DNA of 64,000 nucleotides, taken from assembly GCA_963921825.1 (NCBI GenBank), contig OY997588.1, positions 123,438,715-123,502,714 on the forward strand, in the 5' to 3' direction. This document shows, piece by piece, positions 1 to 64,000 of this stretch. How positions within the stretch are numbered: position 1 is the first letter of the stretch; every line of letters starts with the position of its first letter. This DNA is from Erodium maritimum (taxonomy: Eukaryota; Streptophyta; Magnoliopsida; Geraniales; Geraniaceae). A model generated the notes under the pieces. That model made no database searches, had not been told where the DNA came from, and saw only the letters and a list, made by a program, of their open reading frames with translations. The position numbers were made by a program, and so were the translations under genes.

Positions 1-639
1 GCACTAGTTTGGTACTCCGATATAAAACATTTATTAGTGAAGATTTATCAATGCTCAACATTATTTTTATCACCTTGATATTAATTTTTATTTTCGTGCT
101 TCAAAATATATTCATGACTGATCTTGATTTAAATCCCTTGAAAAAAATATATTGGCGCAAGTTTGAAGTTAATCGGAGTTCAAACGAATCGGGAAATATT
201 AAATTAGTGAATTGGTGAAAAAAAAGGACAATTGTCCACATGACACCATGCTATTACAATTATGCCCTTGCTTGTGTGAGAATAGATGAAAGTGGCGTGA
301 ACTATGGTAGAATTGAAATGATGATGTGACATCATGGTGAATGTTGGATCTTAAATGTGTGTGGTCAGGATTGGTTCTCACAGTTCCTAAGTTAAGAGTG
401 GTTCTCAATAGATTTCTCCTCATAACAAATATTATGCAACATTTAAAATGGACCCAATATTTTTATTTAAAATGTAAAACTCGTCAGTGTCCGTTTCCGA
501 TGAAGTTTTAGTATTTTTTGGGTAGAATAGGGCTCTCGAGCAATGAAATTAAACATACAATGCAATTAATTAATTAATTTTATTATTAAGTATTTTTACC
601 AAAATTTATTTCAATTTTATAAAACGTTTACTGTTTTAA
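1..639. other. AT-rich intergenic stretch, no gene seen
   Basis: No open frame here resembles a known protein. The short frame near the start is hydrophobic and AT-driven, and I do not regard it as a gene. The sequence is plain AT-rich DNA leading up to the fold-back element. Confidence 0.5.
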
Positions 640-648
640 TAAACCATT
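640..648. repeat. 9-bp target-site duplication of the fold-back element
   Basis: taaaccatt lies immediately left of the element and is repeated exactly at 1650-1658 on the right, marking the insertion site. Confidence 0.8.
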
Positions 649-1649
649 AGGAAACTTGTAAAACTATGCCTTATAATGGCATAAATTTGTAATCTATGCT
701 AGTATAGTTTAAATTCGGAAAACTATGCTTTTCAATTCTTTTAACACAAAAATATCCTCATTCTATTTTAAGAAAAAATAATTCATATTTAATTAATTTA
801 TTTAATTCTATTTTCAAAATAAATATTCAGTTTTCATATAAACACATTTTATTCAATCTTACAAATTATTAAATTTATATTAATTTTTTCTTAAAAATCA
901 GATTATTTTGATATCTATTTTTTAAAATATAATTCAAAATTTCAATGGTAATTTTTCTAAAAATATTTTAATTAATAAATTCATATTTTATTCGAGATTT
1001 CTTTAAAAATCGGATTATTTTGATAAATACATTTTAAAAGATAATTCGAATTTATAATTCAAATTTTTGAAAAATAATTTCGATTTTGTACAAAATGTTT
1101 TATCCAATTTTAATATTTAATACATTTATATTTTATTTTTTTAAAATTTTAAGTAAAAAATAAATTAAAATCTGATATTTATAATTAATAACGTTTTTTA
1201 TAAATTGAATTATCATTTTAAAATTATTTATGAAAGTAATCTGATATTTTTTTAAATAAAATATGATTTTAGTATTTAATAAAGTAATTTGTATATGAAA
1301 TATGAATATATAATTTAATATTTAATAAAACTGAATATATATTTGAAAAACTACCATTAAAAACTTGAATTATCTTTTTAAAAATATTAATATTATATGA
1401 TCTTTAAGAAAAAAATTAAAATATGATTTTAATATTTTATAAGATTGAATAAAATATTTTTATATAAAAACTGAATTTTATTTTGAAATGGATTGAATAA
1501 ATTAGTTAAATATAAATTATTTTTGTTTAAGTTATAATGAGAGTATTCTTGGCCTAAAAACATTTAAATGCATAGTTTTCTAATTTTAAATTATACTAGC
1601 TTATATTACAAATTCATGCCATTATGAAGCATAGTTTTACAAGTTTCCC
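649..1649. mobile_element. Fold-back, Mutator-like non-autonomous DNA element
   Basis: The ends are inverted copies of each other. The left end reads aggaaacttgtaaaactatg and the right end is its near-exact reverse complement. The inverted similarity continues inward for at least about 330 bp per side, so most of the 1,001-bp element can fold into one long imperfect hairpin. A 9-bp direct repeat, taaaccatt, flanks it at 640-648 and 1650-1658, the size expected of Mutator-superfamily insertions. It has no coding capacity and is very AT-rich. Ends and target duplication are seen directly; the MULE assignment is inferred from the 9-bp duplication and long inverted ends. A foldback element of another superfamily is the main alternative. 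Confidence 0.82.
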
Positions 1650-1658
1650 TAAACCATT

Positions 1659-2751
1659 TAATTAAATTAATAAAACATCAGTTCATCATCCACTTATATA
1701 CAGTTTGATCATCCGATTTGTACCACTAAATAATACAATTTATTTTAAAATTATAAACCTTAATTTTGCAACTTTAACATACAATTTAATCTTCCGATTT
1801 AATCATTCCGTTTGACCACAAATACAACACTTCTTCTGCGGCAATAAAAATGCTTCACGTTCAGAAGCTTTGCAATAGAGAGAAGAAAATTAATTGAAGA
1901 ACCGCAATTGAGATAATTCTACCGACTAGTAAAAACAACTGGACCCATTCTGTCCACAAACAGAGAAATAACGAGGTCAAACAACTCATCATTACATCAA
2001 TCCAGTGTAATAATTTGAAAATTTATCAAAGTCCTTATCAAAATCGGGATTGAATTTGTCAATCTGTGCTAACAACAAAAGCAGTTGACAAAAACATGAC
2101 GTGCCATTCTAAAACTATACTTACGAGTCTCTTAATTAATTTGGACAAATGTCACGCCTCTGCTTATTTTAACCTATATATCCGTATCTTTAGTGACATG
2201 CAAGAGTGTCGTGATGATTAACTTTTACCAGCTACTACCATATTAATGATCGTCATTGTCACAAATCATCATATGCTTGCATTAAATGTCGCCATGTTGG
2301 CCCTTTACTCAAATAATAAATCATGCAATCATAAATATGTGCAGATGTATCTGATTAACATGTATAGTTGCTTTTGAAAAATACTTGTTTTTTTTCTCAA
2401 AAAATGTTATGTTTCATACCATCGTTTTTTAGCACAAAAACAATTTGGAGTTAAAAGATAAATCCGACACAAGCCGAGATATAAGTTGGTATCTCCCGTC
2501 TGAAACAAAACAAGTGATCCAATATGGTTGGCTGAAAATAAAAAGACTTCTACACGACAATATAGAGGAGATTTGACAACTGAAGATACGCACAATGACG
2601 CGATACCAAGGAGCTAAATACCCAAAAAGGTGGTTGCCTTAGATCACGATGGTAAAAGGAATATCGCCGCAAGGAACATTACCCTCCCAAATAGGGCTAA
2701 AGGAGGGTTGGGAGGTACACACGACAAGCCTCCAAACCAACCGAACACCTA
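1659..2751. other. AT-rich intergenic stretch, no gene seen
   Basis: I see no conserved coding sequence. The - strand frame near 2407-2595 has no recognisable motif. The part from about 2600 may still belong to the decayed LINE lying to its right on the - strand, but I could not recognise an endonuclease there. Confidence 0.4.
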
Positions 2752-3573
2752 TCATAATTCCCGGCGAGACTGCTTACCAATCTTCGTCAAAAACTGTGGA
2801 GGGGAAGTGTGCTGACCATCCATGACAATCAAATCGATATCTATCAGATCAAACACCCGCTTCTTGGAGCTGTCTAAAACTTCGACTACTCGGTTACTTT
2901 TCTCCCGGGAAACGTCATTCATATATTTTGCCTTCCGTGGAGCTCTCTTACCAGGTTGTTTCTTCTGTGTCTCCTTCTTTTGTTTGCCCACTGTTGGGGA
3001 GAGTATTTTCTTTTGATCAATCCCCCTAAGATTTAGTGCTGGAGAATGTGCTGAACAAACTGAGATTGGGGCAGTTTCTCTCGTGATATTGTGCCCCCCA
3101 CTTTCTTGAGACCATTTATACTCACAAACAATCGATGACAAAAGTTGATATGACTTTAGGTTGAATGGTATGCAGGGTTGGGGAGGGTACTATTGATCCC
3201 TTCCCACGTACCATTTCCCTTTCCATCACCTCCGGTGGGGTGCTTTTGCTAGTCTGAAATTTAGGTAGGAATGTGGGTTGAACTTCAAGTCGTTCCTGAG
3301 TGGGGGTGGCTTCTTCCGTGCGGCTAGTTTGGGTGGAATGATGAGGCTCCAATCGCCCCTGGGAGCCTGCCCAAAGGGAGAGATTTTGGGATCCACAAGG
3401 GTTCATGTTAATGTGAGTGGATCCAGGGGTGGCATGGCTTCCTAGTCCGAGCGGAAGTACCCTTCCGTTTAGATGGTCAGAGAGGCTCGTAGAGACTCCC
3501 CATATCTTTTGCTACCTGGTCCACACTCGGGAGGACTACTATGCATGTCCGGTTTATGTGTCCAAGACGACCA
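2752..3573 (-). pseudogene. LINE ORF1-like (zinc-knuckle) gene remnant
   Basis: Reading the - strand from about 3583, a CCHC zinc knuckle of the form C-x2-C-x4-H-x4-C is visible (core CGRLGHINRTC). About 20 residues later comes a YGESLRA segment matching the YGxWLRA motif that follows the knuckle in plant L1-type ORF1 and DUF4283 proteins. A Ser/Thr/Pro- and basic-rich linker continues to about 2752. The zinc-knuckle frame, the YGESLRA frame and the linker frames are not all the same, and stops lie between them, so the gene is broken by frameshifts. The upstream DUF4283-type domain is absent, because the DNA beyond about 3574 is an unrelated LTR. The product would have been an RNA-binding chaperone of a LINE particle. 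I am fairly sure of the family and unsure of the exact ends. Confidence 0.6.
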
Positions 3574-4815
3574 CACCTGTCACACCCCAAATCCGGTTTT
3601 GACCAGACTCGAGACGTGAACTGAAAATAATAATTAAATGAGCAAAAGAAAAGCTTTACTAAGGTAACTCCGTAAAGATAGATTACATAATTAATTCAAT
3701 TAATTATTTGACTTAAAATGGGTAATTAAAGGACTGTTTGGACAATCAGAGGACTGTTGGACAATATCGGAACTGATATTGGACTTTAACTGTTAAAACC
3801 CAGGCTTGGATTTTGCCCAAGAAACTGGACTTCGCCCGAGAAGACGGAGTAGGCCCGGTCGTCAGCAGCTAGGAGACGCAGCTGTTGGTTCGTCATTGAG
3901 GTAGGGAAAAGCCGTAAACTCCTCTCCTGATTTAAATAACGCTAATAGCATGCCTACATGATAATTAATAACCGGAAAGGTCCTAGATTGCATATAGGAT
4001 GAAATTCACTAGAATAGCCGTATTTCAATTATAACAACAACCGGACGAGTCTTAGTATGCATATAAGATGCGATTCACTAGTTAACCGCTTTCAATACTT
4101 GGGAAATTGCCGTGCTGGTAGAATGGCCGTGATGAGCCTTAGGATCGTTTGTGATTGTCTCACATGCCTTGTTTACTTAGCCTTTAGGATAAGACAAGGG
4201 TCTAACTAAACTAGATAAATTGTGATACTTGTGATTGAATGCTTGGATGATTGGTCGGTCGAATGAATGATTAAATGAATGCTTGAATGATTGAATGTAA
4301 ATTGTTTGTGCCAAATGGTATGATCGGGTGAGTGATAGACCGATTGATACGGGATTGATAAGTTAAACCGGTAAGTGTGATTGTTAATAGGCGTTCATGT
4401 GGTGTGTTGTGGTAAGATTGTGAGTTGCTAAGCTATGATGACTGGTTGGTATGTTTCTCTCTTATGGGTGATCCTCTGTTAAGGTGTGCCTACCTTCCGA
4501 CTAGAAGTCGGTAAAACGTGTTGTGCTTCTGTGATAAGGTATACCTACCTTCCGACTAGAAGTCGGTAAAACGTGCTACGATTCTGTGATAAGGTGTACC
4601 TACCTTCCGACTAGGAGTCGGTAAAACGTGCTATTGTCAGTGTTGAGGTGTGCCTACCTTCTGACTAGAAGTCGGTAAAACGTGCTCAGATTCTGTGATA
4701 AGGTGTGCCTACCTTCCGACTAGGAGTCGGTAGAACGTGTTGTTGCTAGTGATAAGGTGTACCTACCTTCCGACTAAGTGTCGGTAAAACGAGCTATGAA
4801 CCGTGGTAGGGCCAG
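3574..4815 (+). repeat. Orphan gypsy-type LTR fragment
   Basis: It begins with tgtcacaccccaaatccgg, a common start of long plant gypsy LTRs, and its first 45 bases form an imperfect inverted match to the LTR end used by the Tekay-type element downstream. From about 3890 to 4450 it is recognisably related, in the same orientation, to the middle of that element's LTR (shared blocks around gtagggaaa, ggaaaggtcctag and gatcgggtga). It stops without an LTR end at about 4815, where antisense copia sequence begins. It is an old, truncated or solo LTR, and it interrupts the LINE ORF1 remnant on its left. Confidence 0.62.
4478..4797. repeat. Minisatellite of about 57 bp, six copies, each with a hairpin
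   Basis: Six tandem units share the core aaggtgtgcctaccttccga, followed by ctag-aagtcgg and taaaacgtg. Each unit holds a short inverted repeat, ccgac...gtcgg, around the ctaga/ctagg centre. Copies differ by a few bases and by spacer length. The array lies inside the orphan LTR. Confidence 0.9.
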
Positions 4816-7317
4816 TAAAAAAAATCCATGTGTTTGTCTAGTACACAACATCGCATACATGATAGATCCAATAGTAGATGCATATGGGATCTTACTCATG
4901 CGGTTTCGCTCATCATGTGTCGTAGGATACTAAGTCTTGCTGAGACTAATGCCATGGGACATTGGAAAAAACATTTCCCTAACCATGCCTTAACATCTTG
5001 TAGATAGGGATATCATTTCCAATGAGCAGTATGTCATCTACATACAACACTAAGAATACGATCGCGCTCCCACTACCCTTCCAGTACACACAGGGCTCGT
5101 CTTCGTTCTTGGTGAAACCAAACTCTTTGACCGCTTCATCTAAACAAAGATTCCAACTCCGAGAAGCCTACTTCAATCCATAAATGGATCTTTGAAGCTT
5201 GCATACCTTTCCTGGATTCTCAGGATCGACAAAACATCAAGTTGTGTCATATACACATCCTCAAGTAAGTTCCCGTTAAGGAACGCTGTTTTGACATCCA
5301 TTTTCCATATCTCATAGTCATAATATGCAGCTATGGAAAGGAGAATCCGATTGGATTTGATCATCGCTACTGGTGAAAAAGTTTCATTATAGTCTACACC
5401 ATGTGTTTGTCTAAAACGTTTTGCAACCGGCCTAGCTTTGTAAGTACGTACATTACCATCCATGTCTGTCTTCTTCTTAAAGACCCATTTGCATCCAATG
5501 GTTTTAAAACCATTTGTCGATTCAATTAAGTTCCAAACTTGATTATCATACATGGACTGTATTTCAGATTTCATGGCTTCACGTTATTTCTCAGAGTCAG
5601 GACTGTTAATAGCATCTTGATAGGATGTAGGTTCATTTTGATCCACAACTATCACGTCTTTATTCTCTGAAACGAGAAACCCATATCTCATAGGGGCTTG
5701 ACGTGTCCTATCAGACCTCCTTTGCACTTGTGGTACAGGTTCTGGTACTACATCCTCTTGTTGATGTACATGAGTATCCATTTCAGGCACAACGCTACTT
5801 TGTGGGTCTCTAATTTCTTGAAGTTCAACAGTCCTCCCACCGTTTCCTTTGGAAATAAACTCTCTTTCCAAAAAGACGTCATTCCGAGAAACAAACACTT
5901 TGCTCTCCGTAGCATTGTAGAAGTAATATCCTTTGGTTTCATTAGGATATCCTACAAAGAGGCACTTATCTGATTTGGGTGTTAACTTATCTGAGATGAG
6001 ATGCTTCACATAAGTTACGCAACCCCATATCTTTATAAAAGACAAACTAGGAACCTTTCATGTCCATTTCTCAAATGATGTCTTATCTGCTACCTTTTAT
6101 GGAACTCTGTTCAAGATGAATGCAACAGTTTCTAGAGCATACCCCCAAAATGAGATTGGAAGATCAGTGTTACTCATCATAGAACGAATCATGTTCAATG
6201 GTATTCGATTCCTCCGTTTAGAGACACCATTCCTTTGTGGTGTTCATGGAGGAGTTAGTTGAGAAATGATCTGACAATCTACTAGATGATCTATGAATTC
6301 TTGGCTCAAAGATTCACCACCTTGATCATATCGCAGTGCTTTAATATTTTGGCCAAGTTGATTTTGTACTTCATTCTTGAAAATTTTGAATTTTTCGAAA
6401 ATTTCAGACTTATGTTTCATTAGATAGACATAACCATATCTACTAAAATCTTTGTGAATGTAATGAAGTACTGAAATCCACCTCTAGCAGTTGTACTTAA
6501 AGGACCACATAAATCTGAATGTATAAGTCCTAATAAGCCACTAGCTCTCTCACCAATTCCAGGAAAAGGTGTCTTTGTCATCTTGCCCAATAAAAAAGAT
6601 TCACATGTTTCAAATGATTCACAATTAAAAGAATTCAAAAGTCCATGGTGTTGGAGTTTTGATATGTGTTTCTCATATATGACCCAAGCGACAATGTCAG
6701 AGGAATGTAGGGTTTATCTCATTAGACTTAAACCTTTTTGTATTAATGTTATAGAGGGATTTCTCATTAGAGTCTTCTATGTTCAAAACATAAAGACCTC
6801 TAACTCGAGAAGCAGTTGCATCATAAACATTATCATGATAAAAATTAAATTTATTATTCGCAATAATAAATTTAAAACCTTTCATGTCCAAACATGAAAC
6901 ATAAATAATATTCCTACGAAAAGTAGGTACATGATAACAATTATGTAATTGCAAAATATGCCCATTGGGCAAAGCCAAATCGTATGTCCCCACAACTAAG
7001 GCAATAACTCCATGGTCATCCCCAACTCGTAGGTCCACCTCGCCTTCCTTCATTGTCCTTCTACTTTTGAGGCCCCGCACATTAGTACAAATGTGAGATT
7101 CGGATCCAGTATCCAATATTTAATAACCAAAATTATATACATTTATTTCTATAACATGAATACCTGAAGAGCTTGGTACACTATCCTGGTTCTTCTTCAT
7201 ATCATCCTTGTATTTCTTGCAGTTCCTCTTCTAGTGACCAGCCTCATTACAATAATGACAAATTGAATTTTTTGGGGTTGGAAATCCAGGTCTCGGTCCA
7301 TATGCATCCCTTTGTCC
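4816..7317 (-). mobile_element. Ty1/copia element, protease-integrase-RT part (antisense)
   Basis: On the - strand, in order from 7317 downward, I see a CCHC gag knuckle, a copia protease (DTGS region near 7115), a GAG-pre-integrase/integrase core (about 6700-6420), integrase C-terminal and linker sequence (about 6045-5584), and an RVT_2 reverse transcriptase (about 5574-4820). It is the downstream half of the element whose gag, primer site and 5' LTR lie at 19302-23147. The two halves were separated by the gypsy insertion at 7323-19301. The element is truncated at about 4815, has no 3' LTR here, and is broken in several places (roughly four to eight). Clade not assigned. Confidence 0.88.
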
Positions 7318-8194
7318 ATATGTGTAAGAACCACCCCCGGTCGATGCTGGTCGAACCGGTAATTTCTAGACAAGTTTGACTTTCGATCGGAAAAGTCATC
7401 CGATGACTCAGGAAGTATTCGGGACCTTTCCGAGACCCAAAAAGCTTAGCCGTCATCACGGTTATCTTAGTTGGGTCATTTCCTTCAGTTTGACTGTTAT
7501 ATTGTAACAATCAACTTTTGGTCAAACTCGGACTTTTTATCAACTTTTTCCGATTAAAATTGGATTGCTGGAACTTTTTCAAAAGGAAGTGGCTCCCACA
7601 ATGCCACATGGCATTAGAGGCTTGGATGAGAAGAAAATGAGTTTAAATGACCTTTTAACCCTCCTTAAAGCCTTTAATTGGATAGAACTTGAAAGGGGCT
7701 TTTAGTCTTTTAGCATTTTAGGTTATTTAAAGAAATTGGAGCAAACCAATTCAGCTCATTTACATTGGTGCAACCAAAAATCTCTAAGGGGAGAGAGAGG
7801 AGAGAGCTCTTGACTTGGGGAAGAAGAAAGGAAGGAAATGGAAGAACTTAAGACCTTGTAGTCATCAAATCATCTCCAAAAGCCTCCTATATCCATCATC
7901 TTCTAATTCTAAAGGTATGGATGCTCTTAACTTCTCATTTCATCAACTTTCAAGTTTTGGGTTTTGTGGGTTTTGGCTTGAACTTGAAGAACTAGATCCA
8001 TGGATTGTTGTTTGAGGAAGAAATAGTGAAGTTAGGTTGTTTTGATTGTGTTGGTTGAAGTTTTGATGAAACACATTGAGGGTGTTGAGGATTGGAGGTT
8101 TTTGAAGTTTATTTTGGAGTTGTTTGGAGCTGGAAATGGAGTCTTTGGGTTGATTTTCGTAGAATTCGAGTTGGGGAAGAAAGGGGAAGGTTCT

Positions 8195-8440
8195 GGCCTG
8201 GTTCGGCACGGCGTGCAACACGGAACGGACTGGGTACCGGCACGGTACGCGGCGCGGAACGGTCCAGACTCCGGCACTGAACCTCGCACGGTCCGTGTCT
8301 GATTCCGGGCCGGTGCGTCGCGCGGTCTGGGTTTGGTACCGGGCCGGCCTGTGATGCGGTCCGTGTCTGGTTCCGGACCGGACTGTGACACGTTCCGTAT
8401 CACATTCCGGGCCGGAAGGTGACACGGGACGGGCCAGATT
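8195..8440. repeat. CpG-rich variable segment in the LTR
   Basis: This GC-dense block is made of loosely repeated motifs such as ggcacggaac, ggtaccgggccggc and ggtccgtgtctgg. The matching block in the 3' LTR (about 17180-17385) has the same motifs in a different number and order, so the two LTRs differ here by rearrangement rather than only by point changes. Confidence 0.75.
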
Positions 8441-9431
8441 CCGGATCAGTTTTCCAGAACCAAAACCCTTCCTTTTGAGTCCATTTCGGTTCCTAGATCA
8501 TTCCTTCGGCTTTGTTTCTATTCTTTGGGGACTGTTATGGATTTTAAGTTGAGGAGCACTCCGTTGGGTTACTAATTTTAGTATTGTTGTGATCCAAAAC
8601 CGAGGGACAAAGCTCGGAGGAAGACAAGGATTTGGACCCGTGAGCAGACGACGAGGAGACTAGACCGGACTTCTTCAGGTAAGAGTTTTTAGAGGAAGAC
8701 CACAGGGTAGGGAAAGTACTAACTCCTCGTTCATTTCAATACTTAGTATGCCTATTAGGTTAATAAAATCGGAAAGGTCCTAGAATTGCATATAGGATGC
8801 GAATAACTAGAATAATCGTCTTTCAATTACTAATAACCGGACGTGTCTAGTATGCATGATTAAGATGTGAATAACTAGTGTAACTCGCTTTCAATACTTG
8901 GGAATTGATTTACTGGTAGAAAGGCCTAGATGAGCCCTAGGATTGTTTGTGTTTGCCCCACATGCTTGGTTTGCCTAGTTTGGATAAGATAAGAGTCTAA
9001 TACAACTAGATGTTTTGAAAGTTGAACTTGAATGCTTGATTGATTACTTGATCGAATGATTGTATGAACTTGAGTGTAATTGATTGTGCTAAATGGTACA
9101 TGATCGGGTGAATGATAGACCGATGGAGTGCGATTGGTAAGTTTATCGGTAAGTGTAAAGGTATTGATTCTTGTGGTGTGCATTGGTGAAATTGTGACTT
9201 GCTAAGCTATGGTTATTCCATGTTCGTTTGGTATGTGACTCTATTGTGTGTTGTCTTTTAAGTGGGATTGTATGCCGGTATGGCACCCACACTACGGTGT
9301 GGGGTAGTGCCTGTAAGGTACCTACACCAAAGGGAATACTGGTGTGGGGTAGTACCTAAGCCGATGACTTGTGATCCGTATGGTACCTACACCGAAGGAA
9401 ATACCGGTGTGGGGTAGTATCATAGCCGGTA

Positions 9432-9550
9432 GATTGGACCCTGCGGGGTATTGATTATTGGACCCTGCGGGTCATTGGTTATTGGACCCTGCAAGGCATT
9501 GATCATTGGACCCTGCAGGGCATTGGTTATTGGACCATGCAGGGCGATTG
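9432..9550. repeat. Minisatellite of about 30 bp in the LTR
   Basis: Several tandem copies of ttggaccctgcggggcattg plus a short spacer (attgattat or attggttat). The same array, with its own variants, occurs in the 3' LTR at about 18400-18520. Confidence 0.85.
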
Positions 9551-10337
9551 GATGGTTTACCCTGCGGGGATTGGTTTCTTGTTGATTCACCCGAGTGTAT
9601 GCGTCCTGCGGGAGCATCACCTTGGTTCCCTATGATCTATGGTCTTTTGGAGACGTTTCTGAGGGTTCCGATGTCATGCGTCCTCATGTGGATGTTTCCG
9701 GTACTCTCGATGTTATACGTCTTTGTGATGTCATGCGTCTCCTCTGGGCAGAGGGAAAATCCGATATGACACAAAGAGTATTGTGGATCGGAGTGTTGGG
9801 ACTTCATGTCCCACGGTGGCACTTAACGTTCTATCTTCTAATGATTGCTAGGAAATGTATTGTTCCCCTTACTTTTATGAGTATTGCTATCTTCTTAGAA
9901 GCGTTGAATAACCGTTTTATTCCCGTATTTCAATATCTTCTCAGTTCTTCGTATTAGTGTTACTCGAACAAAATTGTGATTTTTTTCTAATTGTTAAACT
10001 CAAAAGCATGCCCTTGTTATTTATTTTCCCTACTGAGCGTAAGCTCACCCCTATTTGTTGTTTATTGTTTTTACAGGCTTGATTGATGAGTAGTGGACTC
10101 GAGGCTCGGGAGCTTCTGTGGGACCGGGTGCACTTATCTTTAGAGACGTTATGGTCTTACTTTTGATTATGAACCTTATTTTTAAAGGCTTTATTATGGA
10201 GTTTTTATTTGAGTTATGTGGATTGAACTAAACTTGGAGAGTTACATTGGATTTGAGATATTTTTATTGTTAAACTTTAAATTATCTTTAAGTCACGTCT
10301 CGAGTCCGGTCAATGTCGGATTTGAGGCGTGACAATT

Positions 10338-10350
10338 TGGTATCAGAGCC
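10338..10350 (+). other. Primer-binding site (initiator tRNA-Met type)
   Basis: tggtatcagagcc follows the 5' LTR end by three bases. This is the standard match to the 3' end of plant initiator methionine tRNA. Confidence 0.9.
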
Positions 10351-11471
10351 TGGTTTCATTTTGAACTGGTTTTCAAAACCTCGGACCGCACGTCAATTAG
10401 GTGGGTAGAGTTAGGAAGTCTAAGTTTGGTAATCAGTGACGTAGTTGGAATTATTCGATACGTAGAGTTGGAACGATAACAGTCTTTATGATTTGAACAC
10501 CTTGTTAAAGGTTGGAACTTTTCGATATTATGTGATTCACTTTACTGGTGTCGTATGCTCTATTGCTATGCGTCAATGATCTGGGATACCGATGGTTGAG
10601 ATCAAGGTTTGTCCAACGAGCAATGATTAAACGGTTGTAAATTAGTTGTTGAGTAAGCCACTTGTTAATTGTGTTGCCACCTTGGTTGGCCGTTTCATGA
10701 TTCCTCAGTTTGAAGTATTGACTTGTTTAAGTGATGACCGTTATTTTAGAATTAAAGTTGAAAGCCGACCCGAAATGGGAGTTTAATTAAATACAGGGTA
10801 GAACCCGAATGATACTGCGGTATCCTACAGTATTGTGCACATTGTGATGATTGTATGCCTTGTTTGCTGGCTTTTACCTTACTTGGATTGTTAAAATGTC
10901 CCGCTTAAGCGGATGGTTAATGGAAAATACGAATAGGTCATGCCGAAATTTCTGTAGAATTGAAATGTTTGCACTATCACGGGTTGACTCAGGGGCGCTA
11001 CTGTAGTCGAACGTGATGATTGGATGTCAAGTGATTGCAACGAGATTCGGGGACGCCTGAATCGGGTTGTAATGACATGAGATCGACATAAAGGATTGAA
11101 TGAAAGTTAAAGTATTGCGAACATGTGGAAAGGAAAGCAATGCTAAGTATTATGAAACTGATCGTGCAACGATCCTAGACCCCACGTATTGGGAAGATAC
11201 CCGATTGAGGGGTATGCCTGTTGCCTTGTGATTTGTGTGAATTACTTGAGACTGTTCCTCCTGTGGGAGTTGATTGATTTGATTGAACCACTTATTGTTG
11301 TTGTGAGACGCACTAAGATGCGGCCTTGTCTGCCTATATATAAAGTATTACATATTTACTGAGCCTAAGTGTTGTAGGTCTTTGTTTGATCCTTGTGGGA
11401 CGCGCATGAACGTCTTTGTGTTTAATCAAACCGTTTGTTCTAAACTGAGAAACTGAACATGTGCGTTATCC
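10351..11471 (+). other. Untranslated leader of the Tekay-type element
   Basis: About 1.1 kb between primer site and gag, with no long open frame. This is normal for long-LTR chromoviruses. Confidence 0.6.
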
Positions 11472-12860
11472 GTGCACCGGGCATACGACATGGCTCGTAG
11501 TTACGTTCCGAGGGGTACCAGGAGCCGCCCAGCTGGGGGCCTGAGTCAGACACCTATTTCTGAGCAGGTTGGGGAAGCTAGAGCCCAGGGTGCTGCTTTT
11601 GCAGAGCACCGGAGTTTTGAGGGTGGACCGTCAGAGTTACCACCCAAGACTTCTCCAATCGCTGAGCCGACTCAGGCGGCCCCTCTAGAGGAGGTGGTCC
11701 GCGCAGTGCTTGCATCGATCAGCGCGCAACAAGGGACTACAACACCGGCACCATAGCCCGTGCTTACTACTACAGCAGTCACTAGTGAGAGGCCAGGCCA
11801 GCTTGACAGCTTCACGGCCCAGGCCCTCAGGTATTTTCTTAGACTCGGCACGCCGGTCTACTCCGGGGGAGCAGACCCCGAGGCTGCTGCAGGATGGTTG
11901 GAGCAAGTTACCCGGAACCTCGATACCTCTGGGGTATCTGAGGGACATCTGAGAGTATCCTTCGCTACCTTCCAGCTCGAGGGAGAGGCGTACTTTTGGT
12001 GGCAGTTTGTGCAGACCAGTGTTAGGGATGACTATCAGTTATTCAGCAGGCTGTTCTTGGAGTAGTACTTTCCTCGATCCATTCGAGATGAAAGACGCCA
12101 AAAGTTCATGGAACTGCGTCAGAGAGGACTGAGCGTCTCTGAGTATGCAGTGAGATTTATTTCCTTGACCCGCATCGCACCGGAGCTGGGGCAGATTGAG
12201 GACAGTCGCTGCAGGCGATTCGAGAGCGGGCTCATCTCGTCGATTGCTGACAGAGTCATAGCTTTCAGGACCGAGGTGTACTCTACACTCGTGGATCAGG
12301 CTTTAGCCATAGAGAGGAATTTCAGGGAGACCGTCAAAGCGTGGGAGATCAGGCCGAGGCCGAGTGGCTTCCTGCGACAGTCCGAGTGTCGCGACTAGTG
12401 TAGGTAGAGATTTTTTGGATCCTTTCAGCCTCAGTTTCAGTCTGGTGGCATGCGCCAGGCAGGGGCTATAGCATCAGTTGGACCCGCCTCGATGGCACAT
12501 CTGTGTCCCCTGTGTAGGCACCAGGGTCACCTAGCCCGAGACTGCCCAAGGGGTAGCGGACCTGCAGAGCGACATGTTGATCGTCCATAGAGGGTCGGAG
12601 ATAGACATCAGATTGATGAGAGAGCATGCTACCTGTGTGGCCGGCAGGGGCACCTTGCCTATGCTTGTCCTGATCGAGTCGGAGGAGCGCCTGCGCCGGG
12701 ACTATAGCAGACTCAGATTCGCCAGGCACCTCCTGGCCGACCACGTCAGGCACAGCCTCAGAGAGCTCCGCGTAAGGCGGCGGGATCAGCAGTTCAGAGA
12801 CACCAGCCAAGGGCTGTGCAGCAGGTGACACTTCCACCACCACCGTGAGTAGGACCCCCG
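11472..12860 (+). pseudogene. gag region of the Tekay-type element
   Basis: The start is Pro/Gly/Ala-rich. It is followed by a retrotransposon gag core: a stretch with YFWWQF and, later, RQRGLSVSEYAVRF, typical of chromovirus capsid regions. Downstream are two cysteine-rich segments reading like CCHC knuckles (around 12500-12640). It would have formed the nucleocapsid. The region is broken in several places and no whole product can be expected. Confidence 0.85.
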
Positions 12861-12939
12861 GCACAGCAGGGGCGAGTCTATGCAGTTACCGATTCCGGAG
12901 TTGAGAGACCGTACGCCGGCCATGAGGCCACTGAGGGTA

Positions 12940-14730
12940 CGTGTTTACTTTTTAATTCATGGTCATCTTTTCTGTTTGACACGGGGGCTTCCCATTCCTT
13001 CATCTCTTCTTCTTTTGCTGCTTCTTTGGGTTTACAGGTGGAGACGTTCAGTCGATCCCTTTGTTTGGATACCCCTGTTACGGGGGAAGTGGTGTTGAGT
13101 ACTGTTTTTCGGGATTGCGCGATTAGGGTGGCGGACTGCCCCTTTGTTGGTGACCTACTCATCTTAGATATGACTGCTTTTGACGTGATTTTCGGTATGG
13201 ACTGGCTCGCGAGGTACCGAGCGACGATCGACGTCAGGTGACAGTGAGGTCGGGCGACCGAGTCATTACTTGTGTTTTGGGTAGCAAGAGCGGAGTCCTT
13301 CTGTCCGCCTTGACTACGGGAGATGAGTTAGAGATCGTGTAGAGCAGTAGAGGTCTACCGAGAGTGGTACGTGAGTTCCCGGAGGTCTTCCCTGAGGAAC
13401 TGTCAGGTTTACCGCCAGCACGCGAGGTGGAGTTTAGGATCGATCTGATCCCAGGTACGGCGCCGATCTCTATGGCCCCGTACCGGTTTTCACCAACCGA
13501 GTTGGTCGAACTGAAGCGATAACTCGAGGAACTCCAACAGAAGGGTTTCATCCGCCCGAGCGTATCCCCGTGGGGAGCACCAGCCCTTTTTGTGAAGGAG
13601 TAGGGTGGAGCTTTGAGCATGTGCATCGATTACCAGAAATTAAACCGGGTGACGGTGAAGAACCGCTATCCGATGCCGAGGATCGATGATCTGTTCGACA
13701 AGCTGAGAGGAGCGAAGTACTTCTCGAAGATCGATCTTCAATCTAGATACTACCAGCTGAGGGTCCGAGAGGAAGACGTGGAGAAGACCGCGTTCCGGAC
13801 TCGGTATAAACACTTTGAGTTTCTAGTGATGCCGCTCGGTTTGACGAACGCGGCAACAGATTTTATGGATTTGATGAACGACATCTTCAGACCGTACCTG
13901 GACCAGTTTGTTGTAGTTTTTGTTGACGACATATTGATTTACTCCCCTAGTGAAGAGGCGCATGAGGAACATCTGAGGACCGTCTTGACACTTTTACGCA
14001 CTCACCGGTTGTACGGCAACCTGGAGAAGTGCGAGTGCTGGCTCACAGAGGTGAAGTTCCTCAGGCATGTGGTGTCCCGAGAGGGTATCTTAGTCGACCT
14101 GACAAAGGTTGATGCAGTTTCGAAGTGGGCACGACCCAAGAACTTATTTGAGATCCGTAGCTTCCTGGGGCTAGCAGGTTATTATCGACGTTTCGTCCAA
14201 GACTTCTCACGTTTGGCTGCACCTATGACAACATTTACTCTCAAGGGAGCGGAATTTTTATAGACTGGTGAGTGTGAGCACTCCTTTACCGAGCTAAATG
14301 CTCGATTGACGACCGCCCATGTGTTGACTGTACCGGAGCGGGGAGTAGGTTACGACGTCTACTGTGACGCTTCAGGCGAGGGACTGGGTTGTGTGTTGAT
14401 TCAGTCCGGGAAGGTAGTTGCTTATGGCTCGAGACAGTTGAAGGTACATGAGCGCAACTACCCGACCCATGATCTAGAGCTGGCAGCAGTGGTATTTTCT
14501 CTGAAGATCTGGAGACATTATCTGTACGGTGAGCGTTTCAGGGTGTTCTCGGATCACAAGAGCCTCAAGTATATTTTCTCTCAGCGCGACCTGAACATGC
14601 GCCAGAGGCGATGGATGGAGTTACTTGAGGACTACGACTTCGAGCTACTCTACCATCCGGGCAAGGCGAATGTTGTTGCCGATGCCCTGAGTAAGAAGTT
14701 GACTCACTGCATTGCCAGCATAGCTGTCTG
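12940..14730 (+). pseudogene. Protease, reverse transcriptase and RNase H of the Tekay-type element
   Basis: In order: an aspartic protease (DTGASHSF near 12975, then FGMDWLARY near 13190), reverse transcriptase with [21 protein letters not shown] and FVDDILIYS (about 13400-14000), a connection region with [10 protein letters not shown] (about 14160), and RNase H starting around [10 protein letters not shown] (14360) and ending with [13 protein letters not shown] (about 14690). These are ordinary gypsy pol motifs in the ordinary order. The catalytic FVDD box is present, but the frame is broken in a few places. Confidence 0.9.
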
Positions 14731-14740
14731 AGAGTGGGAC

Positions 14741-16240
14741 ATGCTGGAGGAGTTGAGCTCATTCAGACTTGAGCTAGAGGAGATCACGGATGATATGACT
14801 TTGTGTGCATTGGTGGCTCAGCCCACGTTGATTACTCGGGTGCTGAAGGCACATGCCGAGGATGCCGAGACGGCAGGGATCCGAGAGAGATTGATCAGCG
14901 GTGTTGAGACCGAGGGTTGGGAGCAGAGTGCTGATCATGGCCTCCGTTACCGAGGATGGTTGTTTGTGACTCAAGGTTGTAGGGACTTTGTTTTGAGAGA
15001 GTGTCATCACTCCCGTCTTGCTGTGCACCCGGGTGGCACCAAGATGTATAGAGACATCCGACGACAGTTCTGGTGGAGCGGGATGCGTAGAGCAGTCGCA
15101 TATTTTGTTTCGAGGTGCCTCACCTGTCAGCAGGTGAAGGCCGAACATCAGCGTCCCGCCGGCTTACAACAACCCTTACCGATCTCTGAGTGGAAGTGGG
15201 AGCACGTTACCATGAATTTCGTATGTGGACTGCCGAAGTCGCCGAGAGGGCATGATGCTATTTGGGTAGTGGTTGACCGACTGACCAAGTCGGCGCACTT
15301 TTTAGCCACGCGGATGACAAACACTGTTGATGTGTTGAGTCGGTTATACGTTAAGGAGATTATTCGTCTTCATGGAGTACCGGTGTCGGTTGTATCCGAA
15401 AGGGATCCTCGTTTCACCTCCAGGTTTTGGGAGAGCCTACAGACAACATTGGGGACTGAGTTCTTGCTTAATACAACTTATCATCCACAGACCGATGGTC
15501 AGTCAGAGCGGACTATCCAGATATTATAGGACATGCTACGAGCTTGGGTATTAGACTTTCGGGGGTCGTGGGAGGATCACCTACCCTTGGCAGAGTTTTC
15601 TTACAACAACAGCTTCCAGGCCAGTATTTGTATGTCACCTTTTGAGGCGTTGTATGGTAGGTCGTGCAGATCTCCTGTTTGTTGGGCTGAGGTAGGGGAC
15701 CGGAGCCTACTTGGTCCGGAGATGGTACGAGAGACGACCAAGAAGGTCGCATTGATTCGGGAGCGGTTGAAGACCGCACAGAGCCGCCTGAAAAACTATG
15801 CAGATAGACGTCGCAGACCGCTTGAGTTCTCGGTCGGAGACCATGTATTTTTGAGGGTGAGCCCGAAGAAAGGTCTGTTACGGTTCAACCGCGGAGGAGG
15901 CAAGCTGTCCCCGCGATTCATCGGACCCTTTGAGATCTTGGACAGAGTTGGAGCGGTAGCCTACCGCCTAGCATTTCCACCGCAGCTTGGGAATGTGCAT
16001 AACGTTTTCCGCGTTTCCCAACATCGGAAGTACACCGCAGATCCCTCTGATGTTATCGAGTGGACGGACATTGAGGTAGCCGATGATGTCTCTTATGAGG
16101 AGCAGCCCGTCAGGATTGTGGATACGGGAGAGAAGGTCTTGCGGAAGACGACTATCCCTTTGGTACGAGTGCAGTGGAAGCACTAGGGAGAAGAGTCGAC
16201 TTACGAGCGCGATGGCTAGATCTGGGAGAAGTATCCACAC
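14741..16240 (+). pseudogene. Integrase with chromodomain-like tail of the Tekay-type element
   Basis: An HHCC zinc-binding region (HHSRLAVHPGG and CLTCQQVKAEH near 15005-15140) leads into the DDE core (VVDRLTKSAHFL; later TYHPQTDGQSERT near 15480). A GPFEIL segment and then a tail with VRIVDTGEKVLR and IPLVRVQWKH match the Del/Tekay chromodomain region, which in this clade binds modified histone tails and guides insertion into heterochromatin. It is broken in more than one place. Confidence 0.88.
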
Positions 16241-16288
16241 CTGCTCGACCTTTGAGGTACTCCTGTTTTTAATTTCGAGGACGAAATT

Positions 16289-16301
16289 CTTTTAAGGGGG
16301 T
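16289..16301 (+). other. Polypurine tract of the Tekay-type element
   Basis: ttttaaggggg lies a few bases before the 3' LTR start. It is the expected primer for plus-strand DNA synthesis. Confidence 0.75.
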
Positions 16302-16305
16302 TAGA

Positions 16306-19301
16306 TGTAAGAACCACCCCGGTCGATCCCGGTCGAACCGGTGATTTCTAGACAAGTTTGACTTTCGGTAGGAAAAGTCAACCGATGACTCAAGAAGTCA
16401 TTCGGGACCTTTCCGGGACCCAAAAAGCTTAGCCGTCATCACAGTTAGCTTAGTTGGATCATTTCCTTCAGTTTGACTGTAATATTGTAACAGTCAAATT
16501 TTGGTCAAACTCGGACTTTTTATCGACTTTTTTCCGATTAAAATTGGACTGCTGGAACTTTTTAAAAAGGAAACGGCTCCCACAATGCCACATGACATTA
16601 GAGGCTTGGATGAGAAGAAAATGAGTTGAAATGACCTTTTAACCCTCCTTAAAGCCTTTAATTGGATAGAACTTGAAAGGGGCTTTTACCCTTTTAGCAT
16701 TTTAGGTCATTTAAAGCAATTGGAGCAAACCAATTCAGCTCATTTACATTGGTGCAGCCGAAAATCTCTAAGGGAGAGAGAGGAGAGAGCTCTTGACTTG
16801 AGGAAGAAGAAAGGAAGGAAAGGGAAGAACTTGAGACCTTGTAGTCATCAAATCATCTCCAAAAGCCTCCTATCTCCATCATCGTCTAATTCTAAAGGTA
16901 TGGATGCTCTTAACTTCTCATTTCATCCACTTTCAAGTTTTGGGTTTGGTGGGTTTTGGCTTGAACCTAGAGACATGGATTGTTGTTTGAGGAAGAAATA
17001 GTGAAGTTAGATTGTTTTGATTGTGTTGGTTGAAGTTTTGATGAAACCCACTGAGGGTGTTGAGGATTGGAGGTTTTTGATGTTTATTTTGGAGTTGTTT
17101 GGAGCTGGAAATGGAGTCTTTGGGTTGATTTTCGTAGAATTCGAGTTGGGGAAGAAAGGGGAAGGTTCTGGCCTGGTTCGGCACGGAACAAGACCCGGAA
17201 CGGGTCTGGTGCCGGCACGACGTGCAGCACGGAACGAACTGGGTACCGGCACGGTACGCGGCGCGGAACGGTCTTGACTCCGGCACGGGACCTCGCACGG
17301 TGCGTCGCGCGGTCCGGGTCTGGTACCGGGCCGGCCTTTGATACGGTCCGTGTCTGCTTCCGGAGCGCAATGTGACAGGGGATGGGTAAGATTCCAGATC
17401 AGTTTTCCAGAAAACCAAAACCCTTCCTTTTATGTCCATTTCGGTTCCTAGATCATTCCTTTGGCTTTATTTCTATTCTTTAAGGACTGTTCTGTATTTT
17501 AAGTTGTGGAGCACTCCGTTGGGTTACTAATTTTGGTATTGTTGTGGTCCAAAACCGTGGGACAAATCTCGGAGGAAGACAAGGATTTGGACCCGTGAGC
17601 AGAGGACGAGGAGACTAGACCAGACATCTTCAGCTAAGAGTTTTTAGAGGAAGACCACAAGGTAGGGAAAGTACTAACTCCTCGTGCATTTCAATACTTA
17701 GTATGCCTATTAGGTTAATAAAATCGGAAAGGTCCTAGAATTTCATATAGGATGCGAATAGCTAGAATAATCGTCATTCAATTACTAATAACCGGACGTG
17801 TCTAGTATGCATGATTAAGATGTGAATAACTAGTGTAACTCGCTTTCAATACTTGGGAATTGATTTACTGGTAGAAAGGCCGAGATGAGCCCTATGATTG
17901 TTTGTGTTTGCCTCACATTCTTGGTTTGCCTAGTTTGGATAAGATAAGAGTCTAATACAACTAGATGTTTTGAAAGTTGAACTTTAATGCTTGATTGATT
18001 ACTTGATCGAATGCTTGAATGAATGATTGTATGAACTTGAGTGTAATTGATTGTGCTAAATGGTACATGATCGGGTGAATGATAGACCGATGGAGTGCGA
18101 TTGGTAAGTTTATCGGTAAGTGTAAAGTTATTGATTCTTGTGGTGTGCATTGGTGAAATTGTGACTTGCTAAGCTATGGTTATTCCATGTTTGTTTGGTA
18201 TGTGACTCTATTGTGTGTTGTCTTTTAAGTGGGATTGTATGTCAGTATGGCACCCATACTGCGGTGTGGGGTAGTGCCTGTAAGGTACCTACACCAAAGG
18301 GAATACTGGTGTGGGGTAGTACCTAAGCCGATGACTTGTGATTCGTATGGTACCTACACCGAAGGAAATACCGGTGTGGGGTAGTATCATAGCCGGTGGA
18401 TTGGACCCTGCGGGGCATTGATTATTGGACCTTGTGGGGCATTGGTTATTGGACCATGCAGGGCATTGATTATTGGACCCTGCGGGGCATTGGTTATTGG
18501 AACCTGCGAGGCGATTGAATGGTTTACCCTGTGGGGATTGGTTACTTGTTGATTCACCCGAGTGTATGCGTCCTGCGGGAGCATCACCTTGGTTCCCGAT
18601 GATCTATGGTCTTTTGGAGACGTTTCTGAGGGTTTCGATGTCATGCGTTCTCATGTGGATGTTTCCGGTACTCTCGATGTTATACGTCTTTGTGATGTCA
18701 TGCGTCTCCTCTGGGCAGAGGGAAAATCCGATATGACACAAAGAGTATTGTGGATCGGAGTGTTGGGACTTCATGTCCCACGGTGGCACTGAACGTTCTA
18801 TCTTTTATTGATTGCTAGGAAATGTATTGTTCCCCTTACTTTTATGAGTATTGCTATCTTCTTAGAAGCGTTGAATAACCGTTTTATTCCCGTATTTCAA
18901 TATCTTCTTAGTTCTTCGTATTAGTGTTACTCGAACAAAATTGTGAATTTTTTATAATTGTTAAACTCAAAAGCATGCCCTTGTTATTTATTTCTCCTAC
19001 TGAGCGTAAGCTTACCCCTATTTGTTGTTCACTGTTTTTACAGGCTTGATTGATGAGTAGTGGACTCGAGGCTCGGGAGCTTCTGTGGGTCTGGGTGCAC
19101 TTATCTTTAGAGACGTTATGGTCTTACTTTTGATTATGAACCTTATGTTTAAAGACTTTATTATGTAGTTTTTATTTGAGTTATGTGGACTGAACTAAAC
19201 TTGGAGAGTTACATTGGATTTGAGATATTTTTATTGTTAAACTTTAAATTATCTTTAAGTCACGTCTCGAGTCCGGTCAATGCCGGATTTGAGGCGTGAC
19301 A
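16306..19301 (+). repeat. 3' LTR of the Tekay-type element
   Basis: It starts tgtaagaaccacc and ends gaggcgtgaca, 2,996 bp, co-linear with the 5' LTR. The CpG-rich block (17180-17385) and the ttggaccctgc array (18400-18520) differ from the 5' copy. Confidence 0.93.
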
Positions 19302-20093
19302 ATATGCGGGCCTATGTCCATACGCGGGCCTTTGTCCATACGCGGGCCTTTGTGTGTACATAGGCCTTGGCATTGGCATGGGTTTGTGAAAACCCGATGG
19401 TCCTGCTATAGAAGCCTTTCCTTTGCCTACCCCCTTCCTTTTGAACTCAGTTGTCTTTTTAACCATCAAAACATCCTTAGTATTAATTTGGATGCTCTTC
19501 TCAGTAGTTTGAAGCACCTCACGCAACTCTGAGACAGTCTTCACCATATTGTGCATATAGAAGTTAAGAATGAAACCATGAAATTCATCAGGAAGTGATT
19601 GGAGGAGGATATCTGTAGCCAACTCAAATTCCATCTTGAACCTGAATATTTCCAAATGCTCAAGATAACCTTTAATATTAAGCACATGGGGGCTAACATT
19701 CTTCCCAGCGGGCACCCTGCATGACATGCGGCTCTTGACAGTATTGAACCTTTCAATCCTAGCCTTCTCTTGGAACATTTCCTTTAGTTGAGCCATTATG
19801 TCATATGCATGCTCCTCCATCAACTGCTTTTGGAGATCAGCCTCCATGCAACTAAGCATTATACAAGCGACATCTACCGATTCGTTGAAATGCTTAGTCC
19901 AAGCATCCTTTTGTGCCTTAGAAGCATTTAAGGCTGGTTCCTCAAGAACTGGCTCATCAAGAATATACTCTTTTCTCTCCTGCCTGAGAACAATTCTTAG
20001 GTTTCTGGCCCAATCCAGAAAATTTGTCTCATTCAGCTTATCCTTATCAAGGATTGATCGTATCGATAAACTATGTGAATTGTTCGAAGACAT
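19302..20093 (-). mobile_element. gag of the antisense copia element, split from its pol by the gypsy insertion
   Basis: On the - strand the frame opens at 20093 with a copia gag of the UBN2 type (DKLNETNFLDWARNLRIVL near the start, later a LPDEFHGF segment). It ends in a Gly/Lys-rich and then a repeated Pro/Ala/Tyr/Gly-rich stretch, cut at 19306 by the gypsy insertion. The tail continues at 7317, where the CCHC knuckle and protease follow. The product would form the capsid of the particle. The gag part itself is a long uninterrupted frame. Confidence 0.9.
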
Positions 20094-21557
20094 GATCTAT
20101 AAAAAATTTAAATATGAAAAGCAATTAATACAAATATAAAATTTTAAAACACTTAACTCTTAAAGATATATTATAAGACAAGATCCATATTTCATTTAAC
20201 TTAAAGTAAGCTTTGGCTTATCACTTTAATCAGAATTACTTAGGTATGTACATCCTTACCAATTGCATCTCATGCAACTCTTGGATAGAATAAACACATC
20301 ATATGTGTTGACACATTCTATTAGATGCCCTAGGCCCAAAACCGTTTTGATAACCTAGTCAAGTTTAACTATATAAAGCGTATGGATATCACCATTATCC
20401 ATCCTATCTAACTTAGAGAACTATGTGTACAATGCTTTGGCATAACCCACACATAGTAATCTCAAGTTCGATAAGTGTTTCATTTATGGAAGGCATCTCA
20501 TTGAGTTAATATTTGCTTAGAATTGATTTCAAATTATCGTATCTCATACAAACGGCCTAAGTAGGTTACTATCATACAAACTGCTTAAGCATGTTACTAT
20601 CATACAAATGGCATAAGCATATTACTATTATCCAAGATATACAAGTCATGCAAATGCATAAAATAAACATGTCATAGCATAGCCCGTTACCAAGTTGGTC
20701 TTCATAAGCCCATATGAAGAACAAAGTCAATCCTAGGGGTGAAACAAAATAAAAACTTCAAGATAAATCTTCATCTTAAACCTCACCTTTGATCTCCATC
20801 TCGGGCCACCTTTCTTGATTTCCCTTCATTCTCTTGAGAAAACACCGTCTTTAACTGTCTTGACATAAAAAGTGTAAAAACTAATCTACTACTATTCCAA
20901 CAAAATAAAGGACACGCAGACCGTATTTAAAAAAAACCCCAAATAAAGCAACCCCATCACATTGTTCAAACTGGACTATGCTATGCACCATGTGACAACA
21001 AAAGCATACAATATAAACATATTATATAAAACATGTTATCACACCACCAATATAAACATATTACTTAACGACAATTGTAGCACCTCTAACGGGGTCAAGG
21101 GGCTGGCCTCTGCGGGGTCTAAGGGGCAGCACCCCTAGCGAGGTCAGGGGAAGCGCCCCAAGCAGTGGTCCCGCTCGTCGGAATCAATTAAACAATTGCA
21201 TTCCATGATATTCGAATCTGTTTTAAAACAGTTTGAATAACCACATTCCTATCATCAACCACAATCATATTGTGATTAATCTCATATGTTATTAACGTAA
21301 TTACATATAGTTCATAACCATTATACCCATTATATTTCATCTGCATAATCATAGTTCATAACTGTAACACGTGATATATAATCTTATTATCATACATGTT
21401 CAATTATGCAGATTCGGCCTACATACTTTCTCAGTGAAAACATATAACAAAATAACCAACATGCATCAAACATACATGCAATAACAAAAACTCTTAAACT
21501 CTTAACTTTCATACATCAAACAAGCATGCATGATCAGTTTAGACGAATTACAAGAGA
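20094..21557 (-). other. Leader of the antisense copia element
   Basis: About 1.46 kb between primer site and gag start, mostly AT-rich with no recognisable protein. A short GC-rich stretch near 21080-21170 carries repeated ggggtc/gcacccc motifs. The length is large for a copia leader. Confidence 0.55.
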
Positions 21558-21568
21558 CTCTGATACCA
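21558..21568 (-). other. Primer-binding site of the antisense copia element
   Basis: On the - strand tggtatcagag follows the LTR end (gttca) by one base, a tRNA-Met-type primer site. Confidence 0.85.
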
Positions 21569-21569
21569 C

Positions 21570-22048
21570 TGAACGATTCTAGGGTGCCAAAAACGCAACG
21601 GAATTAATAAACGCCCTAGAAAATCCTTAGGATCCATGTAATTCAGAATAAACCGACATACGAAAATTAAACGAAACAACCTCTTGTAGTTTCGAGCCTG
21701 GTTCGAGACAGGGACCAAGAACACCTTGAATACTTGACGATGTCGAGACATCTTCAAATGAATCCGTTCTCTTCATGTATCCACAACAACAAGCTTTCCC
21801 AAAACCCTTGTGTGCTAGCACCAAAATCAAAACATTTTTCCTTTCGTTTTTTCTTTTCCTTTTTCTCTATTTTTCGTTTCCCACTCTCTCAAAAAAAATG
21901 TAACCACTATATCTGATTTCGAAAATACAAAATGGGTTACGAAATCAGATACGTGGAAATTTTTTAAGAGTAGTGGAATTCAAAATAAAAACTAGAATTT
22001 CTGAACCTCAAAAGATATTATTCGAATTATAAATAAAATTAAATAAAC

Positions 22049-22097
<49 letters not shown>

Positions 22098-23147
22098 TTT
22101 ATTCCAAAGTTCAAAATGAAATAAATACTTATATATAGACATTTATTTCATTTTCTCTTCTTCATATAATTACCTAATATAATTTCATTATATTAATAAT
22201 TAGAAAACGAGTAACGAATAAATTTATATTATATCAAATATAATATAGTTATATTCATTTAATTGGTTTCTATAGTCCAACTCGATTTTGATCTTGTTGT
22301 TGTGTGTGACCCTGTAGGCTCATACAACGTTGGCAGTGAGCCCGAAATCCCTATTTCATCCACATGTCATAATTTGCCTTTAGCAAGGCATTATGGCTTC
22401 CCAAGGTTGTATGAAGATCGTCAATCTTATTTAACCTTTTACCGTTAATATCTTATTCCCTTTGTCTTCGATATCTCGATCGAATATAAGGCATATGATT
22501 GTCATCCTTATTTTATTCGATCGTTAGTTTCTTGATCTTAAGTTGACTGCAAGTGATAACTCATTATCGATTCGCATGGCCATGCATTTCTGCAGTCTCA
22601 CTTAACAAGGGGCCCAAACGATATCTCTCATATTTAAATGAGTGAAAAATCCATTATCAGTCGATCACATTCCTCACACAGAAAATTATGTATTCAACAA
22701 CAATCTTTATTGCTGTCCGGTTAAAGACAACGTTGAACTGCGTCAACCATGTATGTAGAAATCCATGACGACTATAAGGTCAAAGGACTTAAGTCATATT
22801 ACGGTACTGAGAAATACTCATGATAGTTCCTATGTAGTATTCTCACAATGTGTCATCCAATACCATTTCCCTAAATGACATCTACCTCATATCCAATATG
22901 AATGATCAGTAAAACGTGATCATCAACCAACATCATACTAGTCTTAGTATATCTGTAAGACCATGGATCATTGGAATAATACTCATTTTCTTCTAAGAGT
23001 TTTACTATCAAGTCACATACTTGATGATCTTAGAAAGAGTCGATTATTCACGCAATTAACATCTAACAAAATGATAGTGAAAGTGCCAATTATTAATAAA
23101 TGATAATGTCATACATGAAAAGATTGGCCTAGGGCACAAAACTAACA
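21570..23147 (-). repeat. LTR of the antisense copia element
   Basis: On the - strand it starts tgttagttttgtgccctagg and ends gttca, about 1,578 bp. It serves as 5' LTR for the element whose gag begins at 20093. It is also directly preceded, in the same orientation, by a polypurine tract and a copia RNase H end, so it doubles as a 3' LTR for a second internal piece. Confidence 0.85.
22050..22097. repeat. Compound (AT)n(TG)n microsatellite
   Basis: About 30 bp of AT dinucleotides run straight into about 18 bp of TG dinucleotides, inside the copia LTR. Confidence 0.95.
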
Positions 23148-23693
23148 GTCTCCCACTTACACTAGGTCCAATCTACATTACAAGTAATGCCCATAATTCT
23201 AACATGACCCACATGCTTAGGCTGTGGAAGAGCCTTAGTTAGAGGATCAGCCACATTATCATTTGTGGGTACTTTGCATATCTCCACGTATCCTCTTTAA
23301 ACGATTTCTCGAATGAGATGGTAACGCCTTAGAATGTTTTTGGATTTCTGGTGCGATCTTGACTCCTTATCTTGTGTTATCGCCCCATTGTTATCACAAT
23401 ACAAGTTTACCGGATCCGATATAGCAGGAACGACGCCTAAGCCGGTTATAAATTTCTTTATCCAAAAAGCTTCCTTCGTTGCGTCAGATGCAGCTATGTA
23501 CTCATCTTCTGTCGTAGAATCACCAACGGTGTCATGCTTTGAGCTCCTCCAGCTAAATGAACCTCCATTCAAACAAAACACATAACCAGACTGTGATCTA
23601 AAATCATCAATGTCGGTTTGGAAGCTGGCATCAATGTAACCATTTACAACTAGCCCATCTTCCTGACCGCCATACAGTAAAAAGGCATCCTTA
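23148..23693 (-). pseudogene. Copia RNase H end of a second, truncated copy (antisense)
   Basis: On the - strand: SWRSSKHDTVGDSTTEDEYIA, then LYCDNNGAI and the usual HLIREIV end of copia RNase H. A short tail, then a polypurine tract (gtaagtgggagac, 23148-23160) and the LTR start, follow. Only the last 0.5 kb of pol survives. It is flanked by LTR sequence on both sides. Confidence 0.85.
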
Positions 23694-23802
23694 GTCGATT
23701 ATTCACGCAATTAACATTTAACAAAATGATACTGAAAGTTCCAATGTATTAATAAATGATAATGTCATACATGAAAAGATTGGCCTAGGGCACAAAACTA
23801 AC
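23694..23802 (-). repeat. Copia LTR fragment, second copy
   Basis: This 109-bp piece is nearly identical to the first bases of the LTR at 23040-23147 (shared gattattcacgcaattaac, then ggcctagggcacaaaactaa). It lacks the rest of the LTR and joins straight to RNase H sequence, indicating an internal deletion or recombination. Confidence 0.85.
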
Positions 23803-24750
23803 CTGAGCATCGAGGACTTGCTCTCGGAGGGTTCCATGAAGATGCTTTGCTTCCCACCATCACCACTGTTGAGATCCTTCAGGATTTCCGGTACCCCTTC
23901 CCCCTTTTCGTATTATGTCCTTGCCTATATGACGTTCGAATACTGTGTGTGACGGTTCTAGTGAAAAAGATTTAGTGAGTCATTTCTCTTTCTATTTGAT
24001 TTTAGTGGGCCAAGAGCATGTTCCTTAACGTACATCGATGTTCTGATATAAATATTTATAAAACTGTAACTTTCGCTCAAAAAAAAGGTATACGGTACGG
24101 TAAGTACCGAAATATAGTTTTTCCTTTCAATTCAATTAATTATTTGAGTTCATATTGCATCTCAAACCTCCGGCTTCCATCTCGGACACGGGAGTATCAT
24201 GAACTTCATCTTTTCTTGTGCAACCCTACCCATCCTGTACATATATTTCATATTTTACTTATACTACGGCGATAAATCGAGGATGTTACATTCATTACTG
24301 ATCCCTATCCTGAACATGCATACAATTATATTTACGTTCAATAATAAACTCTCTAACCCAAACAAAAACTTAATGGGAGAGTTGTAAACTGAAGAGGATT
24401 GATAATATTTCTGGTGGGAAATTTAAGTGCACAAAACCAGAAGATGAATTTGTTGGAGAAGAATAAGCAATTAATGAATGCTACTCAAAGTATAGTCTTG
24501 TATATGGCAGACATGCAGAACTGTGTGCGAATAAATAAATGAAGGCGTGGCTTTAAGTGTGCACTGGCCTCTCTTCCTTAATGAGACCTACTTATGTCAC
24601 CAACGCTTCCACATCGGTGCCTGACTTGCATTCAATTTCCCTCACAACCCTCTATTCATCTCCTACCTCTGGTTTAACTCCAATCCTTACACATTCCTTT
24701 GAAATCCATACTTTTCTTAGAAATTAGTGTTCATGCAATTTTTTTGGAAA
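23803..24750. other. Intergenic stretch, no gene seen
   Basis: Several short frames exist, but none has recognisable motifs or a plausible start. Nothing supports a gene or repeat here. Confidence 0.4.
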
Positions 24751-24808
24751 TGTTTCGCCTCATTATTCATTTCTCAAAAACAAACGGTAACATGGGAAAG
24801 ATCTCTTA

Positions 24809-27036
24809 TAGCATCCACAATAATCTCACTGGCAGCCGGCGAGATGGTGCTGGCGAGATGGTTTAAAATATTGGTTTTCAATCTCCCAGCCAGCTCACCG
24901 CCAGCGAGCTCTGCAGTGGCGTTTCTGTTGCTGGCGGGGAGGCGCCGACGAGATGGGGAAAATAGTTTTTTTTAAAGGATTGTTTTATGTAAAAACAAAT
25001 ATTAAATGGAAAAACAAATATTAAATGGAAAAACAACAAGTATTAATCGTGTCAAGTTCAAGTTCGATCAAAGCTCGATCACACAGCTTTGCCTTGGCTG
25101 AGAGGACGATTAAGATGGCGAGAAACACAAGTTCCGGAGTTAGCATTTACAACTTGAGAAAAGTGGTCATCACACCAAACGGTATAGAAAAAATGGAACG
25201 CCCGACAAAATCAAAATATACCAATACGCATAAACATCACAGATAAAATGGTACAAAAGATGAGTTGAAGAAGAAGCTACTGAATGAACTAGAACTGAAC
25301 TTAAAACCTGATAAAGGAAAATAACAGCTAGGCGCCTCCAAATTTATTCCAGAGGTGTTCGACGAGATCATCCTTCAACCGGTAATTCATCCGTTCATTT
25401 TGCATCCTCGTAGTGTTTCCAAGTATGACATTGGTCGGGACGAAGCCTCCTCATGCAATATGTGGTTGACTTGGACCACCTTCTTCTGTTTGTTCAATGT
25501 ACCCGTCGTACGTATGACGTTCAGCCTCAACTATCATATTGTGCAGTATAATGCACACATTCATGACCAAACCGATAGACTTGGGAACCCACAAGCGGCT
25601 CGGTTGTTTGATAATGTGAAACCGAGCTTGGAGTACACCGAAAGCTCGTTCCACATCCTTTCTGCACGCTTCTTGGACTTCAACATACTTCTTCTGCTTC
25701 GGAGTTTGAGGTAATGGAATTGTTTTTACAAACACTGACCACGAAGGGTATATACCATCAACAAGATAATACGGGAGTGTGTAATTATTACCATTTATCG
25801 TGTATTCAACCGGTGATTGCCAACCGTTGATAACGTCCGTGAACAGTTTTGAATGGTTCAGCACCGTCAAATCGTTGTTCGAGCCCGCCATGCCGAAGAA
25901 CGAGTGTTTAAATCCATAAGTCGCGAGTAGCAACTGCCTCAAGGACAACGGTTGGACTATTACCGTGGTCCCTCCGGGAATGTGCTCCTCGAAGGGCCTT
26001 TGGGCAGTTCTTCCACTCCCAGTGCATGCAGTCAAGACTTCCAAGAATGCCCAGGAATCCTCGCGCTTCATTAACCGCCAAAATGTGGTACATATCAGCC
26101 TGTGTAGGTTTACGCCAGTATGTAGGACCAAAGACTCTATTTAGTCCACTGCAAAAATTTCGCAAACATTCCAAAGAAGTTGTTTCCCCTATCTTCAAGT
26201 ACTCATCCAACCCATCAGCTCGATTCCGTAACATAACTGCCTAATGGCGGCAGTACATTTCTGATACGGAGAAAATGAAACTTAGGAACATGCATATAAC
26301 CTTTCCTTGAAGTAATCATCGTGCTGCTCCAATGCATGTACGATACGGAGGAACACAGACTTTGGCATTCTGAACTGACGCCGAAACTGCAACTCGGTGC
26401 AAACAAGGTGGGTGTTGAAGTAGTCCTTCATTAACCGTTCGTTTGCGGCTACCCGGTCACGTGGAATGTATTTTCGCTTCCGTGGTGGAGAATCGACCAA
26501 AGCGTCGTCTAACGACCCCCCATCGGTGGATAGATAGTCCTCGAGCATCTCGTCTGAAATAGAATTGAAATCAACATCGTCGGGTAGGTTGGCCATGATG
26601 ACGGACAAACAAGAATGTGGGTCGGGACGATGCTTTCTGAGAAAGATGAATAGTGAGAGTAGAGAGTTTGTGATTTTTAGTTTGTGATGGTAGGTTTTTA
26701 TAAGGGTTTAGGGTTGGTTTAAACATAAATGTTGTAGTTATGGTGTGTGTTTTTTAACATAAAAAACGAGGATCAAGGTTCTTCTATTGGACATTTAGAT
26801 TTTTGTGGATAATATAGGTGTGTCTTATTTTAAATTAAAGTTAACAATGATCAAGAGTATTCTATTGGACAAAAAGGATTTTGGAGGATAGACTAGCCGT
26901 TGCAGCCGGCGTGATTTGCCAGCGAGAAGATCGTCGCCAGCCATCCTCGCCAGCGCGCTCCCCGCCTGCTCCCCGCCAGCTCCTCGCCTACGTTTTCTCC
27001 CCGCCATCGCCTTACCGTCCATGGTTGTGGATGCTC
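24809..27036 (-). mobile_element. PIF/Harbinger DNA transposon (one-gene, inactive)
   Basis: A TTA target duplication (24806-24808 and 27037-27039) flanks inverted ends reading tagcatccacaa on the left and the complement of gagcatccacaac on the right. Subterminal regions on both sides are rich in ggcgag/gccagc repeats. Inside is a DDE transposase on the - strand. There is no Myb/trihelix companion gene, so the 2,228-bp element is either a deletion derivative or relied on another copy. The TTA duplication, the agcatccacaa-type ends and the transposase family agree with one another. Confidence 0.92.
25451..26608 (-). pseudogene. PIF/Harbinger DDE transposase, broken
   Basis: Reading from 26608: an acidic N-terminus, a basic PPRKRKYIPRD patch, then the helix region (QFRRQFRMPKSVFLRIV), then the DDE_4 nuclease. 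The catalytic residues are visible: D in GSLDCMHWEWKNCP (near 26040), D in YYLVDGIYPSW (near 25755) and E in RKDVERAFGVLQARF (near 25650). The GSNND segment (near 25880) is also typical. A stop after ERLYACS (about 26282), a frameshift near 26220 and another near 25905 split the protein into three frames. It would cut and paste the element at TTA sites. Apart from the breaks the sequence is well conserved, so the loss is fairly recent. Confidence 0.92.
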
Positions 27037-27520
27037 TTATAGGCGAGATATAGTACAGAGACCCGTTCATCTCATGTGTTTCTGGCCTTTTGGTATCCTA
27101 GGCTACATAACATACTTTTATGACAACAAATAGAAGTTACACGACAACATGAGTTTCGCTCGATTACGCAAGACTATGGTTCTAAATACTCTCCGGGTGG
27201 TTGTCTTAGCTTGCGAGGTGATGACCCGAGTCACCTCAAGGAACATGACCTCTCCAAATGTTACGTTTCATTAGTCATTTTCAAAAACATACGATAACAT
27301 AGGAAAGGTTCCTTATAGGTGAGATATAGTCTGGAGACCCCGTTCATCACATGTATTTCGGCAGCTTAAGCTACATAAAATAATTCTATGACAAAAAATA
27401 GAAGTTACACGACAACATGAGATTAGCGCGATTACGCAGACCAAGGCTTTAAATACTCTCCGGGTGGTTGTCTTAGCTTGCGAGGTGATGACCCGAGTCA
27501 CCCCAAGAAACATTATCATT
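27037..27520. repeat. Tandem duplication of an approximately 270-bp segment, copy 1 hosting the Harbinger element
   Basis: Copy 1 (24750-24808 continuing at 27037-27250) and copy 2 (about 27255-27520) share ttataggcgagatatagt, gaagttacacgacaacatga and ctccgggtggttgtcttagc with moderate divergence. The Harbinger element sits at the shared ttatagg site in copy 1, and copy 2 keeps the empty site. I recognise no coding sequence in the unit. Confidence 0.8.
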
Positions 27521-27599
27521 CCATATAGGGACACAGTAGGTTTGGAGGGTTGTTTCATCTTCCACCCCACCCCCTAACTCTCATACCGCCTGTCCGGAC

Positions 27600-27780
27600 T
27601 CTTGACGGGCTGCTGTCTTGGTTTGCTGAGGTAAGACGAGTCCCAAATCGATACAGAGAGGTTCATACAGCTCGCCCGATATAAGGCCCAATGGTATCGA
27701 TACAAAGAGGTTGATACGGCTCGCCCGATTTTGGGCCCAATAGGATTACACCACCCACTGGGCCCCGTCCTTGAGGGTCA
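27600..27780. repeat. Short two-copy repeat before the Athila LTR
   Basis: Two copies of atcgatacagagaggttcat plus a cggctcgcccgat and gggcccaat segment lie about 60 bp apart. Function unknown. Confidence 0.6.
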
Positions 27781-27850
27781 AGATCCTTGTCGAGGATGTA
27801 GGGTAGGCCTCAACAAGAAGCACACCCCTGAGTCTGGCGATGATGGGTGA

Positions 27851-28690
27851 TGTGAACGTAAAATACATCCATTTGAGATGTTTTTAGCCCACATTCTTGA
27901 GCTTTTAAGTCCCGGGATGTTGAACTTTGATGAGTATTTCTCTTGGTTTGCGCAGTTGATCAATCTCCAGAGGAATCGGGACATTCGAGACGGAATTGGA
28001 GCGAATTGGATCAAAAATGCCAAAAGTCAAAATGATAAAGCCTCACCCACAAAACCACCCTCTAGGCCGCGGCGGTCTTGCCCACCAGACTGCGAGCCAG
28101 ACCCTCGGATTGTTGTGGTCTGCTAAAGTCTCGCCTACCAAACCACCCTTCAAGCTGCATCCGTCTTGCCCACCAGACCGCGAGGCAGGCCCTACTGATT
28201 CTCTGTTCTGCTAAAGCCTCGCCCGTAGATCGCGGGTCAGGCCCTCGCCGCACGACTGGGCCTTTTTCCACTTCGTTTCAGACTCGTTTTTTCAACCCTA
28301 CTTAAATCAAAAGTTAGGTTTAGAAGGGGGATTACGAAATTAAGAGAGGAACATGTTTTTGGGAGATAAAAGAGCACACTTGGAGACTTGGAGAATGATT
28401 TTAGAGAAGATCAAAGGAGAGACACGATAACTATATCGAAGGTTCTTTGTATTTTGGATTAAGATTGGATATTTGTATTTCTTTTAAATTTAATATGATT
28501 ATCATTGTTTCAATCCATATTTTGTGTTCTCATTCCATTGATATGAACTAAAAGCCTATTGATCTAGGGCTAGGGGAACGATGTGTTGAATTGATTTAGC
28601 TTGGTTCGGTTATACGTTTGTTAAACTAGTATTAGGATTTTGACTATCTAATTCTGCTCGTATTGCTTTGTCGCCTTGATCACGTGATAA
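27851..28690 (+). repeat. Athila-type LTR, left part
   Basis: Probable start tgtgaacgtaaaatacatcc. It is interrupted at 28700 by the MULE and continues at 35069-35280. No second LTR copy lies in the window, so the boundary rests on the primer site and on the style of the sequence only. Confidence 0.55.
28020..28240. repeat. Tandem repeat in the Athila LTR, about 100 bp, two and a half copies
   Basis: Blocks aaagcctcgccc, aaaccaccct, cttgcccaccagac and caggccct recur in the same order. The copies have diverged. Confidence 0.75.
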
Positions 28691-28699
28691 TTGATTAAA
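28691..28699. repeat. 9-bp target-site duplication of the MULE
   Basis: ttgattaaa is repeated exactly at 35060-35068. Confidence 0.95.
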
Positions 28700-28965
28700 G
28701 GGTTATTATCATCCGAGTACCCTAAAAATACTTGGTTTTCATCCGAGTACCCTAAAAATTCTTTGCGACAGTTTAGTACCCAAACCATACTTTGTCTTTC
28801 ATATTAGTACCCAAACGCTTACGGCGTCAAATTTTGTACGGAAACAGGTCACACGTGCCCCTCATGTGCCACTTGATGACTTGAAATGTCCATTATACCC
28901 TCCTCCCCGATTGATCTCTTTTCCTCTCTCAGACACGACCCTCACTTCACTCTCTCAGACGAACT
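28700..28965. repeat. Left terminal inverted repeat of the MULE
   Basis: It is the inverted match of 34796-35059, and weaker similarity continues to about 29000. Inside, gagtaccctaaaaat occurs twice and agtacccaaac twice. As the region just upstream of the transposase start it is the probable promoter. Confidence 0.93.
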
Positions 28966-29117
28966 TCACTCTCTCAGACACACGAAGACGAAGACGAAGG
29001 AGGAGACGACGAGCTTCAGGAAGCAGAGGTAGACGACGAGCTAGGACTAGGGAGGAGGACCTTACAACTCGAACACGAAGCGCAATTCAGAGGAAGTAGG
29101 TTCGCGATTCAGACGAG

Positions 29118-32100
29118 ATGAGGAGAGTAAGTGTTCTGAATCGATTTCGATAGTTAGGGTTTCAGAATAGGAAAAAAAGTGCTTCGTTTGTTTGTTTAAA
29201 CGATTAAGGCGAATGATTTTGATTTGTAGGGTTGAGGAATATGATTTTTAGGGTTTAGGGTTTTGATTTTAGGTTTCCATTTGTTTGTTTTAACGAATTA
29301 GGGATCAGTTATGTTGTAAATTGTTGGTTTTGATTCCGTATATGTGCAGAAACGTGGTGTTGTAAAACCAAATCGTGTTGCTGCTGATGATCCCTTTCTT
29401 CAGAAACCTTTTTGTGTTGAACTGCATTTTGGGGGCAGGTTTGTGGGAGGTGATAATAGGTATGAGGGGGGTTCTGTACGAGTGTTTCTTGTCCGTGAGG
29501 ATGAATGTAGCTTCTACAAACTGTCCTACTTAGTGCATGAGGTAGGATGTGAGCCCACAAGTACCCTGCACTTTAAAGAAAGAAATGTAGTTAGGAATAT
29601 TGTTAATGATGATAAGTGTGTAGGTAGATGGTTGAAGAGGTACAAAGGTACAAGGGCAGCTAGGAAGTTGTATGTAATAGATGGAGAACCACTACTATAT
29701 ATGGTGTCTCCGAGTGGGGTTATCTTGGGAGGGAGTGAGGCAAAGAAGAATGGGACTATAGGTTTACAAGTGATGAAACCGAAGGAGAGATAGAAATTGT
29801 ATGAGGATGAGAATGAATATTTCTCTAGAAAAGGTCTTATTCATATGATAAAACATGGGCATAAGTTAGACAAATTCTCCATGTTGGATGGAAGGAGGAT
29901 TATTCAGGTGGTTCCAAGTGACAATGAAGAAGAGGGCTTGGATGGAGGTCATGGTCAGAGGGGAAGTTTTTTTGGTATGAAAAACAATTACTCTTTATTT
30001 TTGTATTATGATATTATGTGTTAAGAACCCTAAAAATGTACAATTTTTATTTGTAATGTGATGTTGTTTGTAGGATATGATAGTGATGATGAAGATGAGT
30101 ATGAGGATAGTGATGGAGAAGCAGATTATGGGTGTGGTGGTAGGGATGGAGAAGAAGCCCATGCCAATGATGGTACTGATGAAGCAACAGAATATGGCTT
30201 TGGTGGTAGTGATGGAGAAGAAGTGTATGTCCGTTTTGAATGAACCAGCAAGGGAAGAGATTAATGAGGATGATGATACAAATATGGGTAAGTAACATAT
30301 TCTGATTTGTTGTTAAGAATTCATTACATTTAGGTATGTAACTGATATTCAGATGGTTTTGTGTACAGAAGATGAAGATGATGATGGTTTGATGGATGGT
30401 CCTCAATATCCAGAGGATGACGATGAAGAGGACTTGGTGGATGGTACTGTATATCCAGATTGTCTGCACATAGGGGAGTATGATAGTGATGGTGATAGGG
30501 TTCATGGAGGACATGGATGGAAGGATGCAGTGGAATCTGAGAAAGATGGTATGCAGAATTCTGAGAATGAGGAAGAGGTTGCTGAACCTACAGTTTCTGA
30601 GGAGGATGAAGAGGAAGATCAAGTGGTAGAGGTGGAAGGAGATAAAGCATTTGACCCCAGGTGGATAGATGGACGTAGGGTATGTGACGTAGAAGACTTG
30701 AGGAAGAAAGTCTTGATGGGTATGAATGTGTTGTTCAAGAATGCAACAGCATTCAGGAAATTGTTCATAGCCTATACTCTCAAACATGGCTGGCAATTTC
30801 GATGGAAGAGGAATGAGAAGCGAAAGGTTGCTGTTCAATGCAGGCACAAGCTCTGCAATTTCTGGTGCTGGGCTGGTTTCTACAAGAAGACGAATGTTCC
30901 GGAGATAAGGAAGTGGAAGCCTCATCTGAAATACTGCCCAAGGAAAATGGGGAAAAAGCAGTCTCTGCAGATTTTTTATCACACAAATTTGCAAAAGAGA
31001 TCACTCGGGCACCTACGATGATGAAGGATGATTTGGCAGCCCTTATCCTAGATAAACTGCAGTGCAAAGTCAGTGATCAGATGTTGTATCGAACCTTGAG
31101 GAGAGCCAGGCTACAGACTGAAGAGGACTTGGCAGCACAGTACAATGACTTGTACACTTATTGCGAGGTTATTCGTCAATCCAATCCAGGAAGCAAGGCG
31201 GTGTTAGCAGTTGAACATGATGTGTACCCACCCGAGCCCGGTAGTCAGCCACGGTTCTTGAGGATGTACATTCGATACCAAGCACAGAAAGAGGGTTTCC
31301 TTACTGGATGTAGGCCAATCGTTGGGGTAGATGGTTGCCATCTAAAAGGAAGGTTTGGTGGCCAACTCCTAGCAGCCGTAGGGTTTGACGCTGATGGAGG
31401 GATGTTCCCACTTTGTATTGCTGTGGTTGAGCAAGAAAACAAGGCATCTTGGAGATGTTTTTTGGAACACTTCTTCGAGGACTACGAGACGGATGTTCTG
31501 AGACATTGGGTGTTCATGTCTGATAGGCAGAAGGTAAGTTGTCCTCTATATTTTTCATTCATACTTCATACTTACTTGTTTCCATACCCAATGCAATAAA
31601 AATGTGCTTCTTCCATGTATGGGCTGGTGTCCCTATTCAGAGAGCGGTTGCCCAACACAGAACACCGATTCTGCTTGAGGTATATGTACGAGAATTTGGT
31701 CCTCAAGTTCAAGGATGCAGAATTAGACTCACTGCTCTACGAATGTGCGAAAGCTTCATCTGTAGAGAGGTTTGAGCAACGAATGGAGGAGATGAAGAGG
31801 CTGAATGTGGATGCCCGTAACTGGCTACGGGATATTGACCCATCAGGTTGGTCCAAGGCATTTTATTCAAGTAGGGCTAGTAGTGACATTCAAGTAAATT
31901 CCATGAGTGAGTGTTTCAACAACTGGATGAGGAAGGGTAGTTCTAAGAGTATTTTAGATCTTTGTGAGTTTTATAGGATTAAGTTGATGAAAATGTTCTT
32001 CAAGAGGAGTCACAAGTTTGATGATCCAAGTAGTACCCTCACACCTTATGCAATTACAATCCTAGAAGAGAACAAAGTTAAGAGTATTGAGTGTGAAGCA

Positions 32101-33436
32101 ATAAATAGTGAGGACTTAATCTTTGAGGTTAAGGAGGGAGAAAGGAACTACATTGTGAACATGATAGAGGAGAAATGTTCATGTATGTCTTGGTTGTTAT
32201 GTAGGATACCATGTAGGCATGCAATTGCTGCATTAGTACATCTTAGGGTTGAACCAGAGGAGTATGTGAGTGACTACTACCATGTGAAGACCTATAAGAC
32301 CATTTACTCTCACTATGTCAAGCCCCTGCCAAGTAGGGATGATTGGCCACTCATCCCACACTACCCCAATGTTTTACTACCAATTGTGCAAATCCCACCT
32401 GGTAGACCTAGGACTAGGAGGGTTAAATCCAAGGCTGAAAAAATAATTGCAAAGGCTAAAGGAAAGTCCAAGGTCATGAAGTGCTATGTGTGTGGTGGGA
32501 AGGGGCATAATTCTCGAACATGTTATGTGAAAGACCATGGGGAGAGCAAGGCCAAAAGGAAAGTCAGAAAAGGGAAAAAATCTGGCCACACTACTACAGA
32601 GGATGAGTTCGCAGAGTTGATGGCTAAGAGGAAGGGCAAGGTCGAGGAGAACTTGCAAAAGAAGCGGAAAAGAGAGTGCTCCAAGGAGGAAATTGAAAAA
32701 AAAAGGCTTGATGCACTTGAAAAGTTGAACAAGAGGAGGAAACATACCAAAGACAAACAGGTATGAAACTGTCATACTAATCCTTGCTGAATTTTTGCAT
32801 TCCATGATGAAACTTTGTAACCTTCGATTTCAAAATATTCAATGTAGGCTGAGGCAACCACACCAGCTACGATGGGAAGTCAAACAGGTAGTCCAGCTGG
32901 TGCTGGCTTAGCTCAAGTTGACCTTAACAAAATCTGACAAAAGAATCAGGTATTAAACTGTCATTAAAATTACTTAACTCTTTTGACCTTTTCTGCTTGG
33001 ATAGAATATGTAGATGGGTATGAATATGACATTCCTTGATTTGTTTTGCAGAATGCTATGGGAAGTGAACCGAGTACTCCTGCTACATCACAACACCCAC
33101 CTGGTACTGGCTTAGCACAATCTGAGGTTAACAACACAAGTCAGAGTAATCAGGTATGAAACTGTCATACAAACCTTACCTGTTATGAACTTTCTGCTAC
33201 CATTCATATGGATTTACTTGCTGAAATCTTCAATTCCTTGCCAAAATCTTCTGCTGTAGATCCCCTTTGTGTCTCTGAGAGGACAAGAATCTGGGACAAC
33301 AGTAACTGAGGATGCCCAATTTGTGAGAGGACAAAGAGGCAGAGGAAGGGGGAGAGTACGAGGAAGAGGAAGGGGAAGAGGACCTTCAAGGAAATCCACC
33401 TCTACCACAAGATCTGCAGCAGCCCCTCCTCCTTGA
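29118..33436 (+). pseudogene. MURA-type MULE transposase, eight predicted exons, recently broken
   Basis: Predicted exons: 29118-29126, 29350-29974, 30074-30287, 30369-31533, 31621-32760, 32848-32949, 33052-33153, 33260-33436; reading phase matches across most joins. In order: N-terminal domain; acidic stretch; MuDR DNA-binding domain (exon 4, RHKLCNFWCWAG, HLKYCPRKMG); DDE nuclease with D in GVDGCHLKG, D in FMSDRQK and E in NSMSECFNNW; SWIM finger (CSCMSWLLCRIPCRHAI); CCHC knuckle (CYVCGGKGHNSRTC); Lys/Glu-rich coil; Arg/Gly-rich tail. It would cut and reinsert the element through its inverted repeats. Breaks: TAG at 29791, frameshifts near 30235 and 30950, a stop near the end of exon 6, and intron 31534-31620 ending in at rather than ag. 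All DDE and zinc ligands survive. Exon joins are inference. Confidence 0.9.
32848..33153 (+). repeat. Duplicated exon-intron unit in the transposase tail
   Basis: Predicted exons 6 (32848-32949) and 7 (33052-33153) are both exactly 102 nt and encode related segments (GSQTGSPAGAGLAQ versus a GS...GTGLAQ counterpart). Exons 5, 6 and 7 are each followed by caggtat(g/t)aaactgtcat. The copies arose by tandem duplication of one exon with its flanking intron. Confidence 0.8.
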
Positions 33437-34085
33437 ATTCCTTAGGGTTTGGGGAGTTTATTTTGTGGTAGTGGTAGGAATATGTCAACTTTTGGGAGGA
33501 TGGATATTTTTTGGACTTTTGTGGTGGTTGTAGAGGTAATTAATGTGGAAAGTAAGTTGTGCACATGTATGATGGGGACAAGGACACGATGTGTAAGACT
33601 TTACAGCCTTTTTGTTTTGGATGGATGAACACAAGACCTTTCTTATGTACACTTTGAATGCTATATTTTACCAACATTAAAAATTGTGTGTGAATGAGTT
33701 CTGATTTTCAAATGAGCAATATACTTTGTAGGTAAATAATTTCTGTGTGATTGAGTTTTGGACATTAGGTTTGTGGCCCACAAACAGATGGGTCATGTCA
33801 AAATGTATGAAAACTATTAGTTTCAGATTAGTACCCATCATCAAATTCAACAAGGAGGCCATTTCCATTCCCCTTTCTTTCAAGTACCAACTTTCAGATT
33901 AATACCCTTCTACAAATTGAACACAAGTAGGCACATTCCATTCACATTTCCTTAACATACCAACTTCAGATTCATATTCATCTATAAATTGAACACAAGG
34001 AGAGAAATTCCATTCCAATTCACTTACAATACCAAATGTCAGTCTACAACCCATAAGCTAATACAAGGAATTCATTACATTTTAC
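33437..34085. other. Shared 3' region between the converging MULE genes
   Basis: No protein is recognised. A short degenerate repeat (cacaaggaggccatttccattc-like) recurs several times at 33840-34030. Transcripts from both genes would end here. Confidence 0.5.
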
Positions 34086-34668
34086 CTAAGACCTAAGACA
34101 ATACAAAACCAGTCCTACAATGATGAACAACACAACAATTAAATTTCGGGGGATATCTTTCTTCAGATCCACCTCCATCCTCATCCTTAAATTGATTTCT
34201 TCTTTTCCAGGTACAGGAACCCCAACAATATTGCACGACTCTTCATCAATCCAACAGAAAAACTTGCACTTCCATCCACGCTATGAACAACATTTACCAG
34301 AAATTAGCCCAAAAATTGTAAAACCCTAATTTTGACATAAATTGAATAAGATTTCCCAGAAATTAGCCCCCAAATTTATAAAACCCTAATTTTCACACAA
34401 TTTGAGTAACACAAAAATTAGTTCAGATATGAACAACCTTTACCAGAAATTACCCCCAAAAAGTGTAAAACCCTAATTTTCACAGAAATTGAATAACACC
34501 AAAATTGGTTGAGCTTACATTGTACATCCCGCAGCCACCAAACCTTCTTCCAGGATTCTCCTTCGTCCTCGAGGTTTGTATGGCTGCTGGAACTTCACAG
34601 TAGCAGTACAACTCCTCAATCTTCATGTTCCGAAACCCAGAACTGGCGCCCTTTGATTTCATCGACAT
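34086..34668 (-). CDS. Small GRF zinc-finger protein with C-terminal membrane anchor, inside the MULE
   Basis: Two exons, 34668-34519 and 34280-34086. The intron has gtaagc and catag borders, and the reading phase is kept. The predicted protein has 114 residues. A GRF-type zinc finger fills residues 22-61: ligands C22, C24, C46 and C55, the signature ENPGRRFGGC, and KFFCWIDEE after the last ligand. A short basic/acidic linker leads to a hydrophobic segment (about 97-112, LIVVLFIIVGLVLYCL), probably a single membrane anchor. GRF fingers bind nucleic acid in known nucleases and topoisomerases; short plant GRF proteins with a tail anchor exist, but their role is not established to my knowledge. 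No stop or frameshift is visible. Upstream non-ATG starts would add up to eight residues. It runs against the transposase and starts next to the right inverted repeat. Whether it is an element gene or captured host DNA is open. Confidence 0.85.
34290..34510 (-). repeat. Intron repeats with three telo-box motifs
   Basis: The GRF intron is made of about three copies of accagaaattagcccc plus gtaaaaccctaattttcac. Each holds aaaccctaa (34321, 34381, 34468), which reads ttagggttt on the gene's sense strand. Telo boxes of this form are known regulatory motifs of plant genes. Confidence 0.8.
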
Positions 34669-34795
34669 CCAGGCTTCGTCTTCGCGGTGCAAGCTCCTCC
34701 TCCTTTGCTCCTCCTTCTCAATTGCGCGTCGTCTTCCTCTGCAGACTGCTCCTCCTTCGTCATCGAGCGTCTTCGTCTAAGAGAGTGAGAGAGTA

Positions 34796-35059
34796 AAGTT
34801 GTGTCTGAGTGAAGTGAGGCTCGTGTTTGATAGAGGAAAAGAGATAAATCAGGGAGGAGGGTATAATGGACATTTCAAGTCATCAAGTGGCACATGAGGG
34901 GCACGTGTGGCCTGTTTCCGTCCAAAATTTGACGCCGTAAGCGTTTGGGTACTAATATGAAAGACAAAGTATGGTTTGGGTACTAAACTGTCGCAAATAA
35001 TTTTTAGGGTACTCGGATGAAAACCATGTATTTTTAGGGTACTCGGATGATAATAACCC
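34796..35059. repeat. Right terminal inverted repeat of the MULE
   Basis: Inverted partner of 28700-28965. Its inner edge lies about 130 bp from the GRF start codon, making it the likely promoter of that gene. Confidence 0.93.
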
Positions 35060-35068
35060 TTGATTAAA

Positions 35069-35280
35069 TCTTGTTAACCAACAATTGAGAAATGAGGTTA
35101 GTCGAAGGAAAAAGAATTAGATAGCTCGGGTTTTAATCTAAGCCAGAATATGGTTAGACTGACACGAGTACAATAACTATAGGAGTAAAACCCGAAAGTT
35201 AGAGGAATTCATAGAATATACTAGTTGACGACCGGTACGCTTGCCGTGCCATTCAGGGTGTCAATAGTCAAAGTGTCAAG
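35069..35280 (+). repeat. Athila-type LTR, right part
   Basis: Continuation of the LTR after the MULE, ending a few bases before the primer site. Confidence 0.6.
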
Positions 35281-35284
35281 TTAA

Positions 35285-35302
35285 TGGCGTCGTTTCCGGG
35301 GA
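35285..35302 (+). other. Primer-binding site, Athila type (tRNA-Asp)
   Basis: tggcgtcgtttccgggga matches the plant tRNA-Asp primer site (usual form tggcgccgttgccgggga) with two differences. Confidence 0.85.
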
Positions 35303-35377
35303 GCAACTAAGGAAACTTTGATACGTTTGTAATTCGTGTTAAGAATATTTCATTTTTTTTATTGTATTTAATTTAAT

Positions 35378-36240
35378 TTGTTGATGCAATTGCGGTCTCA
35401 ACCCTCTTCGAGTTTGTTAACTACAGATATTTCAAAGGTCGAGAGAAACGCTCGGATCGCGAAGCATCAAAGAAAGAAAGCTATGAGTCATCACTCAGAT
35501 AATGAGGACAACCAGGATGGCAACCAAGGAGACATGATGCATCAAAGGGATGAGAACCCAATTAGGGAGCAACCTCCAGCTCCTTATGGAATGAGTCCAC
35601 TGTTTGTTCCAGATGAGCCACCTACGCAAAGATCATTGAGGGAGTATGGAACTCTTCAAATGTGAGGCCTTGAAACTAGTATTGTTGTACCACCAGTTGA
35701 AGCATAGAGATTTGAGATCAAACCCACTATTATCAACATGGTGAGAAACGACCCATTTTACGAGAATGCGCATAAGGATCCGTTGGAACACCTTACAACA
35801 TTCTTGGAGCTTTGTGATACGTTCAGGAGTAATGGGGTTCCAGATGATGTAGTGCGCCTTTGGCTTTTTCCTTTTCCATTAAAGGATAAAGCTAGTGATG
35901 TCTACGTGAATTGCCTACTAGGAGCATCTAAACATGGGACTAGTTAGTTGATGCATTCATGAACCAGTTTTTCCCACCTAAGAAGACAATTAAGCTGAGA
36001 GAAGCTATCAACACATTTCTTCAACAGGGGGTGAAACATTGGTGGAAGCATGGAAAAGGTTCTCTGACCTACCGAGACAGTGTCCACATCATGGGCAGCC
36101 CTTATGGGTGCAATTATAGACTTTTAATTCCTGTCTGGATGAAGTCAGCCAGGGACAACTGGATTCAACTACTGGGGTTCTTTTGTGCAATTAACTCCAG
36201 AAACAAATGTTGCTCTTTTAAATTTAATGGCCTCTAACAA
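35378..36240 (+). pseudogene. gag region of the Athila-type element
   Basis: A charged N-terminal region is followed by an Athila gag core with DPLEHLTTFLELCDTFRSNG and DDVVRLWLFPFPLKDKA (about 35770-35900). It is broken in several places, and the downstream 36240-36830 is too decayed to parse. Confidence 0.8.
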
Positions 36241-36830
36241 TGTTTAGCATTCCAACAGAAGAGAAACAGGAACCATAGGGACGGTCAATGCAGTGGAGTC
36301 ATCATCAATGGATAACGTGGTGGACCAAATTGTCTAGAGTGTGACAAAGAAGTTGGGTGCAATGCAGGTACCCTCATTTTTTTATCCTCTTGACTATATT
36401 GAAGGTATTGGAGAACATCAAGGAGAAACTGCAAACTATGTGGGGAACCAGAGTCAAGTTCCTCATGGATTTCAACAAAGACCTTAAGGACAAGGCTACA
36501 ACAGAGGTCTCACAACCAACAGTTCCAGCAGTGGGACCAAAATCAACAGTATCAACAACAGCCTCAAAATGCACCTTCACAAGATTCTTCCTCCAAACTT
36601 GAGCAGATGATGCTAACCATGATGGCACAGATGAAGGAGGATAAATAGAGGTGATTAAGATGCATAAGGCATCTGTGCAGGAGCAACAGGAAGTGAACAA
36701 GAACAATGAGTCCCGATTCCAGAACATAAAGATCCAAATTGGGCAAATATCAGCTTTATTGAATTCCAAGGCTCCAGGAACCTTGCCCTGTAACACATAA
36801 AGGAACCCCAAGGAGAGTGCCAATGTCATA

Positions 36831-37670
36831 ATGTCAATTCACAGTCAGGCACTAGAGGAACATGTCCCTCCACAAAACGATGATGCAACTGAGAACCACC
36901 ATAAAGCGGCAGAGGTTGAGGAACCCATCATAGGTAAGAAGGTAAATGAGTCCATTGTTGAATCAGAAAAGTGGACTCCACCTCTTCCTTTTCCCTCTAC
37001 ACGTAATGATAGTAGGTTTGTTACTCAATACTCTTCATTTCTGGATATGTTTATGAGGTTGGATATTAATATTCCCCATCTCAAAGCATTGACCAAGATT
37101 CCTAAGATAACAAAATTTATGAAAAGGTTGCTAAGTCAGAAAAAGAAACTATTAGATGTAGAGATTGTGAATCTGAGCGAAGAATGTTCAGCCATATTAT
37201 TGAACAAATTACCTCTTAAGTGTAAGGACCCAGGGAGCTTTACAATACCATGTGACATAGGTAATGTACACTTTGAAAAGTCCCTATGTGATTTAGGGGC
37301 CAGTATAAACCTTATGCCACTATTAGTGTTTAGGAAGTTAGGACTTGGGGATGAGCCCACACCGACCTAGATGACCTTACAATTAGTAGACAGGTCAGTG
37401 AAATTTCCTAGGTGAATTATAGAGAATGTATTAGTCAAGGTTAAAGAATTTATATACCCCTCCGATTTCATTGTTTTAGACATGAAAGAGGATCATAGGA
37501 TCCCTCTCATTCTGGGGAGACCGTTCTTGTCTACTGCTATAGCTTTAATTGATGCCGAACGAAGGGAAATCACAGTTAGGTATGGTGAGGAGCAGAAAAC
37601 ATTTTATGTGGTCAGGGGTAATGTTAAAACCAAGGACTCAACATGTAAACTTATAAGTTATGAGGATTAG
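36831..37670 (+). pseudogene. Protease region of the Athila-type element
   Basis: It contains the Athila-type linker (ALTKIPKITKFMKRLL) and a retropepsin-like domain with LCDLGASINLMP (near 37285) and HRIPLILGRPFLSTA (near 37495). Protease is normally followed by reverse transcriptase, but only about 250 bp of linker remains before the coding signal ends. It is broken in more than one place. Confidence 0.83.
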
Positions 37671-37949
37671 CACATGATTAAGGTGAATCAAGTTAGCAAC
37701 AGAACCTCTCCACAACTTGAATTAGAGAACCATGATATGGTAGATACGAAGCTTCATCTTAAATGTCTACCAAATAATATGAAATATGTGTATCTGAATG
37801 AGAATGATATGTACCCTATTGTGATTCCATCTAACTTATCTGATGACAAGGAAGAAGAGCTTATGAATGTTCTCAAGGAAAAGAGCAAGGTATTGAGAGA
37901 AACTTTAGTCCATATTCGAGAATGTAACCCTTCATGTTGTATGTGCAGG

Positions 37950-39430
37950 ATTCTGGTGGAACATGATCTTGGTTTGGTGGTGAATTTGTGGAGGAAGTCG
38001 AAGGAGATTAGTGAAGGTGTTTGGGCAAGAGAAAACCTCGCAACACTTTCCAATGAGCCTTGAAGAGGATAAAACGGGTGGCTTAGGCCGCCCCTTTCGT
38101 CGAGCTAACGAAGTTAAAAAAATGCGCTTGTTGGGAGGCACCCCAACTACAGATTGGAGAGCGTAAGGACATTGATCAAATGCGAGGCCCCGGGCTCATA
38201 CGAGCTCGATCGGGCGAGGGAATTTCCATTAATCCATGCATTGCCACACCCCCAAGTCAGATGCATTCCACACAACGATAATTCGAGGGGAAGTATTTCT
38301 TACCCTCTTGCTTTATATTGACATTTTCGTAGTCATACTCTTAGATACTATGAGGTGGGTGTTGAGCACCCGAATTTTCCTGCTGATAGTGTATGTATCT
38401 AGGACTGGATGCTATCTGACAAGTGTGGGGTGTTATTATCATCTATATTATTGAGGGGTGCATGTGTACATATGTGTTAGAGTCGCACTGTGGACAGTGC
38501 TAAGGTTTAAAGTTTGGGGTGGGATGCTTTGCATTGTGCTCTGCGCTTTATCTGCATTCGATGTTCATGCATCATTGTATGTTAAAAAAAATCAAAAATC
38601 AAAAAAATATTGTATGGTATTTTATTGAGATTAGTGCACATGATTTTAAGGATTCGATCATTGGAATGTTGAACATGCTCATTTTTCTTGCATAATTCAA
38701 ATTAGTGCATCGATTTAGTATGAATGAATTCACTTGTGTAAGCACATGTAATGAGGCATGCTTGTTTGTTTATATTCTGGATAGTTACTTTGATGTGTGC
38801 TTGAGCCCTCTAATTCCTATGCATGGGAAACTGAGTTTAGAACTTCACAGATATCCCCTCGAGGCGAAATAAAAATAAGGAATTAGGTGGTTAGTAAAAT
38901 GATCATAGGCCATTATTTGACCGTTTGTGCTAAATTGTCTACCTATGCATATATTGTTATCCATTAGTCACCCTTATTTGAGCTTTGGCCTTTCATTTCT
39001 GACTTAAATATTAGAAACCTATGTGCCCTTCATTTCATTCAAATATCCTCTGTTTTATTTGAACAATACTTCTTGACTTAGGTGCTTCTCGAGTGTGGTT
39101 ATTATGGTTGGTGGTTGGGAATGAGATTTTAAATGACTTGAGAAGCAAGTTTTTTTGTTAATGTACCGGGTTTATTATAATATTTGTGCTCTCAGCCTCC
39201 CCCCTAAAAGATGAGGGAATAAAAATGTAAGATCTCTTCCGTGCAAAAAGAAAAGTCTGGGGTAAGGCTGAAAATTAGCGCACGTAGAAAGAAAGGCAAT
39301 AGAAATAATTAAAAAATGTTTTTATTGATGTGTACTAGGATACAAAAGGGTGCAGAAAAGTGAAAAGGGTATTCAGTGCACAAATGAGGGTTATGGGTTG
39401 AGAGATACACTATCGGGATGTGAGTTGAAA
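37950..39430 (+). other. 3' non-coding part of the Athila-type element after loss of RT and integrase
   Basis: Motifs common downstream of Athila pol appear: ttgttgggaggca (near 38128), the aggccccgggctcatacgag stretch and agtttggggtgggatgc. No reverse transcriptase or integrase is present, so several kilobases of pol were lost by internal deletion. Confidence 0.55.
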
Positions 39431-39499
39431 CATGTTTGCCAAGATGCATTTATGGAGCTTCTTTTCATGTACTTTACCACACCCTATGTTAGTGTGAGG

Positions 39500-41188
39500 A
39501 CTGTACATCTAGAATAAATTCAAGATGGTACAGATCCGTCTTAACCACTTGACAACCCAGTACAGGAGCCAGAAGTGGTCGTAGAGAAGGAACCAGTTCC
39601 TGAAGGTCCAAGGCGATGTGGAAGGATCAATCACCAACCTCTGAAATATGGTTATTTTGTATCCGGAAAGGAAAGTGAGCTAATGGTGGATCATAAGGAT
39701 CTAGCCACCTTCTAGGAAGCCGTGGATGGGCCCGACTTCGAGTTATATGAGAGAGGAAATGCAGTCCATGTCGGACAACCAAGTCTGGGAACTGGTTGAT
39801 CCCGTCGATGGTGTAAGGACCATCGGATGCAAATGGATCTTCAAGGTGAAGATGGACATGGACGACAACCCTCATACCTAAAAGGCCCAACTCGTTGCGA
39901 ATGGTTATAGGAAGATCCAAGGGATTGACTATGAGGAAACCTTCTCACCAGTGGCCATGGTCAAATATATCCATATTCTTCTTGACATAGTCTCGTATCT
40001 TGATTACGAGATATGGAAAATGGATGTCAAAACCGCTTTTAAACGAGAATTAGACTGAGGACGTTTGTATGTCTCAGCTCGAAGGTTTTGACGACCCGAA
40101 GAATAAAGAGATAGATTTATAAGTTGTTGAAATTCATTTGTGGATTGAAATAAGCTTCTCGGAGTTGGAACCTTCGTTTTGATGAAGCGGTAATTAGATT
40201 TGACTTCATCAAGAACGAGGATGACCCTTGCATTTGAAAGAAGGGTTGTGGGAGAAAGATTGCCTTTCTGGTGCTCATTGGAGATGACATCCCAACCTTT
40301 CTCGAGACTAAAAGCTTGGTTGAGGAAGTGTTTCGCAATATAGGCCTTAGGCGATGCTCCTTATATCTTAGGAATTAAGATATATAGAGATCGCACCAAG
40401 TGGGTCTTGGGATTAAGTCAGAGAACCTATGTGAACAAGGCATTGAGTGGGTTCTCAATGCTCAATTCAAAGAAATGATTCTTACTCGCTCGTCATGGCG
40501 TTCATTTCAGCAAGACTGGGTGTCCTAAAACACCCGATGAGCTGAAAAGAATGATGTGAATCCCATTCCCCTGGGGGCAGGATTGATCATATATGCCATG
40601 ACATATACGAGACCGGACGTCTCGTATGCCTTCTGTTGTACCAGTAGACATCAGTCTAACCCTTGGCGAAAGATGATGCTAAACTAGTTGTTGATGGATA
40701 AGTAGACGATAGTTTTCCAAGACAAATCCAGATGACTTTAAAAGTCAGTCAAGATATGTTTTTGCACTGAATGGCAGAGCTTTAGCTGGGAGAGCGTAAA
40801 GCAAGATATCGTAGTCGAATCTACGACAGAGGCCAAGTACATGGATGTTGCAAAGGCAGCTAAGGAGGCTATATGGATTTGGAAATTCAAGACAGGGTTG
40901 GGTGTAATTGAAAACCCATCCAGCCTGGTGAATCCATTTTGCGACAACACAAGGGCTATTGCGCAAGTTAAAAGCCCATATCGCATAACAAATCCAAACA
41001 TGTACTGCGGCGTATCCACCTCATCAGAGAAATACTAAACCGAGGTAAAGTGAAGATTACCTATATTGCAACAGATGATAACATAGCCAACCCTTTGACT
41101 AAGGTAGTGTCACTACCTAAACATGTTATACACGTAAAGTCGTGGGGACATATTGGAGTTTAGAATGGAACTAGAGCAAGTGGGAGAT
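39500..41188 (+). pseudogene. Copia pol remnant (RT and RNase H), sense strand
   Basis: The order is copia: a linker with RRCGRINQPLKYGYFV (near 39620), reverse transcriptase traces (about 39730-40650) and RNase H ending with FKTGLGVIENP (near 40890) and the usual tail. Then come a polypurine tract (gcaagtgggaga, 41176-41187) and an LTR. It resembles the antisense copia RNase H at 23.3 kb. It is heavily broken (roughly ten or more places) and its 5' half is absent. Confidence 0.83.
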
Positions 41189-42875
41189 TGTTAGTCTTAG
41201 TGCCCGTAGTTCAATTCAAAATGTCCAAATGTATATATCATCGTTAGCAATAAAATTAAAGCGACTTTATATTACTTATGTGTTGGAGTAATATATCGAC
41301 GTGTGTTCTGATATATGCCCACCATGCGAATAAAACCATAGATCAAGATGGATCACACTCGATGGGTCCCTAGTCAACACAGCTTCACTAGAAGCGACTA
41401 GTATGAAAGATGGCTCTTATGGCTTACATTCTTTTAGTCATTGGAATGGGATTCCGAAGTCCGATCAAAGATATCATGTGGGACATGATATTGGACGACC
41501 CGACATGAATATATTCCATAGGTCAAGTCATGAACATAGTCATTGTCGTAGCTTGTCATGTATCCTTAGACCAATGAGTCTTTGTGCTTACTATGCAGTA
41601 AACAATAGAGTTTGACCTGAGCCCAACGTTGCATGTGATAGGGTGCCCATAATGGCCATGATTGGCTTGGGGATGGACTGCATGAGTGACACGAAAGACG
41701 GATAAGGGATTTATCCATCATACTGTGGTATGGGAAAGATATCAGTTCTCGGCCGCTTGATCGAGAGTGACTGAAAGAATAGCATGACCATGCACATGAT
41801 ACTGTGTATCATATATTCAGTAATCTCACATATCAAGGAACAATGATTGGGAATAATAAGGATGGCGTCTCTATGCCTTATCTCAATCAGGATATCAGTG
41901 ATAAAAGGATAATGACAGGGATGCCAGAAATGTTAGAATCGACATGGTCGATTCGTTATGCAGTGTCAGGCAATACTAAAGTCTCGTTAGTTGCTACTTA
42001 TATAGGATCAAGTAAAATGGGATTTTACGTTGATCTATTGACATGCATAAACCTAAGGGTCACACCGGAGGATGAAACTCATTGACACATTTATGGAGAA
42101 TGGCCAAAATGGAGTTGTCTCGAGACATGAACAAAATTGGGTTTTGGGTCATGTGCCCGTAAGTGAATAGGACTTTACGGATCGAGACAAGGCTTGGAGT
42201 CTTGGGATTGATCACGTCGGATAATGTTGGACATTTCTGGTATGGAAGGCTTGGAGGCGATGAGCGTATGACGAGACCTCGTTGGGAATGGCCACGGGCC
42301 ATATTCCAAGAGGCCCATGAGAGGCCCATGCAACCAAGGCCCATGGAACTAATTAATCAAGTCTTGATTAATTAGTATAAGTAAGCAAGACAAGGATTAA
42401 GGTGTTGGTGATTCACCACCTAACCCCATCTTGTCTAGTCTTACTTAGCACCATACTTGTCTTATTTACACCATACTTGTCCCATGCTTTTAGTTTGACA
42501 AGTTGATGGAGTTTGTTATGTTTAAGTCATCTTTTTTCAACATAACAAACGCAAGACAAGAATAGGAAACACAACTTCTCCCTCCTCTCCCTTGCAATTT
42601 CGGCCAAGGTAAGCTCCCACCTCCATTTTTGTGTTCTTGAGTCCTCAAAGAGAAGAACTACGCGGCTTTAATTCCCATGTGGATACGTAGGCATCTTGGA
42701 GACTCAAGCCAATCATTCGTTACCCGGTGTTCATGTTTTGGTAAGAAATAGTGCTGTAATTTTCTCTTGTGAATCCATTCTTTATTAGTAGTTTCATGGT
42801 TTTAATCGTCTCTTGGTTTTCATTGATTTTCCGTTTCGAGTTGGTTCATCTCTAACCCTACCTCGAGACCCAACA
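41189..42875 (+). repeat. 3' LTR of the sense copia remnant
   Basis: It starts tgttagtcttagtgcccgta right after the polypurine tract and most likely ends at gacccaaca, about 1.69 kb. A sister LTR begins at 62854. No primer site follows the end, so this is a 3' LTR. Confidence 0.78.
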
Positions 42876-42889
42876 GAAGGGCATACCAT

Positions 42890-44486
42890 CTATGTTGCGT
42901 AACCTTGGGAAATGGAAAGGGAGAAGCAGATTGTGGAGTTGGATCTTCGACACGCATTGAACAAAAAGCGTGAGATCATGTGACCGTCTAGCAAAATTGA
43001 CTAGGTGTTGCAGTTGGTGAAAGATGTGGAAATGGCCAAGGTTCTAATAGGAGGTTGGTTAGGATTGATAAGAAGTTAGGCCTATGTAGATGTGATTCAG
43101 GAGGAACTAAGCAGGGATGTAGTGATCAGAGATCTTGGTAATAGATTTGTTTTGGTGACGGTGGATGATGGGTGGTTGAGAGGAATATGGTAGAGTCCAA
43201 GTGGGACTGGTTGTCGACCTGGTTAGTGGTGGGTTTGGGAAAAGAGGACGTGTTAAAGGAAGAGGGTGTGTTTTGATGGTGCCGGGTGAAGGGTCTGCCA
43301 GTGCAGTGCTAGAGTGAGAGGAGTTTCTCTATGGTAGCATCACAATTTGGCTCTTTGGTGATAGTGCATCCATCTTCGTGTTCGGGCAGGATGTTGCAAG
43401 AAGCCTTTTTTTTAATCAATGTGAGGGTTGATTCAAAAGGGACACAATATTTTATGATAGAAGTTGAAGGAGAGAGGTTTACTGTAGAGGTCGAAGTGGT
43501 AGAGGCAGGAACGACACCTATTGTGGGTTGTTCGTGAGGGAGACCTATTGAAGTGTGTGAATCCAGTTCTCCAACAGGGGAGGCGAGTGGCTATGTAGGT
43601 AGGAATTTTTCTGGGTTTTTGACTGGTAAGGGGATTTAAGTGAGGCAAAGGGGTCGGAGGGGAGTAGACCTTTGCAGGTGGAGTTGGAAGAGAGGAATAC
43701 TAAATTTCCTCCGACACAGTTTGGGGGAGACGAAGAGGTTGAAGACTCAGAGAAAACAATGTCAAGTTTGATCAGAGAGTAAGGGAACAAGTGTTCCACA
43801 AAAAGGCTGGGCCAAGGTAAAAAGGGTAAAGAAATTCACTCAAATTTTGTTACTGATAAAGACGTGGTGTAGGAGCTATTTGGGCCCGGGCCGAAACAGA
43901 TGGTTAAGTTGTCTGCCACAAGACAGGCCACAGATGCATGGGCCTATTACAAGGCTGTGGCTTTAGCTCTAAGTTGAAGGGTATTGAGCTTCAAAATCAC
44001 ATCAAGGACTTAGGCGCAGAACTCAACCCGATACACAGAGAAGACAACATAACTGAATCGGAATAAAAAGAAGACGACTCCAGTAGCGACGGGGTTGTTT
44101 TACCATCGCAATTATGGCCATTTGGTAAGATATTTCACCCAAAGGAGATATTGAGATGTACGCAAACAGATCTTATTCATCCACCGATGCGTCGAGGCTA
44201 AGCTTATATTATGTTTCAGTGGGATACCGACTGTACGCCGGACGTCACAGACGGATCGAAAACCAAATTGGAAGTTTTGGACTTGTTCGGGAAATAAGGT
44301 GAGAAATTCGCATAGGACATTAAGCAATACATGTTTTGGACATGGGATCATGAACCGGTTTTTGATTACGCACAAGAGACTCAAGAATTGTCTGCTGCTT
44401 TGGTGCATTACAGGGAAGAGAAAGCAAAGGTTGTTGCTGAAGTAAAACAATTGAAGCAACAAGCCAAAATGGACTACTTAAAATGA
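42890..44486 (+). pseudogene. Decayed DUF4283-type (LINE ORF1-like) gene
   Basis: The middle (about 43260-43500) reads as the second half of a DUF4283 domain: a VKGLPVQC segment like the usual W-x-x-GLPLHxW, then a stretch ending in YFMIEVEGERFTVEVEVVE, as in these proteins' last beta strands. The last 130 bp encode a charged coiled-coil-like end (EEKAKVVAEVKQLKQQAK) closed by a stop at 44484. Frameshifts and stops separate the parts. Such proteins are plant LINE ORF1 or their relatives. The sequence starts immediately after the copia LTR, which may have inserted into it. Confidence 0.5.
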
Positions 44487-45152
44487 AGGGAGAGGAGTTT
44501 CTAATGTACTTCCATACAACTTGGAGTTTATTTTTTTAAGTGGAGGAAATGTATAGTGTGGTGATATTCAATGAAATGTGGGAATCAGTTGGTGTGGTCT
44601 TTGTGACTAACACTTAATGATGTAAAGCTTGTACTAAGTAGCCTACTTTACTTCAATGACAAGTAATCTCTTATTCCTATAATGTATTTTGTGTTCTTTG
44701 AAAACATCTTAACAGTTCGTTTAGTTTATTAAATCCAATTACCACCAATCCCTGCCCATGAACTATTTCCATTTCATTCTTGTTCAATACATGTACTATG
44801 TCATTTGGGGTAATGTAAGTTGAGATAATTGTTATATTGTATATTGATTTGTACTGTTTTGTTAAGTAATCCATCAAAATTGTATATAACAACAATAAAA
44901 ACTTAGTCACAAGGAAGTGAAGGTAGAGATATTAACCACATGATAACATACATGCATACATAGCTGAACAACAACTAAAATAGTTACTGCGAAGTCTCCT
45001 AATTTGGGAGAAAAGAATGTGGGGCCGTGGGTGCGAGGTGTATCGGCCTTAATAAGACTAGTGCCTCGACTTACCAAAAATTCTGACCATTCAGTTGACT
45101 CGATGTATACATAGCGAGTAAAGTGAATGTTAATCGGGAGAGATAAGTATAC
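44487..45152. other. Intergenic stretch, no gene seen
   Basis: AT-rich. The - strand frame at 44677-44910 has no recognisable feature. It forms the left flank of the short-LTR copia insertion. Confidence 0.4.
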
Positions 45153-45157
45153 AATAC

Positions 45158-45283
45158 TGTTAGATAAGATAAGCGATAAGATTCGTTTGTAATTTGTATT
45201 TACCCGATCATAGATATCTGATCAGCATTACTTGTATTTATATTCCATTGATTAATGAGAATAGCATCGATCACAATCCAACA
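45158..45283 (+). repeat. 5' LTR, short-LTR copia
   Basis: tgttagataagataagcgat through to caatccaaca, 126 bp. Confidence 0.95.
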
Positions 45284-45698
45284 TGGTATCATAGCCTTCT
45301 ATGCTCCTTACCCTATTTTTCTTTTAAATTCTGCCGCATACTTCTGCAAATTTCCTCTTCATATCACGAGTCTGCATCAACAAGGATTCTGCACACTCAG
45401 TGGCAGAAAATCGCGTTCCAATTGCGTCAGTTCCAACTCGCGTCTCCTGTTGCGATTCAAATCGCGTTCCTCTGTTGCAAATGGCATTCCAAATCGCGTC
45501 TCCTCTGTTGCAGAATCCAAATCGCAGCTGAATCCAAATCGCAGCCTCCTTGCGATCTCTCTGCAGCCTGTCGCAGCAACCCAATCGCCTCTCTGCGATC
45601 CATTCTCACCACGTCTTTGCAGCCTGCGATCCATCCTCATCACGTCTTTGTTGCAGCAACCCACTCGCAGCAACTCAATTGCAGCAACATTTTTCTAC

Positions 45699-46840
45699 CA
45701 TGACCGACTCGAAACTTCACCAAGCCTTGCTCGTCTCCAACATTCGCAACGCCGTTACGGTCACCTTGAAGATGGAGACGGGTCAATAAACGAGATGATC
45801 TGAGCTGTTTAAGATCCATTGTCGTATTTATGACGTTCTCCGTCACATCATTTCTTCCTCGGCTGTCGGAGCACCTGTTGGAGCTGTTGTCGTGCCTACC
45901 TCGCACGCACCTGCTCAGTCCGTGTCCTCTGAAGCAACTGTCGTTGATGATGCTGCTGATGGAGGTGCGAATGCTGCTGTCACATATCAATCCGAAGCTG
46001 ATTAAAGTATTGTTGCTACTCAAGGTCAATCTGGGTCCGTGCCTACTCAAGCCACCACCACTCAGGTTTCGTCAAATTTATTTTTTGCTAATTATGCCTT
46101 ATGGTCTCGATTGGATGCTGCTGTTTTGCAATGGATTTATGGTACTATTTCATCGGATTTGCTTCAAACAATTATTGAACCGCACACTACTGCTGCTCGT
46201 GCTTTGCTGGCTCTCAACAATATTTTTCAAGATAATAAGCACTCTCGTGCCGTTTATCTCGAGCAACAATAATCTACTACATGTTTAGAGAATTTTTCAA
46301 ATGTTTCAGCTTACTGTCAGGAACTTAAATCTTTGTCTGATCAGCTCTCTAATGTTGGAGCTCCGGTTTCCAATAACCGCCTTGTTCTCCAACTTGTCAC
46401 AGGTTTAACTGATGCATATGACGGTATTGATACACTTATACAGCAATGCAATCCGTTACCACTGTTTTATGATGCCGAGTCTCGTTTGGTTATGGAGGAA
46501 ACAAGGAAGCAAAAGCAAGCACATTCAGGTTCTTTTTCTTCGGCTACTGCTCTTTCAGTTACTGATAGTAACTTCTCAACAAATGCTAAAACTTCTGCTC
46601 CTGATCACTCCGGTCGTGGATCCCATTCTCGCGGACAACAACAACACCGGAGAGACCGAGGTCGCCACAATTCACGAGGTGGCCGGTCACAGTCTTTTTC
46701 TCACCCTCGGCCTCATGCTAGCCAGATCTTGGTCCCTCTCCTTGGGCATATTGGCCTCAACAGCCTTGGACCAATAGCCCCTGGTATGGACCTCCATGTC
46801 CCTACCCGTCTCAACCTTTGGTTCGGGCACCTGTCAGGAT
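45699..46840 (+). pseudogene. gag of the short-LTR copia element
   Basis: It begins MTDSKLHQALLVSNIRNAV, as in Ale-type gag, and includes the segment LVLQLVTGLTDAYDGIDTLI. It ends in an Arg/Gly/His-rich nucleic-acid-binding tail, with no CCHC knuckle that I can see. Broken in several places. The leader before it (45284-45698) has repeated aatcgcg motifs. Confidence 0.85.
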
Positions 46841-46949
46841 GAATTCCGGTCAACAGCATAATGGACAGCAGCAGGGTATACTCGGCCAACACCCTCACGC
46901 TATGTCAGTGTCTTCCATCCCTACAGACATCAGTACTGCCATGCATACG

Positions 46950-48520
46950 TTGACCCTACAGTAGCCGGATCCAAATTGGTATATGGATACGGGAGCTACT
47001 TCTCATATGACTTCCACCTCAGGTAGTCTCAAACCTTATTTTATTTAGAGTACTGCTCGTCAAGTTATTATTGGTAATGGTAATTCAATCCATATTGCTG
47101 GTTCTGGACATACATCCCTTTTACCTAACTACTCGTCCTTCCGTTTAAATGATGTTTTGCATACCACGAACATTGTTAAAAACCTAGTTTCTGTCCGTCG
47201 TTTTGTCACTGATAATGATGCTTCAGTTGAATTTGACCCTTTTGGTTTCTCTGTGAATGATTTTCGGACGGGCACTCCGGTCTTGAGATGTAACAGCTCC
47301 AGCGATCTCTATCCAGTCACTCGACCAGTGTCTTCTGGTTCTCCATCGGCATTTGCAGTTTTCTCTCCTCAATTTTGGCATTCCCGATTGGGTCATCCTG
47401 GAGATCCAGTTTTTGATTCTTTACTTCATCAACATTTAATTTCATGTTCTTCCAATTATAAACATTCTGCCTGTCAATCATGTGTGTTTGGCAAACATTT
47501 TCGATTGCCTTTTATTAATTCCTCAAACACTATTGTTTTCCCATTTGATATTATTCATGTCGATTTATGGACTACACCAATATTAAGTTCTGCAGGCCAT
47601 CGCTATTACTTATTGTTACTTGATGACTACACAAACTTTTTGTGGACATTTCCCTTTGGTGCTAAATCAGATGTTTTTTTTCTTTTCTGTTTTCTCTATG
47701 TTCAATAAAAAATTTCAAACTCAATTTGGTTGCTCAATTAAGAGTTTTCAATGTGATAAGGGAAAAGAGTTCGATAACTCTTCTTTTCATCACTTTTGTG
47801 CATCTACAGGGATGGTTTTTCGTTTCTCATGTCCTCACACATCGTCTCAAAATTGTCGTGCTGAACGTAAAATACGGGCTGTAAATAATATGATTCGTAC
47901 TTTACTAGTTCATGCTTCTTTACCCCCATCTTTTTGGCATCTTGCACGTCATATGACTACCTACTTGCATAATATTCTCCCTTTTAAAATTATGAATTTT
48001 TCTTCTCCAACTCAAAAACTTTGTCATTGTACCCCAACATATTCTTTCCTTCGTGTTTTTGGTAGTCTCTGTTACCCGCTCCTTCCCTCCACCACCATTC
48101 ACAAGTTACAACCTACAAATGTTTTGATCTTCTACATAATAAGGTCATTATCTGCAGGCATGTTAATTTTGATGAAACGACATTCCCATTTTCCACTTTA
48201 TCTAACCAGTCGCAGGCTGATTATTCATTCTTGGATGACGCCCCATCACCTATGCTTCGTCTCCCCTTCCTTGACCAGCACGCCGACGCCGCCAGCCCAT
48301 CTCCAGTGGCACCTTCTTCAAATCAGGCCCGATCACCTACCCAAGCACGCCCAGATTCTGCCTCATCCGGAACCGGCCCACAGTCTCCAGCTTCTTCAGC
48401 TTCACCCGAGCAATGTCCTACCAACACTCCTACAGCCCACGCCACACCTCCTCCATCTCTAGCTCCAGCATCTCTACCACCTCGGCCAGTCCATCCAATG
48501 AACACTAGAGGATGACCCGG
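46950..48520 (+). pseudogene. Protease and integrase of the short-LTR copia element
   Basis: Protease traces lie around 46975-47150. A GAG-pre-integrase segment follows (FWHSRLGHP near 47380; SCVFGKHFRLPF near 47480), then the integrase core (DIIHVDLWTTP near 47550; LLLLDDYTNFLWTFP near 47610) and a Pro/Ser-rich linker (48230-48510). Broken in several places. Confidence 0.88.
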
Positions 48521-48599
48521 TATTGTCAAACCTAAGGTCCTTTTTAATCTCTATACATCTCTTGACCCATCCCCTATCCCGAAAAATCCCTCCCTTGCC

Positions 48600-49990
48600 T
48601 TAGCCGATCCAAACTGGAAACTAGCAATGCTTGACGTGTATAATGCTTTAATTAAAAATAATACATATGAGTTAGTTCCTCGTCGTGCTAATACTAATGT
48701 GATTTGGTCTATGTGGGTTTTTCGTTATAAACGGTCTTCTGATGGTTCTTTTGAGTGCTATAAAGCTCGTCTCAGCAGGTTGGCATTGACTGTGATGAAA
48801 GATTTAGCTCGGTCGTCAAGCCTGCAACTATTCGGATGGTTTTCAGTCTTGTAGTCTCTCAATCTTGGCCCATCCATCAATTGGACGTTAAGAACGTTTT
48901 TCTCCATGGGAATCTCAATGAGACAATCTTCATGCATCAACCTATAGGATTCCGGAGCACGACTTATCTTGAACATGTATGTTTGCTGAAACGTTCACTT
49001 TATGGTCTCAAGCAAGCTCCCAGGGCTTGTTATCAGCGATTTACTGATTTTGTCTCCACTATTGGATTTTCTCACAGCAAATCTTTGTTTATATATCGAC
49101 GTGGTTCTGATCTTGCATTTCTTCTCTTATATGTGGACGATATTATTCTGACTATCTCGAGTCATGATCTCCGGCTATCTCTTATGGCCTCCCTGAGCTC
49201 GGAATTCGCCATAAAGTACCTTGGTCCGTTGTCTTTTCTCTTGGGCGTTGCTGTCACACGCCATGTTGGCGAGATGTTCTTGTCCCAATGCAAGTACGAT
49301 GAGGAGAATATTTATCCAGCTGGCATGAGTCCCCGCTCTCCATCAGCTACGTCGGTGGATACGAAGGCCAAAGTGAGTGGTTCGGTCGGTTCTCCAGTTT
49401 CTAATCCGACTTTGTATCATAGTCTCGTCGGTGCTCTACAATATCTCACATTCACCAGGCCAAACATATCCTTTGCTATTCAGGAGGTGTGCCTTCAAAT
49501 GCATAATCCTCGTGATTCACATATGGGTGCTATAAAGCGTATTGTTTGCTACCTCTAGGGGACTCTTCATTTGGGACTTCATTTATACTCCTCCAAGACT
49601 TCCGAGCTGGTTTCTTACACTGATGCAGGTTGGGCCAGCTGTCGTGACACTCGCCGATCTACGTCTGGCTATTGCGTTTTTTGGGTGATAATCTCGTTTC
49701 GTTGTCCTCCAAGCGTCAGCCAACCATATCCCGCTGTAGTACTGAAGCCGAATACCGAGGAGTTGCTAATTAAACCTTGCTGGATTCGAAATCTTCTGTT
49801 GGAGCTACATTGTCCTTTATCTTGGGCCACATTGGTCTACTGTGACAATGTTAGCGCCATTTGTTTAGCCGGTGATCCAGTTCAACATCAACGTACGAAG
49901 CACATTGAGCTTGATATTCATTTCGTCCGGTAAAAAGTTGCTAAAGGACATGTTCGAGTTCTTCATGTGCCTTCTCGGTCCCAAGTTGCT
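48600..49990 (+). pseudogene. Reverse transcriptase and RNase H of the short-LTR copia element
   Basis: RVT_2 motifs: QLDVKNVFLHGNLNETIFM (near 48880), SLYGLKQAPRACYQ, the catalytic LLLYVDDIIL (near 49125), and a RNase H with [20 protein letters not shown] (near 49620) and the final HIELDIHFVR. The catalytic YVDD box is intact, but the region is broken in several places. Confidence 0.9.
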
Positions 49991-50083
49991 GATATATTTA
50001 CAAAGGGACTCCCACACGTCCTATTCACTGGTTTCAGGTCCAGTCTGAACGTCCTGCCTCCTCCCGTTCAGAATGAGGGGGCG

Positions 50084-50209
50084 TGTTAGATAAGATAAGC
50101 GATAAGATTCGTTTGTAATTTGTATTTACCCGATCATAGATATCTGATCAACATTACTTGTATTTAAATTCCATTGATTAATGAGAATAGCATTGATCAC
50201 AATCAACCA
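50084..50209 (+). repeat. 3' LTR, short-LTR copia
   Basis: 126 bp, same length as the 5' LTR, with about five differences. Confidence 0.95.
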
Positions 50210-50214
50210 ATTAC

Positions 50215-51181
50215 GTAATGTAGACCATACCTAACATCAAATGAAGCATGGAAAATACATTAATGTCACAAATTGAACCGTCCACAATACAAATCGCAAC
50301 CAAAGAACCACCTTATAAATTAGAACATGAAAGCTCAACAGTATTCCAAAACCAATATGTTTTGCATCGTACATCTATGACGTATCCCACCACAACGCAT
50401 AAGACATCATATGGATTGGTATAAGCTGGGTTTATCGGTTGGTATGGTTGATGCCTTAATGGTGTGGATATGTTATAAATAAGCGGTGGAATTTTGAAGA
50501 AAAGCATTGTAGATATTATCCATCCATTGAAAGAGTTGACATCGACCTTCAAAGAATTGTCAATATATGGGATCCGTATAAATTGTAATGCCATCATTGC
50601 TATGTATGAATCACGTATTGGATATTATTTGAAGTTTATATATTTGGTATACATTTGGATAAAGAGTTTGACGACAAATTCCAAATTTATAGACATTTCA
50701 TATTATGTGACAATTTGGGTTGGGATAAATGATATTAACCATGAATGCCATGTCATTCGTGAATCCTAGTGTTTTCCATGCAATATAGTTTTATTGGTAC
50801 TCGCCATCTTCGTTTTTATTTGCACATATTGAAATGCATAGAAAGAAATTTTGAATTGAGCCACCACCAGTCCTCTATTATAAATATTTAGGTTCATTAT
50901 ACTGGGTAGTCAATATTCGGTCATAATCAAAATATTTTTACATATCTAACTACAAAAAAAATGTTGGTAACAAACTATTCGAAATTACTCGATTCTTGAG
51001 TATTGCATCTTAAATTCATATATTTACTCACAGACTATTAATTCCAAAAATGGTGAATTGACAAAAATCTTTGTATAATTGTAAGCCGAAACTATTGGAT
51101 TATTTATATTAGTGTGAAATCATATATCCGAAATGGAGAATGAACTAACACTTTGAAACATGTCACTCGCGTCCCTTTTGT
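50215..51181. other. AT-rich intergenic stretch, no gene seen
   Basis: The - strand frame at 50313-50597 and the + strand frame at 50494-50769 overlap each other and match nothing I know. This is the flank between two insertions. Confidence 0.4.
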
Positions 51182-53995
51182 TGTAAGAACCACTCCTGGC
51201 CAACGCTAGTCAAATCGGCGAAAAACAAGAAAATGTAAAATTTTTGGACAGACACTTAAATGAACCTAAATTTGACCCCGAGGGTCATACCGGACTTAAG
51301 TTGACCCCAATATCGACCAAAGTGAGTTCCTGGGGACTCAGGGCAACTTTCTGACCAATTTGGGAAAGGTTGACTTTTTGCTCGAAAAGTCAACCGAGCG
51401 ACGTTTTGGTCCGTTCGAGGTCTGTTTTGGATCCAAAAAGCTTAGCCGTCGTCACAGCGGTCTTAGTTGAGCCGTTTCCTTGTAGCCCGTGAAGTTTCGT
51501 AATTTCTTGGAAAAAGTGTCAGTTCGGGGCCCGAGACGACCGAATTTCGCGAATCTGAAACAAAACAAAAGGTGTGGGACCCACTTGCCACATGTCAATT
51601 ATGTGGTGGTGTTAGGTTTCTTGAACAAAACAAAATATGAGACATGGATGTTAGTTTTGTAGTTAAAGGATAGTTTTGATTTTTTAAAACAAAATAAAGA
51701 TGAATGGTTGGAGAAGTGTTCACCCATTCTCAAAAAAAGGAAGAAGTGGAGAGAGAAAGTGGAGAGAGGAAAGAAGAGAGAAGAAAGGGAGAAAAAGAGA
51801 AGAAGGGTTGTGGTCTTGTGACTTTTCCCGTCGATCAAACTGGTGGATCGTCTCAACGATCAAGGAATCGAGTTCACACCGTCATTCTCTACGGTGAGCA
51901 CCTAACCGATTTTCATTTTGGAACGTTTGAATTTTAGGGTTTGAGTTTAAATGGTTTGATTAAGGTTGGGTTGAGGTTTGGGTTCGTTAGGAACGTTTTG
52001 GGGCGAAAAGAAATGTTTTCCGTTGTGGCCGTGTGGGGTCCACGTTTTCGGGCCTTGGGTTTTTCGTGTTCAGGTGGTTTAGGACGACCCCCAAGTCGTT
52101 AATCCACACCTGGAACAAATTTTGGAATTATATTGTGAAAGTTGTAATTGATGGGTTTAGAAACTTTAAATGTGAATTAAATTACTCGGAAGTCAGAAAT
52201 TGATTCCGTCGAGTGCATAGGAACCCTTGAATTATTCTAAGATTGTAGAAACGAAAACGGGAATTTTCGGAGCCCCGGAAGGGCGTTTTCAAAAACCGGG
52301 CAGATTCGCCATGTCGGGCGAATCGGGCTTTTCCGAGTCCTTTATCGACAATGTCTAGTAATTGGGAAGTTTGGGAGTGATCGACATTGTCGGGGTTACT
52401 TTTGGGCGTCAAGTTTATTAAAATTCAGTTTATGCCTTCAAGCTTTAAAAGTATTTAAAATTGTGTTCTTATTAGATCGTGCCGCAGACAGAGGAAAGGG
52501 AAAGCTAGGCGAGTGATCAAGATCACATCGGAGCTTGTTTGTGCGCTTTTGGAGAAAGAATACGAGGTAGGGAAAAGTAGCCGGATCTCGGCCCTGATTA
52601 GGGAAAGTTAACAGTAGAAATGCATGTGACACCGGGGTGTCGTGGGTTAAGTAAGTTTATCGAATATTAGAAAGGTAGGCGATACCGGGTGGTGTCGTAT
52701 GATACGGGAACGTATCGAACAATAGAAACGCATGTGACACTTTGTAGTATCGTAGGAGCAGTGAACTTTCGATATTAGAATTACTGGAGGCATTTGTTTA
52801 TGCCCGGAGGTTGATTGTTTAGTTTGTGTCTTGGGTGGTCATGAGAGCCCGTATTTTACGGCTGGGTCTTGGGTGGCCATGAGAGCCCGTGTCTTTACTG
52901 TTGGTGTCTTGGGTGGCCATGAGTGCCCGTGGGGTTGTTGAACCCGTGTCTTTACTTTTGGCGTCTTGGGTGGCCATGATTGCCCGTCGGGTTGTTGAAC
53001 CCGTGTTCTACCGTTGGTGTTTTGGGTGGCCTTGAGTGCCCGTGGGGTTGTTGAACCCGTGTTTTACTGTTGGTGTCTTGAGTGGCCATGAGTGCCTGTG
53101 GAGTGTCAAACTGGTGTCGTTGCTGTTTGTTGAACTTTGTTTGTGATTGTGATTGTGGTTACATGAGGTTGGGGGCCCGCTTCATAATAACGGGGGTCCT
53201 GCGATCGCACGCGTCTGCATGTTCAAACGGGGTAGGGGGCCCGCCCGTGAGGAAAGGGGTCCTGGCCGCGCGTGCGTGGTGGTGACAGGTCGACAGCCTG
53301 ATCTGACTTTGTGTCGGGAAAAGTGCAACAGGTCGACCGCCTGGCCTGATAGGGATCGAAAAAAGTGGCGACAGTCGACCACCTGGCCTGACAGGGATCG
53401 GTAAAGGGCGAGTGGGGGTTATTGAGCAGCTGGAGTGCGATCCTTTGTGATCTTGTTTGGTGTGCGATCCTTAGTGATCTTGGGTGTTGTGTGGTTATCT
53501 GTCGTGTCTTTGGAGGAAGTCGTCAATCGTTGTGTCGGGTCTACATTAGGTGTCCGAGTGTTGAGTCGGTTGTGGAGGGTAACGTTATGAGTGTCAGTCG
53601 GGTTACTTGAGTTTGGGGATAGTAGTCCCTGGTGTTGAGTTTATTGTTGGTGTTACTGGCATTGTCTGCTAAGTATGCCGTAGTCAGTCTGTTATCCGTG
53701 GTGGTGAGCGAACACTCACCCCTAGCTGCTTTTCCTACAGGTACTGGTCGCAGGATGGACTAGGTGAGCTTCCGAAGCTTGAAGAGTTAGGAGCAGGAGT
53801 CCGGGTTTACTTTTGAGTCTAGCGACGTACACTTGTATTTTATCCGCTTGTTGGGACGTACTTTTGAGTTGTAAATAATTATTTTGGTTAAGTAAACGGT
53901 GGTTTTAAAGTGATTTATTTAAAAGGTTTCAAAATGCTTTATTGTTTTAAACGTTCGCGTCCCGAGTTTGGTTTTACTGAAATTGGGGCGTGACA
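51182..53995 (+). repeat. 5' LTR of the second Tekay-type element
   Basis: About 2,814 bp. It contains the minisatellite at 52830-53105. Confidence 0.87.
52830..53105. repeat. Minisatellite of about 50-66 bp in the LTR
   Basis: Five to six copies of tcttgggtggccatgag plus gcccgtg, the later ones with an extra gggttgttgaacccgtg insert. Confidence 0.88.
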
Positions 53996-53998
53996 GCT

Positions 53999-54011
53999 TG
54001 GTATCAGAGCT
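53999..54011 (+). other. Primer-binding site of the second Tekay-type element
   Basis: tggtatcagagct starts three bases after the LTR end; tRNA-Met type. Confidence 0.88.
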
Positions 54012-54339
54012 CGAGGTTTCACACCTCGGACTGTACGTCAATTAGGTGGGGAGAGTCGAGTCAGTAAAGTCTCGTCGTGCGTTGGGTACGCAAGTCAGAA
54101 ACCGTGTGTAAACCCATAGTGTTTGAGTCCTGCTTGTGTTTGTGTGTATGTGCAGTATGGTTATTACTGGCATACTGTTTGTGTATTGCTGCGTGAAACA
54201 TTTTTAAACTGTCGCGACTCGACTCAGGGGCGCCCCTGTAGTCGAGCGTGACGGTGCTGATATCAAGTGGGTACAATGTAGTTTGGGGACGCCTGGACCG
54301 GGTTGTAACTACCTGATGTCAAGAAATGAGGTTTTTAAT

Positions 54340-55330
54340 GAAGTGGAGAAAGTTTTAAAATTGGTTGGCCCAGTGGGCGTGTTTTAAATTTGATTGGCCC
54401 TGTGGGCGTGTTTTAATTTTGGTTGGCCCGGTGGGTGTGGTTCGACTTTGGTTGGCCCGGTGAGCGTGTGTTGTGTTGTTGGCCTTGTCGGCTTGTGATT
54501 GAGGTTAAGTGACTTGTGTTTGGTCGTTGAATTGTTGTGCGTATGTTGTTAAATTGGTGGTCAAGCGTGTGTGTCGTTTAAGACTATTTTTAGGGTTAAA
54601 ACGGGATAAGGTTCGAGTTGGAAACGAATTTGAGAAACAGGCATGCGCGAGCGTCACAGACCTATCACGGATCCGTGATTCCTGTCTTGTTCCACCGTCG
54701 TGATTGTGCAGTTTGAGTGTTGGTTTTGCGTGGCTGTGTTCACAGTTGTGTGGGTTGTGGAGGTCGTACGTTTGGTGTTAAGAGGTGAGGTCTTGGGTTC
54801 GAGACTCATCAATAACCTACGGTAGTGATACAGCGCCTCGGTGTGAGAGTCTCACCATACGGAGAGGGATTAGGGTTGATGCGCTGCGGCGCCATGCGAA
54901 CTAGATTCCCCTGTGTGAACGGGTGTTCGAGGTTTCCCTCGCGTGATCGGGTGGTTTGAGGTCTCCTTCACGTGAGTGGGTTATTCGAGGTTTCCCTCGC
55001 GTGAACGGGTGATTTGAGGTTTCCTTCACGTGAGTGGGTTATTTGAGGTTCACTACATGATCGAGTAACTAGGGTATCGAGGTTGTGAGCAATAGTGGTT
55101 TGCTTAGTTGAGAACGTGATCCCCGTTTTGAGGTTTCCCTTATGTGATCGGGTAATTGGGGTATTGAGATTGTGAGCAACAGTGTTGGCTTAGTTGAGAA
55201 TATGATCCCTGTTTGAGGTTTCCCTACGTGATCGGGTAATTGGGGTATTGAGGTTGTGAACAATAGTGGTTTGCTGAATTGAGAACATAATCCCCGTTTT
55301 GAGGTTTCCCGTACTTGAGAGAGTATTTGA
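54340..55330. repeat. Tandem-repeat blocks in place of the expected gag
   Basis: Three blocks: ttggttggcccggtgggcgtg, about 35-bp period (54355-54470); gaggtttccctcgcgtgatc-type, about 35-bp period (54925-55060); and a longer unit of about 120 bp with gggtaattggggtattgag and gttgagaacgtgatcccc (55060-55320). Confidence 0.8.
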
Positions 55331-55579
55331 GGTATTAATAGCTTGAGCAGTGTGATGTTTTGGTATCAGGTTTTGAGGTAGTGGTTTGCCCTGGTTAGAT
55401 TGGTAAGTCGTTAGTGCTTTACTAGTATACCATAATCAAGCGAGTGTCCGTGGAGGTGAGCCGAACGCTCATCCCCTTTACTACTTTTCCCGCAGGGGAC
55501 GAGTAGAAGTAAATGCATAGAGGATCGCGTGAGGGTTGTGCTATACCTTTTCGGTAGTTGTCCGGTCTCTGATTTGGGC

Positions 55580-56575
55580 GTCAGTTTTATTGGATACCGG
55601 TGTGTCACACTCGTCTGCTTCATCAAGTGGTGCTGAGATGTTGGGGCTGAGTTTAGAGCCGTTGAGTCCACCCCTGCGTCTGGACACGCCGGTTGGGGGT
55701 GATGTGGTGTGAACTAGGGTCTGTCGTGCCTGCGGAGTTAGAGAAGCGAACTGCTACAGGAGGTTCGAGAGAGGGCTCAAGAGCCCTGATGCTGGATGGA
55801 GTCCTCACCCCAAGGATTCGGGTATGTTCGGAGTTGGTAGGCACGACGACGGTAGAGGAGCGAGGTCTTAGAGAGACTGCGAGGTTCCGTGAGGTTCGGC
55901 AGCGACTGAGCTTGTGCGTCTATCCGTGGGAAGGATACTGAGAAAGGATTGGCCGGCGAAGTGTTGAGCCAATATCGACTGTTTCTGGCGACGAGTGACG
56001 GTGTCAACAGGAAACACGAAAGGTTCGTGTATTCTGGGCAGTAGGAGCGGAGTTCTCCTGTCGGCTTGTCCGCAGTAAAGGAAGTATCGGTCGTGCAGAG
56101 CCGAGAGTTACCGCGAGTGGCGTGCAAGTTCCCCGAGGTCTTCCCTGAGGAGTTGAGCGGGTTAACACCAGTTCGTGAGGTGGAGTTCGGGATTGACCTG
56201 GTGCCGGGAACGGCAGCGATATCGATGGCGCCTTACAAGTTCCCGCCAGCCGATTTGACCGAGCTGAAGAGTCAGCTCGAGGAACTTCGGGAGAAGGGGT
56301 TTATCCGGCCGATCACATCGTCGTACGGAGCGCCAACACTCTTCGTGAAGAAGAAGAGTGGAGAGCTTCAGATGTGTATCGACTACCGGAAGGTGAACCG
56401 GGTTTACGGTGAAGAACCGATACCCGATGTCGAGGATAGTAGACTTGTTCGACCAGTTGAGAGGGTCGATATGCTTCTCGAAGATCGATCTGCGATCCGG
56501 ATATTACCAGTTGCGAGTTCGAGTGGGGGGCATCGCAAAGACTGCATTCCGGACACGCTATGAGCATTCCGGAAC
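55580..56575 (+). pseudogene. Protease traces and RT start of the second Tekay-type element
   Basis: A decayed protease (LDTGVSHSS near 55592) is followed by a region with [13 protein letters not shown] and [20 protein letters not shown] (about 56125-56400) and traces of the [13 protein letters not shown] motif (about 56480). The sequence ends shortly after, before the catalytic FVDD box. Broken in a few places. Confidence 0.83.
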
Positions 56576-56579
56576 TACA

Positions 56580-56887
56580 TTTAATGTGGTCGTAGAGGTA
56601 TACATGCCTCTACGACTACATATCAATCATCTGCGACAATATTAGAGAATTGTAGGGTTATAGGATAAATATCCTCTAAGACTGCATCAATGTAGTCGTA
56701 GAGAAGAAATATCCTCTAAGACTACATCCATATAGTCGTAAAGGATATTTATCTTCTAAGACAACATCCATGTAGTCGTAGAGGAGAAATATCCTCTAAG
56801 ACTACATCCATGTAGTCGTAGAGGATATTTATTCTCTAAGACAACATCCATGTAGTCGTAGAGGAGAAATATCCTCTACGAGGAGAA
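56580..56887. repeat. Array of 40-bp palindromic units, alternating two variants
   Basis: From about 56690 five units of about 40 bp follow one another, each tagtcgtagagg...cctctaagactac, i.e. an inverted repeat around an AT-rich loop. Units alternate between a gagaaatatcc type with actac and a gatatttat type with acaac, so the higher-order period is about 80 bp. Degenerate copies extend left to about 56580. It sits exactly between the truncated gypsy RT and the 5' edge of the LINE. CACTA subterminal repeats have this general style, but I see no CACTA end. Confidence 0.9.
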
Positions 56888-56900
56888 ATACCTGAAAGGG

Positions 56901-57587
56901 GTGATCCGTCGGCGGAAACCGCAAGTCATTTTCCTTAGCGAGACTCTGGCTAGGAAAGGAGAAGTCCATACCCTGAAGTTGAAGTCGGGATTCCCGGGTG
57001 GTTGTGAGGTTTGGGCGGTGGGATTGAAGGGGGGAATGATCCTCTTGTTGACGGCAGAGTTGTCGGTCACGCCATATCTGAGTGGTGAGAGGTACATCGA
57101 CGTGCAAATTAAGGGCCCGGTTGGGGATGGCTTCCGTTTTACTGGGGTGTACGGGGAGGCGAATCAGGAACTGAGGTGGCAGACGTGGGAGATGATTAGA
57201 TCCCTAGGAGAAAGGGCGGGGGCCTCGCGGAGATGGCTCCTGATGGGGGACTTTAACGGTATACTGAGAAATAAGGAGAAGATGGGTGGTCGCCGATACC
57301 CGGAGCGCCTGATTGCTGGATTTCGTGGTGCAATGCGGGAGGTGGGTGTGCAGGATCTCCCTCTTCAGGGGTATGGGTTCACCTTGCATAGTGGGAGTGA
57401 AACAGAGACGAGAATGGCGGTGCAGCTGGACAGAGCTTTGATGTCCCCGGCACTGAGAGCAATGTGGCCAGAGGCGCACTTGGCCAATTGGGTATTTCGA
57501 CGTCTGACCACCTACCTATTTCTGGTGGACTCGGACAGGCGTGTGGAACCAGTTGGGTCAAGACAATTCCGGTTCGAGAACATCTAG
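56901..57587 (+). pseudogene. LINE endonuclease domain
   Basis: An APE-like endonuclease, missing about its first 20 residues. Motifs seen: VIFLSET (catalytic Glu, near 56930), FTGVYGE (near 57135), LLMGDFNGIL (catalytic Asp/Asn, near 57240), VQLDRALMSP (near 57420). The closing SDHLPI motif is in the next frame (about 57505), so a frameshift lies near 57490. It would nick target DNA to prime reverse transcription. Confidence 0.9.
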
Positions 57588-57611
57588 GCAGAGGACCCGG
57601 AATGTGGTCCT

Positions 57612-59300
57612 TTGATTCAGGCGAGGTGGGGTGTTCTGGGGGACAGAGATATTGGCTCCAAAATACGGGAGACGGGCACTGAGTTGGAGGCTTGGGGTAA
57701 AGAGGTGTACAATGCCTTAGCAAGGAAGATCGCAAGATATGAGAAGGATATGCTGTGGTTGAATGGTAGAGAGGATCGAACGAGTATTCGACGACGCAGG
57801 GCTGTGCAGAAACTATATGTCAAGGCTCTGGAGCAGAAGGGTGAGTTCTGGAGATAACGCGCTAAACAGCACTGGCTCACAGATAGTGATCAGAACACGA
57901 AATTTTTCCAGGCCTCAGCGTCGCAGAGGAAGAGCATCAACAAGGTGTCAGACTTACGGGATGGGGATGGAAACATCCTCAACTGGTAGTCAAGATTGGG
58001 GGAACATATTCTGGAGTTCTATAACACTCTATCTCGGAGGACAAGGGGGGATGGGGCTAACTTCCCAAGATTTCGCCAACAACTGACGGAGGCGCAAAAT
58101 AGAGCGTTGATGGGGGAGGTGACATCGGACGAAGTACGGGAAGCGACTTTTTCTATGGGTCCTAATAAATCGTCGGGTCCGGATGGTCTCAATCCATTGT
58201 TTTACCAGAAGTATTGGGGAACGGTGGGTGAGGATGTGACTCGATGGGTCCGAAGGATCTTTGCATGGGAGGATATACCGAGGGATCTGAATAAGACAAC
58301 ACTAGTGCTGATTCCAAAGGTGGAGTGTCCGACGTCGTAGAAGGACCTCCGACCTATTGCGTTGTGTAACGTGGTGTTCAAAGTGGTATCGAAGGTGGCT
58401 GCAAATAGACTAAAGGGTCTCCTGGATGAGCTGATTTCAAAGTCACAAGGGGCGTTTGTGCCGGGCAGATCAATACAGGATAATATTATCCTGTCGCACG
58501 AAACCTTACACTACCTCAAGAATAAGAGACAGTGGAAGGAGGGGGGGGGGGGTGGGGGGGAGTGGCGCTGAAACTAGATATGAGCAAGGCCTACGATAGG
58601 GTGGAGTGGGGATTCTTGTGGGATATAATGAGGGGTTTTGGTTTTGGCGAAGAGTGGATATTACTCGTTCGTCGATGTACGTACTCGGTGACATATAATA
58701 TTGTTGCAGGAGGACAACAGGCGGGGTTTGTCCAACCTGAAAGGGGAATCAGGCAGGGAGATCTGTTATCTCCCTACTTGTTCCTCTTTTGTAAGGAAGG
58801 CTTCTCCCGACTACTCTAAGGAGCTGAAGGGGCAGGAGAGATACATGGAGTACGGTGGGTAACGGGGCACCAGCGTTAACACATTTGTTCTTCGATGATG
58901 ATTGCTACGTATACTGCAAGGCGACAGCGGAAGAGATGACACGTCTGTGGAACTTCCTACGGATGTTTGAGGAGGCGTCAGGACAGGTAGTGAACCAAGC
59001 TAAGTCGTCTCTGTCTTTAGTCATAACACCCCGGAGCATAGAAGGTTGGAAGGAGTACAGATCCTGGGGATACCAGAGTTGGACACCCCATCCCCCTATC
59101 TGGGTATCCCGAACATGATGGGACGGAGTCGGAAGAAGGGACTGCAATATGTGCTGGATAGGGTTCTTCGAAGGATCCAGAGGTGGGACGGGAAGTTATT
59201 AAATGGCGCGGGGAAGGAGGTGTTAGTCAAGTCAGTGTTACAGGCCATTCCCACATATACGATGAGTGTTATGAGGATACCTAGGGGATCCTTGACAAGA
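57612..59300 (+). pseudogene. LINE reverse transcriptase domain
   Basis: Motifs in order: GPNKSSGPDGLNPLFYQKYW (near 58160), DLRPIALCN after an in-frame TAG at 58338, KSQGAFVPGRSIQDNI (near 58440), ALKLDMSKAYDRVEW (catalytic Asp, near 58567), GIRQGDLLSPYLF (near 58750), then LFFDDDCYVYC (near 58890), the catalytic box, where the usual FADD reads FDDD. A G run at 58541-58560 shifts the frame, a stop follows GFSRLL (58817), and two more frame changes follow. It would copy LINE RNA at the nicked target. Confidence 0.92.
58539..58560. repeat. Poly-G run within the LINE RT
   Basis: Twelve G, one T, then seven G, at the Gly/Lys loop just before the first catalytic motif. It changes the reading frame. 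Confidence 0.95.
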
Positions 59301-59325
59301 TGAATGTGGCCATTTCTCGGTTCTG

Positions 59326-60340
59326 GTGGAAGTCGGCGGGACCGGAGGGGAAAGGGGTTATTTGGCAGTCCTGGAAAATATGTCACGACTGAAGGAGGAA
59401 GGAGGGTTGGGTTTCAAGAACTTGTATGAGTTTAATTTAGCCCTTCTGGGTAAACAGTTGTGGAAACTGGTAACAGAGGAAGACAGCTTAGTGGCTCGGG
59501 TATTGAAGGCGAAGTACTACCTAGGTCCTCGGTGCTGGAAGCAGTCCGAAAACAGAACCAGAGCTACGTCTGGCAAAGTATATTGTCTGCATAAGAGATG
59601 GTTAAGAGCGGGGCTCGGAGGTCAATCAGACCATGAAAGGATACGTCTATCTGCGACCATCCTTGGCTCACAGGGGTGGTGGCAAGGGTGCAGTCGTCGG
59701 GCCCTGGAATTGACGGGAAGATAGTGTCGGATCTGATGAGACCGAACAAGAGGAGATGGGACGTAGAGATAGTCGGTACACTGTTCAGCACGGAGGATCA
59801 GAGGGCTATAATGGCGGTCCCGATAAGTAGGACGGTCGCACGGGACTCCTGGTACTGGGCGAGGGACAACTTGGGCCAATACACGGTAAGGTCGGCATAT
59901 ATTATGGGCCAACAAGACCAAGCGACCTCCCAAACCCATCCAGAAATATGGTCTGCTATTTGGAAGATGGAGGTAATGCCGAAGGTCAAATCTTTTCAGT
60001 GGCGTACTTGCTTAGGTTGTTTGCAGGTGGCAATTAATCTGAGGCGACGGCATGTGGATATGGCGGTGACTTGTCCGGTCTGTTCTGGGGTGGAGGAATC
60101 GGCTCTCCACCTGTTGGTTCACTGCCCGGTGGCGGCGGAGTGCTGGGAAAAGTCGGGTTTGAATATACCCCAGGAGGACAAGACAATAGTTGATTGGGTG
60201 CAGGGAACGCTTAACATCAACCCCCCGGAAAGTGGGGGACTGATAGGATGTCTTTTGTGGGAAGTGTGGAAGGCTAGGAACAAAGTGGTCTGGGAGAATG
60301 TAGCTCAACCAGCAGTCAATATCTTCCAGACAACATTCCA
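59326..60340 (+). pseudogene. LINE connection region and zf-RVT domain
   Basis: KEEGGLGFKNLYEFNLALLGKQ (near 59390) is the conserved segment after plant L1 RT. The zf-RVT domain follows, with the pattern YTVRSAY...IWKMEVMPKVKSFQWR (near 59885-60000) and the zinc-ligand cluster CPVCSGVEESALHLLVHC (near 60075). One frame change lies near 59680. The domain is thought to help bind template RNA. Confidence 0.9.
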
Positions 60341-60439
60341 TCTACAGTTAGGATGGATGGACGCCAGGAGGAGGAAGTTACAAGCACAGGCGGCTCCCCA
60401 CCACTCAGAGGAACAAGCTGTAGAGGTGTGGGAACATCC

Positions 60440-60908
60440 CACTCAGGGCGCGTGGGCCATAAATACAGATGGAGCCTTGTTTGCGGCGGCAGAAAAAGTG
60501 GGAACATGATGGATATTTAGAGACGACAGGGGCCATTTTAGGGGTGCCCGGTCTACATCATTTCATGGAGCCCAGAACCCGGGATTAGTGGAAGCCTATG
60601 CGATCTGGGAAGCGTTAACGTGGCTACAACAATATCCTCGCCAGAGGGCCGTAGTTCGAAGCGACTGAAAGGTCATAGTGGATATGATCAGATGAGGTGG
60701 GAGCTTGCTCTCTCCTCTGGGAACAATCGTCACAGATTGTACTTCCCTTTTATCTATACTCGAGTGCGTGCAGCTCGAATTTGTAAAACGGACAGCGAAC
60801 AAAGCTACTCATTGGCTTGCCAGGGCGGCTTGTTCTAACCCTGTCTGGAATTGGCAAGGGGGTCATGTCCCCGAACCTCTTCAAAACATCATATTTGCCA
60901 ATATCTAA
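60440..60908 (+). pseudogene. LINE RNase H domain (RVT_3 type)
   Basis: AINTDGALF supplies the first catalytic Asp (near 60460). LVEAYAIWEALTWL supplies the Glu (near 60595). VVRSD (near 60655) gives the next Asp, and LEFVKRTANKATHWLARAA is the usual end (near 60775). Stops at about 60508 and 60666 and one frame change break it. The domain would remove RNA from the hybrid during copying. Confidence 0.88.
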
Positions 60909-61517
60909 ATAAAATCTCATATTATCTCAAAAAAAATTTCTCAAATATTCTTTTACGTCTTTCTATGAAAAAAAATACTCTGATTCTAATTCGAACAAAA
61001 CTCTTAGTCTCGTATTTTCTCTATTTGTTATCTTATGCATCTATCTTTTCAAAAACAATCCTATATAACAAATAGATTTTATCAATTATTAAATTAGGAT
61101 GTTATTATTATTTCTTAGTTATGCTTACAAAATTAAAATCTGAATTTAATAAATACTAAAATTGAATACAATATTTATCAAAAAAAATTAAAATCTGATT
61201 TGAATAATTAATAAGTTTGAATAATTTTTTTATATAAAATCTGATTGACATAGCTTCATCCAACACAAAGCATAATCCGGCACTTGATCCACATTCATGA
61301 TATTGATCAGAATCATGATTCCAACGTCGATTACACCCAAAAATACTCATCATGTAGAAACTTAAATTTAGCAGCTACATCCACACACAATTTATGTCGA
61401 AAGATAGGACCGTTTTCTTCAATCATCTAGTCATTAACACGGTGCCCCTTGTCATTCCAGCTCTATGTACTTGATTATGTACACATAATAGTCTACTCCC
61501 CTATACCAATAAAAAAA
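60909..61517. other. AT-rich intergenic stretch, no gene seen
   Basis: No coding signal. It begins with the probable A-rich tail of the LINE. Confidence 0.4.
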
Positions 61518-62000
61518 TTAATAAGAATGATGAAGGGAATCATTCCCTAAAATCTCAATAGGAACAATTGTGCATACATACACTCTATTTTGTGGGAGTT
61601 CCCGCTTCCTCCAATGTGTCCAAATCGTTACTGATTCACTAATAATGCGTGGAAAAATTTCTAGGAAATGACGAAGAAAGCCCTCCATAAATTTGTAATT
61701 TGTTAAACGCCAAAAACAATCATAGACTTTGATGTTTGATTTGTCTAACTCCGTAGCTACCAGGATCCAGTGTTTGTCGTTGAGGTTCAATGGGAAGGAT
61801 ACTCTTTAGCAACCATCCCATTTCTTACTATACTCAACCAGATACTCTCTTGTAACATAGATTAAGTAGTTTTGGTTTTTCCTCAAAAAAAAAAAAAAAA
61901 GTAGTTTTGGTTCCACTACGTGCTTACCTTGGTCACCAACTGACTTGGAGGTCAAAACTGTATGCTTTATTCTCACAAAATGGTTGAAGTTTACGTCCAA
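61518..62000 (-). pseudogene. Ulp1-like cysteine protease fragment
   Basis: On the - strand, NLNDKHWILVATELDKSNIK plus VYDCFW (61788-61700) matches the catalytic-His region of C48 (Ulp1/SENP) peptidases, usually P-x-N-x-x-x-HW-x-L-x-x-x-x-x-x-x-x-x-x-x-Y-D-S. A helix (KFMEGFLRHFLEIFP) follows as in that fold. The stretch after it (RELPQNR) recalls the segment before the catalytic Cys, but the DCG motif is absent. Upstream sequence to about 62000 (KKWDGC, then a stop) belongs to the same domain in the same frame. In plants such Ulp1 domains are often carried by MULE and CACTA elements. No intact gene remains. Confidence 0.65.
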
Positions 62001-62853
62001 AACTACTACATCTTGGACGTACTTATTTCAATATACCCTCTACATTTTCTCTATTCCGTAAAGAGCATCATTAAAAAGCTCCATTCATACATACATACAT
62101 TTATAAATGTATATTGTGTGTCGGCGAAATTTGTTAAATATAAAATTTATAATTTAAAGCGAGGATATTTAGAGCTTCAATACTGGAGTAGCTAGCCAAC
62201 TTTACTTCCCTCACAGTTTGTCGAAGTATTGTTTCGTAAGTGCGCCTTCAGTTGTCTTGTACTAATGATTGGTTTTCGTCTCCAGTTTAGCCCAGTCTTT
62301 CACTTTGTTATACACCTTTATCTAGGAATGAGTAATGGCTTTCACAAGGTTCAAATCATACTATCCCACAACCACATGTTGATTCTTCTTCGGTTCAACG
62401 TTTATCTTCGTTTCTGTTTGTGCACCACATCTAGGGTTATTTTTTGCCCCGGGATATACGTGTGATGCTAGGAGTTGATGTCTTTCTACTTTTTTGCCAC
62501 ATGTATTAGATGTACACCTGGGAGGAGATAACTTTCTCTTCTTCATTATCGATAACTGATAGGTGTTGTTCTTTGTGCAGATCCGGGAGGTGGTTCAGGA
62601 AAAGGTTCACCACAGAAGGAAGTGGAAATGTTTATGGACATTTAATCACCACCATTTGCATGTCAATGCCCTTCGCATGGTCATGCTTCGGTCATTTTGG
62701 AGTTGACGATGAATGTGGAAGATCGGGTGATTGCTTACCAAAAGCTGAATGTACTAATGTTGAATGTGTGGGTCAGATGATCCTTGAACATCAAGGACTT
62801 CCTCTTCCCTAAGGGTGCAGTCCACATCACGGTTGCGACGCATAGGTTTGATC
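62001..62853. other. Intergenic stretch, no gene recognised
   Basis: The frame at 62510-62812 has no motif I recognise and no clear exon structure. It lies directly left of the LTR. Confidence 0.35.
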
Positions 62854-64000
62854 TGTTAGACTCAGTGCCCGTAGTCCGATCGTAAATGTCCAATTGTAAT
62901 TATCATCGTTGGCAATATAAATAAAGCGGTTTTTATATTACTTAAGTGTTGGAGTAATATGTCGTGTGTGTTTCCGATCTATGCCCACCATGCGAATAGA
63001 ACCATAGATCAGGATGGATCACACTCGATGAGGTCCCTAGTCAATAGTCTTCGCTGGAAGCGACTAGTATGAGATATGACTCTTGATGGCTTACGTTCTA
63101 TTAGCCATAGGAAAGAGTTCCGGAGTCTGATCATAAACATCATGTGGGACATGATGTTGGACGACCCGACTTGAATATGTTCCATAGATTAAGTCATGAA
63201 CATGTTCAGAGTCGTAGCTTGTCAGGTATCCTTAGACCGAGGAGTCTATATGATTGCTATGCAGTAAACAACCAAGTTTGACCTGAAAGCCCAACGTTGA
63301 ACCATGAATGGGCATCCATAACGGCCAGGATTGGCTTGGGGAATGACTGCATGAGTGACACGATAGACGGCTAAGGGATTTATCTTTCATACTACGGTAT
63401 GGGAAAGATAGTTGGTTCACGGCCGCTTGATCGAGAGTGACCGACAGGAAAGCATGGCCATGCACATGATACTGGGTATCATAAGGTCAGTCATCTCACA
63501 TATCAAGGAACATGGATTGAGGATAATAAGGATGACGGCTCTCTGACTTATCTCAATCCGGATATCGGTGATAAAGGGATAATGACAAGGACGACTGAAA
63601 GGTCAGAATCGACAGGGTGCGATTCGTTATGCAGGGTCGGGCAATACTGACTCTCGTTAGTCGCCACTTTGGTAAGATCAAGTAAAATAGGATTTTACGT
63701 TGATCTTACCGACATGCATAGAGCTAAGGGTCACACCGATAGTTTGATACTCGATAAGAACATGACGAACCTAAGTTGGAGGGAATTGTGGCGGGGATCG
63801 CCATAGTGGACCGGCTAGCATATTGGGCTCGGCATGGGCTCTCTTGGAGAGGCCCATGACCGGCCCATATAGGCTAGGCCCAACAAAGACTTAAGTCATT
63901 AGATGACAATTAGTCTTGTTGACCAAAATTGGGTGGGACCCAATTTCCACTAAACTAATAAACTAGCTAGTTTATTAGCTCCAACTAGAATCTTGGCATG
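62854..64000 (+). repeat. Copia LTR, partial, running off the window
   Basis: It starts tgttagactcagtgcccgta and is co-linear with the LTR at 41189 (shared gttggagtaatat, gcccaccatgcgaata, ggatcacactcgatg) with clear divergence. No polypurine tract precedes it, so it is a 5' or solo LTR of the same family and orientation. Confidence 0.85.

Follow-up and report, generated by a model that had tools for sequence, protein, structure and literature searches.

The maize MuDR element with its mudrA and mudrB genes has 9-bp target-site duplications, long inverted repeats and two oppositely transcribed genes (PMC9168764; PMC6446971). Abermu elements from barley and other plants are also of a two-gene type (type II), with an opposite-strand ORFR between the transposase gene and the 3' repeat, which is reported to be dissimilar to MURB (PMC9168764). 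VANDAL elements, likewise of Mutator type, carry accessory genes (VANB and VANC) and repeats in their non-coding parts (PMC10398659), and plant MUDR clades with a plant mobile domain (PMD) gene have it as an antisense second gene (PMC6446971). What role such second genes (MURB, VANC, ORFR) play in Mutator-like elements is a standing question.

Here we describe a Mutator-like element (MULE) of 6,360 bp (28700-35059) that shares the features named for MuDR, found by direct reading of 9-bp duplications and long inverted repeats in the window, a 64,000-nucleotide stretch of Erodium maritimum DNA. By their coordinates, its transposase gene and a gene for a small GRF zinc-ribbon protein converge from opposite inverted repeats in the MuDR-type layout. 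We consider it probable (about 0.76) that the element belongs, in decayed form, to a multi-copy family of which the autonomous ancestors carried both a transposase gene and a GRF gene in this layout. No description of a MULE paired with a GRF gene was found in the literature searched.

Architecture of the element

The following features were assigned, the duplications by direct reading and the transposase gene by Pfam scan and comparison with sister copies.

28691..28699, no strand: left target-site duplication, 9 bp, TTGATTAAA
28700..28952, plus strand: left terminal inverted repeat, about 250 nt
29320..33436, plus strand: damaged transposase gene
33821..34042, no strand: 3.1 tandem copies of a 72-bp unit, located between the converging genes
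34280-34086, minus strand: GRF gene exon 2, with the fourth cysteine, FFCWID, the EEINLRMRMEVDLKKDIPRN linker, the C-terminal hydrophobic segment and the stop codon
34281..34518, minus strand: GRF gene intron, 238 bp, GT..AG, mostly 60-87-bp tandem repeats
34668-34519, minus strand: GRF gene exon 1, with the start codon, the first three cysteines and NPGRRF
34807..35059, minus strand: right terminal inverted repeat, carrying the AGTACCC core four times
35060..35068, no strand: right target-site duplication, 9 bp, TTGATTAAA

The left and right inverted repeats differ at six positions in the outer 219 nt (97.3% identity) and at nine in 251 aligned nt. A sequence-only reading of the window had noted clear ends, a perfect 9-bp duplication and two converging genes, each beginning at one inverted repeat as in MuDR, and both the repeats and the coordinates bear this out. 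AGTACCC cores occur four times in the left repeat with a spacing of about 30 bp (at 28716, 28746, 28775 and 28806), and a further one lies at 33830 in one unit of the 72-bp tandem repeat.

The transposase gene consists of an N-terminal exon, DBD_Tnp_Mut, the MULE domain, a SWIM finger, a CCHC knuckle identified by eye and a basic C-terminal end. Among the seven pieces scanned with Pfam, the MULE transposase domain (PF10551) scored 39.5 bits against a cut-off of 27.6 and the SWIM finger 26.3 bits against 19.6, and DBD_Tnp_Mut (PF03108) stayed just under its cut-off of 25 at 23.0 bits (E 6e-5). The lesions, of which at least four had been proposed from the sequence, were located at 29791-29793, near 30953, near 31620 and at 32935-32937, and compared with 16 sister copies, fewer of which were alignable at each site. 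The stops at 29791-29793 and 32935-32937 occur in none of the 13 and none of the 14 aligned sisters, respectively. The 3' splice site near 31620, missing in the window copy, is retained in 12 of 15 sisters; it is also missing in L020, and L029 and L031 are unalignable there. The one-base difference in an A-run near 30953 is common to the window copy, L012, L014, L015 and L016, and the repeat-rich sequence near 30222 may contain a fifth lesion, a suspected shift. The count of at least four lesions stands. The transposase gene of the window copy is dead, and this copy shows nothing beyond neutral decay since its insertion.

The GRF partner gene

The spliced GRF gene on the minus strand encodes 114 residues without stop or frameshift, and its first exon begins 139 bp inward of the right inverted repeat. 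The open exons and the GT..AG intron uphold the initial description of a lesion-free zinc-finger gene of this length with a hydrophobic C-terminal segment. Against PF06839 the window protein scored 25.4 bits, just under the cut-off of 25.9, and the two scanned sister proteins scored 33.4 and 29.0 bits; C22, C24, C46, C55 and GRRF of the GRF core are all present in the window protein. The four-cysteine and G-R-F core is visible by eye in fetched plant proteins, too. The C-terminal segment, with a Kyte-Doolittle mean of 2.3 over 19 residues, is probably a membrane anchor, judging from its sequence. The Pfam scan of the window protein found nothing besides the GRF ribbon; a PMD or Ulp1 domain was found neither in this protein (E up to 0.001) nor in the seven transposase pieces (E up to 1), and the sole match in the PDB search was NEIL3 at E 0.09.

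The undamaged state of the GRF gene beside a damaged transposase gene had been put down to either selection or recent capture. We rejected it as evidence of selection because neutrality alone predicts such an outcome: a 345-nt gene would survive intact with a probability of 0.14-0.65, and the contrast within this copy proves nothing.

Related copies in the same genome

The genome of the window (763 Mb) was searched with a probe composed of the GRF gene and the right repeat, which gave at least 67 matches with 40 of 924 candidates scored. We examined 25 related copies, including the window copy, which form three sequence groups (A, B and C), group C being the most distant. The initial reading had asked whether the GRF gene keeps its place in MULEs of related plant genomes. 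Within this genome it does: it lies on the right-repeat side, with both exons antisense and split at the identical residue, in 25 of 25 copies, all recovered via the GRF-containing probe, so that the count covers elements picked partly for carrying the gene. The gene adjoins a recognisable right repeat in 24 of the 25 and lies about 3.2 kb away from it in L033. Transposase pieces occur within the fetched DNA of 23 copies, and own 9-bp duplications are perfect in 12 and have one mismatch in two. The intron varies from 90 to 533 bp in length. By reading of the exon alignments, the GRF gene is undamaged in nine copies and damaged in 16; the 3' splice site is missing in L009 and L021. Genome-wide, exon 2 gave 119 matches, 75 of them without a stop. 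At least six other PF06839 matches exceed the Pfam cut-off in the genome (150 of 243 candidates scored) in a search that is blind to intron-split GRF domains, including that of the window.

Selection on the GRF gene

Between the window copy and four of the five group-C copies, the GRF exons are 0.77-0.84 identical, the intron 0.29-0.32, the leader 0.40-0.44, the 3' part adjoining exon 2 0.48-0.65 and the inverted repeats 0.63-0.66. We computed dN/dS for 12 chosen pairs with exon 2 of L013 and exon 1 of L025 masked. This comparison of GRF copies, suggested at the outset, spoke for selection in part: dN/dS is significantly below 1 in seven of the 12 pairs, every one distant, but the nearer-group pairs do not exclude 1. 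The values are 0.36 (limits 0.21-0.63) for the window and L031 and 0.25 (0.13-0.47) for L030 and L031, and the limits exclude 1 in five of the six A-C pairs. All three nearer-group pairs (A-B) have values of 0.67-0.93 with 1 within the limits, as is the case for L011 and L028 (0.60, 0.34-1.15) and L028 and L032 (0.64, 0.34-1.30). Purifying selection on the GRF gene is visible in the distant comparisons.

It would be quite improbable, given these data, that an ancestor of the family captured a host gene once, early on, and that the gene has since travelled as passenger DNA in the manner of Pack-MULEs, with no function for the element. MULEs are known to capture genes (PMC9168764), plants have a great many small GRF proteins that are related and end in hydrophobic segments, and in five of the 12 chosen pairs dN/dS does not exclude 1. 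However, a value of 1 is excluded in the other seven, the exons are retained at 77-84% identity while the intron and leader are nearly unalignable, and 40 of 62 exon-2 matches at only 50-64% identity are still free of stops. A distant second element, described below, also has a GRF gene with the identical intron position.

We regard it as most improbable that conservation of the exons concerns the DNA or RNA and not the encoded protein. The GRF genes of groups A and C diverge by 0.33-0.51 at synonymous sites (six pairs) versus 0.84-1.30 for the transposase genes of the same elements (three pairs), as such conservation would predict. Third codon positions nevertheless change most in comparisons with group C (for the window and L031, 30 mismatches versus 19 and 15 at the other positions, of 114), which together with the A-C dN/dS limits and the protein plan kept in the second element argues for the protein. 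The window and L017 show no third-position excess (5, 12 and 10 mismatches). GRF and transposase distances among 19 copies are correlated (r 0.79), a value reached in none of 2000 permutations.

A second element and the origin of the partner

A further Mutator-like element, encountered by chance, encodes a distant transposase that is only 29-38% identical. It is bounded by AAAGAAAAA on both sides and has 112-bp repeats of 97.3% identity. Its convergent, spliced GRF gene is open over 144 residues, ends in a hydrophobic tail and has its intron at the same position as in the window family. The protein scored 22.8 bits against PF06839, under the cut-off of 25.9. Among 120 fetched proteins, which did not include the window protein, its best match was P0121, an At4g04775-like protein from Vicia villosa (phmmer, E 5e-18).

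Two MULE lineages might have taken GRF genes independently from one large host family, the product being repeatedly useful, which we find rather doubtful. The resemblance of the second GRF protein to ordinary plant proteins is in line with this, as are the linker peculiar to the window family, with a pattern matched by 2 of 120 plant proteins, and the other GRF matches in the genome. The gene has the same orientation, side and intron position in both lineages, for which a single origin is simpler, even though a shared intron position could equally be inherited from one host family.

A one-off recent capture was rejected on the grounds of the 25 of 25 copies, the dN/dS below 1 in distant pairs, the 119 exon-2 matches and the second element. 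Pack-MULEs are recognised by a captured gene in one or a few copies, and here it was present in all 25 copies found with the GRF-containing probe and in the 119 exon-2 matches. Because of the sister copies, the purifying selection and the GRF gene of the second element, we consider GRF to be an old accessory gene; of the two origins initially offered, accessory gene or recent host capture, the exon conservation also favours the former.

Possible function of the GRF product

GRF domains of DNA-repair proteins bind nucleic acid, and MURB is reportedly needed for MuDR insertion. In the autonomous ancestors, each gene would have been read inward from its own inverted repeat, the GRF gene presumably from a promoter within the right one. 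By analogy with MURB, the GRF product may help the element as a transposition helper, its ribbon most likely binding nucleic acid and its anchor tethering the protein to a membrane, for instance the nuclear envelope. It speaks against a helper that a transposition reaction in the nucleus offers no obvious place for the hydrophobic tail.

Alternatively, the GRF product could counter host silencing like VANC by recognising repeated motifs in the non-coding parts of the element, which seems unlikely to us. VANC proteins reportedly bind non-coding tandem repeats that contain short motifs (PMC10398659), and the AGTACCC cores could be such motifs: each inverted repeat has four, about 30 bp apart, and the 72-bp tandem repeats hold a further one; measured copies of groups A and B retain one to four cores, except L026 with no exact core. 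The cores are, however, equally good candidates for transposase binding, and three of the four measured group-C copies retain just one exact core. Sequence-specific binding is not known of GRF ribbons. The ends of VANDAL elements, in addition, are reportedly degenerate, unlike those of the window element.

With an accessory GRF gene as the preferred reading, the element offers a testable case for the role of second genes, since the partner contains an intron, encodes a domain that can be recognised along with a probable membrane anchor, and bears signs of purifying selection. Tentatively, the plant-wide small GRF proteins with a hydrophobic C-terminus, currently annotated as unknown (At4g04775-like), might in good part be the accessory gene of an ancient and diverse Mutator-like branch, which would make them transposon helpers of a new class, acting from a membrane in a role comparable to that of MURB or VANC. 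The element also suggests that transposon genes may lie behind many plant proteins annotated as "GRF-type domain-containing", which would affect gene counts as well as association studies naming them as candidates.

Comparison with known systems

An alignment-based protein search gave 1196 matches. A word search of proteins with the window GRF alone had one candidate and no match, which is a limit of the method because the alignment search succeeded; scans of viral and prokaryote contigs led nowhere. The small plant GRF proteins (GRF-type domain-containing, At4g04775-like) resemble the window protein in the GRF ribbon, a linker or coil and mostly a hydrophobic C-terminal segment, present in 105 of the 120 matches listed, which are 85-199 residues long; two of these 120 have the window-type linker pattern. 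They differ in being annotated as ordinary plant genes, whereas the linker of the window family is EEINLRMRMEVDLKKDIPRN.

The likeness to MuDR lies in the duplications, the repeats and the layout, and MURB is not known to be a GRF protein. VANDAL elements differ by their degenerate ends, compared with window repeats 97.3% identical over 219 nt, and the GRF ribbon is the only Pfam match of the window accessory protein. The PMD clades have a PMD partner, not GRF, and the clade table of the source names no GRF partner (PMC6446971). GRF is not mentioned in the main text of the Abermu paper (PMC9168764). ORFR is described there as lacking similarity when distant plants are compared; the GRF partner of the present elements, by contrast, can be recognised even in distant ones.

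The window element and its two genes

The Mutator-like element in the window is a real example of a lineage with a long-resident accessory gene for a GRF zinc-finger protein with a hydrophobic tail, whose function is putative.

Features of the element (window coordinates)
28700-35059, Mutator-like element, flanked at both sides by TTGATTAAA (direct reading)
34668-34086, minus strand, GRF gene of two exons
33821-34042, tandem repeats of 72 bp, located between the two convergent genes
34284-34510, 60-87-bp tandem repeats inside the GRF intron

The inverted repeats show 6 mismatches in their outer 219 nt, and each starts with four AGTACCC cores spaced by about 30 bp. The damaged transposase gene on the plus strand encodes MULE and SWIM domains, together with a DBD_Tnp_Mut domain slightly under the Pfam cut-off. 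In the 114-residue GRF product, a charged linker joins the GRF ribbon (25.4 bits, Pfam cut-off 25.9) to a hydrophobic stretch at the C terminus. Direct reading and sister comparison confirmed the coordinates, splice junctions and lesion count of the sequence-only reading. An A-run near 30953 in the transposase carries a one-base difference common to the window and four related copies (L012, L014, L015, and L016), reflecting either repeated slippage or a broken copy mobilised by another copy's transposase.

Related copies in the same genome

A search of the genome (763 Mb, 40 contigs) with the GRF gene and right repeat as the probe returned at least 67 matches, a lower bound because 40 of 924 candidates were scored. 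We analysed 25 copies, including the window, and grouped them by similarity.

Groups of copies and DNA identity to the window
Group A, 11 copies, mostly 87-93%
Group B, 9 copies, mostly 77-80%
Group C, 5 copies, 67-81% over matching parts

A constant place of the GRF gene in elements with related ends, which the sequence-only reading had proposed to check in related plant genomes, was found within this genome: both exons lie antisense on the right-repeat side and are split at the identical residue in 25/25 copies, a count that is silent on the share of same-end elements without GRF because the probe itself held the GRF gene. The gene adjoins a recognisable right repeat in 24 copies, with a gap of about 3.2 kb in L033. 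Its intron measures 90-533 bp, and the AG is lost in L009 and L021. Transposase pieces, in some cases fragments alone, occur in the fetched DNA of 23 copies; none was seen in that of L023 and L030. Perfect 9-bp duplications flank 12 of the 25 copies, and 2 more have one mismatch; for the other 11, a single end or none was found, or the flanks were mismatched. Because the duplications differ between places, the copies represent separate insertions. L015 carries two successive right ends (6880-7437); after the inner one comes a reverse-complemented copy of the outer target-site duplication.

A second, distant element with a GRF partner

By chance, we found a group-B copy whose transposase gene harbours a second Mutator-like element.

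Features of the second element (contig C6, L025/L039)
21929524-21938144, Mutator-like element, 112-bp repeats 97.3% identical, flanked at both sides by the 9-bp duplication AAAGAAAAA
21930404-21930538 and 21930641-21930940, GRF exons, starting from the other repeat and convergent with the transposase

Its transposase shares 37.5% identity with that of the window in the MULE domain and 28.7-32.9% in the C-terminal part. The 102-bp GRF intron is positioned as in the window, after N and before the fourth-cysteine block, and in the open 144-residue protein a ribbon below the Pfam cut-off (22.8 bits) is accompanied by a coil and a hydrophobic tail at the C terminus. Ten transposase queries against the window and the fetched places (L009-L039), leaving out matches within 300 bp of the window family's own on the same strand, revealed no further transposase of a different lineage, so that 1/1 has a GRF partner.

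Conservation and selection

The sequence-only reading had argued from an intact GRF gene beside a damaged transposase. We rejected this sign of selection, as a 345-nt gene would stay undamaged without selection with a probability of 0.14 to 0.65, clocked by repeat divergence or the transposase's own lesion density. In the copy alignments, 9/25 GRF genes, including the window's, are undamaged: the frame stays open up to a normal stop, the splice sites are kept and a start codon is present among codons 1-3. The other 16 fail on at least one of these points.

Between the window and four of the five group-C copies, the GRF exons are 77-84% identical, compared with 40-44% for the leader, 29-32% for the intron, 48-65% for the stretch 3' of exon 2 and 63-66% for the repeat. 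The corresponding values for two group-B copies are 85-92% (exons), 33-34% (intron) and 74-81% (repeat). Changes between the window and L031 favour the third codon position (30 of 114, against 19 and 15 at the others), and those between the window and L017 (5, 12, 10) show no third-position excess.

dN/dS of the GRF gene in 12 chosen pairs, which share branches and are hence not independent
95% limits below 1: window-L031 0.36; L011-L031 0.39; L011-L032 0.38; L014-L032 0.37; window-L030 0.34; L017-L031 0.42; L030-L031 0.25
95% limits including 1: L015-L017 0.93; window-L017 0.67; L011-L017 0.71; L011-L028 0.60; L028-L032 0.64

Constraint among GRF copies is thus seen in part: the limits stay below 1 in 7/12 pairs but reach 1 in 5/12. 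A single tree-wide ratio gives 0.62 (GRF) and 0.39 (transposase); all such values are mixtures because copies decay freely once inserted. GRF and transposase distances correlate across 19 copies (r 0.79, reached in 0/2000 permutations), as expected for genes travelling together. In A-C comparisons, the GRF gene shows a synonymous divergence of 0.33-0.51 (6 pairs), compared with 0.84-1.30 for the transposase of the same copies (3 pairs); DNA constraint, exchange between copies or differing mutation rates are possible causes.

Distribution of GRF genes

Exon 2 of the window gene has 119 genome matches, a few entered twice through frame shifts, with identity down to 41% (150/151 candidates scored); 75 lack a stop. 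At least six genome matches outside the studied copies exceed the Pfam GRF cut-off. A seven-row alignment, including two hand-written generic probes with hydrophobic tails, matched 1196 proteins. Among the 120 listed, all but about ten nameless entries bear flowering-plant names, and most are called GRF-type domain-containing, uncharacterized or hypothetical, with two At4g04775-like and a few named after DNA topoisomerase; 105 of these 120 end in a hydrophobic stretch, and 2 share the linker pattern of the window family. The window also holds a remnant of another GRF gene (44191-44316, CFSGIPTVRRTSQTDRKP..) that has lost core residues and best matches a Tanacetum GRF protein (E 1e-6); no inverted repeats were found around it between 42501-44203 and 44291-52000.

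Proposed working and comparison with known systems

The transposase cuts at the repeats, and the GRF protein would most likely be a helper of transposition, for instance by binding single-stranded DNA at the element ends or tethering the complex to the nuclear envelope. That it counters silencing, as VANC proteins do (PMC10398659), is a live alternative to such a helper role.

Among the open-access papers listed by literature searches (including PMC4334395, PMC2528002, and PMC11734081), none visibly pairs GRF proteins with Mutator-like elements; an earlier description may exist, because subscription journals and Repbase-type transposon libraries lay outside the search. GRF-type fingers beside transposon domains are among the families listed as enriched in Asteraceae in PMC10359422, which is consistent with, and no proof of, a GRF-transposon tie. 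Known accessory genes include those of Abermu elements (PMC9168764), and GRF is absent from the MULE partner table in PMC6446971. Promoters have been reported within MULE repeats (PMC6446971), and the layout of the window element, two converging genes that each begin next to an inverted repeat, resembles that of MuDR.
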